64,000 nt of DNA from an uncultured Hyphomicrobiales bacterium. Its GTDB lineage: Bacteria; Pseudomonadota; Alphaproteobacteria; Rhizobiales; Beijerinckiaceae. The notes below the pieces were generated by a model, which was not told the DNA's origin, made no database searches, and worked only from the letters and a program-made list of their open reading frames with translations. Location of the stretch: positions 1 to 64,000 of the forward strand of contig CAIOVE010000066.1 in the NCBI GenBank assembly GCA_903861645.1, in the 5' to 3' direction. Shown in pieces: positions 1-64,000 of the stretch; positions within the stretch are counted from its first letter, which is position 1; every line of letters begins with the position of its first letter. A program made the position numbers and the translations under genes.

Positions 1-59
1 ATCACTTCGATCCTTCACGACGGTGGTGAAAATATGAGGTATGGCAGACGCAAATTCCT

Positions 60-1106
60 TCAGTCAGCACTCGTCAATGACTTCGGAGCACCCTCGCTCT
101 TTTCCAAATTTTGTAATTTTCGAGCGACATCCACCGCACGCAAATGCGTGTAGCGAAACAACATGCGTGGGTCTTTATGCCCGCTTATCAGGGCGACTTC
201 CGGAACCGTCAGGCCCAATTCAAAGAAGCGGCTAATGGCTTCATGCCGAAGGTCATGAAAGCGAAGATTATCAATCCCAGCCCGTTTTTTCAGACGTTCC
301 CATGACAATCGGAATGCGTTGGCTGATATTGGGAAGGCACGACCGCTGGAAAGCTCATTGGCTGAATCCACCCTTCGCTGTTCGAGCACCTGAATTGCAT
401 GTTGGTTCAGAGGAACCGTTCTAGAATCACCATTCTTGGTGATGGGGAGAAACGCTGTTCTTGCAACGATATCCACATCGGACCATTTGAGCGAAAGGAT
501 TTCACCCCGTCTCATTCCCGTGGCCAATGCGAAATCGAAAACGCTCTGGACCAAAGGATTTTTAAATTTTTGAAGAGCCCCCGCGATTGCCTGCGGTTCA
601 TGATTCTCCAAGCGCCGTGTTCTTGGTTTTCCGGGTGGTGGTTTGACAATTCCCTTGAGAACATCAGCACGAACGGGAACGCCCCATTCATTGTGAGCAA
701 TTTTCAAGGCGTGTTGGACTATGGCAATTTCCCTTCGGACTGTTCCATTGGAAACCTGTTTGAGGCGATCATCGCGGAATCGGCAGATGGCGGTGGCGGA
801 AATATTCCCGGTGGGGAGTTGGGCAATTGGATGACGCTTGATGACCGACAAATGAGCGGTTTCTGATGATGCAGACCTTTTGGATGGTGTGATCGTCTCT
901 TCATATTTGGACAATATTTCTGAAAATTTTTGTCGGCTGTCTGTTGGCTGAATCGAAAGGTTCTCCCCCCGATCAATCAGACGTTCCGTTTCACGCGACC
1001 ATCGAAGCGCGTCTTCCTTGGCGTGAAAAGTTTTCGAGAGGTTGGGGTAGCCATCCCGACGGATTTGGGCCTGCCACTTGGTGCCACGTTTCCGAAAAGT
1101 TGCCAT
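60..1106 (-). CDS. Tyrosine recombinase / phage-type integrase
   Basis: This site-specific recombinase would integrate or excise the element ending here. The 348-residue protein has the family layout: an N-terminal arm-binding and SAM-like core-binding part (to about residue 160), then the catalytic domain. The catalytic residues can be read: Arg199 in the TGMRRGE motif, a Lys near 224, HDLR with His284 and Arg287, His310 in the GHKD motif, and nucleophile Tyr319. It therefore appears intact. It is transcribed in the same direction as tRNA-Val and lies just behind its 3' end. Base composition is visibly AT-richer than the neighbours, which fits transfer. The ATG has no strong ribosome binding site. 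No excisionase or cargo gene is visible before the window ends. Confidence 0.93.
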   Translation of the reverse strand: MATFRKRGTKWQAQIRRDGYPNLSKTFHAKEDALRWSRETERLIDRGENLSIQPTDSRQKFSEILSKYEETITPSKRSASSETAHLSVIKRHPIAQLPTGNISATAICRFRDDRLKQVSNGTVRREIAIVQHALKIAHNEWGVPVRADVLKGIVKPPPGKPRTRRLENHEPQAIAGALQKFKNPLVQSVFDFALATGMRRGEILSLKWSDVDIVARTAFLPITKNGDSRTVPLNQHAIQVLEQRRVDSANELSSGRAFPISANAFRLSWERLKKRAGIDNLRFHDLRHEAISRFFELGLTVPEVALISGHKDPRMLFRYTHLRAVDVARKLQNLEKSEGAPKSLTSAD

Positions 1107-1179
1107 CTGTCTGCGCCCATTGTGCCAAGAGCGTGACAGACAAAAGATTTGAAGCGTGGTTCAAAGTGATGAAGGGTGA

Positions 1180-1203
1180 AAACCCATTATTATCAATGGG
1201 TTT
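1180..1203 (-). terminator. Terminator of tRNA-Val
   Basis: A perfect 9-bp inverted repeat (AAACCCATT / AATGGGTTT, 6-base loop) starts two bases after the CCA end of the tRNA. On the minus strand it runs into a short T tract (TTTTC). This is a typical intrinsic terminator for a single tRNA gene. It lies between the tRNA and the integrase, so the integrase probably has its own promoter. Confidence 0.75.
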
Positions 1204-1204
1204 C

Positions 1205-1279
1205 TGGTGGGCGATACAGGGATCGAACCTGTGACCTTTCCCATGTCAAGGGAACGCTCTACCGCTGAGCTAATCGCCC
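1205..1279 (-). tRNA. tRNA-Val (anticodon GAC)
   Basis: The minus strand folds as a standard tRNA: acceptor stem GGGCGAT / ATCGCCC, D-arm with GCTCAGCGGTAGAGC, anticodon stem TTCCC / GGGAA around a TTGACAT loop (anticodon GAC, valine), a T-arm with GGTTCGATCC, and an encoded CCA. Length is 75 nt. It is the likely attachment site for the adjacent integrase. Confidence 0.96.
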
Positions 1280-1315
1280 GGTTCGCGTTGCCTGAACGCT
1301 CGCCAGTGGGTGCGG

Positions 1316-1344
1316 GGTATAAACACAGAAATCGGCGGATGCAA
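1316..1344 (-). promoter_or_regulatory. Candidate sigma-70 promoter of tRNA-Val
   Basis: On the minus strand, TTGCAT (-35) and TATACC (-10) are separated by exactly 17 bases, about 36 bases before the mature tRNA 5' end. Spacing and position fit a stable-RNA promoter. Identified by eye only. Confidence 0.55.
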
Positions 1345-1448
1345 GCGCGCGCCCGCGTCGATTGTTGACCGACGCGCTCTTGCGCCAGGCGACCGGCGAC
1401 GCCATCTGCCGGACATTCGACTGAAAGTCTTTTGCACGGGATCATTTC

Positions 1449-1856
1449 ATGGCCGAACGGCATACGACCAACCTCACGGGCGTCTGGCAGGGCCTCTATT
1501 CCTATGCGGGTCAGGGCGAGCCAACAGCCTTCACCGCGACGCTGCTGGAGACGAGCGGCTTTTTCAGCGGCTCCACCCACGAGACCTGCCTTGTCGAGGG
1601 CCGCCAACGAGCGACCCTGTGCGCGCTCGTCGAGGGAACGCGCCGCGACCGATCCGTCGGCTTCGTCAAAACCTACGACGGATCGGGCGGCTGGGACCAT
1701 TCCGTCGCCTATGCCGGCGCGCTCAACGCCGACGGCACGGAAATCGAGGGCGAATGGCGCGTGCGCGGCGGAATCTCCGGCCGCTTCCTGATGATTCGTC
1801 CCGCCGGCAAGGCGATCGCGACCAAACGGCGCGCCCGCGTCGATATCGACGCCTAG
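1449..1856 (+). CDS. Conserved hypothetical protein, 135 aa
   Basis: I do not recognise a named family. The 135-residue protein has no signal peptide or membrane segment. It is rich in Gly, Thr and aromatic residues in alternating patterns (for example LTGVWQGLYSY near the start and GEWRVRGGISGRF near the end), suggesting a small beta-barrel or beta-sandwich. A short basic tail ends it. The gene stands alone. Its stop overlaps by three bases the stop of the convergent binding-protein gene. The start is the first ATG, with only a weak ribosome site. Codon use matches the neighbours, so I believe it is a real gene. Confidence 0.7.
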   Translation: MAERHTTNLTGVWQGLYSYAGQGEPTAFTATLLETSGFFSGSTHETCLVEGRQRATLCALVEGTRRDRSVGFVKTYDGSGGWDHSVAYAGALNADGTEIEGEWRVRGGISGRFLMIRPAGKAIATKRRARVDIDA

Positions 1857-2896
1857 TTCGCGCCCGGCAAATATTTGCGCATCACCACGTCCTTCAGCAT
1901 CGCCTTGCGCTCGCCCGTGACTCCGTTGATGAGCCCGAGGGCGCGATTGCGCGTGGCCTCCGGCCCCTGAAAGTCGAGATAGCGCTCCAGTTTGTCGCCC
2001 TCGGCGCGAATAACGGGATCGGTCGTGATCTTCTTCACGGCGGCCTGCAAATAGGCCATGCGATCGGCCTGCACGTTCGGTCCGGCGATGATGATGCGCC
2101 CGAGCGCGTCGACGTCGGCGCGCGCCTCCAGCCACCACTTCTGCGCCTCCGTCAGTCCGCCCTGCTCGAAGATGGTCGGCATGTCCGGAAGGAAGCGCGA
2201 GCGTTCGCGCGAGACCACGGCGATGGGCCGCGCCTCGCCATTCTTGATGTAATTGTTGGCCGAGGTATCGGACACATAGAGCGCGTCCATCTCGCCGCGC
2301 TCGACCGCCAGCGCGCCCTCGCTCGATGATTTGTAGCCCAACACGACGCGGCATTGCATCTGATAGGCCGCGCAGAGCATGGAAGCGCCATCGGACAATC
2401 CATCGATGGGCCCCGTCGCGGGCCAGCGGATCATCGTGCCGGCCTTCACCAGATCGGACATGGATTTGTAGGGCGATTTGGTGTTCACCAGCACCACCCA
2501 CGGCGAGGAGCTGACGGTCGCGAGAAAATTCGTTTTCGCCAGATCGTACTGCACCGTTTGCAGGTCGAAGAGCTGCGACATTACCGCGCCGCCGCCGTTC
2601 ATGATGATGAATTGCAGGCCATCCGGCTCGTTGGCGTAGATGCGATTGAGACCAACAAGACCGCCCGCGGCCGGCTGGTTCTCGACAACAACATTGGTCG
2701 CCAGTTCCGTCGCAAGATGCGGCGCGAGCATCCGCGCGTAATTGTCGTAACCGCCGCCGGGTCCACCGCCCGAGATGAAGCGCACCGTATGCGTCTTGTA
2801 ATAGGTCGCCGGATCGGGCGCCTGCGCGCGGGCCGCTGTCGCGATGGATGCGCCAACGGCCACCAGCGCGGCGACGCGCGCGAAATTAAAAAACAT
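1853..2896 (-). CDS. Bug/TctC-like solute-binding protein (GGYD subtype)
   Basis: Periplasmic binding protein related to the receptors of tripartite tricarboxylate transporters, which bind carboxylates. It has a clear signal peptide (cleavage after about residue 24, TAARA) and the early ligand-loop motif GGGPGGGYDNYAR, where classical members have PFPPGG. The next motif, ENQPAAGG, corresponds to the classical VENRxGAGG. At 347 residues it is slightly longer than typical Bug proteins. No TctA or TctB membrane gene is nearby, so it is an orphan. It is divergent from another Bug gene, sharing an intergenic region of about 195 bases. The ligand cannot be predicted. Confidence 0.82.
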   Translation of the reverse strand: MFFNFARVAALVAVGASIATAARAQAPDPATYYKTHTVRFISGGGPGGGYDNYARMLAPHLATELATNVVVENQPAAGGLVGLNRIYANEPDGLQFIIMNGGGAVMSQLFDLQTVQYDLAKTNFLATVSSSPWVVLVNTKSPYKSMSDLVKAGTMIRWPATGPIDGLSDGASMLCAAYQMQCRVVLGYKSSSEGALAVERGEMDALYVSDTSANNYIKNGEARPIAVVSRERSRFLPDMPTIFEQGGLTEAQKWWLEARADVDALGRIIIAGPNVQADRMAYLQAAVKKITTDPVIRAEGDKLERYLDFQGPEATRNRALGLINGVTGERKAMLKDVVMRKYLPGAN

Positions 2897-3091
2897 CCGT
2901 TCCTCCCGAGGCGCCTTGATTGTGTCGCGCGATTGACGGCGAGGTTATGACCGGGGTCGGCGAGCGTCAATCAACCGGCCTCCCCGACCCGTGATTTGAC
3001 CGCGGCGGCGATGGCTTGCTAGGTGCGACGACTTTATTGGAAGGGCCTCGCGAAATGGCCCCGCGCGCGGACGGAAACGAGGCAAGAGACG

Positions 3092-4054
3092 ATGAAATTA
3101 TCCAGACTGGTCCTGTTGACGCTCTTGTGTCTGTCGCCCCTGCCCGCGCTGGCGCAGGCGGACTTTCCCTTGCGGGGCATCAAGATCATCGTGCCCGTGC
3201 CCGCCGGCAGCTCCGCCGATCTGCTGGGCCGCATTTACGCCAAGGGCCTTCAGGACAAGTGGGGCCAGCCCGTCGTCGTCGAAAACCGCGTCGGCGCCTC
3301 GCACAACATTGGCGCGGACGCCTTCTCGCGCGCCGCGCCCGATGGCTATACCCTGCTGACCGCGCCGCCGCCCTCGCTCGCCGTCAACAAATATCTGTTC
3401 CCCAAACTGACCTACGATCCCGACACCTTCGTGCCGGTGACGATAATGACGGACGTGCCCAACGTGCTGGTGCTGCGTCCCGGACTCGACATTCCCGACG
3501 TCAAAAGCCTGATCGCCTACGCGAAGGCCAATCCGGGCAAGCTGACCTACGGCACGACGGGCAAGGGCAGCACGCTGCACCTGTCCGCGGAAGCCTTCCG
3601 GGCGAGCGCCGGGGTGGAGATGCTGCACGTGCCCTTCACCGGCGTGCCGCAGCTTATCTCGGAAATGCTCGCCGGGCGGGTCGACATCACCTTCGCCAAC
3701 CTGATCGACGTCTATCCCTACGTGGCCAACGGCAATCTGCGCGCCATCGGCGTCGGCACCGAAACCCGCTCGCCCGAACTGCCCGACGTGCCGACCATCG
3801 CCGACACGTTGCCTGGGTATGTCTCGACCGCGTGGTTCGCCGTCGCCGCGCCGGCGAAAACGCCGATGCCTATCGCCGAGAAACTGTCCGCGGCGATCCG
3901 CGAGGCTTTCCAGCAACCCGAGGCCCGGCAGTTGTTCAAGAACCTGCACGGCGCGCCGATCCTGAACACGCCGGCGGAAGCCGCCGCCTTCATCCGCAAG
4001 GACAGCCTCCGCTGGAAGGACGTCATTCTCTCCAATCACATCGAGGGCGAATGA
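3092..4054 (+). CDS. Bug/TctC family solute-binding protein
   Basis: Classical Bug-family periplasmic receptor of 320 residues. The ATG at 3092 is preferred because it begins a typical signal peptide (MKLSRLVLL to LPALA) and follows a GA-rich ribosome site; an in-frame ATG 69 bases earlier would add a poor basic extension. Family motifs: VPVPAGSSAD in the ligand loop, VVENRVGAS, then DGYTLL, and the inter-lobe YGTTGKGSTLHL. It probably binds a carboxylate or aromatic acid. No transporter membrane genes are adjacent. A perfect 34-bp palindrome begins two bases after its stop codon. Confidence 0.88.
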   Translation: MKLSRLVLLTLLCLSPLPALAQADFPLRGIKIIVPVPAGSSADLLGRIYAKGLQDKWGQPVVVENRVGASHNIGADAFSRAAPDGYTLLTAPPPSLAVNKYLFPKLTYDPDTFVPVTIMTDVPNVLVLRPGLDIPDVKSLIAYAKANPGKLTYGTTGKGSTLHLSAEAFRASAGVEMLHVPFTGVPQLISEMLAGRVDITFANLIDVYPYVANGNLRAIGVGTETRSPELPDVPTIADTLPGYVSTAWFAVAAPAKTPMPIAEKLSAAIREAFQQPEARQLFKNLHGAPILNTPAEAAAFIRKDSLRWKDVILSNHIEGE

Positions 4055-4056
4055 AC

Positions 4057-4090
4057 CCAACGGCGATGTGTCCGGACACATCGCCGTTGG
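4057..4090. repeat. Perfect 34-bp palindrome
   Basis: CCAACGGCGATGTGTCC is followed immediately by its exact reverse complement, giving 17-bp arms with no spacer. It starts two bases after the stop of the Bug gene. There is no T tract on either side, so it is not a standard intrinsic terminator. It could act as a bidirectional transcription stop between convergent genes, an mRNA-stabilising cruciform, or a protein-binding or repeat element. Confidence 0.85.
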
Positions 4091-4125
4091 CAAGCGCGAA
4101 CGCGCGCCGGCGCCGACGCGCCGAA

Positions 4126-4156
4126 TGTCCGGATTGACGATCGGTCAATCCGGACA
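4126..4156. repeat. Inverted repeat with 13-bp arms
   Basis: TGTCCGGATTGAC and GTCAATCCGGACA are exact reverse complements separated by GATCG. It lies 35 bases after the 34-bp palindrome and shares its core TGTCCGGA. Together they fill most of the gap between two convergent genes. Again there is no T tract. Confidence 0.85.
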
Positions 4157-4179
4157 GCTCCCGGCATGTTTTCAGGCGC

Positions 4180-4485
4180 TCAGCAGCAGGGGCAGCCGAA
4201 CACCTCCTCGGCGACAAGCGCGTCCTTCATCCACCACGGCGGCAGGTCGTCCTCGACGACCTCCTCGACGGGCTTGAATATCTTGACGTGATGGCGCTTC
4301 GCGGCGTCGGTCCAGAAGGCGACGACGGTTTCGAGCGGCGGACAACCGGGCACGCCGCATTCGATTTCCGCGACCATGATCGTGTCGTCCTCCGACAGGC
4401 GGAATCGCGCGCGCGTCATCGCCTTCACCCGCGCCAGCGCGGCGCGATGATCACTCGTGGGGCGGCCGGCGCCGAGCGTGGGCAT
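4180..4485 (-). CDS. Small Cys-containing hypothetical protein, 101 aa
   Basis: The longest open frame reaches further upstream, but the stretch before the Met at 4485 is Arg-rich and lies opposite the dehydrogenase leader. The conserved-looking part is the last 101 residues. It contains a CGVPGCPP motif mid-protein, a PPWW stretch, and ends in GCPCC, a Cys arrangement that could bind metal or be redox active. There is no signal peptide. I do not recognise a characterised family. It is divergent from the alcohol dehydrogenase and convergent with the Bug gene. The start is uncertain by a few codons. Confidence 0.65.
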   Translation of the reverse strand: MPTLGAGRPTSDHRAALARVKAMTRARFRLSEDDTIMVAEIECGVPGCPPLETVVAFWTDAAKRHHVKIFKPVEEVVEDDLPPWWMKDALVAEEVFGCPCC

Positions 4486-4657
4486 GTCCTCGTCGATCCC
4501 TGAAGCCAGATCGACAGGCGTTAAACGATTTCCATCGTCCAGGAAACACGCGCGAGCGGGGACCGGCGTGACGCGGCGCCCGCGCGCGCGGCGAAATTGC
4601 CTTGCCCGCGGCTCCGGTGCTATCAGCCTCCCACAACCCTTTTTGGAGGAGTCCCAA

Positions 4658-5773
4658 GTGGTCGAGAAAGTTCTCGCGGCGGTTCGCACCGGCCCCAGCA
4701 AAACCGAATTCCGCGAATATCCCATGCCGGATATCGCCGACGACGCGGCGCTGATGAAGATGGAAGTCGCGGGCATCTGCGGCACCGACGTCAAGCTCTA
4801 CGCCCATCCGCCTGGACCGGCGCCCGTCATCATGGGTCACGAGAACATCGGCTACATCGCCAAGGCCGGTCGCGAGTTCACCCGCCGCAAGGGCTTCAAG
4901 GAAGGCGATCTCGTCTTCGTCGAGCACTATGTCATGTGCGGCAAGTGCGAATGGTGCCACGCCGGCCAGTATCGCCATTGCGAGAACACCGACTGGCGCA
5001 ACAACCCCGAGTCGATCCGCTACGGCTACACCTCCGCCGAAAAGGCGCCGCATCTGTTCGGCGGCTTCTCACAGTACGTGTATCTGCCCTGGAACGCCGT
5101 GATCCATCACGTGCCCAAGGGCGTCTCGCCCGAACTCGCGGGCCTCGTGACGCCGATGGCCAATGGCATCGAGTGGTCGCTGTTCGAGGGTGGCGTCGGC
5201 TATAACTCGACCGTTCTCATTCAGGGGCCGGGCCAGCAGGGTCTGTCCCAGACCGTCATCTGCAAGCAGGCCGGCGCCAAGAACATCATCATCACCGGCA
5301 CCAACAAGGACCACGCCCGTCTCGAGGTCGCCAAGAAGCTCGGCGCCGACCACGTGATCGACGTGACGGCGGAAAATCCCCTTGAGAAGATCATGGAATA
5401 CACCGGCGGTCTCGGCGTCGACGTGGTGCTCGACTGCACCGCCGGCGCGGGCACGGTGCCGATCCTGCTCGGCATCGAGGCGCTCAAGCGCAAGGCCGGC
5501 CGCATCGTCGTTCAGGGCGAGATGCCGGAGTTCCCGAACTTCCCGATCGGCAAGATGACGACGAAATACATCACCATGCATTCGGCGCGCGGTCATTCGT
5601 ACAAGGCGTGCGAACTGGCGCTGGAGCAACTGGCGTCCAAGCGTTTCCCGCTCGAACTCGTCACGACGCACAAGTTCGGCCTCAAGGATGTCGATCTCGC
5701 CATCCGCTCGGTCGGCAACAAGGAAGGCGCCGTCAAGGATGTCATCCACGCGTCGCTGATGCCCTGGCTCTGA
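4658..5773 (+). CDS. Zinc-dependent medium-chain alcohol dehydrogenase
   Basis: NAD(P)-dependent alcohol/polyol dehydrogenase of the MDR superfamily, 371 residues. The GTG start is chosen because GGAGGA lies 7 bases upstream; earlier in-frame codons give an Arg-rich non-family extension. Catalytic zinc ligands are visible as Cys41 (GICGTD) and His61-Glu62 (MGHEN). The structural zinc site is the four-Cys lobe CGKCEWC plus Cys108. The Rossmann motif is QGPGQQGL. The substrate is not predictable; threonine, sorbitol or aryl-alcohol dehydrogenase relatives are all possible. It is a single gene followed by a strong intrinsic terminator. Confidence 0.88.
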   Translation: MVEKVLAAVRTGPSKTEFREYPMPDIADDAALMKMEVAGICGTDVKLYAHPPGPAPVIMGHENIGYIAKAGREFTRRKGFKEGDLVFVEHYVMCGKCEWCHAGQYRHCENTDWRNNPESIRYGYTSAEKAPHLFGGFSQYVYLPWNAVIHHVPKGVSPELAGLVTPMANGIEWSLFEGGVGYNSTVLIQGPGQQGLSQTVICKQAGAKNIIITGTNKDHARLEVAKKLGADHVIDVTAENPLEKIMEYTGGLGVDVVLDCTAGAGTVPILLGIEALKRKAGRIVVQGEMPEFPNFPIGKMTTKYITMHSARGHSYKACELALEQLASKRFPLELVTTHKFGLKDVDLAIRSVGNKEGAVKDVIHASLMPWL

Positions 5774-5800
5774 TCGACGCTGGACGTCCCCGAATACGAA

Positions 5801-5835
5801 AGCCGCCCCGCTCGGAAAAGCGGGGCGGCTTTTTT
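5801..5835 (+). terminator. Intrinsic terminator after alcohol dehydrogenase
   Basis: An 11-bp perfect GC stem (AGCCGCCCCGC / GCGGGGCGGCT) with an 8-base loop is followed by a run of T residues, 27 bases after the stop codon. The reverse strand also carries an A-rich to T-rich flank, so it may serve the convergent SDR gene as well. Confidence 0.92.
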
Positions 5836-5849
5836 GTCGCGCGATGGGA

Positions 5850-6611
5850 TCAGGCGAGGAAGCGGCCGCCGTCGACGGTGATGTAGGAGCCAGTCGTCGC
5901 CTTGAGATGCGTCACGCAGGCCATGATCGCCAGCGCCACGTCCTCCGGCTCGACGATTTTCTTGAGAGGCGTCGCCTGCGCGAGCTTTTCGAGTTCCGGA
6001 CGCCCGCGACCGGCGACGAAATCCGTCGCCACCGCGCCGGGCGAAACGCACATGACGCGAATTTTCGGGCCGAGCACGCGCGCCAGCGAGATGGTCATCG
6101 TGTCGAGCGCCGCCTTCGACGCGCAATAGGCGATGCTGCTGCCCGAGCCCGTGAAGGCGGCAATGGAGGAAACATTCACGATCACGCTTTCGCCGCCCGC
6201 CTCCAGCAGCGAGCGGAAGGCCCGGATCACCGAGAACGGGCCGCGCACGTTGGCCGTCAGCACCGCGTCGAAAAGATCGTCGTCGAGCGCGACGAGATCG
6301 TTATGCGGCACGGGCCGCGTGAAGCCCGCGGAGTTGACGAGCACGTCGAGCTTGCCAAAGCCGGCCTGCGTCGCGGCGACCGCCGCCTTGATGGAGGCGG
6401 CGTCCTCCAGCGTCAGTTGTTGAACGCGATGGCCGGAGCCCGGCAGTTCCTTGCGCAGCGCCTCCGCGCGCTCGACGCCCTTGTTGTAGCCGATGATCAC
6501 CGACGCGCCTTCCGCGGCCAGCATGCGCGCCGCCGCGCGGCCAATGCCGTTGCTGGCGCCCGTCACAAGGGCGACCTTGCCGGCGAGCGAGGATTTGGCG
6601 GCGTCAGTCAT
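5850..6611 (-). CDS. Short-chain dehydrogenase/reductase (SDR)
   Basis: Classical SDR oxidoreductase of 253 residues. The Met at 6611 is preferred: GGAGGA precedes it and it leads directly into the Rossmann strand; upstream in-frame residues are not SDR-like. Motifs: cofactor-binding TGASNGIG near residue 17, NSAG, a catalytic Ser in NVSSIAA, and the YCASK catalytic pair, then the SPGAVAT segment and the C-terminal VDGG typical of the FabG-like group. The substrate is unknown. It is divergent from a Bug binding protein across about 150 bases, which may indicate shared control. Confidence 0.87.
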   Translation of the reverse strand: MTDAAKSSLAGKVALVTGASNGIGRAAARMLAAEGASVIIGYNKGVERAEALRKELPGSGHRVQQLTLEDAASIKAAVAATQAGFGKLDVLVNSAGFTRPVPHNDLVALDDDLFDAVLTANVRGPFSVIRAFRSLLEAGGESVIVNVSSIAAFTGSGSSIAYCASKAALDTMTISLARVLGPKIRVMCVSPGAVATDFVAGRGRPELEKLAQATPLKKIVEPEDVALAIMACVTHLKATTGSYITVDGGRFLA

Positions 6612-6763
6612 GGGCTTCCTCCAGAAATATCGTTCGGCAGGGATGCCCATCGACGCGGCGCGCGTCAAGCCGCGCCCCCGGCGATTGGCCACATGGACGA
6701 GGCGGCCGCCCTTGCCGGTCGCCGCGCGCTCGCCCACAATATCGGCAACCGGAGGGAGAAAAC

Positions 6764-7753
6764 ATGAATCGTCGGCGACTGCTGGGACTATTGGCGGCCT
6801 CGCCCGCGCTGGGCGCGTCGCTGACCCACGGCGCCCATGCGCAACTGGCCGACTGGCCGGCGCATAACATCACCATCGTCGTGCCCTTCCCGCCCGGCGG
6901 TCAGGCCGACCTCGCCGCGCGGCCGATCGCCGACGCTCTCCAACGGGTGCTGCACCGCGCGGTGCTTGTGGAAAATCGGGGTGGCGCGGGCGGCAAGATC
7001 GGCAACGCCTATGTCGCGCGCGCGGAGCCCGACGGCTACACCCTGCTGTGCACGCTCTCCTCGCTGGCTGTGTTGCCCGAGGCGGACCGGCTGTTCGGAC
7101 GCCCCGTCGCCTACGAGGTCGGCGATCTCATACCCGTGGCGCGTATTCTGGCCGACCCGACCGTGCTCGCCGTGGCGGCGGCCTCGCCCTGGCGCACGCT
7201 GGATGACTTCATCGCCGACGCGCGCCGCGCGCCGGGAACCATTCCCTACGGCTCCTCGGGCTCCTACGGCACGCTGCACATCGCGATGGAAATGTTCGCC
7301 GCCGAGGCCGACATCAAGCTATTGCACGTGCCCTATTCCGGCGCGGGGCCGGCGTTGAACGCGCTGATCGGCGGCAATATTCAGGCGCTCGCCTCGGCGC
7401 CGGGCGTGTTGAAGCCACAGGCCGACGCCGGCGCCATCCGCATCCTCGCCAACTGGGGCGCGGAGCGCGCGCCGAGCTTTCCGGAGGTGAAGACCTTCCG
7501 CGAGCTCGGCTACCCCAACGTCGAATTCTACATCTGGGCCGGGCTTTTCGCGCCGCGCGCCACGTCCGAGGACGTCGTCGATCGCCTGCGCGTCGAAATG
7601 AAGGTCGCCATGGCCGACCCCGCGATCATCAGGATATTCGAGGGCGCGGGTTCGCCCCCCGCGTGGCAGGACGCGCCGGAATTCGCCGCCTTCGTCGAAG
7701 CCGACAGCGCGCGCCTGATCGAGGCCGTCAGGAAGATCGGCAAGGTGGATTAG
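6764..7753 (+). CDS. Bug/TctC family solute-binding protein
   Basis: A second classical Bug receptor, 329 residues. The N-terminus (MNRRRLLGLLAAS to AHA) is a signal peptide with paired arginines. The ligand-loop VPFPPGGQAD, the VENRGGAGG motif and YGSSGSYGTLH are textbook for the family. GGAGGG lies just upstream of the ATG. There are no tctA/tctB genes nearby. Its partner could be the divergent SDR, but that rests only on position. Confidence 0.88.
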   Translation: MNRRRLLGLLAASPALGASLTHGAHAQLADWPAHNITIVVPFPPGGQADLAARPIADALQRVLHRAVLVENRGGAGGKIGNAYVARAEPDGYTLLCTLSSLAVLPEADRLFGRPVAYEVGDLIPVARILADPTVLAVAAASPWRTLDDFIADARRAPGTIPYGSSGSYGTLHIAMEMFAAEADIKLLHVPYSGAGPALNALIGGNIQALASAPGVLKPQADAGAIRILANWGAERAPSFPEVKTFRELGYPNVEFYIWAGLFAPRATSEDVVDRLRVEMKVAMADPAIIRIFEGAGSPPAWQDAPEFAAFVEADSARLIEAVRKIGKVD

Positions 7754-7757
7754 CCGC

Positions 7758-8360
7758 CTAGCGCGCCTGCGCGTGGTATTCGGGGTTCGGCCGCATGTCG
7801 ACCGCGCTCGCCATGCGGTTCGACATGTTGAAGAAACCGGCGACCGCCGCGATGTCCCAGATGTCGCGGTCGGAAAAGCCGGCCTCGCGCAACGCCGCGC
7901 GGTCCGCCTCGATGATATCGCCGCTCGCCCGCGTCATCTTCGTGGCGAAGGTCAGCATGGCGACCTGTCGGGGCGGCAGATCGGCGGCGCGCCAGTTCAT
8001 CGCCATTTGCTCGCCAAGCGCGGGATCTCCGGACAATTGCCGCACCGCAGCGCCGTGGGCGGTGAGGCAATAAAAGCAATGGTTTTCCGCCGACACGGCC
8101 ACGGCGATCATTTCGCGCTCGAGCTTCGTGAGGCCCGAGGGCGCGAGCATGAGATCGTTGTAGAAGGCGGCGAAAGCCTCCAGCTTCGCCATGTCATGGG
8201 CGTAGGCTGTCAGCACGTTGGGCACGAAACCGATCTTGTCATGGCATTTCTGGAAATAGGCGGCCATGGCCGGCGTCGGTTCCGCCAGCGGCAGATCGAG
8301 CGCCATGACGCCTTCCATCGGCTTTTTAGCCGCCGCCTTCGCCCCGCCTTTTTTCGCCAT
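7758..8360 (-). CDS. AhpD-like / carboxymuconolactone-decarboxylase-family protein (peroxidase-related)
   Basis: A 200-residue all-helical AhpD-like protein. Residues 92-102 contain the redox motif E-x2-C-x2-C-x3-H (Cys95, Cys98, His102), which in AhpD-type proteins supplies reducing equivalents or breaks down peroxides. The start at 8360 is chosen for the GGGAGGG site; a Lys/Ala-rich N-terminal stretch precedes the domain. The family is often called uncharacterised peroxidase-related enzyme. It is convergent with the Bug gene (four bases apart) and divergent from proA. Substrate and partner are not known. Confidence 0.85.
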
Positions 8361-8461
8361 GTCGCCCTCCCGCGCGTCGTATCCGGCCGCCATATCAGCG
8401 CGCCTGTGCGCGCGCGGCAAGTTGGGTTATGCTGGGCAACGGGAATGGATTGGTTGGATTG

Positions 8462-9760
8462 ATGGACAAGTTCAGGGTGATCGAGGGCGGCGGCGAGCGG
8501 CGCGACGTTCAACAGACGATGATGGAGATGGGCCTCGCGGCCCGCCGCGCCGCCCGCGCGCTCGCGCTCGCCCCGCGTCAGCGCAAGAACGGCGCGTTGA
8601 TGATCGCCGCCGGCCTGCTGCGCACCAGCGTGGCCGATGTCATCGCCGCCAACGCGCGCGACATGGAGGCGGCGAAGGCCGCCGGCGCCAGCAAGGCCAA
8701 CCTCGACCGCCTGTTGCTCAACGAGGCGCGCGTCGAGGCCATCGCCAAGGGGTTGGAGGCCATCGCCGAACTGCCCGACCCCGTTGGCCGCGTGCTCGCC
8801 AGCTTCGACCGTCCCAATGGTCTGAAAATCGACCGTGTCGCCACGCCGCTTGGCGTCATCGGCGTCATCTACGAAAGCCGGCCGAACGTCACCGCCGACG
8901 CGGGCGCCCTGTGTCTGAAGGCTGGCAACGCCGCGATCCTGCGCGGCGGCTCGGATTCGTTTCATTCCTCGCGCATCATCCATGCCTGCCTCGTCGAGGG
9001 CCTGACCTCCTCCGGCCTGCCCGCGGAGGCGATCCAACTCGTGCCGACACGCGACCGCTCGGCCGTCGGCGCGATGCTGACCGGCCTTGGCGGGCATATC
9101 GACGTCATCGTGCCCCGCGGCGGCAAGAGCCTTGTCGAGCGCGTGCAGGAAGACGCGCGCGTTCCCGTCTTCGCGCATCTCGAAGGCATCGTGCATGTCT
9201 ATGTCGACGCGGGCGCCGAACTGGAAAAGGCGAAAAAGATCGTCCTCAACTCCAAGATGCGCCGCACCGGCATCTGCGGCGCGGCGGAAACCCTGCTTGT
9301 TGATCGCGCCGTCGCGGACACGCATCTCGCGCCCTTGGTCCGCATGCTGCTCGACGCCGGCTGCGAGGTGCGCGGCGATCCCGCCGCGCGCGCCGTCGAC
9401 GCACGGGTCGTCGAGGCGGTCGAAACCGACTGGCGCACCGAATATCTCGACGCGATCATCGCGGTGAAGGTCGTCAACGGCGTCGACGAGGCCATCGACC
9501 ATATCGAGAATTACGGCTCGCATCACACCGATTGCGTGATCACCGAAAACGCCCATGTCGCCGAGCGTTTCCTGACCGAGGTCGATTCCGCCATCGTGCT
9601 GCACAACGCCTCGACCCAGTTCGCCGATGGCGGCGAGTTCGGGTTTGGCGGCGAGATCGGCATCGCCACCGGGCGCATGCACGCCCGTGGCCCCGTCGGT
9701 CTCGAACAGCTATGCTCATTCAATTATCGCGTGCGCGGCGACGGCCAGACGCGCGCTTGA
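8462..9760 (+). CDS. proA: Gamma-glutamyl phosphate reductase
   Basis: Second step of proline synthesis: NADPH-dependent reduction of gamma-glutamyl phosphate to glutamate semialdehyde in the cytoplasm. At 432 residues it is close to the usual ProA length; the 5' ATG eleven codons earlier is less likely. Diagnostic motifs: [14 protein letters not shown], the nucleotide-binding [12 protein letters not shown], the catalytic Cys272 in [10 protein letters not shown], and the C-terminal [15 protein letters not shown]. proB is not adjacent, so proline genes are split in this organism or proB lies elsewhere. A small HD-domain gene follows 18 bases downstream on the same strand. Confidence 0.96.
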
Positions 9761-9778
9761 GGATTCGGGAGGGTCGCG

Positions 9779-10582
9779 ATGCTGACGCAGGAACAACTGG
9801 CCGCGGAAGCCGGCCGGATCGCCGCCGAGACGGCGACGCCGGACATGAGCGACACCGAGCGCGACGAGCTGCTCGAACTCACGATGATGAAGCTGCTTGA
9901 TCGCACGATCACGCCGCCGTTTTTCGGGCGCGTCGCACAATTGGCGACGGGCGGACCGCGCGGCGCGGCGGGGCGTGGCTTCATGCACGAGGAGCCGCGA
10001 TTGCCCGCCATGCCGGCGGCGCCCACGCTGATCGACTTCTTCAAGAAGCGCATGTTGCTCAACAAGCGCGGCGGCAGCCATCTGCTGCAAAGCGCGGCGC
10101 TGGCGCGCCGCAACGGCCTGCCGGAAAAACTGGTGCTGGCCTGCCTGCTGCACGACGTCGCGGTCGTCTGCCACATCCGCGCGGATCACGGCTATTACGG
10201 CGCGCAACTCATCGAGCCCTATGTCGACGAGGAAGTCTCCTGGGCGATCCGTTATCATCAGGCGCTCAGGTTCTATCCCGACGCCTCCGTCGATTACGAA
10301 TATCCCGATCTCTACAAGCGCTGGTTCGGCGCGGATTACACGCCGCCGGACTATATCCGGCAAGCCTATGAATACGCGCGCGGCCACAAATGGTACATGT
10401 CGGCCCGGCTCGTGACCTGCAACGATCTCTATTCCTTCGACCCCAACGTGAAGGTCGAGATCGAGGAATTCGAGGACATCATCGATCGCCATTTCAAGAC
10501 GCCGAAGGAGGGTCTCGGCTTCGACGCGAGCCCCGTCGCCCATATGTGGCGCAGCATGATCTGGCCCAACAACTTCCTTTAA
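9779..10582 (+). CDS. HD-domain protein, possible dinuclear metal enzyme
   Basis: A 267-residue cytoplasmic protein with a predicted HD metal-binding fold. Likely ligands, in order: His101, His125-Asp126 (LLHD), His137 (ADHGYY), His160 (IRYHQ) and Asp216 (CNDLY). This His...His-Asp...His...His...Asp series is expected of a dinuclear HD protein. That group holds phosphohydrolases and also diiron oxygenases such as PhnZ and myo-inositol oxygenase; from memory the spacing resembles PhnZ, except between the HD pair and the next His. A GGGAGG site precedes the ATG. The downstream neighbour is an extradiol-dioxygenase-like gene in the same direction, which favours a catabolic role. Reaction unknown. 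Confidence 0.72.
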   Translation: MLTQEQLAAEAGRIAAETATPDMSDTERDELLELTMMKLLDRTITPPFFGRVAQLATGGPRGAAGRGFMHEEPRLPAMPAAPTLIDFFKKRMLLNKRGGSHLLQSAALARRNGLPEKLVLACLLHDVAVVCHIRADHGYYGAQLIEPYVDEEVSWAIRYHQALRFYPDASVDYEYPDLYKRWFGADYTPPDYIRQAYEYARGHKWYMSARLVTCNDLYSFDPNVKVEIEEFEDIIDRHFKTPKEGLGFDASPVAHMWRSMIWPNNFL

Positions 10583-10665
10583 CGAACCGGCGCGGCGACT
10601 TTTCAAATCCGCCGCGCGCGTCATAATATCGGGAAAGTCAGCGTCAACGCTCGGGAGGACGCCAC

Positions 10666-11613
10666 ATGTTGAAGGTTCAGGATATCGTTTATTGCGTTTT
10701 CAGCGCGCCGGACCTCGACAAGATGGCGGCGTTTCTCGTCGATTTCGGCATGATCGAAAATGGCCGAACTAGCGACCGCCTGTTCATGCGCGGCGCCGGC
10801 CCCTATCCCTACATCAACGTCATCGAAAAGGGCCCTTCGAGCTTTGTCGCGGTCGGCATGCTCGCGGGATCGGCCGCCGAACTGGAGGCGGCGGCGAAAC
10901 TGCCCGGCGCGTCCGCGATTGAAAACATCGACGCGCCCGGCGGTGGTCGCCGCGTGCGCCTGACCGGCCCCGACAACTATCGCTTCGACATCGTGCATGG
11001 CATGGAGCCCGCCGAGAAACTGCCCGTGCGCGATCCGCTGGCGATCAACTTCGCCTGGAAAAAGCAGCGCGTCGTCAACCTGCAACGTCCCGCCTTCGAG
11101 CCCGCGCGAATCGCGCGCCTGGGCCATTGCGTGCTGAAGTTCAGCGACGGCGATCGAGCCGCCCATTGGCTGAACCAGACGCTCGGCATGTTGCCGACCG
11201 ACCGCCTGCACGTGCCGGAAGATCCCAGCAAGACGCTCGGCACGTTCATGCGCTGCGATCGCGGCCAGAACCCGGCGGATCATCATACGATATTCGCGCT
11301 GCAAGGCATGCCCGGCGACATCAACGTGCATCACACGTCCTACGAGGTGCAAGACCCCGACGCCGTTCATATCGGCAACCAGTGGCTGCACTCCAAGGGC
11401 TACGTCGCCGAATGGGGCGTCGGCCGCCACCTGCTCGGCAGCCAGGTGTTTGATTACTGGCGAAGCCCCTATGGCCACATCTTCGAGCATTACGCCGACG
11501 GCGACCTGCTGACGGCCGACATCAAGCCCGGCGATTATGCGGCCACGGCGGAAAATCTGGCGCAATGGGGGCCGGAACTCGCGCCGACCTTCTTCGACTC
11601 CGTGCGCCTGTAA
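10666..11613 (+). CDS. Type I (VOC-fold) extradiol dioxygenase-like protein
   Basis: A 315-residue, two-domain vicinal-oxygen-chelate protein of the size of ring-cleaving 2,3-dihydroxybiphenyl/catechol dioxygenases. The C-terminal domain carries the expected Fe(II) triad: His154 (LGHCVLKF), His222 (NVHHTSYEV) and Glu274 (HIFEHY). Other residues expected of an active enzyme also appear: His206/207 (ADHHTIF), His255 (GRHLLG) and Tyr264. It should therefore be able to cleave a catecholic ring next to the diol. The native substrate cannot be told. It follows the HD-domain gene by 83 bases on the same strand with GGGAGG before the ATG, so co-expression is likely. No ring-hydroxylating or downstream meta-cleavage genes are adjacent. 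Confidence 0.85.
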   Translation: MLKVQDIVYCVFSAPDLDKMAAFLVDFGMIENGRTSDRLFMRGAGPYPYINVIEKGPSSFVAVGMLAGSAAELEAAAKLPGASAIENIDAPGGGRRVRLTGPDNYRFDIVHGMEPAEKLPVRDPLAINFAWKKQRVVNLQRPAFEPARIARLGHCVLKFSDGDRAAHWLNQTLGMLPTDRLHVPEDPSKTLGTFMRCDRGQNPADHHTIFALQGMPGDINVHHTSYEVQDPDAVHIGNQWLHSKGYVAEWGVGRHLLGSQVFDYWRSPYGHIFEHYADGDLLTADIKPGDYAATAENLAQWGPELAPTFFDSVRL

Positions 11614-11619
11614 CGGGCG

Positions 11620-12231
11620 CTAGATCACGAACAACCGGTCCGGCAATTCATTTTGCTGGTCCGGCGTCGGCGGCAGATGTCGCGCCAGCAGATCCCCCGA
11701 AGCCTCGATCGCCGCCACGAAACCATCGGCGATCCGGTCGGCGCGCATGTGGCCAGTCAACAGGTCGACCGCGTTCTGCCACTCCTTTTGCGGCACTTTT
11801 TCCGCCACGCCCTCGTCGACGATGATGCGGGCGTAGTGCTCGGCGAGCGAGACGTAGATCAGCACACCCGCGCGGGCCTTGGTGCGCGTCAGGCCGCGAT
11901 TGAGGAATTGTTCGGCGGCGGCCTGAAAAGCGTGCGCGCGCTGCACGCGGCGCGGCGTCAGGGCGACGCGGATCGCCGGCACCGAAAGCACGATCAGCGC
12001 GACGAGGAACACCGCGAGTTGCGCCAGCAGGATGCGCTCGACGCTCCAATGCGTGAAGAACACCAGCGACCACGGCGCGGCCAATCCGAGGATGATCGAC
12101 CAGACGAGCGGCATCGTCGCGTAGTCGGAGGAGGCGCGCGCGAGGACGCAGACGATTTCGCCGGACGTCTTGCGTTCCGCCGCCATGATGGCGGCGCTGA
12201 CGCGGGCGCGGTCGGCGGAATCGATATGCAT
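11620..12231 (-). CDS. TPM-domain protein with membrane segments
   Basis: A 203-residue TPM-domain (YgcG-like) protein. The Met at 12231 is chosen because it forms a TGATG overlap with the stop of the upstream TPM gene, implying translational coupling; the longer open frame only copies the Gly-coding tail of that gene in another frame. After a short N-terminal part (RKTSGEIVCVL), two hydrophobic stretches (about residues 38-55 and 60-80) look membrane-spanning, followed by the motifs FLNRGLTRTKARAGVLIYVS and LAEHYARIIVDEGV common to the family. Last gene of the lemA-TPM-TPM operon, probably with an envelope role. Confidence 0.83.
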   Translation of the reverse strand: MHIDSADRARVSAAIMAAERKTSGEIVCVLARASSDYATMPLVWSIILGLAAPWSLVFFTHWSVERILLAQLAVFLVALIVLSVPAIRVALTPRRVQRAHAFQAAAEQFLNRGLTRTKARAGVLIYVSLAEHYARIIVDEGVAEKVPQKEWQNAVDLLTGHMRADRIADGFVAAIEASGDLLARHLPPTPDQQNELPDRLFVI

Positions 12232-13019
12232 CACCAACTCCCCGAGGCGCCGCCGCCGCCCGACGATCCGCCGCCGCCGGAAAACCCGCCGCCGCCGCTG
12301 GAAAACCCGCCGCCCCCGCCGCGACCCGAGGATGAACTGACGGAGACGGCCCACAGCACCTGAAAGAAAATCTCGCGGCACGTGCGGCAGAACAACATGA
12401 GGATGATGAAAATGAACAACCCGATCGCGATGGTCGTGTTGGACAGTTGATTGTCCGGCGCGTCCAGGCGCAGCGAGGGCTTCGGCTGCCAGTCGGCGGA
12501 ATCGGTTGTCAGCGCGGTGATGATGTCGTCGACGCCGCGCGCGACACCGTCGCCGAAGTCGCCCGCCTTGAACCGCGGCGCGATGGCGTTCGTGATGATG
12601 ACCTTCGACAGGGCGTCGGTCAGCGTGCCTTCAAGGCCATAGCCGACCTCGATGCGCACCTTGCGCTCGTTGGGCGCCACCAGCAGCAGCACGCCATTGT
12701 TCTTGTCTTTTTCGCCAAGTTTCCATTCGCGAAAAAGCTGGTTGGCGTAGGGCTCGATCTCCTGCCCCTCGAGCGATTTGACCGTCGCGACGACAAGCTG
12801 GATGCCCGACTTGTTCTCAAGCTCGCTCAACTTCGGTTCGATCGCCGCCTGTCTGTCGGCGGGGATGATGCCAGCCTGATCGACGATGCGGCCCGTCAGC
12901 GCGGGAAACGTCGGCGCGGCGAACGCCGGCGCCAACAGCGCGCAAAACAACGCGAACAGGGCAATCCATCCGCGCGTGCTCACGCGCGGTCGCCCGGCCT
13001 CAAGGCTGATCGCGGTCAC
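12231..13019 (-). CDS. TPM-domain (YgcG family) secreted/membrane protein
   Basis: Envelope protein of 262 residues with a signal or anchor segment (ending AFAAP), a TPM domain (LTGRIVDQAGIIPADR, then GVLLLVAPNERKVRIEVGYGLEG), one transmembrane helix near residues 198-215, and a Gly/Ser-rich tail. This is the YgcG architecture; some relatives have phosphatase-like activity or assist membrane-protein assembly. The start is a GTG nine bases after the lemA stop. The operon lemA-TPM-TPM is conserved in many proteobacteria, which supports the call. The Gly-rich tail overlaps the coupling junction with the next gene. Confidence 0.88.
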   Translation of the reverse strand: MTAISLEAGRPRVSTRGWIALFALFCALLAPAFAAPTFPALTGRIVDQAGIIPADRQAAIEPKLSELENKSGIQLVVATVKSLEGQEIEPYANQLFREWKLGEKDKNNGVLLLVAPNERKVRIEVGYGLEGTLTDALSKVIITNAIAPRFKAGDFGDGVARGVDDIITALTTDSADWQPKPSLRLDAPDNQLSNTTIAIGLFIFIILMLFCRTCREIFFQVLWAVSVSSSSGRGGGGGFSSGGGGFSGGGGSSGGGGASGSW

Positions 13020-13029
13020 GCGACCCCGA

Positions 13030-13629
13030 TCAGAACTTGACCGTCGGCGGCGCCTGCGCGTTGTCGTTGGCGGTGAATTCGGCCATCGGCTTGTTGGAGC
13101 GGAAGAATGTCGCCGCCCACAGCAGGCCGGGGAAGGTCTTCAGCTCGGTGTTATAGACCCGGACGGCCTCGATATAATCGCGGCGCGCGACGGCGATGCG
13201 GTTTTCCGTGCCTTCGAGCTGCGATTGCAGGGCGAGGAAGTTCTGGTTTGACTTCAGGTCGGGATAATTCTCGCTGACGGCGAGCAGGCGGCCGAGCGCG
13301 CCCGAGAGTTGGTTCTGGGCGTCCTGAAACTGCTTGAGCTTGTCGGGGTCGGTCAGCTGACTCGCGTCGATCTTGACCTGCGTCGCCTTGGCGCGCGCCT
13401 CGACCACGCCGATCAGCACGTCCTTTTCCTGTTTGGCGTAACCCTGCACCGTGGCCACCAGATTCGGGATCAGGTCGGCGCGGCGTTGATAATTGTTCTG
13501 CACGTCGGCCCATTTGGCCTTGGCCGCCTCTTCCTCGGTGGGGATGTTGTTATAGCCGCAGCCCGCGACGGCAAGACCAAGGGCGGCGACGACGAACATC
13601 GTGCGGGCGCGTGAAAAAACGAAATGCAT
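13030..13629 (-). CDS. lemA: LemA family lipoprotein
   Basis: A 199-residue LemA-family protein. The N-terminus has a lipobox (LAVAGC), so it is probably anchored as a lipoprotein. The coiled helical body has the family signature YQRRADLIPNLVATVQGYA followed by E-rich helices, the YPDLKSNQNF motif and ENRIAVARRDYIEAVRVYN. LemA proteins occur with TPM proteins and their role is poorly defined. First gene of a three-gene operon with both TPM genes downstream within 10 bases. Confidence 0.93.
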   Translation of the reverse strand: MHFVFSRARTMFVVAALGLAVAGCGYNNIPTEEEAAKAKWADVQNNYQRRADLIPNLVATVQGYAKQEKDVLIGVVEARAKATQVKIDASQLTDPDKLKQFQDAQNQLSGALGRLLAVSENYPDLKSNQNFLALQSQLEGTENRIAVARRDYIEAVRVYNTELKTFPGLLWAATFFRSNKPMAEFTANDNAQAPPTVKF

Positions 13630-13743
13630 GTCGGCCTCCGGAAACCAATAGGGGCGACATCGGCATCAGCCCCCGCCGCAATACCGATACCTTGCGACAT
13701 CGGGCGGCGACTGTCCACGCGCCCGCGCGGCGAGATAGGGACG

Positions 13744-15120
13744 TCAGCGCGTCAGAACGATGAAGTCCGTGCCCTTGGCGGTGGTTTCCCGGCCAAGCCC
13801 TTGATCCGAAACGACGAGCGAGGCGCCGGGCTGGATCAGCGCGGCAAGCGCGATGCGCGCCTCGTCCGGCACGATGATCCGGTCGAGCGCCTCGGCGGCG
13901 GTCGACGGGGCGGGTTCGGCCACGGGTTCAGCGGCGACCTCGCCCTTGCGGAGGCGGCGCTGTGGCGCGGGCGGCGACGCATCGGGCACGTCGACCGAGG
14001 TCCAGCGGACGTTGGCGCCGGCGTCCTTCACTTCCATGGCGGTGAAGACATGCGCGCCCAATGGCTTGGCGGGGTCGCGAATGACGACGGGCGTCTCGAA
14101 CAACGGCGTGAAATTGCGCCGCACGAAAAGCTTGCCCGCCTTCTTGCTGATGAACATGGTGATGTGGCCGGAGCCCGGCGGAATGACGATTGGCTGCGGC
14201 GTGGGCAGCACGCGTTGCTCGACCGTTGGCGCCGTTTCCGACGATGGCAGGGCGGCGACCTCGGCGGCGGGCTCGACGGGCGACGTGGCGACGACCGGTT
14301 CGGCGGCTGGCGCGGGCGCCGCGGCGACCACGGGAGTCGACGCGGGCGCGTCGGCGAGCGCCGCGATGGCGGCGGAAGCCTCGGCGGTCTCCACCGTCAG
14401 CGCGGGCGTTTCGGCGGCGGCCTCGCGCGCGTCGGTGGTTTTCGGCGCGGTTCTCGGCTCGGGCGCGGCGCTGGCCAGACTGGCGTCGCTGGCCGAGCCA
14501 TTGTCGGCCTGCGCGAAACGCTGGCGCGACGTCGGCGCGACGCTTGCCGTGGACGGGCGCGCGACGGCGGCGAACAGATTGGGGTGCGCGAAATCCTCGG
14601 GTTTCAGGTCGGTGTTCGACACGATCACGCGCATGCCCATTTTCGTGTAGGGCCAGAGCCGCGCGGCGAAGGCTTGCGGCATGCGGATGCAGCCATGCGA
14701 CGCCTGCCGGCCGGTCACATGGCCCTCGTGCAGCGCCACGCCCGACCAGGTGATGCGCTGCATGTAGGGCATCGGCGCGTTGGAATAGATGTTGGAGTGG
14801 TGATTCCGATCCTTCTGGATGATCGTGAAAATGCCGCGCGGCGTCAGATGGCCGGGAACTCCCGTGGAAACGACCGTCTTCGCGACGGCGACGCCATTGT
14901 CGTAAAGCGTCAGCCGCTGATCGGCGATGGATACAACAATGATGACCGGCCCGGTCGGCTGCGCGCCCCATTGCGGCATGGTCGTTTCGGCGGCGGCGAC
15001 CGGATGCGCGCGTCGGCTCCGGGCCTCGGCCAGACTGGTCGCGGACAGGCCAAGCGCCAGCGCCAGCGCCATGCGCGACACCGGTCCGGAAATATTGAAA
15101 ATCACGGAATTCCCCCTCAT
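13744..15120 (-). CDS. L,D-transpeptidase (YkuD) with Pro/Ala-rich linker and C-terminal domain
   Basis: Cell-wall enzyme that would form 3-3 crosslinks or attach proteins to peptidoglycan. From the Met at 15120 the protein has 458 residues: a signal peptide ending near SLAEARS, a YkuD domain (about residues 55-170) with the catalytic motif SHGCIRMP (His142, Cys144) and a supporting His at ALHEGH, a long Ala/Pro/Glu/Thr-rich linker (about 180-300), and a second beta-rich region starting near GHITMFISKKAGKLFVRR. That second region resembles another YkuD-like strand set but lacks the HGC motif. The low-complexity linker is unusual in length. It is transcribed alone. Confidence 0.87.
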   Translation of the reverse strand: MRGNSVIFNISGPVSRMALALALGLSATSLAEARSRRAHPVAAAETTMPQWGAQPTGPVIIVVSIADQRLTLYDNGVAVAKTVVSTGVPGHLTPRGIFTIIQKDRNHHSNIYSNAPMPYMQRITWSGVALHEGHVTGRQASHGCIRMPQAFAARLWPYTKMGMRVIVSNTDLKPEDFAHPNLFAAVARPSTASVAPTSRQRFAQADNGSASDASLASAAPEPRTAPKTTDAREAAAETPALTVETAEASAAIAALADAPASTPVVAAAPAPAAEPVVATSPVEPAAEVAALPSSETAPTVEQRVLPTPQPIVIPPGSGHITMFISKKAGKLFVRRNFTPLFETPVVIRDPAKPLGAHVFTAMEVKDAGANVRWTSVDVPDASPPAPQRRLRKGEVAAEPVAEPAPSTAAEALDRIIVPDEARIALAALIQPGASLVVSDQGLGRETTAKGTDFIVLTR

Positions 15121-15353
15121 GGGCCGCCAGCTTCTGGAACGCCTGAAAACCGGAACCGCCAGACTGACGCAAATCAAACCAACGACGCGTTAATATTCCT
15201 ACGCCCGCCGCTGACCCGGCGGAAGGCGCGCGCGGGCGCGGCCGATAAAAATCACGCCCTGTGGCCGGCGTGCGTCACCCCTTTCCGGGGCGGATTGGCG
15301 GCGGCGCCGGAATTCCGCCGGGATCGTGGGCATTGATGGTTCCGATTTGCGCT

Positions 15354-15376
15354 CCGGCGCCTCGCGCGCCGGTGTT
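15354..15376 (+). terminator. Hairpin with short T run in the 5' leader of the IalB-like gene
   Basis: A 7-bp GC stem (CCGGCGC / GCGCCGG, loop CTCGC) is followed by TGTTTT, about 20 bases before the next start codon. It could be a weak terminator or an attenuating leader hairpin. Evidence is the sequence alone. Confidence 0.35.
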
Positions 15377-15395
15377 TTGGGAGTATTATGACCTT

Positions 15396-16118
15396 ATGAT
15401 TCGTTGCCCCACATTCCATTTCGCGAGCGCCATCGCTTTGGCCTGCGCGCTCGCCCTGGCTCCCGTCGCCGCTCTTGCGCAATCGACCAAGCCCGACGCC
15501 GGCAAGACCGACGGGAAAAAACCAGCCGCGAGCAAGCCGGCCGACAAAAAAAACGCGGGCGCGAAAGCCGACGCCAAAAAGCCGGATTCAAAAAAGCCCG
15601 ACACGAAAAAAACCGACGCGAAAAAACCCGAGGGCAAGAAGCCGGACGGAAAAAAGCCGGAGGCCGGCGCGGCGTCGGGCAAGCCTCTGCGCGTCGCCAG
15701 CGCGGGCGACTGGGGCGCCTATACCTCAGGCGCCGGCAAGTCCGTCACCTGCTACGTTCTGTCGGAGCCGAAGGACCGCCAGCCGACAAGCCTCAAGCGC
15801 GACAAGGGCTATCTGTTCATTTCCAACCGCCCCGGCGAATCCGTCAAGAACGAGGTCGCCTTCGACATGGGCTTCGAGATCAAGACCGACGGCCCGGCCA
15901 CGGCTGAAATCGGCGCGAGCAGCTTCGACCTTATCGCCAAGGGCACGAAACTCTGGGTCAAGAACCCCGCGAAGGAGCCAGAGTTTGTCGAGGCCCTGCG
16001 CAAGGGCCAGAAACTTGTCGTCAAGGCGCAGTCCAAGAAGGGCAATTCCTCGATCGACACCTACATGCTCGCGGGCGTCGGGCAGATGCTGGATCGCTCG
16101 ACCAAGGATTGCCAGTAG
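15396..16118 (+). CDS. IalB (invasion-associated locus B)-like protein with Lys-rich repeats
   Basis: Secreted protein of 240 residues. The ATG at 15396 begins a proper signal peptide (ending VAALAQ); the frame upstream is not signal-like. Residues 31-90 are Lys/Pro/Asp-rich, and residues 61-90 are six tandem pentapeptides of form KK[PT][DE]x. The C-terminal domain (about 97-240) has features of IalB-like proteins: GDWGAYTSG, CYVLSEPKDRQP, a central beta region and a C-terminal Cys near the end, allowing a disulfide. The family is periplasmic and widespread in Rhizobiales; its name comes from Bartonella erythrocyte invasion and does not imply virulence here. The basic linker may bind the cell wall or polyanions. 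Confidence 0.82.
   Translation: MIRCPTFHFASAIALACALALAPVAALAQSTKPDAGKTDGKKPAASKPADKKNAGAKADAKKPDSKKPDTKKTDAKKPEGKKPDGKKPEAGAASGKPLRVASAGDWGAYTSGAGKSVTCYVLSEPKDRQPTSLKRDKGYLFISNRPGESVKNEVAFDMGFEIKTDGPATAEIGASSFDLIAKGTKLWVKNPAKEPEFVEALRKGQKLVVKAQSKKGNSSIDTYMLAGVGQMLDRSTKDCQ
15576..15665 (+). repeat. Six tandem 15-bp repeats coding KK[PT][DE]x
   Basis: The reading frame encodes six consecutive five-residue units (KKPDS, KKPDT, KKTDA, KKPEG, KKPDG, KKPEA). The 15-bp units are similar but not identical. The tract lies inside the IalB-like gene, in the linker between signal peptide and domain. Such arrays can expand or shrink by slippage. Confidence 0.85.
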
Positions 16119-16138
16119 GGGCGCGCGCCGCGCGCCCC
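16118..16138. terminator. GC-rich hairpin between convergent genes
   Basis: GGGGCGCGC and GCGCGCCCC form a 9-bp stem with a 3-base loop, starting at the last base of the IalB-like stop codon and ending 16 bases before the convergent hydrolase stop. It lacks a T tract, so it is a possible but unproven bidirectional terminator. Confidence 0.5.
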
Positions 16139-16153
16139 CCGGGACGCGAACCG

Positions 16154-16975
16154 CTACTCGTAGAAGGCGGGGCTGTATTTCAGCGTCGAGCTTTGCTCCT
16201 TGTCGTGGTTGATCCACAACTGGCCGTGTTCCTTTTCCAGAATGTCGGCCATCTTCTTCATCGAGGCGACGGTCTGGTCCTTGTCGACATTGCCGGCCGG
16301 GATGCGCCGAGCCTCCCAGTTGGCCCTGAAATGAACGGCGTCGCCGCTGAGCAGGATGGCCCCCGTCTTGGGCAGCCTCACCAGCAATGACTGATGACCC
16401 GGCGTATGGCCCGGCGTCGAAATCAGCGTCAGCGACCCATCGCCAAAAATATCCCGGTCGCCCTCGAGTTTCGTTACGGGATGCTCCGGCTTGAAACGGC
16501 CTAGACCCAGCGGCAGCGGCCAGTCGTATTCGGCCTTCTGCACGTAGAGCATCGCGTTGGGGAACATATCGACATTGCCGACGTGGTCGGGATGGGTATG
16601 CGAAACCGCCATGGCCTTCACGTCGTCGGGCTTGACGCCGAGTTCCGCCAGTTGGGCCGAGAGTTTCTTGGGCCGCTTCCACAGAATCGTGGCGACGTCG
16701 CCCGATCCTTCCGGCTTGTCGGCGATGGAATCGACGATGCCCGTGTCCCACAGGAACCAGCCGCTGGCGTGGTGAATGAGGTAGCAGTTGTCGGAGACAT
16801 CGCGGGGCACGCCAACGTTGACGCCCGGCGACCAGCGCGATTCATCGCCGGAATGCCCTTCGCCGCAGTTGAGAATGTAGAGCTTGTCGACGCCCTTGCC
16901 GGGCGTTTGGGCGCGCGCGCCCGTCACCAGGAGCGCGGTCAACATGGCCAATGTCAGTGAAACACGAATTTTCAT
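16154..16975 (-). CDS. Secreted metallo-beta-lactamase-fold hydrolase (N-acyl homoserine lactonase-like)
   Basis: A 273-residue MBL-fold hydrolase with a signal peptide (ending TGARAQ). Metal-binding motifs are complete: HTHPDH (His126, His128, Asp130, His131), GHTPGH, GDAVH and a final NHD. The overall pattern, with WDTGIVDSI before the HxHxDH motif, resembles the AHL lactonase/AttM subgroup, so it might open lactones such as quorum-sensing signals. Other substrates are equally possible. Export is notable, because the well-studied AHL lactonases are cytoplasmic. It is a single gene, convergent with the IalB-like gene. Confidence 0.82.
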   Translation of the reverse strand: MKIRVSLTLAMLTALLVTGARAQTPGKGVDKLYILNCGEGHSGDESRWSPGVNVGVPRDVSDNCYLIHHASGWFLWDTGIVDSIADKPEGSGDVATILWKRPKKLSAQLAELGVKPDDVKAMAVSHTHPDHVGNVDMFPNAMLYVQKAEYDWPLPLGLGRFKPEHPVTKLEGDRDIFGDGSLTLISTPGHTPGHQSLLVRLPKTGAILLSGDAVHFRANWEARRIPAGNVDKDQTVASMKKMADILEKEHGQLWINHDKEQSSTLKYSPAFYE

Positions 16976-17187
16976 GGCTTCCTCCCGATCTCTTGACGGA
17001 GCCTAGACCGATCGGCCCCGCCGGCAAATTCAATTCGCCGTGCGCGGCGCTTCGCCCAAAGGCGAACCGACCAAAGTGTGACGCGTCGCCGCTTGTTCGC
17101 CCCAGTCGCTCCGGCGCATAATGGCGGGGATAGCCGAGTTCCGCCGATGTCGCCCCGCGCGACCGGCCACCCGTCCGGGAGGATTGA

Positions 17188-19119
<1,932 letters not shown>

Positions 19120-19140
19120 CCGGCGCCACGCGAACAACAT

Positions 19141-19172
19141 CGGCGCGGTCCATGGGCCGCGCCGGCCATTTT
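19141..19172 (+). terminator. Probable terminator after acsA
   Basis: CGGCGCGG and CCGCGCCG form an 8-bp perfect stem with an 8-base loop, followed four bases later by TTTT. It begins about 20 bases after the acsA stop. Confidence 0.55.
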
Positions 19173-19272
19173 AGCGTTTGATTAGGACTGCCCGCGGCTT
19201 TCCTTTCCCATGGAAGGGGAAGACGCGTATTTTCAGGCATTGATACGGGAATGAATTTCCGGGAGTGCCCCA

Positions 19273-19539
19273 ATGCGTCTTTTTAATCCAGCCCTGGCCA
19301 TGATTTTGGCGTCCGGCATGCTGATCGCCGCGGGCGCGCCGTCGCGGGCGCTCGAATACACCGTCCAGCAGTGGCCGCAGGATATCGGCAAGGTGCCTTG
19401 CGACGCCTGGAAGAAAAATCCCGACGCGTCCTGGTCGCAGGTCGCCACCATCAGGGCGGGCGGGCAGACGATCGCCGGCCGGTCGTTCAAGAGCGACAGC
19501 GGCGAGGCGCGCATGCTGTCGGCGAAGTGCCGCCAGTAA
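19273..19539 (+). CDS. Small secreted hypothetical protein, 88 aa
   Basis: An 88-residue protein with a convincing signal peptide (hydrophobic run ending near SRALE). The mature part of about 60 residues has two Cys, one in PCDAWKK and one in the last residues, that could form a disulfide. It has no recognised domain. A GGGAG site precedes the ATG. The gene ends three bases from the convergent acyl-CoA ligase stop. Codon use and signal peptide support a real gene, but its function is unknown. Confidence 0.72.
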   Translation: MRLFNPALAMILASGMLIAAGAPSRALEYTVQQWPQDIGKVPCDAWKKNPDASWSQVATIRAGGQTIAGRSFKSDSGEARMLSAKCRQ

Positions 19540-19542
19540 AAC

Positions 19543-21120
19543 CTAGGCCTCGCGCGCCATCTCCCGCAACCTGGCTTTCGCGACCTTGCCGAAACCAACC
19601 ATCGGCATGGCCTCGATAAGCCGAACCTCGCGCGGAACCTTGAATTTCGCCAGTTGCGCGGCGCAACGCGCGATGATCGCCGCCGGGAGGGCGCCATGCT
19701 CCTCCAGCGACAAATCCGTTTTCGGCACGACGAAGGCGACAGGCACTTCTCCGTAGGTCTCGTCGGCCCGCGCCACGACGGCGCATTCGCGCACGCCCGG
19801 CGTGCGCGCGACGACGGCCTCGATCTCCGAGGCGGATACGCCCTCGCCGCCAACCTTCAGCACATCCTTGATGCGGTCGCCGAACTGCAACCAGCCGTCC
19901 TCGCGCAGCAGAACGCGGTCGCCGGTGCGGAAATATCCGTTTTCGTCGAAGGCCTCGGTCGTGGCGCGCGCGTCGCCGAAATATTCGCGGAAAATGGAAA
20001 GGCCCCGCACGGCGCCAACCAGCAGATGCCCTGCCTCCCCCGGCGCGACCTGCCGATCGTTGTCGTCGACGACCCGAATGCGATAGCCCTGACCCGGACG
20101 CCCCATGATTCCATTGGGCGCCTCGACGCCAGGCGCGCAATAGACTGCCTGCGTCAGCACTTCCGTCATGCCCCAGCCGGTGACGAAATCGAGCTTCAGT
20201 CGCTCCATGCGCGCGGGTTCGTGCCGCGCGGTGATCCATTGCCGGAACGTGTGTTCGGGAGCGCCTTGCGACTCCAGCGCGTTCATCGTGAAAAACACCT
20301 GACTGCCCACCGTCGCGCCAAACTCGCGCGCCACGGGCCAGTAGCGGCTGGCGGAAAACCGCGGTTGCAGAACGATGGTTCCTCCCGCCCACATCGCCGA
20401 ATGCGCGCACCACGACAGGCCGACCACGTGGTACAGCGGCAGGAATATCTGGCTGACGTCGTCGGCGCGCATGCCCTGTTGCAGCGCGTTGACGCGCGCG
20501 CCCCAGAGCACATTGGCGTGCGTCCACAAGACACCCTTCGGTCGCGACGTCGTGCCGGTCGTGAACATGATCGACGCTGGCGCCAGCGGATCGGGCGCGC
20601 GACGGGCCAGCGGCGCGCCATGCAGGGCGGCGAAGGAGTCGGCCCGCGCGGTCGCCATCGTGGCCGAGGCGGGCGTGCCCGCGTCATCTTCGGTCACGGC
20701 GATCCATTTCAGGCCGCGGCAATTCTCGGAAACCATGGCCGCGAACCTGGGATGGGTGATGGCGCCAACCGCGCCCGTCGACGACGCGAACCAGTCGAGT
20801 TCCGGCCCGGCAGCCTGCGCGTTGGTGCCAACACACACCGCGCCGAGCCAGGCGCAGGCGAAACGCGCGATCAGCGTCTCCGGACAGTTTTCAAGATGAA
20901 CCATCACGCTATCGCCGGGCTTCACGCCACGCGCCGCCAGACCGCCCGCCACCCGCGCCACGGCGTCGGCGAATTGCGCGTAGGTCATGCGCCTCGCGGG
21001 CTGATCGAAGGGCGCGAAAATCAGAAAGGCATGCTCGCCCCGGCGCCGCGCCAGATCGGCGAGCCAGGCGGCGATATCATACCCGGCGAAGGGCGATACA
21101 TGGTCTTCGTGCGTCAGCAT
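19543..21120 (-). CDS. Acyl-CoA/AMP-forming ligase (CaiC-like)
   Basis: A 525-residue class I adenylate-forming ligase that would activate a carboxylic acid with ATP and CoA. Motifs: P-loop FTTGTTSRPKGVLWTH, the GWGMTE motif, the YFRTGDR segment, and the hinge DRIKDVLKVGGEGVSASEIE. The C-terminal catalytic Lys region is FGKVAKARLRE. Sequence style is closest to crotonobetaine/carnitine-CoA and medium-chain acyl-CoA ligases. The substrate is undetermined. It lies 42 bases downstream of the SGNH hydrolase gene on the same strand and may be co-transcribed. Confidence 0.87.
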   Translation of the reverse strand: MLTHEDHVSPFAGYDIAAWLADLARRRGEHAFLIFAPFDQPARRMTYAQFADAVARVAGGLAARGVKPGDSVMVHLENCPETLIARFACAWLGAVCVGTNAQAAGPELDWFASSTGAVGAITHPRFAAMVSENCRGLKWIAVTEDDAGTPASATMATARADSFAALHGAPLARRAPDPLAPASIMFTTGTTSRPKGVLWTHANVLWGARVNALQQGMRADDVSQIFLPLYHVVGLSWCAHSAMWAGGTIVLQPRFSASRYWPVAREFGATVGSQVFFTMNALESQGAPEHTFRQWITARHEPARMERLKLDFVTGWGMTEVLTQAVYCAPGVEAPNGIMGRPGQGYRIRVVDDNDRQVAPGEAGHLLVGAVRGLSIFREYFGDARATTEAFDENGYFRTGDRVLLREDGWLQFGDRIKDVLKVGGEGVSASEIEAVVARTPGVRECAVVARADETYGEVPVAFVVPKTDLSLEEHGALPAAIIARCAAQLAKFKVPREVRLIEAMPMVGFGKVAKARLREMAREA

Positions 21121-21162
21121 GGCCGCATCCTCGCGCGCGCGGCGCGACGACGCAAGCCGCCG

Positions 21163-22500
21163 TCAGTTGCGGGGCCAGCGGAAATCGTCCGCCCGGCCGG
21201 GCCGGGCCTCGAGCGGCTGGCCTTGCACCAGCGCGCGGTCGAGCAGCGCCTGAGCGCCGCCGGAGGCCGGTCGCGCGGCGCGGGTGGCGAGCGCGCCATC
21301 GGCGGCGATCGCGGGACCGGTCAACGGCGACACGACGCCAGCCTCGGGCTTGACGGGAATGACGACCTCGGGCGGCGCGGCGGGCGCGGGCAGCGCGACG
21401 ATGAGCGGTCCCGGCGCTGGAGCGGCCGGCGCGACGGGCGGCGGCGCGGGCGCGACAGCGACGGGCGGCGCGATCGAAACCATCGGATCGACGGCCGGAC
21501 GCGAACCCTCGATCGCGTGCCGTATCTCGCTCTCGACGAAATGCGCCAGCTTGCGCGCGCCGGGGCGGGTGAAATGCACGCCATCGCCCGCGCGCAATTT
21601 CTGAAACTGGCCGTTGACGTCGGGACCGTAGGCGGCGAACTGCCCGCGATCGTCGAGAAAGGCTTCCCACGTGTCGACATAGGTCGCGCCGGCCTTTACC
21701 GCGCGCTCTTGATAGATCTCGTTGAACGCCGCCATGTCGGCTGAAAACCGGTCGCTTTTCATGATGGGGAGCCCCACCCAGACCAGCGGAATCTTGCGGT
21801 CGCGGAAGGCTTTCGTGATCGCCTCGACACGATCCCCATAAATTTCGCGCCAGCGCGGTTGCCGCGTTTCATAGGCGTTGGCGCCCTCGCGCAACGATTG
21901 CCGGTCGTTGCTGCCAATCATCATCACGGCGATGTTGATCTTGCCGCTGGTGGCGAGCAGATCGTTGACGCCCTTGATCCAGTCGAAATAGTCGTCGCGC
22001 ACGAGGCCGGTGTTCTCGCGCGCCTTGCGCAGAATGGACACTTCCGGCTGATCGGCGAAGGCCTCGGTCAGTCCCTGCCCCAGCATCTGGCCCAGACTGT
22101 CGCCGATGACCAGAACGAAGAAATTCGCCTCGACGGGCTTCACGGCCGCCGGCTTTTCCGCCGGGGCCGCGACAACGGGCGTGGCCGGGTTTGGCGCCGC
22201 TCCATCACCGGGCGGCGCCGCGCCCTCGACCGGCGGCGCGACGCGCGCGAAACCGCGCACAGGGGCGCCGCGTCGGATCAGATGGGTGGGTCGTTGCACC
22301 ACAACCGGCGCCGCGCGCTGCTGCATCTGGCGCAAACGCTCCCTGTCGGCGCGGAAAAACGCCGCCGGGGATTCGTCCTCGGCCTGAACGGCGGGACCGC
22401 CCGTGGCGAAAACCAGCAAAGCCAGAACGGCAAGCCGGAACGCGACCGCCAACCGGCCAGCGGGCCGCCACCTGACATTCCATGTCGAGCGCGAAAACAT
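21163..22500 (-). CDS. DUF459-type SGNH/GDSL hydrolase
   Basis: Exported or membrane-anchored SGNH hydrolase, 445 residues. It has an N-terminal hydrophobic segment (about 18-35), a Pro/Ala-rich linker to about residue 122, an SGNH domain with VIGDSLGQ (nucleophile Ser135), the block-III Asn in MIGSNDRQ, and the Asp/His pair in DGVHFTRPG, then a long Pro/Ala/Val-rich tail. This matches the DUF459 family common in Rhizobiales, thought to act on cell-envelope esters. The substrate is unknown. The two low-complexity flanks account for most of the extra length. Confidence 0.83.
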   Translation of the reverse strand: MFSRSTWNVRWRPAGRLAVAFRLAVLALLVFATGGPAVQAEDESPAAFFRADRERLRQMQQRAAPVVVQRPTHLIRRGAPVRGFARVAPPVEGAAPPGDGAAPNPATPVVAAPAEKPAAVKPVEANFFVLVIGDSLGQMLGQGLTEAFADQPEVSILRKARENTGLVRDDYFDWIKGVNDLLATSGKINIAVMMIGSNDRQSLREGANAYETRQPRWREIYGDRVEAITKAFRDRKIPLVWVGLPIMKSDRFSADMAAFNEIYQERAVKAGATYVDTWEAFLDDRGQFAAYGPDVNGQFQKLRAGDGVHFTRPGARKLAHFVESEIRHAIEGSRPAVDPMVSIAPPVAVAPAPPPVAPAAPAPGPLIVALPAPAAPPEVVIPVKPEAGVVSPLTGPAIAADGALATRAARPASGGAQALLDRALVQGQPLEARPGRADDFRWPRN

Positions 22501-22561
22501 GACCCCAATATAGCGCGAAATACCCTCGGCGTCAGGCCGTATCTCGCGCTGGCCGGCGAGC

Positions 22562-22765
22562 CTAGCCGGACGATCTCGCCAGGAAATGCGCGAAGGCCTG
22601 AGCGGAGCCCAGCCTTGGCGGATGCATGATCATGGCGACAGCCATGCCGGACAGCCCCATGATGGCGATGGCGCGCAATAATTGGGGAACGGAATTACCG
22701 GGTTCGCGCCGGCCGATGGGCGGCAAGGCGCGCACCTTGAAACGTGGAAGCTCATCGCCGGTCAT
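22562..22765 (-). CDS. Small single-span membrane protein, 67 aa
   Basis: The open frame runs much further upstream, but there it is opposite the slipin gene. The Met at 22765, preceded by GAGGAG, starts a plausible 67-residue protein: a charged N-terminus (DELPRFK), a hydrophobic helix (about residues 28-48, LLRAIAIMGLSGMAVAMIM), and a short basic tail. No family is recognised. It lies between the SGNH hydrolase and an AT-rich intergenic region. Existence is likely but not certain. Confidence 0.55.
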   Translation of the reverse strand: MTGDELPRFKVRALPPIGRREPGNSVPQLLRAIAIMGLSGMAVAMIMHPPRLGSAQAFAHFLARSSG

Positions 22766-23029
22766 GCGGCGCTCCTCGTTCAGTTGATCCGGCTCGACCG
22801 GATTTATCCGATAATACTCACGTGAATTATTTAATAAACAATTTACCATGAAAACGACGATATTGATCGGTAATAAAATAAATCGACCCCGATTTAAGCC
22901 CCACGCGACTAGTTGAAGCACTGTTGCGCGAAATTTATCGACGTGTGCGATGAAGCATGACCGGGCGTCGCGCCCGGCGCATGATGGCGGGATAACGCGG
23001 ACCTCGCGGCTGACGACAGGAGACGGGCC
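22766..23029. other. 264-base intergenic region with an AT-rich patch
   Basis: Between a small minus-strand gene and the qmcA-nfeD operon. Bases about 22795-22890 are strikingly AT-rich for this genome (runs such as GAATTATTTAATAAAC). A TTGAAG...TATCGA pair with 17-base spacing near 22913-22941 could be a qmcA promoter. No ORF or RNA structure is recognised. Confidence 0.5.
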
Positions 23030-24022
23030 ATGATCGGCATCAACTTGGGTTTTGGCGTATTCGCGGGCGCGTTCGCGCTGTTCGTCATCGTGACGTTGAT
23101 GATGGGCGTGCGGCAGGTGCCGCAGGGCTACGCCTACACGGTCGAGCGCTTCGGCAAATATTATAAGACACTGACGCCCGGCCTCGCGCTCATCATGCCA
23201 TGGATCGATGGCGTCGGACGCAAGATCAACATGATGGAGCAGGTGATCGACGTTCCTTCGCAAGAGGTCATCACCAAGGACAACGCGAACATCACCGTAG
23301 ACGGCGTCGCCTTTTATCAGGTGCTCGACGCGGCGGCGGCGTCCTACGAGGTGTCCAACCTCGAACTTGCGCTGCTCAACCTCGTCATGACCAACATCCG
23401 CACCGTGATGGGCTCCCTCGATCTCGATCAGTTGCTGTCGCATCGCGACGAGATCAACATCCGCCTGTTGAAGGTGGTCGACGCCGCCGTCGAGCCATGG
23501 GGCATCAAGACCACGCGCATCGAGATCAAGGATATCGTGCCGCCGAAGGATCTCATCGACTCCATGGGCCGCCAGATGAAGGCGGAACGCGAGAAGCGCG
23601 CGACCGTGCTGGAGGCCGAAGGCCAGCGGCAGGCCGAGATCCTGCGCGCGGAAGGTCGCAAGCAGGCGCTCGTGCTCGACGCGGAAGGCCGCAAGGAGGC
23701 GGCGTTCCGAGACGCCGAGGCGCGCGAGCGCTCGGCGCAGGCCGAGGCGACCGCGACGCAAATGGTGTCGGACGCGATCGCGAAGGGCGACATCGCCGCG
23801 CTGAATTATTTCGTCGCCGAGAAATACGTGCGCGCCATCGACTCGCTCGCCAAGTCGCCCAACCAGAAAACCTTCATCATGCCGATGGACATGGCGGGCA
23901 TCGCCGGCACGCTCGGCGGCATCGCCGAACTCGCCCGCTCATCGCTGGGCGAGTCGCGCCGCGCGGACGAGAACCGCGCGCCCGCGCGTTCCGTGCCGTC
24001 GACCGGCGCGCCGCGTCCATGA
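23030..24022 (+). CDS. qmcA: SPFH-domain (stomatin/prohibitin-like) protein QmcA
   Basis: Membrane-anchored SPFH protein of 330 residues that forms oligomers and organises membrane microdomains or proteases. It has an N-terminal membrane segment (about residues 8-25), an SPFH domain starting at VPQGYAYTVERFGKYYKTL, the motif IDVPSQEVITKDN, and a coiled-coil region (about 185-250) of heptads rich in Glu/Ala/Arg typical of the family. GACAGGAG precedes the ATG. Directly followed by an NfeD gene, the conserved partner, which supports the assignment. Confidence 0.9.
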   Translation: MIGINLGFGVFAGAFALFVIVTLMMGVRQVPQGYAYTVERFGKYYKTLTPGLALIMPWIDGVGRKINMMEQVIDVPSQEVITKDNANITVDGVAFYQVLDAAAASYEVSNLELALLNLVMTNIRTVMGSLDLDQLLSHRDEINIRLLKVVDAAVEPWGIKTTRIEIKDIVPPKDLIDSMGRQMKAEREKRATVLEAEGQRQAEILRAEGRKQALVLDAEGRKEAAFRDAEARERSAQAEATATQMVSDAIAKGDIAALNYFVAEKYVRAIDSLAKSPNQKTFIMPMDMAGIAGTLGGIAELARSSLGESRRADENRAPARSVPSTGAPRP

Positions 24023-24071
24023 GTTCGGCGATGCTCACGGCGCCCCGCGCGCGAGACAGGAAGGCCCTCCG

Positions 24072-24509
24072 ATGATCAACGATCCATCGCCCTGGTTCTG
24101 GCTTGTCGCGGGCGTGCTGACCTGCGCGGCGGAGGCCCTGGCCCCCGGCGTGTTCCTGCTGTGGATCGGGCTGGCGGCGATCGCCACGGGCCTGACAAGC
24201 TTCATCGTTTCGCTGGGTTTCGCCTGGGCGCTTGTCGCCTTCGGCGTCTATGCCGCGGTCGGCGTGATCATCGGCCGCAAGGTTTATGGTTCGCGCGACA
24301 TTGTCAGCGATCGCCCCAATCTCAACCGCCGGGCGGAAGCGCTCATCGGACAGACGTTCACGTTGGAGGACGCCATCGAAAATGGCGAAGGCCGCGTGCG
24401 CGTGAGCGATTCCGTCTGGCGCGCGCGTGGTCCCGATTTGCCCAGGGGAGCGCGCGTCAAGGTCGCCGCGGTCGAGGGCGGAGTAACCCTGCGCGTCGAC
24501 CCGGCCTAG
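24072..24509 (+). CDS. NfeD-like membrane protein
   Basis: A 145-residue short NfeD protein: two or three transmembrane helices (about 8-75), a basic turn GRKVYGSR, then a soluble OB-fold (about 90-145) with the family motif VRVSDSVWRARG and the closing VKVAAVEGGVTLRV. NfeD proteins work with the SPFH protein encoded 50 bases upstream. It lacks the N-terminal ClpP-like protease found in long NfeD forms. Confidence 0.9.
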   Translation: MINDPSPWFWLVAGVLTCAAEALAPGVFLLWIGLAAIATGLTSFIVSLGFAWALVAFGVYAAVGVIIGRKVYGSRDIVSDRPNLNRRAEALIGQTFTLEDAIENGEGRVRVSDSVWRARGPDLPRGARVKVAAVEGGVTLRVDPA

Positions 24510-24570
24510 CAGCGCTTTGCGACGCGCGCGCGCCGGTGTATGCGGGATTTGAGCATTCCGGAGCGTGACC

Positions 24571-25308
24571 ATGAACGATCAGATCGCCCATTCCTTCATC
24601 GACGCGCGCCGCGCGCGTGGCGAGGTTCCCGCAGCGCCCGTACCGGCTGATATCGCCGAATGTTTCGCCATCTCCGCCGCGCAACGCCGCGCGCTCGGCG
24701 AAACCGTCGGCGGATGGAAAGTCGGCCAGACGCCCGATGACACGCCGATCGCCGCGCCCATGTACGCCTCCGGATTTCTGACCAGCGGCGGCCTGTTCCG
24801 CATGAAGCAGGGTCGGCCCATGATCCCCGAAATCGAAATCGCGCTACGGCTCGCGCGCGACATACCGCCGCGTCCCGACAAGCCGTATACGCGCGATGAC
24901 ATGCTCGACGCGGCGAGCGAACTCGTGCTCGGCATCGAGCTCATCGAACGGCGCATTCCCCCGAACGCCGATTTCCGCCTGAACTTCGCGGACGACCTCG
25001 GCAACATCGGCTATGTCGTCGGCCCGGCGATCAAGGAGTTCCGCGGGCTCGATCTCGCCAAGCTGCGCTGCGTCTTCCGGATCGGCGGCGAGGTGAAAAG
25101 CGATCGCCTTGGCGGACACCCAAAGGGCGATCCCATGATCCCGCTCGTTCGCTGGGCGAACAAGCAGGGCGACCATCACGGCGGCATGAAAGCCGGGCAA
25201 ATCATCACACTCGGCAGCCTTACGCCGATGATTGAAATGACCGAGCCCGCCCCATTGGCGGCCCGGCTCGAGGGCTTCGGCGACATCGCGCTCGACGTGA
25301 CGTTCTAA
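24571..25308 (+). CDS. 2-keto-4-pentenoate hydratase (MhpD family)
   Basis: Hydratase of the fumarylacetoacetate-hydrolase superfamily, 245 residues, adding water to 2-oxopent-4-enoate-type products of meta-cleavage pathways. The ATG at 24571 has GGAG at proper distance; a GTG two codons earlier is less likely. Motifs: WKVGQT near residue 48, the acidic metal-binding EIEIALRL and LGIELIERR, DLGNIGYVVG, and the closing GDIALDVTF. It would act downstream of an extradiol dioxygenase such as the one at 10.7 kb, but they are far apart. It follows nfeD by 61 bases with no obvious functional link. Confidence 0.85.
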   Translation: MNDQIAHSFIDARRARGEVPAAPVPADIAECFAISAAQRRALGETVGGWKVGQTPDDTPIAAPMYASGFLTSGGLFRMKQGRPMIPEIEIALRLARDIPPRPDKPYTRDDMLDAASELVLGIELIERRIPPNADFRLNFADDLGNIGYVVGPAIKEFRGLDLAKLRCVFRIGGEVKSDRLGGHPKGDPMIPLVRWANKQGDHHGGMKAGQIITLGSLTPMIEMTEPAPLAARLEGFGDIALDVTF

Positions 25309-25349
25309 CTACGGCGAAAGACCGGCGTCTCGATCGAGATCGAGACAAA

Positions 25350-25364
25350 TTAAGCTCGAATTAG
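25350..25364. promoter_or_regulatory. Candidate CtrA-like box
   Basis: TTAA-N7-TTAG matches the alphaproteobacterial CtrA consensus TTAA-N7-TTAA at seven of eight positions, 104 bases before the small membrane-protein gene. AT-rich motifs are rare in this genome. By-eye match only. Confidence 0.3.
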
Positions 25365-25467
25365 CCACGTCCCGTAAAGGTTGAATTCGCGTTAAGCGCA
25401 ACGCGCGCTGGCTGGCGTGTCCCCACCGGATTACCCTGAAACAGGTGGGCGACCCGAGCATGGTCCT

Positions 25468-25782
25468 ATGAGTTTCATTCTGTCGTATTTTGGCGTTTAC
25501 ACGTTGGATACGGTATTGCTGCCGGGTTTTTTAGCCGCGGTCTTTTGCGCGGTCGCCGGAATTATCGCCGATCACGTCATGCGGGAACGCGGGTTCGGGC
25601 AGGTCGGCAACGGCATCCTCATCATGATGGGCCTTGTCGTGGGCGTCATGATCGCTCATTCCGAGCTGGGGCCCATGCGGCCGTCGGAGACCGAACGCGT
25701 GATGGTGATCGCCACGGCCTCGTCGACCGCCGTGCTTCTTATTTGCGGCGTCCTCAAGCGCCTGATCATGGGGCCGATCTGA
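25468..25782 (+). CDS. Small membrane protein, 104 aa
   Basis: A 104-residue hydrophobic protein with three likely transmembrane helices (about 12-30, 43-60 and 78-98) and almost no soluble part. The ATG at 25468 is chosen because the preceding 17 codons are polar and not conserved-looking. No family is recognised. It stands alone, with a possible CtrA-like box upstream. It is convergent with the Bug gene at the end of the large minus-strand operon. Confidence 0.68.
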   Translation: MSFILSYFGVYTLDTVLLPGFLAAVFCAVAGIIADHVMRERGFGQVGNGILIMMGLVVGVMIAHSELGPMRPSETERVMVIATASSTAVLLICGVLKRLIMGPI

Positions 25783-25788
25783 TCGCCG

Positions 25789-26832
25789 TCAGGGCTCGAT
25801 CAGATGCTTGGCGCGCGCGATGGTCTCGGGCGAGGAGCCATGAACGCGCGAGACGACTTCCTGCAACTTCTCTCCTGTCGACGCGGTGATGCCTATGCGC
25901 AGCTTGTCGGCGTCGGCCAGAAATTCCTTGTCGACCATGGTCGCCGCGAAGGCCGCGCGCAGAATGGCGACGACATCAGCGGGCGCGCCCGGCGGCGTCG
26001 CGTAGGAGCGACCGAAAAGTTGCTGACTGAGAATGAGTTCGACCGCTTTCTTGTCGGCCTCGTCGGGAATGAACGACCATATTTGCGGAGCGCCCATGCG
26101 CGTCAATTCGGGCTCTGGGTCGATTCCATCCTGCATGATGATGTTGACCTTGCCATCGCGCAGCCAGTCCGCCTTCTGCGACTTGAGACTCGAGAAATCG
26201 AGCCCGCATAGCCCGCCAGCCTCGCCCCGCTCCATGGCGAGGAAAATATCGGACGTGCCCTTGTAACCGCTGACAATCTTGAATTTCGTGCCGGTCGCGC
26301 GATTGTGCATGGCCGTGTAATCGCGCGTCGCGCCGCCCGCCTGGCTGGCGCCCATGATCGTCGCGAGCCGTCGCGCGTCGTCGTAGGTGCGCGTTGGCGA
26401 GTTCGAATAGGTGGCGCACACGCGCGTGCCGCTGTCGGCCGTGCCGATGTAGTTGAACTTCGTCGGATCGAAGAGATTGCTGGCGCGCTCATCGAGCAAC
26501 CGCCCCATGATGGCGCCCGGCATCAACGCGCCGATGGTCGTGCCATCCTTCGGCGCGACGCGGAAAAGATGCGCGCCAGCGATGGCGCTGCCCGCGCCGG
26601 GCATGTTGCGCGGAATGATCTGCGGATTGCCCGGAATATGCCTGCCGAGATGTCGCGCGACCGCGCGCGCGTAGATGTCATAGCCGCCAGCGACATCCGC
26701 GCCGATCACCATCTCGATGGTCTTGCCCGCGTAATAGTCGGCCGCCATCGCGGGGCCCGCGAGGCAAGCGGCCATGACGACAAGCGCGCGCAATGAACGC
26801 GCCGCGCCGTTCGATGCGGCGACAAACCCCAT
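25789..26832 (-). CDS. Bug/TctC-like solute-binding protein (GGYD subtype)
   Basis: Periplasmic binding protein, 347 residues, signal peptide ending GPAMAAD. The ligand loop reads ADVAGGYDIYAR, with HIPGNPQIIPRNMPGAG next; this subtype replaces the classical PFPPGG loop. It is similar in layout to the orphan at 62 kb, suggesting paralogs. GGAGGG precedes the ATG at 26832. Last gene of the 13-gene operon, only 18 bases after the dehydrogenase. No TctAB genes are present, so it may feed a transporter encoded elsewhere or act as a sensor. Its ligand is probably a pathway substrate. Confidence 0.83.
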   Translation of the reverse strand: MGFVAASNGAARSLRALVVMAACLAGPAMAADYYAGKTIEMVIGADVAGGYDIYARAVARHLGRHIPGNPQIIPRNMPGAGSAIAGAHLFRVAPKDGTTIGALMPGAIMGRLLDERASNLFDPTKFNYIGTADSGTRVCATYSNSPTRTYDDARRLATIMGASQAGGATRDYTAMHNRATGTKFKIVSGYKGTSDIFLAMERGEAGGLCGLDFSSLKSQKADWLRDGKVNIIMQDGIDPEPELTRMGAPQIWSFIPDEADKKAVELILSQQLFGRSYATPPGAPADVVAILRAAFAATMVDKEFLADADKLRIGITASTGEKLQEVVSRVHGSSPETIARAKHLIEP

Positions 26833-26850
26833 GCCTACCCTCCCCAAAGG

Positions 26851-27786
26851 TCACCGCACGATGTTGCGCATCGCGTCGGGCCGGCCGGCGATGAACGCCC
26901 GCAAGTTATGTTCAATGACAGGATATATCTGATCCGCGTAAATGTCGCTCATGCCGCCGATACGCGGCGACATCATGACGTTGGGCATGTCCCAGAGCGG
27001 GTTGTCGTCGGGCAAGGGCTCAACCGCGAAGACATCGAGACCCGCCCCGGCGATCCGCTTGTCGCGCAGGGCGGCGATCATGGCGGGCTCGTCGATGACG
27101 CCGCCGCGCGCGATGTTGATGATGAAGGCCGACGGTTTCATCGCCGCGAAAATCCGCGCGTCGATGAGATGACGCGTCGTGTCGTCGAGCGGCGTCAGCG
27201 CGATCAGGAAGTCGGCCATGCCGGCGGCCTCCGCCAGCCGCGCGCGCGGCAGAATGAGGTCGAAACCCGGCGTTTGGGCGCGCGCGTTGCTGACACCGAC
27301 CACCTTCATGCCAAACGCCTTGCAGCGCGCCGCGATTTCCTCGCTGATGACGCCGACGCCAACCATGACCACGGTCTTGTTGACCAGCACCGGCTGCAAG
27401 GCGCGCTTCCAGACATGCTTTTTCTGGTTCTCGCGTATCTGGTTGAAGTCGCGCGACAGACCGATCATGTACATGAAGGCGAGTTCCGCCATCTGCGGCC
27501 CATGGATGCCACGACCGTTGGTGACGCGCACCTCCGGCTTGAGCGACTTCAGCGTCCACAGGTGATCGACGCCCGTCGAGAGCGAGGCGACCCATCGCAA
27601 CCTCGGCATGGCCGCGATGAGTTCATCCGGAATTTCATGCGCCAGCGCGATGATCGCCTCGCTGTTGGCGCAGCATGTCATCGCGGCGGCCGGCGTGCCG
27701 GGATCGTGGATGGTCACGCCGGGAAAGGCCGCGCGCAAATCCGCGGCCTTGAAGTGTCCGGAGTTCTCGACGACGAGGATTTCCAT
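26851..27786 (-). CDS. D-2-hydroxyacid dehydrogenase family protein with altered catalytic His
   Basis: NAD(P)-dependent D-2-hydroxyacid dehydrogenase fold, 311 residues. The catalytic Arg227 (INIARGGV) and Glu256 (FAVEPLP) are present. The third catalytic residue, normally His in a SPH-x-G motif, is Arg275 (SPRIGG), and the codon is clearly CGT. The cofactor loop reads GVGVIS where GxGxxG is usual. The protein may therefore have shifted chemistry, reduced activity, or a binding role. It sits seven bases after the BKACE gene, so it probably handles a 2-hydroxy or 2-keto intermediate of the same pathway, or reduces a by-product. Confidence 0.82.
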   Translation of the reverse strand: MEILVVENSGHFKAADLRAAFPGVTIHDPGTPAAAMTCCANSEAIIALAHEIPDELIAAMPRLRWVASLSTGVDHLWTLKSLKPEVRVTNGRGIHGPQMAELAFMYMIGLSRDFNQIRENQKKHVWKRALQPVLVNKTVVMVGVGVISEEIAARCKAFGMKVVGVSNARAQTPGFDLILPRARLAEAAGMADFLIALTPLDDTTRHLIDARIFAAMKPSAFIINIARGGVIDEPAMIAALRDKRIAGAGLDVFAVEPLPDDNPLWDMPNVMMSPRIGGMSDIYADQIYPVIEHNLRAFIAGRPDAMRNIVR

Positions 27787-27793
27787 CGCCGCC

Positions 27794-28747
27794 TCAGAAC
27801 TTGACGTTCGCCTGGCCCTTCAAGCCAAGCATGGCGCGGGCGTCGTCCGGCGAAGCGGCTTCGTAGCCGAGCTCCTCGATGATGGCGCGCACCTTGGCGA
27901 CCTGTTCGGCGTTGCTGGTCGACAGCTTGCCGCGGCCGATGAACAGCGAATCCTCGAGACCCACGCGCACGTTGCCGCCCATCATCGTGGCGTGCGCGCA
28001 GAACGGCATCTGCGAGCGACCCGCCGCGAGCACCGACCAACGGTAGTCCTTGCCAAACAGCTTGTCGGCGGTCTTCTTCATGAACATGAGATTGTCGATA
28101 TCGGCGCCGATGCCGCCGAGAATGCCAAAGATGATTTGCAGGAACACCGGCGGCTTGAACAGGCCGCGGTCAAGGCAATGCGCGAGGTTGTAGAGATGGC
28201 CCACGTCGTAGCACTCGTGCTCGAACTTGACGCCATGACCCTCGCCGAGATTGCGATAGATATGCTCGATGTCGCGGAAGGTGTTGCGGAAAATGTTGGC
28301 GTCCGAGCCGAGCAGATACTGCTCCTCCCAGTCGTATTTCCATTCCTTGTAGCGCGCGGCCATCGGATAGAGCGCGAAATTCATCGAACCCATGTTAAGC
28401 GAGCACATCTCGGGCGAGGCGACGAGCGGCGCGGCGAGGCGTTCCTCGATCGTCATGTTGACGCTGCCGCCGGTCGTGATGTTGACGACCGCGTTGGTGG
28501 CTTCCTTGATGCGCGGCAGGAACTGCATGAATACCTTGGGATCGGCCGAGGGCCGCCCGTTTTGCGGGTCGCGCGCGTGCAGATGGAGGATGGCGGCGCC
28601 CGCCTCTGCGGCGCCGATGGCGGAGGTCGCGATCTCGTCCGGCGTCACCGGCAGATATTGCGACATGGTCGGCGTGTGGATCGAACCCGTGATCGCGCAG
28701 GAGATGATCACCTTGTTGGCGAGGTTGCGGGGGGCGGGCTGGTTCAT
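27794..28747 (-). CDS. Beta-keto acid cleavage enzyme (BKACE, DUF849)
   Basis: A 317-residue zinc-dependent TIM-barrel enzyme. BKACEs condense a beta-keto acid with acetyl-CoA and split it into acetoacetate and a shorter acyl-CoA; 3-keto-5-aminohexanoate cleavage (lysine fermentation) and dehydrocarnitine cleavage are known reactions. Zinc ligands are visible as HLHARDP (His55, His57) and Glu265 (GLEDSLF); GGNVRVGLED and the early ITGS motif fit the family. The start overlaps the upstream livM stop by four bases. Placement beside a 3-hydroxyacyl-type dehydrogenase suggests that enzyme makes the beta-keto substrate. The exact substrate is unknown. Confidence 0.93.
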   Translation of the reverse strand: MNQPAPRNLANKVIISCAITGSIHTPTMSQYLPVTPDEIATSAIGAAEAGAAILHLHARDPQNGRPSADPKVFMQFLPRIKEATNAVVNITTGGSVNMTIEERLAAPLVASPEMCSLNMGSMNFALYPMAARYKEWKYDWEEQYLLGSDANIFRNTFRDIEHIYRNLGEGHGVKFEHECYDVGHLYNLAHCLDRGLFKPPVFLQIIFGILGGIGADIDNLMFMKKTADKLFGKDYRWSVLAAGRSQMPFCAHATMMGGNVRVGLEDSLFIGRGKLSTSNAEQVAKVRAIIEELGYEAASPDDARAMLGLKGQANVKF

Positions 28748-29799
28748 TGTGCGTCTCCCTTCGGCAGAACGGCGGTTGCTGGCTTGGCTGGAGTATAGAC
28801 CACGCGCCGCTCCAGTGGCGCGAATTCAAACCCGGTTTTCTCGACGATGTAGCCCCAGACCCCGCGCGGCGCCTTCAGCATGGCGACGATGGCCACCGCC
28901 CCGAGCATCAGCAGATAGATGGAGCCGAGGTCGGACAGCGTCTCGCGCAGCGCGAAAAAGATGATCGCGCCGACGATGGGCCCTTCGATGCGGCCTATTC
29001 CGCCGATCACCGTCATGAAGATCACGAAGGCCGTCCAGTCATTGACGCTGAACGCCGCGTCCGGCGAAATCCGTAGTTTTTGCAGGAAAATAAGGCCGCC
29101 GACCATCGCCGTGCCGAAGGCCGCGACCACATAAACGACGAGCTTGGCGCGCGTTGTCTCGACGCCGTTGGCGCTGGCGGCGATTTCATTGTGGTGAATG
29201 GCGCGCAGGGCGAGGCCCCAGCGCGAGCGCAACAGCCAGATGGTCAGGCCCATAACCAGCGCGACGAGCGCCAGCGACGACCAATAGATCGTGAATTCGC
29301 GCCCCTGACGGCTCGTCGCGATGCTCGTGATGACGCGCGTCGGCAGGCTCGTGCCCGACCCGCCGCCAAGCGCCGACATCTGTGAGGAAAAGAGCCGAAA
29401 GACCTCCGCGACCACCCACGAACCAATGGCGAAATAAGCGCCGCGCAGTCTGAACAACAGACCCGCGACGGGAACCGCGACAACGGCCGCGACAACGCCC
29501 GCGATCGCCACGGCGGCGAGCGGATGCACGCCGCCGAACATCGTCAACGCGAACATGCAGTAGCCGCCAAGCCCGACCCACGCCTGCTGACCCACGGAGA
29601 CAAGGCCCGAAAAGCCCGCCAGCAGGTTCCACAATGTGGCGAGCGCGAGATAGGCGAAGAACTGCGTCAGCAGATTGAGATTGGCCGAGCCCGCGTAATA
29701 GGGCGCGGCGGCGAGCGCGGCGACCAGCGCCAACGCGACGACGCCGCCCGCGCGGCTGGAGCGCGCGCCCCAGACGATATGAAAATCACGCGGGCTCAA
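28744..29799 (-). CDS. livM: Branched-chain-type ABC importer permease LivM
   Basis: Inner-membrane permease of the HAAT family (LivM), 351 residues with about 9-10 hydrophobic helices. Family features: the FSGLVSVGQQAWVGLGGY segment after the first helices, the cytoplasmic loop LRAIHHNEIAASANGV that contacts the ATPases, and the GGIGRIEGPIVGA loop near the C-terminus. It forms the channel with LivH and overlaps it by four bases, and it also overlaps the BKACE start by four bases, showing that transport and catabolism are translated together. It imports amino-acid-like or other carboxylic solutes. Confidence 0.93.
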   Translation of the reverse strand: MSPRDFHIVWGARSSRAGGVVALALVAALAAAPYYAGSANLNLLTQFFAYLALATLWNLLAGFSGLVSVGQQAWVGLGGYCMFALTMFGGVHPLAAVAIAGVVAAVVAVPVAGLLFRLRGAYFAIGSWVVAEVFRLFSSQMSALGGGSGTSLPTRVITSIATSRQGREFTIYWSSLALVALVMGLTIWLLRSRWGLALRAIHHNEIAASANGVETTRAKLVVYVVAAFGTAMVGGLIFLQKLRISPDAAFSVNDWTAFVIFMTVIGGIGRIEGPIVGAIIFFALRETLSDLGSIYLLMLGAVAIVAMLKAPRGVWGYIVEKTGFEFAPLERRVVYTPAKPATAVLPKGDAQ

Positions 29800-30667
29800 T
29801 GTTTCACCCGCGGAAAAAAGCCTTCTGGCCGAATGGCGAGAACGGCAAGGAAGGTCAGATGCCCCGCCAGCAATTGCCAGCCCGGATCGATCTTCGCGCC
29901 GATGGCCTGCGCGACGCCGAGCACGACGCCGCCGGCAAGCGTGCCCCAGAGATTGCCGAGTCCGCCGATGATGACGGCCTCGAACCCGAAGATCAGTCGC
30001 GACGGGCCCTGCGCGGGATCGAAATTCGCGCGCACGGCGAGAAATACGCCAGCGATGGCCACCACCGCCAGCGACAGCGCCATGGCGAGGCCAAAGACAT
30101 GACGATTGTCGAGCCCGACGAGTTGCGCCGTGGCGGGATCGTCGGAAGTCGCGCGGAACGCCCGGCCGATGGCGGTGCGATAGAACAAGGCCTGCAAGCC
30201 CGCGATCAGCAAAACCGCCACGACGAATTGCAGCGCGGGCAAGGCGCCCACCGATACGCCGGAAACCAGCGGCCAGCTCGCCGTTTCAATGGCGCCGGCG
30301 TGCAGCTTGCGGCTGTCGGCGGTAAACACCTCCAGCAACCCGTTCTGGATGATGACCGAAAGGCCAAAGGTCACGAGCAGCGGCGGCAGGAGATCATCGC
30401 CCAGCGTGTGATTGAGCAGGATGCGTTGCAGACCGTAACCGATGACCGCCATGAGCGGCACGATCAACAACAGCGACGTCAGCGGCCCCACGCCGAGCGT
30501 TTGGGTCGCGACAAGCGCCAGATAGGACGCGAGAACGATGAGATCGCCATGGGCGATATTGACCAGCCGCATCACGCCGAAAATCAGAGACAGGCCCGTG
30601 GCGAACAAGGCATAGAGGCCGCCGACCAGCACGCCCTGCAAGATGGAATTGGTCCATTCCATCGCCA

Positions 30668-30668
<1 letters not shown>
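29796..30668 (-). CDS. livH: Branched-chain-type ABC importer permease LivH
   Basis: HAAT-family permease, 290 residues, with eight or so hydrophobic helices. Typical segments: GLYALFATGLSLIFGVMRLVNIAHGD at the N-terminus (residues about 15-40), the EAA-like loop FRATSDDPATAQLVG, and the C-terminal IIGGLGNLWGTLAGGV. Either of two Mets two codons apart could start it; the first forms a TGATG overlap with livF and has GGAG upstream. It works with LivM, LivG and LivF. Confidence 0.93.
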
Positions 30669-31367
<699 letters not shown>

Positions 31368-31375
<8 letters not shown>

Positions 31376-32096
31376 CCGCGGGCAGCCCCATGTAAATTTC
31401 GGCGACCCGCGGGCTGGCGACCACCGCGCGCGGCTCGCCATCGGCGATCAACGCGCCGCCGTTCAGTACGACAAGGCGCGAGACAGCCGCGATCAGCGCG
31501 TGAACGATATGCTCGATCCAGACAATCGTGACGCCGCTGGCATGCACCTCGCGCACAAGCGCGACGAGGGCGTGACATTCCTCTTCGGTGAGGCCGCCGG
31601 CCACTTCGTCAAGCAAGAGCAACTTTGGCCGCGTCGCCAGCGCGCGCGCGAGTTCGAGGCGCTTGCGCTGCAACAGCGTGAGCGAGCCCGCGCGACGGTT
31701 GGCGATATCCGCGAGGCCACAACGATCGAGAATGTCCACGCACTCGCGGGCGAGATCGCCACCGGGCTCGGCCCGGCCGAACTCCGCGGCGACCAGCAGG
31801 TTTTCATAAACATTCAGACCGCCAAAGGGCTGCGGAATCTGGAACGAGCGAGCGACGCCAAGCCGACACCGACGCGGGGGCGAAAGGCTGGTGATATCGA
31901 CGCCATCGAGCAGAACGCGGCCGGCGTCGGGCGCGACCGCGCCGCTGATCATGCCAAACAACGTGGTCTTGCCGGCGCCGTTGGGACCAAGCACGCCCAA
32001 CGCCTCGCCGCGCGCGATGGAAAGATCGATTCCATCGGCAACGACGACGGCGCCGAAGCGCTTGGAAACACCAGCGAGCTGGAGGATGGGCGTCAT
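31368..32096 (-). CDS. livG: Branched-chain-type ABC importer ATPase LivG
   Basis: A 242-residue ABC ATPase of the LivG type. Walker A is GPNGAGKTT and Walker B is LLLLDEVAGGL with the catalytic Glu. The signature region reads SLTLLQRKRLELARAL rather than the usual LSxGQ; this degenerate form resembles other LivG proteins and probably remains functional. It forms a heterodimer with LivF. The gene follows the binding-protein gene by 24 bases. Confidence 0.94.
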
Positions 32097-32120
32097 GGCG
32101 TCAACCAGCTCGCGGCGGCG

Positions 32121-33416
32121 TCAGCTCAGGGGTTCGAGCTTGCCGCCCAGCGGCACGTCGGGCGCGGTCTTGTTCTCGGCGATGATGAGCTCGAAACCCT
32201 TCGGTCCCTTGCGCCACTGACCGGCGACAAGCGGCGTCTTGGTGACGTTCTTCACCGGCTTGCCCGTCCAGTTCACCGGCCCGACGATCGACTTGTAGTT
32301 CGTCGCGACTATGGACTCGAGAATGGACTCGGACGCCTTGACGTTCTTGGCGCGCTTGAGAACATCGACCGCGACTTCCAGCAAGGCGTGCTGGAAGCCG
32401 AGCGGCTGGGTCCACGGCCGCTTTGTCGCCGCCGTGTAGGCGTCGCACAAATCGCGCGTGCTTTGCCCTGTTAGTCCGGACTTGTAGGGATGCGTCGGCC
32501 CCCACCAGATTTCCGTCGAAAGGCCATTGCCGCGATCGCCCAGCGAATCGATGACGGCGGGGAACAGCAAGGCCTTGCCGATGGTCACGATCTTCGGCTT
32601 GAAGCCCTGCTGCGCGCATTGCGCCCAGAACGTCGCGAAATCCGGCGGGATCGCGTTGCCCGTGATGATCTCGCAGCCCGCCTGCTTGAAGGCGGTGATC
32701 TGCGCGGTGAAGTCGTTCGACATGACCTGAAAGCGGCCGGGATCGATCAGCTTGTATCCGGCCGCCGCGAGCGCCGGCGGCAGGCCGAGCTTGGGGTCGC
32801 CCCAGGCGTTGCCGTCCGCGTCGTTGGGGAAAATACCGCCCACGATCTTGTTGGTCGGCACGGTGTCCCAGAGATTCAGGAAGGCGCCTATGACGTCCTC
32901 TAGCCCCCAGAAGAAATGATACGTGTATTTGAACCCCTTCGCCGGATCGCCATTGCGACCGAAGAAATACGGTTGCCATGGACAATTGGTGGTGATGCAG
33001 GGAACCTCGTTAACCTCGGCCTGATCGGCGACGGGATTCGTCGTTTCCGGCGCGGCGGACGCGAGGATCAGATCGACCTTGTCGCGCAGGATGAGTTCGG
33101 ACGCGACCTCGGCGGCGCGGTTCGGATTCGACTGGCTGTCCTTGACGATGATCTCGACCTTCCAGGTCTTGCCGCCGCTCTGCAAACCACCAGCGAGCGC
33201 CTTGCGCACGCCGTCGAGAATGAATCCATCGGCCTCGCCGAAGCCCGCCAGCGGACCCGTTTGCGGGCTGACCATGCCGACGCGAATGACGTCGTCCGCG
33301 GCGCGCGCAACGCCCGCGCGCAGGATGGCCGGCGCCGCGACAAGGCCCGCGCCGAGCTTGACGGCGCGACGGCGCGTCACGGAGGCATTCAAGTTGAAAT
33401 CACGATCCCCGGTCAT
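32121..33416 (-). CDS. LivK-type ABC solute-binding protein (Tat signal)
   Basis: Type I periplasmic binding protein, 431 residues, cognate to the downstream LivGFHM. The N-terminus has a twin-arginine export signal (VTRRRAVKLGAGL, cleavage near ARAAD), so it is probably folded before export. Lobe motifs include IRVGMVSPQTGPLAGFGEAD near the mature start, the aromatic-rich YFFGRNGDPAKGF region, and PPDFATFWAQC. It is longer than standard LivK. The ligand is unknown. The start at 33416 is preferred over the longer frame, which carries a basic extension. Confidence 0.9.
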   Translation of the reverse strand: MTGDRDFNLNASVTRRRAVKLGAGLVAAPAILRAGVARAADDVIRVGMVSPQTGPLAGFGEADGFILDGVRKALAGGLQSGGKTWKVEIIVKDSQSNPNRAAEVASELILRDKVDLILASAAPETTNPVADQAEVNEVPCITTNCPWQPYFFGRNGDPAKGFKYTYHFFWGLEDVIGAFLNLWDTVPTNKIVGGIFPNDADGNAWGDPKLGLPPALAAAGYKLIDPGRFQVMSNDFTAQITAFKQAGCEIITGNAIPPDFATFWAQCAQQGFKPKIVTIGKALLFPAVIDSLGDRGNGLSTEIWWGPTHPYKSGLTGQSTRDLCDAYTAATKRPWTQPLGFQHALLEVAVDVLKRAKNVKASESILESIVATNYKSIVGPVNWTGKPVKNVTKTPLVAGQWRKGPKGFELIIAENKTAPDVPLGGKLEPLS

Positions 33417-33430
33417 GCGTTCCCCCTGTG

Positions 33431-34339
33431 TCAGGCGTCGCTCTCGCGCGCTTTCTTGAGATGCAGCAACACTTTCAGGCGCAAGGCGGCCTGCTCCTCG
33501 GGACTCCACTTGCGGAAGCCCTCGCCGGATTTGAACCCCAGCTTGCCCTCGTCCATCAGCTTTTGCAGCAGGGGCGAAGGCGCCGGCCGGCTGTCGATGG
33601 CCGGCAGCACGGTTTCATGAATCGCCTGCGTCAGATCGAGGCCAACCATGTCGGCGTTCTCGATCGGTCCGAGCACCGCCATGCGCCGGCCAAAGCTCGC
33701 CTTGACGACCACATCGACCGTTTCGGCATCGCAAATGCCGCTTTCAACCAGATAGATCGCCTCGCGCCAAAGCGCGTGCTGCAAGCGATTGCCGACGAAG
33801 CCCGGCACGTCCTTCTTCACGTGCACGGGCGTCTTGCCGATGGATTTATGCAACGCGATCGTCCAGTCGATCGTCTGTTGCGAGGTGCGATCCGTGCCGA
33901 TGACCTCGACCAGCGGCACGAGGAATGGCGGGTTCCACCAATGTGTGCCGACCGTGCGGGCGCCATCGACGATGTCGCGCATGATCGCGGTGATCGGGAT
34001 CACCGACGTGTTGCTGGCGAGAATCGCGTCCTTGCGCGCATGGCGCTCGACCTCGGCGAACAGCTTGCGCTTGACCTCGAGATTCTCCAGCGCCGCCTCG
34101 ACGACAAAGTCGGCGTCGCGCACCGCGCCCTCGATGGTTGAAGACGGATTGACGCGCGCGACCGCGCCCGCGTCCTCGCCGAGATCGCGCAGGTTCGCGG
34201 AAACGCGCGCCTTGAGGCTATCAAGCGCGGCTTGCGCGGGATCGTAAACCACGACCTCGTGTCCGTGCAGCGCGAAAATCTGCGCGATGCCGTGGCCCAT
34301 GAGGCCGGCGCCGAGAACGCCAATGCGAGCCTTGCTCAT
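33431..34339 (-). CDS. 3-hydroxyacyl-CoA-dehydrogenase-family enzyme (carnitine/gulonate dehydrogenase-like)
   Basis: NAD-dependent dehydrogenase of 302 residues with a Rossmann N-domain (GVLGAGLMGHGIA) and helical C-domain. All catalytic residues of the family are present: Ser112 (ASNTS), His133 (GTHWWNPP), Glu145 (LVEVIG) and Asn184 (VGNRL). The PPFLVPLVEVIG segment resembles L-carnitine and L-gulonate 3-dehydrogenases, which oxidise free hydroxy acids rather than CoA esters. In this operon it would oxidise a 3-hydroxy acid to the beta-keto acid used by BKACE, a known pairing in carnitine degradation. It lies 6 bases after the SDR gene. Confidence 0.88.
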   Translation of the reverse strand: MSKARIGVLGAGLMGHGIAQIFALHGHEVVVYDPAQAALDSLKARVSANLRDLGEDAGAVARVNPSSTIEGAVRDADFVVEAALENLEVKRKLFAEVERHARKDAILASNTSVIPITAIMRDIVDGARTVGTHWWNPPFLVPLVEVIGTDRTSQQTIDWTIALHKSIGKTPVHVKKDVPGFVGNRLQHALWREAIYLVESGICDAETVDVVVKASFGRRMAVLGPIENADMVGLDLTQAIHETVLPAIDSRPAPSPLLQKLMDEGKLGFKSGEGFRKWSPEEQAALRLKVLLHLKKARESDA

Positions 34340-34345
34340 GTTCGA

Positions 34346-35155
34346 TCAACCCGCGGTGTAGCCGCCATCGGCGTAGAGGATGTGACCGGTGTAGAAATCC
34401 GACGCCGCGGAGGCGAGGAACAACAGCGGCCCAGCCAGATCGGAGGCCTCGCCGAGCCTGCCCTTCGGCACGCGCGTCAGGAAGCCGCCACGCACCGCCT
34501 TGGCGTTGTCGTTATCCTCGAACATCCACTGCGTCAGCGGCGAGCGGAAGACGGTCGGCGCGATGGCGTTGACGGTGATGCCGGACGGACCCAGCTCGCA
34601 GCCGAGCGCCTTGGTCATGCCATCGACGGCTGACTTCGAGGCGCAATAGGCCGTGTAGCCGGCGGGATGGCCCAGCAGGCCGCGCGCCGACGACATCAGC
34701 ACGATCTTGCCGCCGCGACCCTGCGCCAGCATCTGCTTGGAACAGGCGCGCGCCATCAGCCACGACTGCGTGACGTTGGCGTCCATCACGTCGAGAAAGC
34801 GCTCGGGCGCCATGTCGACGATCTTCGAAACGTCGTTCTTGCCGGACGCGACAACGAGAATATCGACGCCGCCAAAAGCCTTGACGCCAGCCTCGACGAT
34901 TTCCGCGCAGGCCGCCTCGGTGTTGGGCCGGATGTTCAGCGCCTCGACTTTCGCGCCGAGATCGGCGCAGGCCTTGGCGGCCGCGTCGAGTTCGCTTTTC
35001 TTGCCGGCCGTCAGAACGAGATTGCATCCCGCGCCCGCCAGCACCTTGGCGGCGAGCAGGCCAAAGGCGCCCGACGCGCCGGTGACAATGGCGGTCTTGC
35101 CCTTGATGTCGAACAGCGACAGGGGATTCGCGTAAAAATCGTCGGCCATGGTCAT
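34346..35155 (-). CDS. Short-chain dehydrogenase/reductase (SDR)
   Basis: Classical SDR, 269 residues. Cofactor motif TGASGAFG near residue 25, a catalytic Ser in VLMSSARG, the YCASK catalytic pair, and the closing YADGGYTAG. The mid motif reads VVASG instead of the typical NNAG, a small deviation. The substrate is unknown, probably a hydroxy/keto acid intermediate. It is 18 bases downstream of the DctP gene and 6 upstream of the hydroxyacyl dehydrogenase, so two dehydrogenases act in one pathway. Confidence 0.87.
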   Translation of the reverse strand: MTMADDFYANPLSLFDIKGKTAIVTGASGAFGLLAAKVLAGAGCNLVLTAGKKSELDAAAKACADLGAKVEALNIRPNTEAACAEIVEAGVKAFGGVDILVVASGKNDVSKIVDMAPERFLDVMDANVTQSWLMARACSKQMLAQGRGGKIVLMSSARGLLGHPAGYTAYCASKSAVDGMTKALGCELGPSGITVNAIAPTVFRSPLTQWMFEDNDNAKAVRGGFLTRVPKGRLGEASDLAGPLLFLASAASDFYTGHILYADGGYTAG

Positions 35156-35173
35156 GTTCCCATTTTCAGCGCG

Positions 35174-36205
35174 TCAGAATTTGGCGTTATGCGCGGCGAG
35201 CGCGGCGTTCAACTCATTCAGCGCCGTGGTCGAGTCGAACCCCGCCTTGGCGGTCTCCTTGGCCCATTGCTCGGTCAGCGGCTTGGCGGCGTCCTTCCAG
35301 GCCTGAACCTGCTCGGGCTTCGGCTTGATGACTTCATGGCCCGGCTCGGCCGCGATCTTGGCGAGACCGGCCTCCTCGAAGTCGACCCATGGATCGTTGA
35401 TCTTGTTGGCCCAGTCCGTCGTGCAATGCGCGTCCAGCGCCTTGCGCTGATTGGCGGACAGGCCGTCATATTTCGCCTGATTGATGACGAGCGTGAAGAA
35501 GCCCATCTCCGTCGGCATGTCCAGATGGTACTTGAGCACCTTGTCGATGCCAAAGAGGATCGTGGAACCCCACGGGAAAACGGTCGCGTCGGCGACGCCG
35601 CGTTCCAGAATGTCGCGCGACGCCGGCGCCGACGCCTGCACGTTTGTGCCGCCCAGCAGCGTCACGAGATTGGCGATCGTGCCATCGGAGGGACGAATGC
35701 GCGCGCCCTTCACATCGGCGGGCGTCACGATGGGTTTCGAGCGCGACTGGAAATAGGCGTTGGCGCGCATGAAGGCGACGCAGAAATGAACGTCCTTCAT
35801 CTCCTTGGCCGCGTATTTCCGATACCACTCGTCGACGGCGGTCGTGCCGCGCTTGCCATCGGAAATGGTGAAGGGCAATTCCGAAGCCGCCGACAGCGGG
35901 AACCGGCCCGGCTGATAGCCCGGATTGGCCAGCGAAATGTCGGCGATGCCGTCGCGCGCGAGATCATAGCCGTCAAAGGCCTTGCCCAACTGCTCGGACG
36001 GGAACTGCGTGATGGTGATCGATCCGTTTGTCGCGGCCTTGAGGGACGCGCCCCAGGCCTCGAACGCGGGATAGAGCGGATGGGCGGGCGGCAGCCAATG
36101 CGCGAGCCGCAACGTGACCGGCGCGTCCTGCGCGAGGGCTGGAGCAACGACAATCGACGTGGTCAAACAGACGGCGGCATAAAGCGCTGAACGCAGGCGT
36201 GCCAT
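35174..36205 (-). CDS. TRAP transporter solute-binding protein (DctP family)
   Basis: Periplasmic DctP receptor, 343 residues, signal peptide ending PALAQD. Motifs: LRLAHWLPPAHPLYPAF, ARDGIADISLANPGYQPGRFPL, and the hallmark Arg/Lys region VKGARIRPS contacting a ligand carboxylate. TRAP receptors need DctQ and DctM membrane subunits; none is visible here, so it is an orphan within an operon that has its own ABC importer. It may serve a TRAP system elsewhere. A hairpin lies between the upstream cupin gene and this gene. Confidence 0.9.
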   Translation of the reverse strand: MARLRSALYAAVCLTTSIVVAPALAQDAPVTLRLAHWLPPAHPLYPAFEAWGASLKAATNGSITITQFPSEQLGKAFDGYDLARDGIADISLANPGYQPGRFPLSAASELPFTISDGKRGTTAVDEWYRKYAAKEMKDVHFCVAFMRANAYFQSRSKPIVTPADVKGARIRPSDGTIANLVTLLGGTNVQASAPASRDILERGVADATVFPWGSTILFGIDKVLKYHLDMPTEMGFFTLVINQAKYDGLSANQRKALDAHCTTDWANKINDPWVDFEEAGLAKIAAEPGHEVIKPKPEQVQAWKDAAKPLTEQWAKETAKAGFDSTTALNELNAALAAHNAKF

Positions 36206-36235
36206 GGCTTCCTCCCCGGAAGGCGAAAATTGAAG

Positions 36236-36265
36236 GGGAGCGCCCGTTGGACGCTCCCGTTTTTT
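36236..36265 (-). promoter_or_regulatory. Intercistronic hairpin between cupin and dctP genes
   Basis: GGGAGCG and CGCTCCC form a 7-bp stem with a 9-base loop. On the plus strand it is followed by GTTTTTT, but genes here are on the minus strand, where it is preceded by A residues and followed by a CCCC-TTCAATTTT stretch. It could be a partial terminator or an mRNA end that raises the level of the binding-protein transcript. Confidence 0.5.
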
Positions 36266-36269
36266 GCGC

Positions 36270-36620
36270 TCAGGCCTTGTGGCCGGGCGGATAGGGTATC
36301 ACGACGATCATCGAGCAGACGTCATTGCCGCGATTGATGATCTCGCGCACCTCATTGGCGTTGATGGTGCAGGAATCGTACTTCTTCAGCACGGTTTCCT
36401 TGCCATCGACGATGACGGTCATCTCGCCCTCGGTCACGACATAGATCTTCTCGAAGGGCGTTGAGTCCGGACCGGCGCCGCCGCCGGGCAGGAAGTGCGA
36501 CAGACCCACCCATTGATTGGTCGGGCCGCCGGCCTCGAAGCCCTGCAAGCGAAGGCCAAGGTTGCCGCGGTGATTGACGGCGTCATAAGGCTTGGCGTCG
36601 GAAAATTTCTTGGCGAGCAT
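36270..36620 (-). CDS. Small cupin-domain protein lacking standard metal His residues
   Basis: A 116-residue single-cupin protein. The conserved second half of cupin motif 1 reads FEKIYVVTEGEMTVIVDG, but the HxH that normally precedes it is replaced (PDSTPFE), and the second-motif His is also not obvious. It therefore may not bind metal in the usual way and may act as an isomerase, lyase or sensor. Its start forms a TGATG overlap with the cyclase stop, so the two are translated together and likely act on the same compound. Confidence 0.8.
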   Translation of the reverse strand: MLAKKFSDAKPYDAVNHRGNLGLRLQGFEAGGPTNQWVGLSHFLPGGGAGPDSTPFEKIYVVTEGEMTVIVDGKETVLKKYDSCTINANEVREIINRGNDVCSMIVVIPYPPGHKA

Positions 36621-37462
36621 CAGAGCGCCTCCCCGCTTTCGATCCGGTATTTCTGGCCCTTGTCGATCATGGCGACAAGACGAATGATGCAACCATCGCC
36701 GCGATCCCAGTTCCACGGGAAGAACGCGAAGGTCACGCGCTTGCCGGTGACCTTGTCGAGATCGCCGCCGACGTTCTCGATGCCGAGAATGCCATTGTTG
36801 AAGAGGATGCGATGCACGGGCTCCCACTCGGGAAAGTCGTCCTTCCAGTCGCGCCCGCCCGACCACTTGAAATATTCATCCTTGAGGTGCGGATGCAGCG
36901 GCCCGTTGCGCTGCGGACCAATGGCCGTGGCGAGCGGATGATCGTTGGCCTGCGTGTCGTGACCGACCACCTTGACCTTCTTCTCGACGAACCAGTGGCC
37001 AGCCGAGGAAACGAAGCCAGGACACTTGCAGAAGTAGTCCTCGCTGTCCTCGTACTTGTGATGCCAGCCCGTGTTGATGATCACGACATCGCCGGGACGC
37101 ACGTGCTTGCCGCCAGCCTTTTCGAGATCGTCATAGGTGATCGGCTCCCACATCTTCTTGGGGATGGAGAGCACGATGCCCGAGCCAAAGAAATGCGGCA
37201 GCGGCACTTCGTCGATGAAGGGCGTGCCCTGAACAACGTGCGCGGGCGCGTCGATATGCGTCGTGTTGTGCATGGAGGTCGTGATGCGCTGCGAAAGTAC
37301 GCCCGACTTCGCCATGTAATGGATGCGCTCGATCTTGACGTCCTCGAAATAGGGCCAGTTCGGCGACTGGTACCCGAAACGATGCGACAGGTTGTAGAAT
37401 TCCAGTCCCATCGCGTTGTCGAGATTGTCCTCGAACTCGATGCCGCGGATCTTGATGGTCAC
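36620..37462 (-). CDS. Cyclase-family metal hydrolase (kynurenine formamidase-like)
   Basis: A 280-residue hydrolase of the cyclase family. The GTG start at 37462 is chosen for the GGAGGGAC site. The metal motif HxxTHxDxPxH is present as HNTTHIDAPAHV (His65, His69, Asp71, His75); a Gly in the consensus is Thr here. Family members hydrolyse formamides, lactones or cyclic imides. It is longer than typical KynB, with several inserted aromatic stretches. First gene of the operon and divergent from IclR; it probably opens the first substrate ring or amide. Confidence 0.85.
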   Translation of the reverse strand: MTIKIRGIEFEDNLDNAMGLEFYNLSHRFGYQSPNWPYFEDVKIERIHYMAKSGVLSQRITTSMHNTTHIDAPAHVVQGTPFIDEVPLPHFFGSGIVLSIPKKMWEPITYDDLEKAGGKHVRPGDVVIINTGWHHKYEDSEDYFCKCPGFVSSAGHWFVEKKVKVVGHDTQANDHPLATAIGPQRNGPLHPHLKDEYFKWSGGRDWKDDFPEWEPVHRILFNNGILGIENVGGDLDKVTGKRVTFAFFPWNWDRGDGCIIRLVAMIDKGQKYRIESGEAL

Positions 37463-37533
37463 GTGTCCCTCCCCGAATATCGGTTGGCCTGAATTACGGC
37501 GCGCCGGACGCTTGGCGCCGGCCACTGAACCGG

Positions 37534-37563
37534 ATAATGATACACATGTATCGAAAACGTCAA
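37534..37563 (-). promoter_or_regulatory. Promoter of the BKACE operon with embedded IclR operator
   Basis: On the minus strand, TTGACG (-35) and CATTAT (-10) are 18 bases apart, about 70 bases before the cyclase GTG. In the spacer lies the inverted repeat GATACA-CA-TGTATC (37539-37552), with 6-bp arms. A repressor bound there would block RNA polymerase. The IclR gene starts 45 bases away on the other strand, so it is the likely ligand-responsive regulator of both. By-eye prediction. Confidence 0.5.
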
Positions 37564-37596
37564 TAGCGGTCTCCGGCGGAGGCGCGGGCGGGGGGA

Positions 37597-38373
37597 ATGA
37601 GCGGCGTCGAGGCCTTTTCCAGCAAGGGCGGCATTCAGGTCATCGCGCGCGCCGCGGCGATCCTGCGGGCGCTCAAGAACCAGCGCGAGGGCCTCAGTCT
37701 CGGCCAAATCGCCACGCGTGTCGGCCTGCCGCGCTCCACCGTGCAGCGCATCGTTGGCGCGCTCGAGGCGGAACGTCTCGTCATCGCGGCGAGCCCCGAG
37801 GGCGGCATACGTCTTGGACCGGAGTTGCATTCGCTCGCCGAGGGCGCGCGCGTCGACATCATCGAACTCGCGCGCCCCTACCTTGTCGCGTTGTCGCGCG
37901 AGACCGGGGAAACCGTCGACCTCGCCATTCCGCGCGACGATCGGCTGATCTTCGTCGACCAGATTCCGGGAACGCAGAGATTGCGCGCGGTGTCGTCCAT
38001 CGGCGAGGCGTTCCCGATGACGACCACGGCCAATGGCAAGGCCTGCCTGGCGTTGATGAACGACAAGGCCGCGCGCGCCTTCGCCCGCGCCGAATGGAAG
38101 TCAACGGGCGCGCGCAAGCGCGACATTGACGCCTTCATGGTGGAAATCGCGGCCATACGCCGCCACGGCGTCGCCTTCGACGAGAACGAACACACCGATG
38201 GCATTTCAGCCGTCGGCGTGGCCTTCGCCGACGCGGGCGGCGCCATGTTCGCGATTTCCGTTCCCGCGCCGTCGGCGCGCTTCGTCAAGAATCGATCGAA
38301 ACTGATCGCCGCCATCAAGCGCGCGCGTGACATGATCAACGCGTCGCTGGCGCCGGCGGCGGACGATCCATGA
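37597..38373 (+). CDS. IclR-family transcriptional regulator
   Basis: A 258-residue regulator: an N-terminal winged helix-turn-helix (about residues 14-75, with SLGQIATRVGLPRSTVQRIV) and a C-terminal GAF-like IclR effector domain (from about 80, with AHP-like LHSLAEGARVDIIELARPYL and TANGKACLALMND). IclR proteins bind small aromatic or organic acids and usually control adjacent catabolic genes. It is divergent from the 13-gene operon and probably represses or activates it through the inverted repeat in the shared 134-base region; the downstream amidohydrolase gene lies 95 bases away on the same strand and might be co-regulated. Confidence 0.92.
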   Translation: MSGVEAFSSKGGIQVIARAAAILRALKNQREGLSLGQIATRVGLPRSTVQRIVGALEAERLVIAASPEGGIRLGPELHSLAEGARVDIIELARPYLVALSRETGETVDLAIPRDDRLIFVDQIPGTQRLRAVSSIGEAFPMTTTANGKACLALMNDKAARAFARAEWKSTGARKRDIDAFMVEIAAIRRHGVAFDENEHTDGISAVGVAFADAGGAMFAISVPAPSARFVKNRSKLIAAIKRARDMINASLAPAADDP

Positions 38374-38468
38374 TGGCCCGCCATTGACCGCGCGCGACGC
38401 GCGTCTGTATCGTTCAATCACGAGATCGCCTGCCCGCTCGGCTCGCGAAATGAAATGAGGGATGGAAC

Positions 38469-39425
38469 ATGAAAAAAATCGCCCTAGAGGAACACTTCAT
38501 GTCGCCGGGGCTGGAGGAATACTGGCGCCCGACGATGTCGCTTGTTCCACCCGAGGTGTTCAAGCCCATTTATGAGCGGCTCACGAACTTTGGCGACTTG
38601 CGCCTTGGGGAGATGGACGGCGCCGGCGTCCAGAAAGCCGTGCTGTCCATCGCGGGACCGGGCGTGCAGATCGAACCCGACGCGAAGCGCGCGACCTTCA
38701 AGGCCGCGGAGTCAAACGACTTCCTCGCCAGGGAAATCCAGGCGCGTCCCGATCGCTACGATGGCTTCGCGCATATCGCGCTGCAAGATCCCAAGGCCGC
38801 GGCGGCGGAACTCGAGCGCTGCGTGAAAATGGGATTCAAGGGCGCGATGATTAATGGCCAGACGCTCGGCCATTATCTCGACGAGCGGCAATTCGACCCC
38901 TTCTGGGCCAAGGCCGAGGAACTCGGCGCGCCCATCTATCTGCATCCCGCCGATCCCGTGCGGATGTATGATTCCTACGGCGACTACAAGGTTCTCATGC
39001 GCGCCACCTGGGGTTGGGGCGTGGAAACCGGCACGCACGCGCTGCGCATCGTCTTTGGCGGCGTCTTCGAGCGCTTCCCGAAGGCGCTGCTGATGCTCGG
39101 TCATCTCGGAGAATCCCTGCCCTTCATGCTGTGGCGTCTCGATAGCCGCGCCAAGACGCTTTACGGCGTGAAGATGAAGAAGGACGTTTCGCAATACATC
39201 ATCGACAACATCGCCGTGACGATTTCGGGCATGTATTCGCCGGAGCCCGTCGCGTGCTCCGTCGCCGCGCTTGGCAAGTCCCGTGTTATGTTCTCGGCGG
39301 ACTTCCCGTTCGAATCCATTTCCGAGGCCGGTCACTTCATGGATTCGGTCCCGATGGACGAGGAGTTGCGCGCGGACATCGCCTGGCGCAACGCCGCGCG
39401 CCTGCTGAAAATCGACATGAAGTAA
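38469..39425 (+). CDS. Amidohydrolase-2 family, likely non-oxidative aromatic acid decarboxylase
   Basis: TIM-barrel metal enzyme, 318 residues, of the ACMSD/gamma-resorcylate decarboxylase group. Metal and catalytic residues are in family positions: Glu7 and His9 in LEEHF, His159 in YLHP, His212 in GHLGE and Asp278 in SADFP. In gamma-resorcylate decarboxylase the corresponding residues are Glu8, His10, His164, His218 and Asp287. It would remove CO2 from a hydroxylated aromatic acid without a cofactor. The substrate could be 2,6- or 2,3-dihydroxybenzoate or a related compound. It stands between IclR and a convergent hydrolase, followed by a hairpin. Confidence 0.85.
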   Translation: MKKIALEEHFMSPGLEEYWRPTMSLVPPEVFKPIYERLTNFGDLRLGEMDGAGVQKAVLSIAGPGVQIEPDAKRATFKAAESNDFLAREIQARPDRYDGFAHIALQDPKAAAAELERCVKMGFKGAMINGQTLGHYLDERQFDPFWAKAEELGAPIYLHPADPVRMYDSYGDYKVLMRATWGWGVETGTHALRIVFGGVFERFPKALLMLGHLGESLPFMLWRLDSRAKTLYGVKMKKDVSQYIIDNIAVTISGMYSPEPVACSVAALGKSRVMFSADFPFESISEAGHFMDSVPMDEELRADIAWRNAARLLKIDMK

Positions 39426-39433
39426 ATATCGGT

Positions 39434-39461
39434 GGCGCGCCGCTTGGACGGCGCGCGCCTC
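39434..39461. terminator. Bidirectional hairpin between convergent genes
   Basis: GGCGCGCCG and CGGCGCGCC form a 9-bp perfect stem with loop CTTGGA, followed by TCTTTGT on the plus strand. It begins 8 bases after the decarboxylase stop and ends just before the convergent alpha/beta-hydrolase stop. Confidence 0.65.
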
Positions 39462-39465
39462 TTTG

Positions 39466-40377
39466 TCAGTGAGTCGATGGCGACGCCGGCTTTCCCGAAA
39501 CCGGGAAGAATTGTTCCAGCCAGTCGCTCACGACACGATGCACGCGCGAGTTGCCCTCCGCGAACATGAAGTGGTCCGTGCCGGAAAACAGATGCAGTTC
39601 CGTTGGCTGACCCGCCCGCGCGAACATGTCGATGGATTGCTGCGTCGGCGTCACGGAATCCACCGACGAATGCATCAGCAGGCAGGGCCGCGGCGCGATC
39701 TGGCCAATGACGTCCTCGGCGCGGAAGTCGAACATGCCCTGCGCGGTTTCGGCGGTCATTTGCTGCGCTGATTTCTCGACCACGTGGCCGCGCAGATGGG
39801 CGGGAATGGGCACGATTTCATAACGCGACACCATCATGGATTCGCCCGTGCGCGCCCGATAAGCCCGGCCCTCCTCCAGCATTTTCAGGAAGCGTTCGTA
39901 TTCGCCGGGGCCCGCGTGCTGGCCCTTGAACTTCGTCTGGCCATTGCCCCAGCCCGACGCGGACACGCAGGCGGCGACACGCGGGTCGACACCCGCCGTG
40001 TAAACCGACACCGCCGCGCCGAAGCTGCTGCCAAGGACGCCGATGCGCGCGCCGTCGATGTTGCGATGCCCCGTCAGGAAGGTCAGCGCGTCGCGCGTCG
40101 CGGCGACCTGCTCCAGACAGACAAGATGGCCGCGCCGCCCCTCGCTGTCGCCGCAGCCGGGCATGTCGAAGCGAAGCGTCACGTAACCCAGCTTTTCCAG
40201 CATGGCGCAGGGGCCGCGCACGTTGCCCGCGTTGCGGGTGCTGCCGAACCCGTGCAGCACCATGAAGGCTGGCCGTTTTTCATCCGCGCCGACGCCCGCC
40301 GGCACCGTGATGGTTCCCGCGAGCGTCAGCCCGCCGGAGACGAAGGTGATTTCCTGTTCAACCATGATGGGTTCCAT
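39466..40377 (-). CDS. Alpha/beta hydrolase
   Basis: A 303-residue alpha/beta-hydrolase. Nucleophile Ser118 lies in GSSFG (G-x-S-x-G), the oxyanion loop is HGFGSTRN, the acid is in SSVDSVTP, and the catalytic His is in GTDHFMF. The start is chosen for TAATG overlap with the dehydrogenase stop, indicating coupled translation. Substrate unknown; esters or acyl-thioesters are possible. No export signal. It forms a two-gene unit with the Ldh2-type dehydrogenase. Confidence 0.85.
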   Translation of the reverse strand: MEPIMVEQEITFVSGGLTLAGTITVPAGVGADEKRPAFMVLHGFGSTRNAGNVRGPCAMLEKLGYVTLRFDMPGCGDSEGRRGHLVCLEQVAATRDALTFLTGHRNIDGARIGVLGSSFGAAVSVYTAGVDPRVAACVSASGWGNGQTKFKGQHAGPGEYERFLKMLEEGRAYRARTGESMMVSRYEIVPIPAHLRGHVVEKSAQQMTAETAQGMFDFRAEDVIGQIAPRPCLLMHSSVDSVTPTQQSIDMFARAGQPTELHLFSGTDHFMFAEGNSRVHRVVSDWLEQFFPVSGKPASPSTH

Positions 40378-41420
40378 TACTTCGCGTTCGGCGGCGCGAC
40401 GCCAAGCGAAACGGCGGTTTTGACCAGCCGCTCCCAAGCCTTGGGCGCGATCGGCACGCCTTCGCGCATGCGCTTGGCGTATTCGCGCGCGCCGCGCTCG
40501 CCCGGCAACAGGATTTCGCTATCGGGATCGAGCCGCGGCAGGCCCTTCACCAGGGCGCCGAGCGCGCTCATCTCGCGCCTGAAATCCGCCAGCGGCCGGA
40601 TTGCTTCAATGTCGAGCAGGATGATCATGGCGTTATGCACGTGCGCGCGTCCGCCGGGGATCATTGAAATCAACAAGGGCCGCGTCGCCAGCACGCCGGT
40701 CAGCGCCTCGATCATGAATGATAGGCCCGAACCTTTCGGCCCGCCGAGCGGCAACAGAATGTCCGCCTTGGCGGCGTCGGTCGTGGGTTCGCCATCCTTG
40801 GTCAGCGCCGCGCCCGCGGGGATCGGCTTGCCCTGATCCATCGCCTGCTGCAAGCGCCCATTGGCGATGGTCGCGGTCGCCATGTCCAGCACCAGCGGCC
40901 CTTCGTTCGAGGGCACGCCCATGGCGATCGGGCTTGTCGCGAGGCTCGCGACCTTGGCGCCATGATAGGCCATGTTCGGCGGGCCGCCGTTCATCATGAT
41001 CGCGGCGAGCCCGCGCGCGGCGGCCTTTTCCGCGTAATAGCCGATGGCGCCTGTATGGGTCGCCGAGCGCATGAAGGCGACGCCAACGCCGAAGGCCTTC
41101 GCCCGGCGTTCGCCCTCTTCCAGCGCGATCTTCATGGCGACGGGGCCGGCGGCCTTGTGTCCATCGACGACGAACACCGCGCTCGCGCGGCGGTCCACGG
41201 TGGGCGCCGCCTTCGGGTCCATTTCGCCGGAGTCAAGAATGCGCAGATACATGGGCAGGCGCTGCACGCCATGCGAGCTCATGCCGCGCAGGTCGGCCCA
41301 GACGATGACATCGGCGAGGGTCGCCGCGTCGGCCTCGCTCATGCCCCGGGCGTGGAGAATGCCCGCGACAACGGTCTTCAACGCGTCGGCGGCGATGTGG
41401 ATGGAAGCGGAGTCGGCCAT
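40377..41420 (-). CDS. Malate/L-lactate/ureidoglycolate dehydrogenase (Ldh2 family)
   Basis: NAD(P)-dependent 2-hydroxyacid dehydrogenase of the MDH2/LDH2 family, 347 residues. It has the family motif MSSHGVQRLPMY containing catalytic His50, the KAAGPVAMKIA cofactor strand, SNEGPLVLDMATATIANG, and GPKGSGLSFMIEAL. Members act on malate, L-lactate, L-sulfolactate, ureidoglycolate or delta-1-piperideine-2-carboxylate. The proximity of purine and hydantoin genes makes ureidoglycolate worth considering, but the sequence alone does not decide. The start at 41420 avoids a non-conserved basic stretch. Confidence 0.88.
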   Translation of the reverse strand: MADSASIHIAADALKTVVAGILHARGMSEADAATLADVIVWADLRGMSSHGVQRLPMYLRILDSGEMDPKAAPTVDRRASAVFVVDGHKAAGPVAMKIALEEGERRAKAFGVGVAFMRSATHTGAIGYYAEKAAARGLAAIMMNGGPPNMAYHGAKVASLATSPIAMGVPSNEGPLVLDMATATIANGRLQQAMDQGKPIPAGAALTKDGEPTTDAAKADILLPLGGPKGSGLSFMIEALTGVLATRPLLISMIPGGRAHVHNAMIILLDIEAIRPLADFRREMSALGALVKGLPRLDPDSEILLPGERGAREYAKRMREGVPIAPKAWERLVKTAVSLGVAPPNAK

Positions 41421-41571
41421 TTGAACCCGTTTCTGGAGCGATTTGGCGCGCAATCTAGACGATGGGCGCCGCCACGCAACCCGCCATTGATTTCGGCCTC
41501 TTGCGCCCGCCCGCGAGTCGCCTAAAAGAGCGGAGCGGCGGGGCGGCGTTCCCGATCGTCGGGAGGTTCTC

Positions 41572-42573
41572 ATGCCGGTCAATCCGCGCGTTCATTCAGA
41601 CGTTTCCTTGTTCGCCCGACGGTCGCGCCGCGAGGTTCTCGTCGGCGCCGGCGCGATGGCGCTCATGCCCGGCGTCGCCCGCGCCGCGGACGCCCTGCGC
41701 GTCGGCAAGGCCATCGCCTCGTCATTTCCCTTCGCCGGCCTCGAACTCGGCAAGGAACAAGGCATTTTCGCCAGCGAGAATCTTGACGTCACGATATCGA
41801 CCTTTCGCGGCGACGGTCAGTTGCAGCAAGCCTTCGCCGCCGGCGCGCTGGATGTCGGCGTCGGCTCGGGACCGGGCATGGGCTACGCCTCCAAGGGCGT
41901 GCCCGCCCACGCCGTCGCCTCGCTGGCCTCCGAACCGCGCAACATGGCGCTCGTGGTGATGAACCCCGCGCTGAAAACCGTCGACGACCTCAAGGGCAAG
42001 CGCATCGGCGTCAGCACGGCGGGCTCTTTGACCGAATGGCTGGCGCGCGCCATCTCCGTGCGCAAGGGCTGGGGCTCCGAGGGCGTCGAGGTCGTGCCCA
42101 TGGGCGAGACCCGCACGCGCAACGCGGCCATGAAGGCCGGCGATCTCCAGGCGAGCGTTACCTCCACCGAGGAAGGACTGGAGTTGCAGGAGCAGGGCGT
42201 TGGCCGCGTATTGATGAATTTCGGCGACATCGTGCCCGACTTTCACACGCATGTGATTTTCGCCAGCGACGCGCTCATCAAGCAGAAGCCCGACACCGTC
42301 AGACGCTTTCTGCGCGGCTGGTTCAAGACCGTCGCCTTCATGCGCGACAATCGCGCCGCGACGATCAAATCGATCGCCAGGACGATGAACCTCAGCGAGA
42401 AGGTCGTCGACATGGCCTATGAGACGGAAATGGGCATGATGTCCTTCGACGGCGCCTTCTCGGCCAAGGCGGTCGAAATCATACGTGGTTCGCTGAAGGA
42501 TCTCGGCATCACCGACACCGCGCCGGCGGCCGCGGCCATGTTTGATCCGACGTTCACGCCCGTGAAGCTTTAG
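41572..42573 (+). CDS. NitT/TauT-type ABC solute-binding protein
   Basis: Periplasmic binding protein (NMT1/SsuA-like), 333 residues. Its N-terminus has a twin-arginine-like signal (RRSRREVLVGAGAMAL, ending ARAAD). Motifs: FPFAGLELGKEQGIFASENLDV, VGVGSGPGMGY, and the DLKGKRIGVSTAGS loop. GGGAGG precedes the ATG. It is the probable receptor for the ATPase and permeases encoded 1.1 kb downstream, separated from them by the divergent LysR gene. The ligand is likely a heterocyclic nitrogen compound judging from the neighbouring enzymes. Confidence 0.9.
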   Translation: MPVNPRVHSDVSLFARRSRREVLVGAGAMALMPGVARAADALRVGKAIASSFPFAGLELGKEQGIFASENLDVTISTFRGDGQLQQAFAAGALDVGVGSGPGMGYASKGVPAHAVASLASEPRNMALVVMNPALKTVDDLKGKRIGVSTAGSLTEWLARAISVRKGWGSEGVEVVPMGETRTRNAAMKAGDLQASVTSTEEGLELQEQGVGRVLMNFGDIVPDFHTHVIFASDALIKQKPDTVRRFLRGWFKTVAFMRDNRAATIKSIARTMNLSEKVVDMAYETEMGMMSFDGAFSAKAVEIIRGSLKDLGITDTAPAAAAMFDPTFTPVKL

Positions 42574-42584
42574 GGCGCGCGAAC

Positions 42585-43493
42585 TCAGGACCATTGGGCG
42601 CCGGCGGCGTCCAGATAGGCCGAGAACCGCTCGACCGGATAGGCGTCGATGCGGCGCGGGTTCGTGACCTGATAGATGTCGACGAACAACGCGGGCGCGT
42701 TGATGTCGATCGCGACCACGCGGCCCGTCGCGATGTCGGCCTTGAGCGAAACCTCGAGCGAACAACAAAGGCCAAGGCCCTCGGCCGCGAAATCCCGGCT
42801 CATGCCGAAATCCGTCGCTTCCGCCGCGATGCGCAGCGGCGTCACACCGATGCGCGCGAGAATTTGCGCCGTTGTTCGCCCGAATTGCGAACCCGGCGGC
42901 GCGCCGATGAATTCATGGCGCGCGACCTCGGCGGGCGGCACGCGCCGCCGACCGGCCAGCGGATGGTCGGGCGCCGAATACACAATGCAACGCTGCCGCC
43001 CGATCAACCGGCAAGGCAGGCCGGGCGCGGTTTCCGTAGCCACGAGAATGCCAACGTCTGAATCGCCCTTGCGCACGCTGGCGAGCACTTCCTCCTGATA
43101 CGTCGTGCGCACGGCCAGCCTGATGTCGCGGTTCAGCCGCGCGAACCCCGCCAGAAGTCCACGCAGCAGGGGATCGGACAGGGTTCTTTGGCAATTGACC
43201 GCGAGCACGTGCTGGTCGCCGCCGCGCGCCGCCGCCAAGCCTTGCTCAAGCTGGCTGGCCTGCGCGAGCATGCCCCGCGCATGTACAAGAAATGTCTGCC
43301 CGGTGGGCGTCAGCGCCGCCGATTTGCCGGTCTGACGCAGAAAAAGCACGGAGCCCGCCGCGTCCTCAAGGCCGCGCATGTGGGCGCTGACCGAAGGCTG
43401 GGCGATGCCAAGGCGTCGCGCCGCGGCCGCGAAGCTGCCCGTCTCCGCAATTGCGATGAAAACCTGCAACTGTCGAAATGTTGGCATGAGCAT
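42585..43493 (-). CDS. LysR-type transcriptional regulator
   Basis: A 302-residue LysR regulator: an N-terminal helix-turn-helix (residues about 4-62, with FRQLQVFIAIAETGSFAAAARRLGIAQPSVSAHM) and a C-terminal effector domain. It is divergent from the ABC ATPase gene and convergent with the binding-protein gene, so it splits the transport cluster. It probably activates the transporter/hydantoinase operon in response to a pathway compound. Two Met starts lie two codons apart; neither has a clear ribosome site. A dyad in the shared region is a candidate operator. Confidence 0.93.
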   Translation of the reverse strand: MLMPTFRQLQVFIAIAETGSFAAAARRLGIAQPSVSAHMRGLEDAAGSVLFLRQTGKSAALTPTGQTFLVHARGMLAQASQLEQGLAAARGGDQHVLAVNCQRTLSDPLLRGLLAGFARLNRDIRLAVRTTYQEEVLASVRKGDSDVGILVATETAPGLPCRLIGRQRCIVYSAPDHPLAGRRRVPPAEVARHEFIGAPPGSQFGRTTAQILARIGVTPLRIAAEATDFGMSRDFAAEGLGLCCSLEVSLKADIATGRVVAIDINAPALFVDIYQVTNPRRIDAYPVERFSAYLDAAGAQWS

Positions 43494-43502
43494 GGCAAAG
43501 CA

Positions 43503-43518
43503 ATAGCCATTATCCTAT
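43503..43518. promoter_or_regulatory. Candidate LysR-type operator
   Basis: ATAG-N8-CTAT lies ten bases before the LysR start in the 163-base divergent region. Interrupted dyads of this size with a T...A core are typical LysR contact sites. It is close to the LysR gene, which fits autorepression with activation of the divergent ABC operon. By eye only. Confidence 0.4.
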
Positions 43519-43656
43519 AGGTGGTAAAGCCCGGGAGGCGCTTGCCTGATCCCCCCGCGCGCAGCATGGTCGATCACGAGACGTGGAGGGAACGATGGCG
43601 GGGCAACACGGCGCACGCGCGCGGCGACGGACGCCATTGATGGCGGAGGCGTCTTG

Positions 43657-44505
43657 ATGCCGGTCGATACGGCCCCCGATCTGGCCGACGCGGCGATCTC
43701 CATTCGCGGCGTCACCCAGCGCTACGCCGCGGCCGGCGCGGCGGATGGCGTTCTCGCGCTCGACAATATTTCCCTCGACATCAGACGCGGCGAGTTCGTC
43801 TGCCTGCTGGGCCCTTCCGGCTGCGGCAAGAGCACGCTGCTGAATATCGTCGGCGGCCTGTTCAAGCCGACGAGCGGCGAGGTGCTGGTCGGCGGTCGCC
43901 GCGTCGACGGCGCGCCGCATCCCGACGAGATCGCCTTCGTCTTCCAGGAAAGCACGCTCTTTCCCTGGTACACGATCATCGAGAATTTCCGCATCGCGCT
44001 CAAGCTTCGGGGCGTCGCCAAATCGGAATGGGACGACCGCGCGATGGAGGCGCTGCGCGCGGTGGGCATGGCGAGCTTCGCCCGCCACTATCCCAATCAG
44101 CTTTCGGTCGGCATGCGACAGCGGGTCAACATGGCCCGCGGCATTTGCGTTGAAACGAACATCCTGTTGATGGACGAGCCCTTCGCCGCGCTCGATGAGC
44201 AGAGCCGCATGGTGCTGGGCGAGGATCTGTCGATCCTTCTGGCCAAAACCGGCAAGACCATCGTCTTCGTCACCCACTCGCTGGCGGAAGCGGTGTTTCT
44301 GTCCGACCGCATCGCGGTGATGACCGCGCGCCCGGGCCGCATCAAGACCATCGTCGACGTCAACGAGCCGCATCCGCGCGCGCCCGACTTCATGCTCGCG
44401 CCGCGGTTTGGCGAATTGCGCAACGACCTCTTCGCCATGTTGCGCGAGGAAATCCGCGTCGCCATGGCCTCGCAACGCGATCCCGTTGGCGGGGGCGTGA
44501 CATGA
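43657..44505 (+). CDS. NitT/TauT-type ABC importer ATPase
   Basis: ABC ATPase of the SsuB/TauB group, 282 residues. Walker A GPSGCGKST (residues about 52-60), Q-loop FVFQESTLFPW, signature LSVGMRQR, Walker B ILLMDEPF, and a switch His in VTHSLAEAV. ATG is preferred over the TTG one codon upstream, GGAGG lying before it. Energises uptake with the next two permeases. First gene of an operon where each start overlaps the previous stop by four bases through hyuB. Confidence 0.93.
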   Translation: MPVDTAPDLADAAISIRGVTQRYAAAGAADGVLALDNISLDIRRGEFVCLLGPSGCGKSTLLNIVGGLFKPTSGEVLVGGRRVDGAPHPDEIAFVFQESTLFPWYTIIENFRIALKLRGVAKSEWDDRAMEALRAVGMASFARHYPNQLSVGMRQRVNMARGICVETNILLMDEPFAALDEQSRMVLGEDLSILLAKTGKTIVFVTHSLAEAVFLSDRIAVMTARPGRIKTIVDVNEPHPRAPDFMLAPRFGELRNDLFAMLREEIRVAMASQRDPVGGGVT

Positions 44506-45269
44506 AAAGCGACGTCGTCGCCCAGCGCACGATACAACTGGCGTTTCTCGCAATCGCCGGCGGCGCCTGGTGGTTCGCCACGTCGTCCGGCGCGATCAGC
44601 CGCCTGTTCCTGCCCGCGCCCGACGCCGTCTATGCCGCGCTGTCGCGCCTCGTCGGCACGAACCAGTTCTGGAACGCGGTGCAAATCACGCTCGCCACCA
44701 TCGCGAAGGCCTATGGCCTGGCCATCGTCGCGGGCGTGCTGGCCGGCTACCTCGTGACGCGTTCGCGATTCTGGATGGAGGTGTTCGAGCCCATCATCGC
44801 GGGCCTTTTCACGATTCCGATCACCCTGTTCTTTCCGATGTTCATTCTGTTTTTCGGAATCGGGCCGGGCTCGAAGGTCGCCTATGGCGCGACCTACGCC
44901 TTCTTTCCCATCGCTTTGAACACCATCGCGGGCCTCGCCGGCGCCGATGAAAAATATCTGCGCGCCGCCCGCTCCATGGGCGCGTCGCGCTTCGACGTGT
45001 TCCGCCACGTCCTTTTACCGAGCGCCTTCCCTGTCCTGCTGACGGGATTGCGCGTGGGCTTCTTCATCTGCTTCGCCTCGGTGCTTGGCGGCGAGGCGCT
45101 GGCGTCCATCGCGGGCGTTGGCCGCAACATCGCGCTGGCGGCCGAATTGATGGAGTCAGCGCGCATGTACGCCTGGATCACCTTCGTCGTCCTGACCGCC
45201 GTTTCGCTCAATCTGCTTGTCACCTCGATCGAGAATCGCGTGGCGAAGGCGGAGGGCATGTCGCGATGA
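44502..45269 (+). CDS. NitT/TauT-type ABC importer permease 1
   Basis: A 255-residue inner-membrane permease with about six helices. It has a family coupling loop (EAA motif) around residues 148-170: EKYLRAARSMGASRFDVFRHVLLPSA. The N-terminal IPITLFFPMFILFFGIG segment is typical of SsuC-like permeases. Start and stop overlap its neighbours by four bases. Confidence 0.92.
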   Translation: MKSDVVAQRTIQLAFLAIAGGAWWFATSSGAISRLFLPAPDAVYAALSRLVGTNQFWNAVQITLATIAKAYGLAIVAGVLAGYLVTRSRFWMEVFEPIIAGLFTIPITLFFPMFILFFGIGPGSKVAYGATYAFFPIALNTIAGLAGADEKYLRAARSMGASRFDVFRHVLLPSAFPVLLTGLRVGFFICFASVLGGEALASIAGVGRNIALAAELMESARMYAWITFVVLTAVSLNLLVTSIENRVAKAEGMSR

Positions 45270-46099
45270 GCGCCCTTGATTCCGCGCCCGCGGAGATCAT
45301 GGGCATGCCGCGCGGACGCGCCGTCGCGCTGACCCGCTGGGCGATCATCGTCGGCGCCGCGCTGGCTCTTGAATTGTATGGCCGGCTGTTCGCCGACCCC
45401 TCGTTCTTCCAGCCGCTCTCCGCCATTGCGCGCGCATGGGTCAATCCGATCATGTCGGACGAGCGCATCGTCGGCGCGCTGGGCATGGCTGTTTTCGAGA
45501 TCGCGCTTGCCTATGGCCTCTCCATCGTCGTCGGCGCCGCCATCGGCATGGCCATCGGCGGATCGAATTTCGCGCGCGCCAGCTTTCTTCCCATCGTGCT
45601 GCTGCTCTACGCGATACCGCAGGTGTCGCTGATGCCGCTGTTCGTGCTCGTGTTCGGGCTCGGCGCGGCGAGCAAGATCGCCTTTGGTTTCAGCCATGGC
45701 GTCTTCCCCGTCATCGTCAACGTCGTCGCGGGGATGCGCAACACCAACCCGCTGCACCTGCGCGCCATGCGCTCCATGGGCGGCACGCGCGCCGATGAAC
45801 TGCGCCACGTGGTGTTCCCCAACATGGTCCCCTCGTTCTTCGTCGGCCTGCGGCTCGCGATGACGATGACCATGCTCGGCGTTATCCTCGCCGAGCTTTA
45901 CGTCTCCACTGGCGGCATCGGTTATTTCACGCGCGTTTACGCGGAAAACTACAATCCGGCGCCGCTGTTCGCGCTGATCGGTTCGCTGGCGATCATCGCG
46001 GTCGCCTTCAATTCGCTGGTGCGGGTCGCCGAACGGCGCCTGATGCCCGGCCGTCGTCCAACGGCCAGACTCAATCTCTCCGGAGCCCGAACGAAATGA
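45266..46099 (+). CDS. NitT/TauT-type ABC importer permease 2
   Basis: A 277-residue paralogous permease. The EAA loop is visible as LHLRAMRSMGGTRADELRHVVFPNMVPSF, and the IPQVSLMPLFVLVFGLGAASK segment is typical. With permease 1 it forms a heterodimeric channel; two separate permeases rather than a homodimer are usual only in part of this family. Overlaps hyuA by four bases. Confidence 0.92.
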   Translation: MSALDSAPAEIMGMPRGRAVALTRWAIIVGAALALELYGRLFADPSFFQPLSAIARAWVNPIMSDERIVGALGMAVFEIALAYGLSIVVGAAIGMAIGGSNFARASFLPIVLLLYAIPQVSLMPLFVLVFGLGAASKIAFGFSHGVFPVIVNVVAGMRNTNPLHLRAMRSMGGTRADELRHVVFPNMVPSFFVGLRLAMTMTMLGVILAELYVSTGGIGYFTRVYAENYNPAPLFALIGSLAIIAVAFNSLVRVAERRLMPGRRPTARLNLSGARTK

Positions 46100-48162
46100 A
46101 TATAGTTGGTGTTGATATTGGCGGCACGTTCACCGATCTCGTCGGCGTGATCGACGGTCGGATCGTCTCGTCGAAGACCTCGACAACCCCGGCCGATCCC
46201 AGTCTCGGCGTCGCGGAAAGCCTGCGCCTGGCCGACTGCGACCTGCCCGGCCTCGCCGAACTGCTGCACGGATCGACGATCGCCATCAACACGGTGCTGG
46301 AGCGCAAGGGCGCCAAAACCGCGCTGGTGACGACGAAGGGCTTTCGCGACGTCTACGCCATCGGTCGCGGCAACCGCATCGAGGCATTTAACCTGTTCTT
46401 TCATCGACCAAAGCCGCTGGTCGCGCGCCACCTGACCTTCGAGGTCGACGAGCGCCTCGACCCAGCGGGCAAGGCGCTGAAAACGCTCGACCCAGCGGAA
46501 GTCGCGGCCTTGACGAAAACCCTGCTCGAGGCGGGCGTTGATTCAGTCGCGGTCTGCCTGCTCCATTCCTACGCCAATCCCGCGCATGAGCGCGCGGTGG
46601 GCGAGGCGCTGCGCCGCGCCGCGCCCGGCCTGTTCGTCACGTTGTCGCACGAAATCCTGCGCGAATTCCGCGAATATGAACGCACGTCGACGACGGTGCT
46701 CAACGCCTATGTCGGGCCGCGCGTGCGCGATTACCTCACCAATCTGGAAAACTGGCTGCGCGGCCAGAAGTTCACCGGCAAGATGCATCTCATGCGGTCG
46801 AATGGCGGCGTCATGTCGCTGGCGCAAGCCCGCGTGCAGCCGGTATCGATGATGGAATCCGGCCCCGTCGCGGGCATGATCGCCGCCGGCATCCTGTGCA
46901 AGCAACTGGGCATCGAGCAGGCCATCGGCTTCGACATGGGCGGCACCACGGCGAAATCGAGCCTTATCACCCGCGGCGCGCCCGCCGTGGAGGAAGGTTA
47001 CGTCATCGGTCCCGCGGCCAGCGGACAACCGATGCAACTGCCCGTGGTTGATATCGTCGAGGTCGGCACCGGCGGCGGCTCGATCGCCTGGGTCGACGAC
47101 ACCGGCGGCCTGCATGTCGGCCCGCGCAGCGCCGGCGCCGACCCCGGCCCCGCCTGCTACGGCAAGGGATCGGACACGCCCGTCATCACCGACGCCGACC
47201 TCGTGCTGGGCCGCATCAACCCCCAGCGCTTTCTCAATGGCGGCATGAAGCTCGACATCGCGGCCGCGCGCGCCGCCATCAAGAGCAAGGTCGCCGATCC
47301 GCTGGGCCTCTCGATCGAGGAAGCGGCGATCGGCATCGCCACCATTTCCGACACAGCCATGTCGCTGTCGGTGCGCGCGGTTTCCGTCAACAAGGGCGTC
47401 GATCCGCGCGAGACAACCATGATCGCCTTTGGCGGCGCGGGCCCCCTGCACGCCATCGCCATCGCGCGCGAAATCTTCATTCCGCGCGTCATCATTCCCA
47501 AATTGCCCGGCGCCTTCTCCGCGCTCGGCATGTTGATGGCCTCCTGGCGGCAGGACTTCGTCCGCACGCTCGTCGGCCGTCTCGGAAAGCTCGATCACGC
47601 CCTTGTCGAGAAGGTCTTCGCGGAACTGAAGGCCGATGGCGAGGCGCAATTGGCGCGCGACGGTATTCCGCGCGACGGCGCGAGCCTCGTCTTCAACGCC
47701 GATCTGCGTTACGTTGGTCAGGAGCACGCGCTGCAAATTCCCATCGACAGCCCGGCCATGCTGACGGGCGACATCACGAAGGTGCGCGAATTGTTCCATG
47801 TGGAGCATGACCAGCGCTACGGACAGGCGGCCATCGAGGAAGCGCTGGAAATCGTCAACCTGCGTCTCGTGCTGACGGCGGCGCGCGCCGACACCATCGC
47901 CGAGCAATCAATGGCCGAGGCCTGGGTTCCCACGGACACGGCCGCCGAAACGACCCGCAAGGTCATTTTCACCGATCCGCTGAAGCCGCTCGACGCGCGT
48001 ATTCTCTGGCGTCCGTCGTTGCCCGCGGGCTTCGCCTTCGAGGGCCCCGCCGTCATCGAGGAGCCCAACTCGACCATTCTCATTCATCCCGGCGACAAGG
48101 TGCGCGTGACCGAGGCCGGTCACCTCATCGTCGATATCGCCAGCGTCGGAGCCCAGTCATGA
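46096..48162 (+). CDS. hyuA: Hydantoinase/oxoprolinase subunit A (HyuA)
   Basis: ATP-dependent hydantoinase/5-oxoprolinase-type large subunit, 688 residues. ASKHA ATP-binding motifs: VDIGGTFTDL at the N-terminus and GFDMGGTTAKS mid-protein; GTGGGSIAWVDDTGGLHVGPRSAGADPGPACYG is the family hallmark; GAGPLHAIAIARE follows. The HyuA/HyuB pair opens cyclic amides such as N-methylhydantoin, hydantoin, 5-oxoproline, or acts in acetone-carboxylase-like reactions. Location between a dedicated importer and HyuB implies that the imported solute is its substrate. Start overlaps permease 2 by four bases. Confidence 0.94.
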   Translation: MNIVGVDIGGTFTDLVGVIDGRIVSSKTSTTPADPSLGVAESLRLADCDLPGLAELLHGSTIAINTVLERKGAKTALVTTKGFRDVYAIGRGNRIEAFNLFFHRPKPLVARHLTFEVDERLDPAGKALKTLDPAEVAALTKTLLEAGVDSVAVCLLHSYANPAHERAVGEALRRAAPGLFVTLSHEILREFREYERTSTTVLNAYVGPRVRDYLTNLENWLRGQKFTGKMHLMRSNGGVMSLAQARVQPVSMMESGPVAGMIAAGILCKQLGIEQAIGFDMGGTTAKSSLITRGAPAVEEGYVIGPAASGQPMQLPVVDIVEVGTGGGSIAWVDDTGGLHVGPRSAGADPGPACYGKGSDTPVITDADLVLGRINPQRFLNGGMKLDIAAARAAIKSKVADPLGLSIEEAAIGIATISDTAMSLSVRAVSVNKGVDPRETTMIAFGGAGPLHAIAIAREIFIPRVIIPKLPGAFSALGMLMASWRQDFVRTLVGRLGKLDHALVEKVFAELKADGEAQLARDGIPRDGASLVFNADLRYVGQEHALQIPIDSPAMLTGDITKVRELFHVEHDQRYGQAAIEEALEIVNLRLVLTAARADTIAEQSMAEAWVPTDTAAETTRKVIFTDPLKPLDARILWRPSLPAGFAFEGPAVIEEPNSTILIHPGDKVRVTEAGHLIVDIASVGAQS

Positions 48163-49814
48163 CATCAACGGAAGCTCATCCGATAACCGTCGAGGTCGTG
48201 CGCAACGCCATCGTCGCCTATGGCGACGAGATGGCCAACGCGCTCTGCAAGGCCGCCTACAACATGATGATCTACGAGGTGCGCGACTATTGTTGCGGCC
48301 TGATCGATCTGCAGGGCCGCATGATCTCGCAGAACCGCGGCGGCCTGCCGATATTCCTCGCCGACCTCGGCATCGCCATCGAGGACGGAGTCAGGCGTTG
48401 GGGCCTCGACGGTTTCGCGCCCGGCGACGTGCTCATCATGAACCACGGCGAGACCTGCGGTCAGCACCTCAACAACATCGTCATCTACTGCCCGGTGTTT
48501 CACGAGGGCGAGATCGTCGCCTTCACCGCCAACCGCGCCCACTGGGTCGACATCGGCGGCGCGCGCATCGGCTTTGGCTCCTCCGCCACGACGGAAATCT
48601 TCGCCGAGGGCATTCAGCTCCGCTCGTTGAAGATCTACGAGGCGGGCAAGCGCAACGAAACGCTCTGGCAGATCATCAACGACAACGTCCGCTTCCCCGA
48701 CGCGAGCCTCGGCGACCTGCGCGCGCAGATCGCCTCGTGCCAGCTTGGCGCGCGGCGCTATGGCGAATTGCTGTCGCGCTATGGCCGCGCCACGGTCGAG
48801 GCCTGCGTCGCGCGCATCTGGGATCAGGCGGACCGCGCCGTGCGCAAGGTCATCGAGCGCATTCCCGACGGCGTTTACACGGCCGAGAGCTTCCTCGACA
48901 ACGACGGCCGCGATCTCGAAAAGACGCTGCGCGTCAAGGTCACCGTCAAGGTCGTCGGTTCGACCATGTCGATCGACTTCTCCGAGATGAACCCGCAGAC
49001 CAACAGCCCCATCAATTCCGGCCGCTCGGGCGGCATCGCCGCCGCGCGCGTCGCCTTCAAGGCGCTGACCTCGCCCGATCTCGACGTCAACGAAGGCTGC
49101 TTCCGCGCGCTCGACGTCATCCTGCCCGAAGGCACGATGCTGAGCGCCCGCCCGCCCGCGGCGCTCGGCCTGTGGAGCATCGCCCTGCCAACCACCATCG
49201 ACACGATCCTCAAGGCGCTGGCGCCGGCGTTGCCAACCATGATTCCCGCCGCGCACAAGGGAGACATGGGCGGATGCTCCTTCTACGGCGTCAATGGCGA
49301 GGGCCAGCGCTTCCTGCTGATGAACATCTTCGGCGGCGGCTGGGGCGGGCGTCCGCACGAGGATGGCGAGGACGCCTCCGTGTCTGTCTGTCAGGGCGAC
49401 GTGCGCAACACGCCCGTCGAATTGCAGGAAATCCGCTATCCCTTCCTCATCGAAAACCACCGGCTGCGCGACAACAGCGGCGGCGCCGGCAAATATCGCG
49501 GCGGCCTAGGCGTCGAACTCACCTACAAGTGCCTCGTCCCCTGTCAGGTGAACATCAATTTCGAGCGCACCAAGCTGCCGCCGTGGGGCCTGCATGGCGG
49601 CGGCAACGGCGGCGCCAATTACGCCATCGTGCGCCACGCCAGCGGCGCGCCCGAGAAGGTCGTGCTGAAGGGCACGCAGATCCCCTTGCAGGCGGGCGAT
49701 TCCGTCGCCTTCTTCACCGCCGGCGGCGGCGGTTACGGCGATCCGCGCGAACGCGCGCCCGAAGCCATCGCGCACGACCTGCGCGAGGGTTTCGTCACCG
49801 CGGCGGCTGAATAG
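48159..49814 (+). CDS. hyuB: Hydantoinase/oxoprolinase subunit B (HyuB)
   Basis: Partner of HyuA, 551 residues, in the usual length range. Motifs: ANALCKAAYNMMIYEVRDY, DPSGR-like QGRMISQNRG, NHGETCGQHLNNI in place of NDPYxGGTHLPD, GCSFYGVNGEGQRF, and the GGAGKYRGGLGV glycine loop. The classical His-containing TH motif is altered to CGQH, which may shift substrate range away from oxoproline. Start overlaps HyuA by four bases, as expected of a heteromeric complex. Confidence 0.93.
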   Translation: MTSTEAHPITVEVVRNAIVAYGDEMANALCKAAYNMMIYEVRDYCCGLIDLQGRMISQNRGGLPIFLADLGIAIEDGVRRWGLDGFAPGDVLIMNHGETCGQHLNNIVIYCPVFHEGEIVAFTANRAHWVDIGGARIGFGSSATTEIFAEGIQLRSLKIYEAGKRNETLWQIINDNVRFPDASLGDLRAQIASCQLGARRYGELLSRYGRATVEACVARIWDQADRAVRKVIERIPDGVYTAESFLDNDGRDLEKTLRVKVTVKVVGSTMSIDFSEMNPQTNSPINSGRSGGIAAARVAFKALTSPDLDVNEGCFRALDVILPEGTMLSARPPAALGLWSIALPTTIDTILKALAPALPTMIPAAHKGDMGGCSFYGVNGEGQRFLLMNIFGGGWGGRPHEDGEDASVSVCQGDVRNTPVELQEIRYPFLIENHRLRDNSGGAGKYRGGLGVELTYKCLVPCQVNINFERTKLPPWGLHGGGNGGANYAIVRHASGAPEKVVLKGTQIPLQAGDSVAFFTAGGGGYGDPRERAPEAIAHDLREGFVTAAAE

Positions 49815-49823
49815 GAGCGCGAC

Positions 49824-50936
49824 ATGACGCCATCTCACGCCCATATCGCCCGCTCCGAAATCCTGCGCGAGGAAATGGAGCGCGCCGACATCGACGCCCT
49901 GCTCGTCTACGGCAACGCGTGGCACGCGGACTCGCTGCGCTACGCCACGGACTTCGGCATTCAGGAAGGGCAGGCGCTGGCGCTCGTCGGCAAGGATGGG
50001 GTAACGACCCTCTTGCTCGACGATCGCGCCGAGGCCGACCGCGCCCGCGCGGAAGGCAATTGCGAGGTTGTCTTCGCCCCGAAACTCATCGAGGCCGCGC
50101 GCGACCTGCTGTCGCGCGCCGGCAACAGGCGCGTGGCGGCGACGCCGTGGCGACTGATGCCCTATGGCCTGACGCGCGACGCCCGCGATCTGCGCATTTC
50201 CGATGGCGCCGCCTTGCTTGAACACCTGTTGATGGGCAAGCGCGAATTCGAGCTCGCCGCCGCTCGTCGCGCCGCGGCGCTCGCGGACGAGGGCTACAAG
50301 GTGTTTCGCGACGCCGCCCGGCCCGGCCGCAAGGATTACGAACTCATCGCCGAGATCGAGGCCTTCTTTCGCGCTCATCGCGTGCCCGAGAATTTCATGA
50401 TCATCGGCGTCGGCGGCGTCGAGGTGCGCGGCATGGCCCCGCCCGTCGGCAAGGTCATCAAGGAGGGCGACCTCGTCACGACCGAACTGACGCCCTGCGT
50501 CGATGGCTATTACGCGCAAGTCTGCCGCACGCTGGTCAGCGGAACGCCGAGCGACACGCAACTGAAGTCCTTCGCCGTGTTTCAGGAAGCGCTGGAGGCC
50601 GGCCTCGCGGCGGTCAAATCCGGCGTTCCCGCGAGCGCCATCGCGAAGGCCGAGAATGACGTGTTCCGCGCATACGGGCTCGGCGACTACGTCACGTCCG
50701 AATATACGCGCGTGCGCGGCCACGGAATCGGCCTCTTCCCCGACCAGAGACCGCAAATCCTCGAGGACGTGCATCTGCCGATCGTCGGCGATTCCACCAT
50801 CATCGTACATCCCAACACCTATCATCCCGACGCGGGCTACATGGTGCTCGGCGACACGATCATCGCGCGCGCCAATGGGCACGAATGCCTCGGCGGCCTG
50901 TCGCGCGAACTTTTTTCCGTTCCGGTCCGGGGGTAA
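49824..50936 (+). CDS. M24-fold (creatinase/aminopeptidase-like) protein lacking metal ligands
   Basis: A 370-residue two-domain pita-bread protein: creatinase N-domain (to about 140) and an M24 C-domain. In metallopeptidases five residues bind two metals (Asp, Asp, His, Glu, Glu). Here they read Glu221, Gln232, His300, His329 and Gly343, so only the His in RGHGIG remains. Creatinase also works without metal, hydrolysing creatine to sarcosine and urea, and has GYYTALERT where this protein has GYYAQVCRT. A creatinase-like amidinohydrolase or a carbamoyl-amino-acid hydrolase is plausible. It lies nine bases after hyuB. Confidence 0.87.
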   Translation: MTPSHAHIARSEILREEMERADIDALLVYGNAWHADSLRYATDFGIQEGQALALVGKDGVTTLLLDDRAEADRARAEGNCEVVFAPKLIEAARDLLSRAGNRRVAATPWRLMPYGLTRDARDLRISDGAALLEHLLMGKREFELAAARRAAALADEGYKVFRDAARPGRKDYELIAEIEAFFRAHRVPENFMIIGVGGVEVRGMAPPVGKVIKEGDLVTTELTPCVDGYYAQVCRTLVSGTPSDTQLKSFAVFQEALEAGLAAVKSGVPASAIAKAENDVFRAYGLGDYVTSEYTRVRGHGIGLFPDQRPQILEDVHLPIVGDSTIIVHPNTYHPDAGYMVLGDTIIARANGHECLGGLSRELFSVPVRG

Positions 50937-50939
50937 GGC

Positions 50940-51986
50940 ATGCGCCGCGGTTATTATGGTTGGGACGAGTCCGAATTGCCGCTCGCCGCGCTCGCGGCGC
51001 GTCGCGCGCGCCTGCAAACAGCTATGGCTGGCGCGCGCCTCGATGGCTTGGCTTTTTACACCAACATCGCCCGCCCGGCCGCGGTGTCGTGGCTGACGGG
51101 CTTCACGCCCTATTGGTCCGAGGGCCTGCTGTTCGTCGGTCGCGTGGGCGAGCCTGAATTCGCCACGGCCTTGTCCAAGCGCGTCGCCGAATGGATGCGC
51201 GCGGTGACGCCCGTCGGCGCCTTGCTGACCACGCCGAAACCGGCGGAATATTTCGCCAAACGTCTCGCGAACGCGAGCGGCCCGCGCCGGCTGGGCGTGC
51301 TGGAGCTCGACATGCTGCCGGGCGGACAGGCCGCGGAAATTCTTGCTGTCGCGCCCGACGTCGAACTCGTCGACGCCACGGATCTGTTCCGCGCCGCGCG
51401 CCTGCAACGCGACGACGCGGAACTGGGCCTGTTCGCCCATGGCGCCGTGATCGCCCGCGAGGCGCTGGCCCATATCGATTCATCGGCGAGCCGCGACGCC
51501 TTCGCGCTCGTCGGCGCCATCGAGAAATCGGCGCGCGACGCCCGCGCGGAGGATGTGCAGGTCACCCTCGCGCCCGACCTCGCCCGCGACGCGAGTTTCA
51601 TGCGCGTCGACCGCGCGGAAGCCGTTGGCGAAAGCTTCGCCATCCGCGCCTCCATCGCCTACAAATCCACGTGGGTGCGGCGCGCGCGCTCCGTCTCGAC
51701 CGACGCCGCGCTGGCGTCGCGTTTCGCCGCGCTGGAGGGCGCGCTCGATACGCTGATCGCCCGGCATGATCCGACGCGCCCCATCGGCGCCCAACTCGCC
51801 AACGCGCTGCATGCCGTGCCCGGCGCGTCGCTCAAGGGCTGGACGCTGGAGGATTGCCGCGGTTCCTATCCGCTGGAAATCGTCGCTGGCGAGGAGATCG
51901 GCGACGCGACGGCGGGCGCCTGCTCGATCCTGACCGTGCATGCCCTGATCAACGGCGTGAACTGGATCGCCTCGCGCCCGATCTAG
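50940..51986 (+). CDS. Second, more degenerate M24-fold protein
   Basis: A 348-residue protein starting three bases after the first M24 gene. The N-terminal part (RARLQTAMAGARLDGLAFYTNIARPAAVSWLTGFTPYWSEG) matches a creatinase N-domain. The C-terminal half keeps the strand order but has no HGIG motif and none of the metal ligands. It probably forms a heterodimer with the preceding M24 protein, since creatinases are dimers in which both subunits build the active site. No catalytic residues can be assigned. Alternatively it has a new activity. Confidence 0.75.
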   Translation: MRRGYYGWDESELPLAALAARRARLQTAMAGARLDGLAFYTNIARPAAVSWLTGFTPYWSEGLLFVGRVGEPEFATALSKRVAEWMRAVTPVGALLTTPKPAEYFAKRLANASGPRRLGVLELDMLPGGQAAEILAVAPDVELVDATDLFRAARLQRDDAELGLFAHGAVIAREALAHIDSSASRDAFALVGAIEKSARDARAEDVQVTLAPDLARDASFMRVDRAEAVGESFAIRASIAYKSTWVRRARSVSTDAALASRFAALEGALDTLIARHDPTRPIGAQLANALHAVPGASLKGWTLEDCRGSYPLEIVAGEEIGDATAGACSILTVHALINGVNWIASRPI

Positions 51987-52058
51987 CGCCCCGCGCGCTG
52001 GACCGGTCTCCGATTTGCATCGATGATGGCGGATCATTTCGATCGAGGACCGCCGCCC

Positions 52059-53402
52059 ATGCGCACATGGATCAAGAACCCGCTCGCCGTGCTCGCCGAA
52101 AACGCGGGTGGAGGCCTCGTCGTCGAAAACGGCGTGATCGCGGAACGGGTGCCATCCGGCAAGGCGCCGGCAAGCCCGGTCGACGCCACGTTTGACGCCA
52201 GCGCGCACGTGGCGATTCCCGGTCTCGTGAACACACACCACCACATGTTCCAGACGTTGACGCGCGCGCACCCGGCGGCGATCAACAAGGAACTGTTTCC
52301 CTGGTTGCAGGCGCTGTTTCCGATCTGGTCGCGCAATCTGAAGCCCGAGGGTTTCCGCCTCGCCTCCCGTCTCGCGCTCACGGAATTGCTGATGTCCGGC
52401 TGCACGACCGTGTCGGATCATCAGTATCTCTATCCGCCGGGTCTCGACGCCGCGATGGACATTCAGGCCGAGGAGGCCGCTGCCCTCGGCGTGCGCATGA
52501 CGCTGACGCGCGGCTCGCTGAACCTGACGGCGGAGGAAGGCGGCAACGCGCCCGAGGGCGGCGTGCAGGGCGTCGATGAAATCCTCGCCGACTGCGAACG
52601 CGTGATCGGCCGCTATCACGATACGAAGCCGGGCGCGATGACCCGCGTGGCGCTCGCCCCCTGCGCCCCGTTCAACGTGTCGAAGCGCCTGATGATCGAA
52701 TCCGCCGCGCTCGCCGCGCGCCATGATTGCCGCATGCACACGCACCTCGCCGAAACGCGCGACGAGGTCGATTACTGCAGCGAGAAATTCGCCTGCCGCC
52801 CCGTCGATTATCTCGAGGAGGTCGGCTGGATGAACGACAAGGTCTGGCTCGCCCATGGCATTCATTTCAACGACGACGAAGTCGCGCGCCTCGGTCGCGC
52901 GCGCGTTGGCGTCTGCCATTGCCCGACGTCCAACATGGTGCTCGCCTCCGGCCAGTGCCGCACCAAGGAGCTTGAGGCGGCTGGATCGCCCGTCGGCCTC
53001 GGCGTCGATGGCTCGGCCTCGAACGACAATTCCAACCTGATGGAGGGCGTGCGCCACGCCCTGATGAGCAATCGCCTGCTTTACGGCGCCTCCGCGGTCA
53101 CGCATTTCGACGCGCTACGCTGGGCGACGGAAGGTTCCGCGCGCTGCCTCGGGCGCGACGACATCGGCGCGCTCGCCGTCGGCAAGCAGGCCGACATCGC
53201 TTTCTACAAGCTCGACGAACTCCGCTTTTCCGGCGCGGGCGATCCACTCGCCGCCCTCGTGCTGTGCGGCGCGCATAGCGCGGATCGAGTCATGGTCGGC
53301 GGCGAATGGCGGGTGATCGACGCATTGCCCGTCGGCGTCGATGTCGCGCGCCTGCGGCGCGAACATGGCGCGGCGGCGCGGGCCTTTCTCGAAAACTACT
53401 GA
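52059..53402 (+). CDS. 8-oxoguanine deaminase-like amidohydrolase
   Basis: Amidohydrolase-superfamily deaminase, 447 residues. Metal motif VNTHHHMFQTLTRA (HxH at 60/62), a Zn ligand in HTHLAE, a catalytic/metal His in LAHGIH, and Asp in GVDGSASND. The TWIKNPLAVL beginning and the QTLTR sequence resemble P. aeruginosa Pa0142-type 8-oxoguanine deaminase; atrazine chlorohydrolase relatives (TrzN/AtzB) are the next closest. It would convert 8-oxoguanine to urate, or deaminate another cyclic amidine such as creatinine. It is last in the operon, 72 bases after the second M24 gene; the ATG at 52059 has GAGG upstream. Convergent with xdhC. Confidence 0.83.
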   Translation: MRTWIKNPLAVLAENAGGGLVVENGVIAERVPSGKAPASPVDATFDASAHVAIPGLVNTHHHMFQTLTRAHPAAINKELFPWLQALFPIWSRNLKPEGFRLASRLALTELLMSGCTTVSDHQYLYPPGLDAAMDIQAEEAAALGVRMTLTRGSLNLTAEEGGNAPEGGVQGVDEILADCERVIGRYHDTKPGAMTRVALAPCAPFNVSKRLMIESAALAARHDCRMHTHLAETRDEVDYCSEKFACRPVDYLEEVGWMNDKVWLAHGIHFNDDEVARLGRARVGVCHCPTSNMVLASGQCRTKELEAAGSPVGLGVDGSASNDNSNLMEGVRHALMSNRLLYGASAVTHFDALRWATEGSARCLGRDDIGALAVGKQADIAFYKLDELRFSGAGDPLAALVLCGAHSADRVMVGGEWRVIDALPVGVDVARLRREHGAAARAFLENY

Positions 53403-54211
53403 ACGCCCTCTCGCGCCTGCAACAATTGCGCGACGGTCGTCGCCGCGATAACGGCGGGCGCCTTGTCCCTGAGCACGGGCGCGCCAATGGGGCAGACCAG
53501 CGCGCCAATGACATCGTCCGCAAGTCCAGCGGCGCGCATGCGCGCCTCGAAACGCGCGCGCTTTGTCGCCGAACCGATCAATCCGACATAGGGAAAGCGC
53601 CGCGCCGCGAGCGCGCGCGTCGCGATATCGAGATCGAGCGGATGCGAATGGGTCATGATCAGAACGAACGCGCCATCCGGCGCCGCGTCGATCTCGGCGG
53701 CGCAATCGCGCGCCGCGACGGGCGTGACATTGCCGGGCATCGCGGCCGGAAACATGTCGGCGCGCGCGTCAATCCATCTGACGGCGAAGGGCAAGGGCGC
53801 CAGCGCCAGCGCCAGCGCGCGACCGACGTGCCCCGCTCCGAAGAGTAGCAAGGGCGTTGGCGCCTCGCGTTCGCCGGCGAAGCGCGCGATGAGCGCGGAC
53901 AGGTTATCAGCGCCAAACGTTTCGATCGTCAGCCGCACGCGGCCACCGCAGCATTGGCCGAGGTCGGGGCCAAGTGAAATGACCCGCGTTTCGATAACGC
54001 TTGGCCCACGCGCCAAAGCCGCGCGCGCGTCCTCCAGCGCGCCCCACTCCAGCGCGCCGCCGCCAATCGTGCCCTGAAAGCCGCCGGACGGACGCACCAC
54101 CATGCGCGCGCCCGCGTCCCGCGGACTCGACCCCTCGACGCCGACAATGGTGACAAGCGCCGCCGCGCCTTCGGCGGCGAACGCGTCACGCAGTTGCGCG
54201 AGGATGGACAT
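53396..54211 (-). CDS. xdhC: XdhC family molybdenum-cofactor insertion protein
   Basis: A 271-residue XdhC-like protein that binds sulfurated molybdenum cofactor and loads it into xanthine dehydrogenase. It has the N-terminal VGVEGSSPRDAGARMVV motif, GTIGGGALEW, the CCGG motif (GQCCGGRV), and a Rossmann domain (LLFGAGHVGRALA). Its ATG forms TGATG with the xdhB stop. The gene end overlaps the convergent deaminase gene by seven bases. Confidence 0.92.
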   Translation of the reverse strand: MSILAQLRDAFAAEGAAALVTIVGVEGSSPRDAGARMVVRPSGGFQGTIGGGALEWGALEDARAALARGPSVIETRVISLGPDLGQCCGGRVRLTIETFGADNLSALIARFAGEREAPTPLLLFGAGHVGRALALALAPLPFAVRWIDARADMFPAAMPGNVTPVAARDCAAEIDAAPDGAFVLIMTHSHPLDLDIATRALAARRFPYVGLIGSATKRARFEARMRAAGLADDVIGALVCPIGAPVLRDKAPAVIAATTVAQLLQAREGVQ

Positions 54212-56523
54212 CACGCGCCCGCGAGCGCTTGCGCCGCCATCAAAATGCGTTCGGGCGTGGCGGGCGCGTCGAGCGGCACGAAGCGCCCCGGCGCGATGGA
54301 ATGCAACGCGTCGAGAACGGCCGAATAGACGGAAATCGGCAACATGAGCGGCGGCTCGCCCACCGCCTTGGAACGATAGATCGTCGCGACGCGATTGGGC
54401 GATTCCAGAAGATCGCAGCGAAGATCGGCGGGAACATCGGAGGCGACGGGAATCTTGTAGGTGGAGGGCGCGTGGGTCGTGAGTCGACCCTTGTCGTCGA
54501 ACACCAGTTCCTCGGTCGTCAGCCAGCCCATGCCCTGAACGAAACCGCCCTCGATCTGGCCCTTGTCGAGCGCGGGATTCAGGGAGCGGCCGACGTCATG
54601 CAGAATATCGACCCGCTCGACCTTCATCTCGCCAGTCAATGTATCAACCGCGACCTGCGCGCAGGAGGCGCCATAGGCGAAATAGAGGAATGGCCGCCCC
54701 TTGCGCGCCGCGCGATCCCATTCGATGAGGGGCGTCTTGTAAAACCCGGCGTGAGACAGCTGCACACGCGCCTGCCGGCATTTTTTCGCGAGCTCGGGAA
54801 ACGACAGGCTCGTGTTGCCGATGAACACGACGCCGTCGCGGAATGCCACGAGATCGCGCGCGACGCCATATTCCTCCATGGCGAAGGCGATCATGCGTTC
54901 CTTGATGGCGCTCGCCGCGATTTGCGCGGCCATGCCATTGAGATCGGAGCCCGAACTCGCCGCCGTCGGCGAGGCGTTCGGCACTTTCGCCGTATTCGTC
55001 GCGGTGATGCGCACCCAGTCGAGCGGTATGCCGAATTCCTCGGCGACCACCTGCGCCACCTTGGTGAACAGGCCCTGCCCCATCTCCGTGCCACCGTGGT
55101 TCAGATGCACGGAGCCGTCCTGATAGACATGCACCAGCGCGCCCGCCTGATTCATGTGGATCAGCGTGAAGGAAATGCCGAACTGGATCGGCGTCAGCGC
55201 GATGCCGCGACGAATGATCGGATTGCCGGCGTTTTCGGCGGCGATGGCGGCTCGGCGTGCGCGATAGTCGCTTGTCTTTTCGAGACGCTCGATAAGATCG
55301 ACGAGAACGTCGGGGTCCTCGACCTTCATGCCATAGGGCGTGAGATCGCCGCCGGGCCGATAGAGATTGGCCTTGCGCACGTCGAGCGGATCGCGACTGG
55401 TCTCGTGCGCGATGGCGTCCATCACGTGTTCGATGGCGAGCATGCCTTGCGGTCCGCCAAAGCCGCGGAAGGCAGTCGCCGAAACCGTGTTGGTCTTGAG
55501 GCGTCGCGTCGCGACGGCGACCGTGGGAAGAAAGTAAGCGTTGGCGGCATGAAACATGGCGCGATCGACGACGCCCGGCGACAGATCGACCGAGCAACCG
55601 CATCGCGCGTTGAGCATGACGTCGTAAGCCTCGATGACGCCGTCGTCGTTGAAACCGACGCGCCAGTCAGCACGAAAATCATGGCGCTTGCCGGTCATCA
55701 CGAAATCATCGTCGCGATCAAGCCGCAGCTTGCACGGCCGCCCCGTCACGCGCGCGGCGAGCGCGGCGAGCGCCGCTGTCTGCGCCGCCTGACTTTCCTT
55801 GCCGCCAAAGGCGCCGCCCATGCGCCGCGTCTCGGCTGTCACGAAGGCGTCAGGCATGGCGAGCACGCGGGCGACGATATGCTGAACCTCGGTCGGGTCC
55901 TGTGTCGACGTATGCACGTGCATCTCGCCGGCCTCGCCGGGAATGGCCAGCGCCGCCTGCCCCTCGAGATAGAAATGTTCCTGCCCGCCGATGTTCAGTT
56001 GGCCCGCGAGCCGGCGCGACGCCGCGGCGATCGCGGCGTTCACATCGCCACGTCCGAAGTCGTAATCCGGCAAGACCTTGGCGTCGGCGGCGATGGCGTC
56101 GTCGATCGTCAGCAGCGGCGGTTCGGCCGCGATCTCGACATTCGCCAGCCTTGTGGCGCGTCGCGCGATGTCGCGAGAGATCGCGACAACGATGAACATG
56201 ACCTGTCCGTGAAAAACAACGTCGCCATCGGCGAACAGCGGATCGTCGCCGAACGCGGCGGAGGTGTCGTTCTTGCCCGGCACGTCGCGCGCGGTCAGAA
56301 CCGCGACCACGCCCGGCGCGCGACGCACGGCGTCGAGATCGAGCTTGATAATTCTGCCGCGCGCGACATTGGAGAGGCCGGGCGCGATGTGCAGCGTGCC
56401 CTCGGGCTCGCGGATGTCGTCGATATAGGCCGCCGCGCCGCGCACATGCAGATGCGCGGAATCATGGGGCGTCGGCTTGTTGACAATGGCCAGGGGGACG
56501 GGTGTCTCGTCATTCGGCGGCAT
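54211..56523 (-). CDS. xdhB: Xanthine dehydrogenase, molybdopterin-binding subunit
   Basis: Molybdenum subunit, 770 residues, of the bacterial XdhB type. It has the HIAPGLSNVARG start, GGQEHFYLEGQ, the RRMGGAFGGKES cofactor loop, TAFRGFGGPQGM with the substrate-binding Arg, GGTEMGQGLFTK, and the catalytic Glu in KAVGEPPLMLP. These are the residues needed to hydroxylate hypoxanthine and xanthine to urate. It overlaps xdhA by 14 bases and xdhC by one. Confidence 0.95.
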   Translation of the reverse strand: MPPNDETPVPLAIVNKPTPHDSAHLHVRGAAAYIDDIREPEGTLHIAPGLSNVARGRIIKLDLDAVRRAPGVVAVLTARDVPGKNDTSAAFGDDPLFADGDVVFHGQVMFIVVAISRDIARRATRLANVEIAAEPPLLTIDDAIAADAKVLPDYDFGRGDVNAAIAAASRRLAGQLNIGGQEHFYLEGQAALAIPGEAGEMHVHTSTQDPTEVQHIVARVLAMPDAFVTAETRRMGGAFGGKESQAAQTAALAALAARVTGRPCKLRLDRDDDFVMTGKRHDFRADWRVGFNDDGVIEAYDVMLNARCGCSVDLSPGVVDRAMFHAANAYFLPTVAVATRRLKTNTVSATAFRGFGGPQGMLAIEHVMDAIAHETSRDPLDVRKANLYRPGGDLTPYGMKVEDPDVLVDLIERLEKTSDYRARRAAIAAENAGNPIIRRGIALTPIQFGISFTLIHMNQAGALVHVYQDGSVHLNHGGTEMGQGLFTKVAQVVAEEFGIPLDWVRITATNTAKVPNASPTAASSGSDLNGMAAQIAASAIKERMIAFAMEEYGVARDLVAFRDGVVFIGNTSLSFPELAKKCRQARVQLSHAGFYKTPLIEWDRAARKGRPFLYFAYGASCAQVAVDTLTGEMKVERVDILHDVGRSLNPALDKGQIEGGFVQGMGWLTTEELVFDDKGRLTTHAPSTYKIPVASDVPADLRCDLLESPNRVATIYRSKAVGEPPLMLPISVYSAVLDALHSIAPGRFVPLDAPATPERILMAAQALAGA

Positions 56524-57991
56524 GAGCCCATCCCCGACGCGCGAGCCGCGTTTTTTCGATATCGGCGCCGCCGATTTCCATGAACGCCTTGCGCAGCAGG
56601 TTGCGCGCGACGAGCGAACGATAGGCGGAACTGGCGCGCATGTCGCTCAGCGGCGCGTAGTCGGCGGCCAACGCGTCGAGCGCGACGCTCCACGTCGATT
56701 CCGCGTCGAGATCGAGCCCCACGCAGGCGGCCTCGGTCCTCGGCGCGCGGGCCGGCGTGCCGGCCATGCCGCCATAGGCGATGCGCGCCGCCGCGACGCG
56801 CCGACCATCGAGCATCAAATGGAACGCCCCGAGCACGGCGGAAATATCCTCGTCGAAACGCTTGCTGATCTTGAAGGCGCGAAACGCCGACGACGGCGCG
56901 AGCGCGGGGACGGTCAGTCGCCGCACGAATTCGCCCGGAGCCCGATCCTGCTTGCGATAGGCGATGAAAAAATCCTCCAGCGGCAATTCGCGCGCGCTGT
57001 TTCCCTTGCGCAACTCGACGCGCCCGCCAAGCGCGATCAGACAGGGCGCGAGATCGCCAATCGGCGACCCGTTTGCAATGCTGCCGCCGACCGTGCCCGA
57101 GGCCCTTACCTGCGTGGAACCAAAACGGCGCATGATCTCGCCAAGGTCGGCGTGAACGGCCGCGAGCGCGGGCGCGGCCTTGTCCAGCCTGACGCCCGCC
57201 ATCAGCGAGAGACCTTCCACGCCTCGATCCATCGCGTCGAAGCCAGCGATGCGTCCGGTCCAGATGATCTTGCGCGGATCGCGCAGCCCCTTGGTGATCC
57301 AGAGGCCGACATCGGTCGCGCCCGATACGATCAGCGCGTCCGGATGATCGGCGTAAAGCGCGGCAAAGGCGTCCTCGCTCGCCGGCGCGGCGAAAAAAGC
57401 GCTCGCGTCGCCGACCATGACGTCGACGCCATCGGCCAACGCCTCGATCGCCACGCGTCGGCTTTTTTCGGCGCGATTGAATTGATCCTCCACCGGCGCG
57501 GCGCAAACCTCCAGCGCGGCGTCGACGATGGGCCGATAACCCGTGCAACGACAGAGATTGCCCGCGAGTTGATCGCAGACATCGTCGCGCGTCACGGGGC
57601 GCGCGCCATCGTGCTGAAGCGCGAACAGGCTCATCACGATGCCGGGCGTGCAGAACCCGCACTGGGACGCGTGGTGGCGAACCATCGCGTCTTGCAGGGG
57701 ATGTGGCGTCGAGCCGTCAGCCAGATCCTCGACGGTCAGTACCTCGGCGCCATCGGCCTGTCCCAACAGCAGGATGCAGGCATTGACCGGTTCATGAACC
57801 AGTTGTCCTTCGCGAATGCGGGCCAGCACGACGGTGCAGGCGCCGCAATCGCCATCGGCGCACCCTTCCTTGGTTCCGGTCGCGCGCTTTTGCACGCGCA
57901 ACCAGTCCAGCAGCGTCTCCCGCGGCGGCGCGTCGAAGATCTCGACGGGCGCGCCACGAAAGATGAACCGGATCGACGAACGGCGCGTCAT
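56510..57991 (-). CDS. xdhA: Xanthine dehydrogenase, FeS/FAD subunit
   Basis: Small subunit of 493 residues. The N-terminal plant-type 2Fe-2S cluster is C44, C49, C52, C72; the second cluster is C111, C114, C147, C149 (CGFCTPG ... NLCRCTGY). An FAD domain follows (about 200-490) with VSGATDVGLW and VRASGTVGGSIANGSPIGD. It passes electrons from molybdenum to NAD. It begins 12 bases after the BMP-family binding-protein gene, which suggests co-transcription with a nucleoside/purine receptor. Confidence 0.95.
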   Translation of the reverse strand: MTRRSSIRFIFRGAPVEIFDAPPRETLLDWLRVQKRATGTKEGCADGDCGACTVVLARIREGQLVHEPVNACILLLGQADGAEVLTVEDLADGSTPHPLQDAMVRHHASQCGFCTPGIVMSLFALQHDGARPVTRDDVCDQLAGNLCRCTGYRPIVDAALEVCAAPVEDQFNRAEKSRRVAIEALADGVDVMVGDASAFFAAPASEDAFAALYADHPDALIVSGATDVGLWITKGLRDPRKIIWTGRIAGFDAMDRGVEGLSLMAGVRLDKAAPALAAVHADLGEIMRRFGSTQVRASGTVGGSIANGSPIGDLAPCLIALGGRVELRKGNSARELPLEDFFIAYRKQDRAPGEFVRRLTVPALAPSSAFRAFKISKRFDEDISAVLGAFHLMLDGRRVAAARIAYGGMAGTPARAPRTEAACVGLDLDAESTWSVALDALAADYAPLSDMRASSAYRSLVARNLLRKAFMEIGGADIEKTRLARRGWAHAAE

Positions 57992-58003
57992 CGATGACTC
58001 CGC

Positions 58004-59077
58004 TTACTGCGGCAGCTTGTCGTCGATGCCCTTCACGTAGAAGTTCATGCCGAGCACCTGCCCGTCGGAAAGGGCCGTGCCGCCCTTGCACTCAACAGCC
58101 TTGCCCGTCTGATCGTAAACCGGGCACTTGAACGGATTCAGGGCGCCCGACGCGATGGCCGCGGTCGTCGCCTCGGCCATCTTCTTCACGTCATCGGGCA
58201 TGTTGGTGAACGGCGCGAGATTGACCATCTTCGCGCCAATGCCGCCCCAGGTGTCCGTCGACTTCCACTTGCCATCGAGCACGAGTTGCGCGCGCTGGGT
58301 GTAGTAGCCGGACCAGTTGTCGACGATGGCGGTCAATTGCGCCTTGGGCGCGAACTTGATCATGTCGGACGCCTGACCGAAGCCGAACTTGCCGGCCTTC
58401 TCGGCCTCCTGCAACGGCGCCGCCGAATCCGTGTGCTGCGTGATGATATCGGCGCCCTGCGCCAGCAACGCCTTGGCGGCGTCGGCTTCCTTGCCCGGAT
58501 CGAACCAGGTGTTGGCCCAGACGATCTTTATCTTCACGTTGGGATTGACCGACTGCGCGCCGAGCAGGAACGCGTTGATGCCGCTGACGACCTCGGGAAT
58601 CGGGAAGGACGCGACATAGCCGATGATGTTTGACTTGGTCATCTTGCCGGCGATCTGCCCGATGACATAGCGGCCTTCATGGAACTTCGCCGAATAGGTG
58701 GCGACATTCTCGGCGCGCTTGTAACCGGTGGCGTGCTCGAACTTGATGGCGGGGAATTTCTTGGCGACCTTGAGGGTCGGCTCCATGAAGCCGAACGAGG
58801 TCGTGAAGATCAGCTTGTGGCCGGAGCGGGCCAGTTGCTCGATGGAGCGCTCGCTGTCGTTCTCCGGCACGTTCTCGAGGAAGGTCGTCTCGACCTTGGC
58901 GCCGAGCGCCTTGGCCATCGCCTGCCGGCCCTGATCATGCTGATAGGAATAGCCGAAATCGCCCACCGGGCCGACATAGACATAGCCGATCTTCAGCTTC
59001 TCCTGCGCGAACGCGCCGGACGCCAGACCAAAAGTGGCGACCGCCGCCACCGCGAATGAGCGCGAAAAACCCAACAT
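58004..59077 (-). CDS. BMP-family (PnrA-like) solute-binding protein
   Basis: Periplasmic binding protein of the basic membrane protein family, 357 residues, with a signal peptide ending GAFAQ. Members such as PnrA bind purine nucleosides. Motifs: YVYVGPVGDFGYSYQHDQGR near the mature start, GYKRAENVATYSAKFHEGRYVIG, ADIITQHTDSAAPLQEAEKAG, and a closing VLGMNFYVKGIDDKL. The expected ATPase and permeases are not in the window. Next to xdhA, it argues for a purine or purine-like ligand. GGAGATAGG precedes the ATG. Confidence 0.92.
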   Translation of the reverse strand: MLGFSRSFAVAAVATFGLASGAFAQEKLKIGYVYVGPVGDFGYSYQHDQGRQAMAKALGAKVETTFLENVPENDSERSIEQLARSGHKLIFTTSFGFMEPTLKVAKKFPAIKFEHATGYKRAENVATYSAKFHEGRYVIGQIAGKMTKSNIIGYVASFPIPEVVSGINAFLLGAQSVNPNVKIKIVWANTWFDPGKEADAAKALLAQGADIITQHTDSAAPLQEAEKAGKFGFGQASDMIKFAPKAQLTAIVDNWSGYYTQRAQLVLDGKWKSTDTWGGIGAKMVNLAPFTNMPDDVKKMAEATTAAIASGALNPFKCPVYDQTGKAVECKGGTALSDGQVLGMNFYVKGIDDKLPQ

Positions 59078-59135
59078 GTTCCTATCTCCACCCTGAAACC
59101 GGAAAACCCGCTGCCTTCCATTCCCCGATCAATGA

Positions 59136-59162
59136 GCAAGTCGCGTGCCGGACGCGACTTGC
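59136..59162. terminator. Strong hairpin between LivK-type and BMP genes
   Basis: GCAAGTCGCGT and ACGCGACTTGC form an 11-bp perfect stem with a 5-base loop. It is downstream of the LivK-type gene (stop at 59220) and upstream of the BMP gene on the same strand. There is no T tract, so it may be a factor-dependent stop or a stabilising hairpin. Confidence 0.5.
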
Positions 59163-59219
59163 CTTCGATTGGGGCCGGGGCGCGAGCCTATCCGCGGTCC
59201 AGCGCGTCCGCAACGCGGG

Positions 59220-60404
59220 CTATTTGGGCAAGGCGTGGCCGCCCGGCCCGCTCAGCCAGACGAAGGATTTCGTCGCCGGGTCGTAGCGGGTGACGTTGGC
59301 GGCTTCGGCGCCCAGTCCGCGCTCCGGGTATTTCTTGAAATCATAGATGCCATCGATGCCGGGAAAATCCTGGAGGTTGGCGATGTAGTCGCGCAATTGC
59401 GCGGCCGTGCCATCCGGACCGATCTTGTTCAGGCCGGCGACGGTGATGAGCGCCACGTCCCACGAATTGGCCATTGAGTTATCCGGCTTGATGCCGCGCG
59501 CGGCGACGGCGGCGTGCATGTCGGCCTGCGCCTTTTCCACGCGCGGATCGAGTTCGAACAAGCCCTTGTGGACTGGCCAGAGCGACGACGGGAGCGTCAG
59601 TTGCCGGGGCAGGAAGTCCGCCCACTGGGTCATCTGCGCGACCGTCTGGTTGCCGCTGGTTGGGGCGATCGGAATATCGAGGCCCGCCTGTATGGCGCCC
59701 TTGAACACGGTCGCCACCGGCGATCCCGTCGACCACGTCAGCAAGGCCTGCGCGCCCGATTGCTTGATATGCTCGATCTGCGCGGTGACGCTGATGTCGG
59801 TCGGGTTGAAATGCTCGAAGGCGACGAGCTTGAGGCCGGCGTTCTCGGGCCGCGCCATGGCGGCCTTGATGCCCTCGTCGCCATCCTGCCCGCTGGCGTC
59901 GGTTGTCTGCAAGGCGGCGATTTTCGTGTAGCCCGCCTCGCGGAAGTAATTGATCGTCGCCGCGATCTGGTCGAGCGAGGACGCGCCTGCCGAAAAGGAA
60001 TAGGAGCCGGCCTGCGGATGCATGCCCGGCGACAGGCAGTAGTGAACGGGGCCATTCTTCACGATGGGCGCGATGGCCCGGCACATGGCGACGAGGCTGG
60101 AGCCCAGAACGACCTTCGGCTTGGTCGGCATGATCTCGTTCATCAACTGCACCGCGACCTGCGGGCTGGTCTGATCGTCGTGATAGACGAACTTGAGATT
60201 CTGACCGAGCACGCCGCCGTTCTTGTTGATGACGCTGGCCGCCGCCTCGAGACTGTCCTGCTGGCCCTTGCCGGCGAAGGCTCCGCCGCCGCTCGTCGGG
60301 ATGATGACGTGAACCTCGTAGTCGGCCGCGCGCGCGCCGCCGCCCATGCCCGCGACGATTCCCGCCGCCGCCGCGACGGCCAGCAAATTGGAACGATTCA
60401 ACAT
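59220..60404 (-). CDS. LivK-type ABC solute-binding protein (orphan)
   Basis: Type I periplasmic binding protein, 394 residues. The start at 60404 is chosen for the GGGAGAGCG site and a correct signal peptide (MLNRSNLLAVAAAAGIV, ending ARAAD). Motifs: VHVIIPTSGGGAFAGKGQQDSLEAAASVINKNGG and MPTKPKVVLGSSLVAMCRAIAPIV. No Liv permease genes are nearby. It is divergent from ligA, sharing 196 bases, which suggests that its ligand is an aromatic acid feeding that dioxygenase. Confidence 0.9.
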   Translation of the reverse strand: MLNRSNLLAVAAAAGIVAGMGGGARAADYEVHVIIPTSGGGAFAGKGQQDSLEAAASVINKNGGVLGQNLKFVYHDDQTSPQVAVQLMNEIMPTKPKVVLGSSLVAMCRAIAPIVKNGPVHYCLSPGMHPQAGSYSFSAGASSLDQIAATINYFREAGYTKIAALQTTDASGQDGDEGIKAAMARPENAGLKLVAFEHFNPTDISVTAQIEHIKQSGAQALLTWSTGSPVATVFKGAIQAGLDIPIAPTSGNQTVAQMTQWADFLPRQLTLPSSLWPVHKGLFELDPRVEKAQADMHAAVAARGIKPDNSMANSWDVALITVAGLNKIGPDGTAAQLRDYIANLQDFPGIDGIYDFKKYPERGLGAEAANVTRYDPATKSFVWLSGPGGHALPK

Positions 60405-60600
60405 TGGACGCTCTCCCCGGAGCGCGATGCGATTTCGCGCCCTCAATGGCTTATTTAGGCCCTTTGGGGCAAAAAGGCGACTTGTGAAGGCGACGCGCCG
60501 GTCTCTCGACTCCCGGCTGATTCCGGCTATTGTCCGCCCCAGCGAAAACGAGAAAGACCGGCGTCGGGGCGGGACCGCGACCTCGGAGAGGATGATCGCA

Positions 60601-61933
<1,333 letters not shown>

Positions 61934-61958
61934 CCGGCGCGACGCTGACCCAACACCG

Positions 61959-61986
61959 GCGCGCGCCTCATGGGCGCGCGCTTTTT
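61959..61986 (+). terminator. Intrinsic terminator after ligAB
   Basis: GCGCGCGCC and GGCGCGCGC form a 9-bp stem with 5-base loop, followed by TTTTT, 26 bases after the ligB stop. Confidence 0.93.
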
Positions 61987-62060
61987 CGTTTGACGCCGCG
62001 CGCTTGCCGGCTCGGGCGCTTTGCGACACATTCCCCGCGCTTTTGGCGGTGGGGAATGTC

Positions 62061-63116
62061 ATGCGGTCTTTCGGAACTGGCGTCGGTCGCGCCCTCGTGG
62101 CGCTCGCCGTCCTGGGCGCCCTGGGCGGGTCGGCGCGCGCGCAGGATTCCGTCGCCGCGTTCTATCGCGGACGCACGGTCACGCTGGTGATCCCGTCGTC
62201 GGTCGGCGGTGGCTATGATCTCTATGGACGTCTGGTGGCGCGTCACCTCGGGCGATTCATTCCCGGCAATCCCACTGTTAACCCCGCCAATATGTCGGGG
62301 GCCGCGGGCGTCGTCGCGGCGCAGTACATCTACGCCGCCGGCGCCAAGGACGGGACCGCCATTGGCGAGCTTTACCCAAACGCCGTCATGGAGCCGCTGC
62401 TGGGCGACAAGGGCCGCGTCAAATACGATTCCCTGCGCTTCAACTACATCGGCAGCCTGAACAGCGACGCCTTCATCTGCTTTGTCCGCGCGGGCGCCGA
62501 GGTCAAATCGTTCAAGGACGCGCTGACGAAGGAGGTTGTGCTCGGCGCCACCGGCGTCGGCGGCCCCAGCACCGACTATCCCGCCATGTACAACAACCTG
62601 CTCGGCGCCCAATTCAGGATCGTCAACGGCTATCCGGGGATCACCGAGGTCGGACTCGCGCTTGAAAAGGGCGAGATCGACGGCACCTGCGGATCGAGCT
62701 GGTCGGTGATGACGACGGGCCATCCCGACTGGCTGCGCGACGGCAGGATGCGAGTCATCGCGCAAGAGAACAACAAGGCGAGCCCCGCCATCGCGGCGCT
62801 CGGCGCGCCGCTCACCATCGAATTCGCGCCGACGCCCGAAAGCCGCGCCATCCTCGATTTCGTCTTCGCTCAATCCACCTTCGGACGGCCCTTCGTCATG
62901 GCGCCGGAAACACCGCCCGAACGCGTCGCGGCCATGCGCGCGGCCTTCGCTGCGATGGTGGCGGACAAGGATTTTCTCGCCGAGGCCGACAGGTTGAAGC
63001 TCGAAATCATCGAGCCGATGGATGGCGCCCGCCTGACGCAAACCATCGAGCGGCTGATGGCCACCCCCGCGGACATTGTTGAAAAGACAAGGGCCGCGAT
63101 CGTCGTCAAACGCTGA
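62061..63116 (+). CDS. Bug/TctC-like solute-binding protein (GGYD subtype)
   Basis: Periplasmic binding protein, 351 residues, signal peptide ending SARAQD. The motif PSSVGGGYDLYGR is followed by HLGRFIPGNPTVNPANMSGAAG, close in pattern to the 25.8-kb protein (HLGRHIPGNP), so the two are paralogs. Further DGTAIGEL and the C-terminal helices fit. The start at 62061 has GGGG upstream. No transporter genes are adjacent. It lies between a terminator and the PanB-like gene 73 bases downstream on the same strand. Confidence 0.83.
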   Translation: MRSFGTGVGRALVALAVLGALGGSARAQDSVAAFYRGRTVTLVIPSSVGGGYDLYGRLVARHLGRFIPGNPTVNPANMSGAAGVVAAQYIYAAGAKDGTAIGELYPNAVMEPLLGDKGRVKYDSLRFNYIGSLNSDAFICFVRAGAEVKSFKDALTKEVVLGATGVGGPSTDYPAMYNNLLGAQFRIVNGYPGITEVGLALEKGEIDGTCGSSWSVMTTGHPDWLRDGRMRVIAQENNKASPAIAALGAPLTIEFAPTPESRAILDFVFAQSTFGRPFVMAPETPPERVAAMRAAFAAMVADKDFLAEADRLKLEIIEPMDGARLTQTIERLMATPADIVEKTRAAIVVKR

Positions 63117-63189
63117 CGCGGCGCGTTGACGCCCGGCCCGCGTCCGCTAAAACACCGCCAAAGCCACGCGCCCGGAAACGAGGAACCCC

Positions 63190-63996
63190 ATGGAAACCGT
63201 CACCATACCCCTGCTTCAGCAGATGAAGCGCGAAGGCCGCAAAAGCATCGGCGTCGTCGCCTGGGACTACCCCACGACCCGCTTCGCCGAGCGCGCGGGC
63301 GTTGATTTCATCTCCATTGGCGACAGCGTCGGCGCGAACCTGTGGGGCCACGACAACCCCTTGCAGGTGACGCTCGATGAAATCCTCGTGTGCTGCAAGG
63401 CCGTGCGCCGCGCCGCCACCCGCGTGCTCGTTTCCTGCGACATGCCCTATGGCCCCCTGCAGGAAGGCGTCGACAGCGCGCTGAAAGCCGCCGTGCGTAT
63501 CGTCAAGGAAGGCGGCGCGGACATGATCAAGCTCGACGCCGCCGCCGACTTTCCCGAGGCCGTGCGCGCGCTGACCAAGGCGGGCATTCCCGTCTTCGCG
63601 CAGTTCGGCCTGACGCCGCAGACCGCCATGCGCCTCGGCATTCCCTACAGCGCGCAGAACTCCGCCGGCGCGCAGGCCACCGCCGAGGCCGCCGCCAAGC
63701 TGGTTGAAGAAGCCAGGATGCTCGAAGTCGCCGGCGCCGTCGCGCTCGACTTCACGAACTCTGGCCCCGTCGCCGGCAAGGCGGTCGTCGAGGCGGTGAA
63801 AATTCCGGTCATCGGCGGCTTTGGCGGCGGCCCCTGGCTCGACGGGCGCGTGCGCCTCGCCCAGACCGTCCTTGGCTATGGCGAGAAGTGGATCGACTCC
63901 AAGACCGACACTTATTTCAACACCGCGCGCGGCACGATCGAGGCCTTCGAGGCGCTGGTCGCCGACGCCCGCGCCGGCAAGCAGATCAAGGGCTGA
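63190..63996 (+). CDS. PanB-like ketopantoate hydroxymethyltransferase paralog
   Basis: A 268-residue TIM-barrel protein of the PanB (KPHMT) superfamily. Shared residues: Asp45 (SIGDSVG), Asp84 (SCDMPYG) and Lys114 (MIKLD), equal to E. coli PanB Asp45, Asp84 and Lys112. The metal-binding Glu114 and catalytic Glu181 of PanB are both Asp here (Asp116, Asp187), and His136 is Gln138. It may still do an aldol-type reaction on a 2-keto acid, but probably not the pantothenate step. The gene is complete. Neighbours (Bug receptor, LigAB) suggest catabolism of an organic acid rather than vitamin synthesis. Confidence 0.78.
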   Translation: METVTIPLLQQMKREGRKSIGVVAWDYPTTRFAERAGVDFISIGDSVGANLWGHDNPLQVTLDEILVCCKAVRRAATRVLVSCDMPYGPLQEGVDSALKAAVRIVKEGGADMIKLDAAADFPEAVRALTKAGIPVFAQFGLTPQTAMRLGIPYSAQNSAGAQATAEAAAKLVEEARMLEVAGAVALDFTNSGPVAGKAVVEAVKIPVIGGFGGGPWLDGRVRLAQTVLGYGEKWIDSKTDTYFNTARGTIEAFEALVADARAGKQIKG

Positions 63997-64000
63997 CCCC

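Follow-up and report, generated by a model that had tools for sequence, protein, structure and literature searches.

The M24 pair and its operon

The window, as the whole stretch of 64,000 nucleotides analysed here is called, holds two adjacent genes of the M24 fold, M24a (49824..50936, + strand, 370 residues) and M24b (50940..51986, + strand, 348 residues). The first-pass annotation had described tandem M24-fold reading frames three bases apart, and the frames found here have exactly these boundaries, with M24b starting three bases (GGC) past the stop codon of M24a. M24a, a putative catalytic-type subunit with an altered site, is matched by the Pfam profiles Peptidase_M24 (92.5 bits, cut-off 23) and Creatinase_N (34.2 bits), and M24b, its paralog and putative pseudo-subunit, by Creatinase_N only (30.5 bits).

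The operon runs in the order NMT1-type ABC transporter, HyuA, HyuB, M24a, and M24b. HyuA (46096..48162, +; Pfam Hydantoinase_A, 313.7 bits) and HyuB (48159..49814, +; Hydantoinase_B, 542.4 bits) are the alpha and beta subunits of an ATP-dependent lactamase family, and both score below the NCBIfam caprolactamase equivalog cut-offs of 1000, with 491.3 (alpha) and 263.7 bits. The transporter comprises an ATPase (43654..44505, +; ABC_tran), a first permease (44502..45269, +; BPD_transp_1), and a putative second permease (45266..46099, +), assigned from its position, its 4-base overlaps with both neighbours, and its retention in related loci. Four such overlaps join the ATPase, both permeases, HyuA, and HyuB, and M24a starts 9 bases past HyuB. 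An NMT1/THI5-type substrate-binding protein (41572..42573, +; NMT1, 98.9 bits) and a divergent LysR regulator (42585..43493, −; LysR_substrate and HTH_1) lie upstream of the ATPase gene.

A purine block (52023-59077) adjoins the operon. It opens with an 8-oxoguanine deaminase-like gene on the + strand (NCBIfam NF006055, 629 bits, cut-off 532), which starts 36 or 72 bases past M24b and is followed on the − strand by XdhC, XdhB, XdhA, and a Bmp/PnrA-type binding protein. The deaminase and xanthine dehydrogenase genes were considered as a hint to the pathway, and this purine link was rejected. Among the 80 related loci listed, a single locus (L087) has a weak match to the deaminase (49 bits) and 13 have xanthine-dehydrogenase-like matches, and such rarity argues that neither is a fixed partner.

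The altered active site of M24a

By its Peptidase_M24 profile and its fold, M24a belongs to the M24 pita-bread superfamily. The AlphaFold2 inputs combined the window with 48 other rows for each protein, drawn from 79 M24a rows of sufficient length and from 74 M24b rows. The resulting M24a model (pLDDT 93.9) superimposes on the X-Pro aminopeptidase 2zsg_A with VIA Z 36.9 (2.7 Å over 349 residues), on creatinase 7yto_A with Z 36.1 (3.2 Å over 354 residues), and on EutD 6yo9_A with Z 36.1 (3.9 Å over 355 residues); since Z values within 1 count as tied, the fold cannot separate the peptidase from the non-peptidase relatives of M24a.

In canonical M24 proteins, the alignments place D, D, H, E, and E at the five metal-ligand columns. 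M24a holds Glu221 in the first (50484..50486, +), Gln232 in the second, His300 in the third (50721..50723, +), His329, part of an HPN motif, in the fourth (50808..50810, +), and Gly343 in the fifth (50850..50852, +). These are the same residues that the first-pass annotation had assigned to the five columns, and His300 is the sole canonical ligand retained of the set that marks M24 metallopeptidases of the prolidase/aminopeptidase P type. The first column is also that of Glu255 in EutD. To the earlier list can be added Cys234, located two residues past Gln232 (codons 232 to 234 at 50517..50525, +), which is as invariant as the five ligand-column residues. The His that precedes the first ligand in 8 of 10 other M24 proteins compared is absent from M24a, where Met204 takes its place in all 81 rows (the window plus the 80 loci listed), and the alignments of groups 2 and 3 of the M24a family, described below, hold no His in this column either.

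M24b, a probable pseudo-subunit with a conserved N-terminal loop

The loss of the whole HGIG motif from the second protein, also claimed by the first-pass annotation, is borne out, and none of the five canonical ligands is present either: the ligand columns of M24b read R, R, G, H, and S, or in another alignment R, R, Y, H, and a gap. Having kept the pita-bread fold with none of the five ligands in the window, M24b is an M24 pseudoenzyme. The 23 readable M24b rows hold at most one of the five canonical ligands, and 10 of these rows hold one; the row of L110, whose M24b is split into two ORFs, is unreadable in this comparison. The AlphaFold2 model of M24b (pLDDT 93.1) aligns with 9kwa_B (VIA Z 24.7, 4.5 Å over 325 residues) and with creatinase 7yto_A (VIA Z 24.2, 3.6 Å over 326 residues), from which the protein is predicted to retain a prolidase/creatinase-like fold over nearly its full length.

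The two proteins show an inverted pattern of conservation, highest in the catalytic domain of M24a (0.77, against 0.59 in its N-terminal domain) and in the N-terminal domain of M24b (0.62, against 0.50 in its C-terminal domain). The most conserved block of M24b comprises residues 41–60 (51060..51119, +; mean conservation 0.78), a loop proposed to act in trans. It carries the motif YTN...WLTGFTPYW and sits between model strands 36–41 and 62–67, the first two strands of the N-terminal domain, and its F-x-P core recurs at the same position in group-2 and group-3 M24b. Judging from this position, the loop would be the counterpart of the one through which a prolidase chain reaches the active site of its partner.

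Three group-3 M24b proteins (L028, L165, and L166) bear an HG(V/L)GL remnant, the other four ligands being gone. These sequences may represent an intermediate stage in the loss of the site.

Conservation and distribution of the altered site

The residue set Glu-Gln-Cys234-His-His-Gly is kept in all 104 distinct M24a sequences (duplicates removed). The M24a family comprises three paralogous groups, with identities to the window as low as 27% in the sample compared. The first-pass annotation had held that homologs with intact metal sites would reduce the change to a local decay; such homologs were sought and not found, and local decay of M24a is rejected, since the changed site is present in 104 of 104 distinct sequences. 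Its invariance at identities down to 27% argues instead for an old, fixed feature.

Searches that used no active-site motif contributed 50 of the 104 sequences, and in the first set, collected mostly via M24b, E/Q/H/H/G stands in 36 of 36 rows. Two motif patterns, run against genome contigs, yielded the 80 loci listed out of 198 confirmed stretches. These patterns partly select for Q232, C234, R298, and H300, and the unselected E221, H329, N331, and G343 are found in 81 of 81 rows (the 80 motif-scan loci listed and the window). Apart from one set collected through M24b, the M24a sequences were chosen for their resemblance to M24a, so that distant relatives with other sites would escape the count. 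Two sequences were kept out of the M24 alignments, L021 for its split ORFs and L057 as an unrelated M24 protein. Purifying selection acts on both genes, the dN/dS values over four pairs of loci being 0.10–0.18 for M24a and 0.17–0.36 for M24b.

Within the genus of the window, a profile search located 27 group-2 and group-3 M24a places in 13 of 51 genomes, and 29 of the 51, that of the window included, match M24b at E below 1e-60. Five of these genomes (G017, G033, G046, G048, and G050) harbour up to four M24a/M24b modules each, which represent the three groups and are mostly accompanied by an HyuAB of their own. At the same threshold of 1e-60, surveys of 385 genomes of the class and of 398 genomes of the phylum, in which the scoring covered few candidates for each genome (3 to 5 among the rows listed), matched only the genome of the window itself, which suggests that the family is rare or patchy. 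The same gene order is found on Neorhizobium galegae plasmids, as well as in metagenome-assembled genomes and isolates titled Rhizobiales, Xanthobacteraceae, Rhodospirillales, and Betaproteobacteria, and in one Acidobacteria bin. In N. galegae VafX2 (L021, 12172-16057), HyuB, M24a, and M24b are each annotated as two ORFs, through either sequencing error or real damage, whereas the copy of N. galegae HAMBI 540 (L022) is intact.

Pairing, descent and gene neighbourhood

M24b lies downstream of M24a in 78 of the 80 loci listed, and the contigs of the other two break off after M24a, 134 bases on in L104 and 33 bases on in L132. Of the 78 loci, 73 have a gap of −4 to 21 bases between the two genes, and the remaining five one of 59 to 142. 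Likewise, all 27 group-2 and group-3 M24a places in the genus have an adjoining M24b-like match (22 read, five by coordinates). As this adjacency is kept across relatives, M24a and M24b are expected to work together.

The link to HyuAB is looser. HyuB stands directly upstream of M24a in 54 of 75 loci listed and another gene does so in 21, five more loci being too short, so that the coupling is not strict and the M24 pair forms a tighter unit than the pair with HyuAB. HyuAB is also found beside group-2 pairs and most group-3 pairs. In several loci without an adjoining HyuB (such as L095, L097, and L100), the M24 pair stands by a transporter, an arrangement that fits an enzyme serving other routes as well. 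Four group-3 modules (L163, L164, L167, and L168) have two adjacent genes for NMT1-type binding proteins beside HyuAB.

An hhalign comparison over 240 columns identifies M24a and M24b as paralogs (probability 98.1, E 1.1e-13). In a 56-row tree, unrooted, drawn with a midpoint, and without group 3, groups 1 and 2 of M24a join together (99/98), as do groups 1 and 2 of M24b (100/98), and the closest pairs are the same on both sides (window/L063 and L109/L118). Genes that share an operon would be expected to show such parallel trees in any case. Pairwise distances of M24a and M24b correlate at 0.83 over 79 pairs, a value reached by none of 1000 permutations; because shared inheritance alone suffices to produce it, this correlation speaks for long co-inheritance and not for binding. 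A descent of M24a from an EutD-like clade was also considered, and is unsupported by the tree, where branch support at this point is weak (88/68).

Among the further neighbours in the 80 loci listed, MmgE/PrpD proteins occur in 26 and Amidohydro_2 proteins in 29, with both in 18. They point to a route of carbon–nitrogen degradation and name no substrate. A succinamopine Ti plasmid combines hydantoinase genes with mmgE, according to the accessible text of PMC6733357. A link to opines was set aside as a loose resemblance, as that text mentions no M24 genes for the plasmid.

A proposed two-chain hydrolase and its alternatives

On balance, M24a and M24b are probably subunits of one hydrolase, devoid of the classical two-metal centre and served in trans by a loop of M24b, which would act on a nitrogen compound opened by HyuAB. 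The heterodimer that the first-pass annotation had suggested receives strong, if indirect, support from the pairing in 78 of 80 loci, the purifying selection, and the N-terminal conservation of M24b. The invariant altered site, the strict pairing, the common operon, the purifying selection, and the kept folds are observed. Predicted features of this model are the physical complex, the trans-acting loop, the hydrolase activity, the class of substrate, and the metal status.

M24a would be the catalytic chain, with E221, Q232, C234, H300, and H329 replacing the two-metal centre, and R296, R298, and N331 would surround this new set. M24b would serve as its paralogous pseudo-subunit, retaining the fold and contributing a conserved N-terminal loop. 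The chains of M24 proteins typically associate as head-to-tail dimers, and in such a dimer residues 41–60 of M24b would be placed over the active site of M24a. As for the pathway, the NMT1-type ABC transporter would import a small nitrogen compound, HyuA and HyuB, where present, would open it first as an ATP-dependent lactamase, and M24a/M24b would cleave a C–N bond (amide, amidine, or ureide) in it. Action on a ring-opened HyuAB product is favoured because relatives of HyuAB act on cyclic amides, and a C–N bond because the non-peptide members of the fold act on such bonds. The reaction might proceed without a metal, with E221 as nucleophile or base, an option slightly favoured over a metal-dependent one. 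However, keeping H300 and gaining H329 would be odd for a site that uses no metal, and this counts against the metal-free reading.

The new metal-free hydrolase suggested in the first-pass annotation is therefore one of two options, as E221, H300, H329, C234, and Q232 could hold a single metal. It is possible, although less likely, that M24a is still a metalloenzyme, binding one metal through H300, H329, and either C234 or E221, with M24b as its partner. All 104 sequences share the two His, the Cys, the Glu, and the Gln, and the fourth ligand has turned into His, itself a metal ligand, with H300 kept, whereas EutD has lost both residues. On the other hand, the second and the fifth (bridging) ligands are now Gln and Gly, and C234 occupies the column of creatinase Glu262. 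Peptide deformylase uses the same kind of residue set in an unrelated fold. A fuller version, in which Cys234, His300, and His329 with Glu221 and Gln232 form the single-metal site of a heterodimer, the dead paralog completes the pocket in trans, and the pair with the ATP-dependent lactamase makes up a family of nitrogen-compound degradation modules with three paralogous groups in one genus, is put forward as tentative and rather doubtful.

M24a and M24b might instead form no separate enzyme and assist the HyuA/HyuB lactamase complex as accessory subunits, with a role in, e.g., substrate binding or hand-over. The direct upstream position of HyuB in 54 of 75 loci listed and the company of HyuAB with group-2 and most group-3 pairs would agree with this, and extra subunits can occur in related ATP-dependent enzymes such as acetophenone carboxylase. 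However, HyuB is not directly upstream in the other 21 loci, several pairs adjoin a transporter instead, and the invariant E/Q/C/H/H pocket, at a dN/dS of about 0.1, looks catalytic, which makes an accessory role unlikely.

Equally improbable is that M24a acts as an active homodimer, M24b being a separate regulator or ligand-binding protein. A homodimer of M24a is conceivable because its N-terminal domain is conserved in places too (G30, W33, R39, E48, and G49), and the known M24 enzymes of this kind are homodimeric in the accessible text of PMC4213023 and PMC4108388. Against it stand the strict adjacency, the common descent and grouping of both genes, and the conservation peak of M24b in the dimer-loop region. 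Finally, the two genes could be seen as ordinary M24 peptidases in decay, of which the changed ligands (four of five in M24a, five of five in M24b) might be taken as a sign, but this reading is refuted by conservation, given the invariant site in 104 of 104 sequences, dN/dS values well below 1, and two confident models, and merits practically no credence. The two-chain hydrolase is thus retained as the best explanation and is compared below with known systems.

Comparison with known systems

The operon's HyuA and HyuB share their Hydantoinase_A and Hydantoinase_B domains with caprolactamase CapAB and the ATP-dependent hydantoinases. Known members of this family act on cyclic amides, and no M24 partner is mentioned in the accessible text of the caprolactamase paper (PMC8453981).

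Among M24 enzymes, prolidase and aminopeptidase P (M24B) are the best matches of M24a in both sequence and structure. However, they contain the D-D-H-E-E two-metal centre, which is absent from M24a, and they are homodimers, in contrast to a pair of unlike chains.

Systems in which an enzyme is accompanied by a dead twin are known elsewhere. PID-5 from Caenorhabditis elegans, a pseudo-M24 protein, is proposed to pair with the M24 enzyme APP-1 in the available text of PMC10377022. Unlike M24a/M24b, that pair is eukaryotic, is not encoded as an operon pair, and leaves the metal site of its active partner intact. In the mitochondrial processing peptidase (M16), as described in the accessible part of PMC11266112, a catalytic chain is combined with a related chain devoid of zinc ligands that supplies needed residues. 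This enzyme belongs to another family, and its catalytic chain keeps zinc.

The ectoine hydrolase EutD/DoeA (PDB 6twj, 6twk, and 6yo9) resembles M24a in its pita-bread fold, its location in a catabolic gene cluster, and a first-ligand column occupied by Glu, with changes at the other classical positions. EutD works without a metal via Glu255. E221 of M24a aligns with this motif Glu, residue 255 of 6twk_A as counted along the printed chain, and four other DoeA-like relatives compared have Glu in this column too. However, the upstream His absent from M24a is retained in EutD, which has Tyr and Met in the third- and fourth-ligand columns, where M24a has H300 and H329. The mechanism of EutD is not directly transferable to M24a, which is without this upstream His. 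Moreover, M24a scores 37.2 bits against the ectoine hydrolase equivalog TIGR02993 of NCBIfam (cut-off 613), and in one plasmid cluster examined doeA has no annotated M24b-like neighbour.

Plasmid-borne M24 proteins close to DoeA from Haladaptatus, Roseomonas, Pantoea, and Sinorhizobium meliloti (L142-L149) also carry the first-ligand Glu and a Tyr for the ligand His, and lie in catabolic clusters. Judged by these residues, the metal-free M24 branch looks wider than ectoine hydrolase.

Creatinase (PDB 1chm, 1kp0, and 7yto), a metal-free C–N hydrolase that acts outside peptides, likewise shares the fold and has its classical ligands partly changed. Its first four columns hold Asn, Ala, His, and Glu, compared to Glu, Gln, His, and His in M24a, and it has Glu in the columns of both Cys234 and His329. 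The relevant creatinase residues are His232, Glu262, and Glu358, the last two falling in the Cys234 and His329 columns; Glu262 is a substrate-facing residue. M24a departs from this set by its Cys and His in the Glu262 and Glu358 columns and by having no His in the upstream-His column. Differing from both EutD and creatinase, M24a therefore represents a third non-classical arrangement.

M24 enzymes without the metal site (EutD and creatinase) and enzymes with a dead twin subunit (the mitochondrial processing peptidase and the proposed PID-5/APP-1) are thus known separately. A bacterial operon pair uniting both features, whether as an HyuAB–M24 pair or as an operon-encoded M24 heterodimer, was not found described in the open-licence literature searched, which leaves out most subscription journals. 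If the proposed assembly is correct, it would provide a clear-cut example, from bacteria, of a pseudoenzyme retained as a required subunit, and a direct lead to an undescribed degradation of nitrogen compounds whose genes databases now label Xaa-Pro peptidase and hydantoinase. Provided that the pair is obligate, its site would be the third non-classical active site of the M24 fold, beside those of creatinase and ectoine hydrolase, with the labour divided between a catalytic chain and its dead twin.
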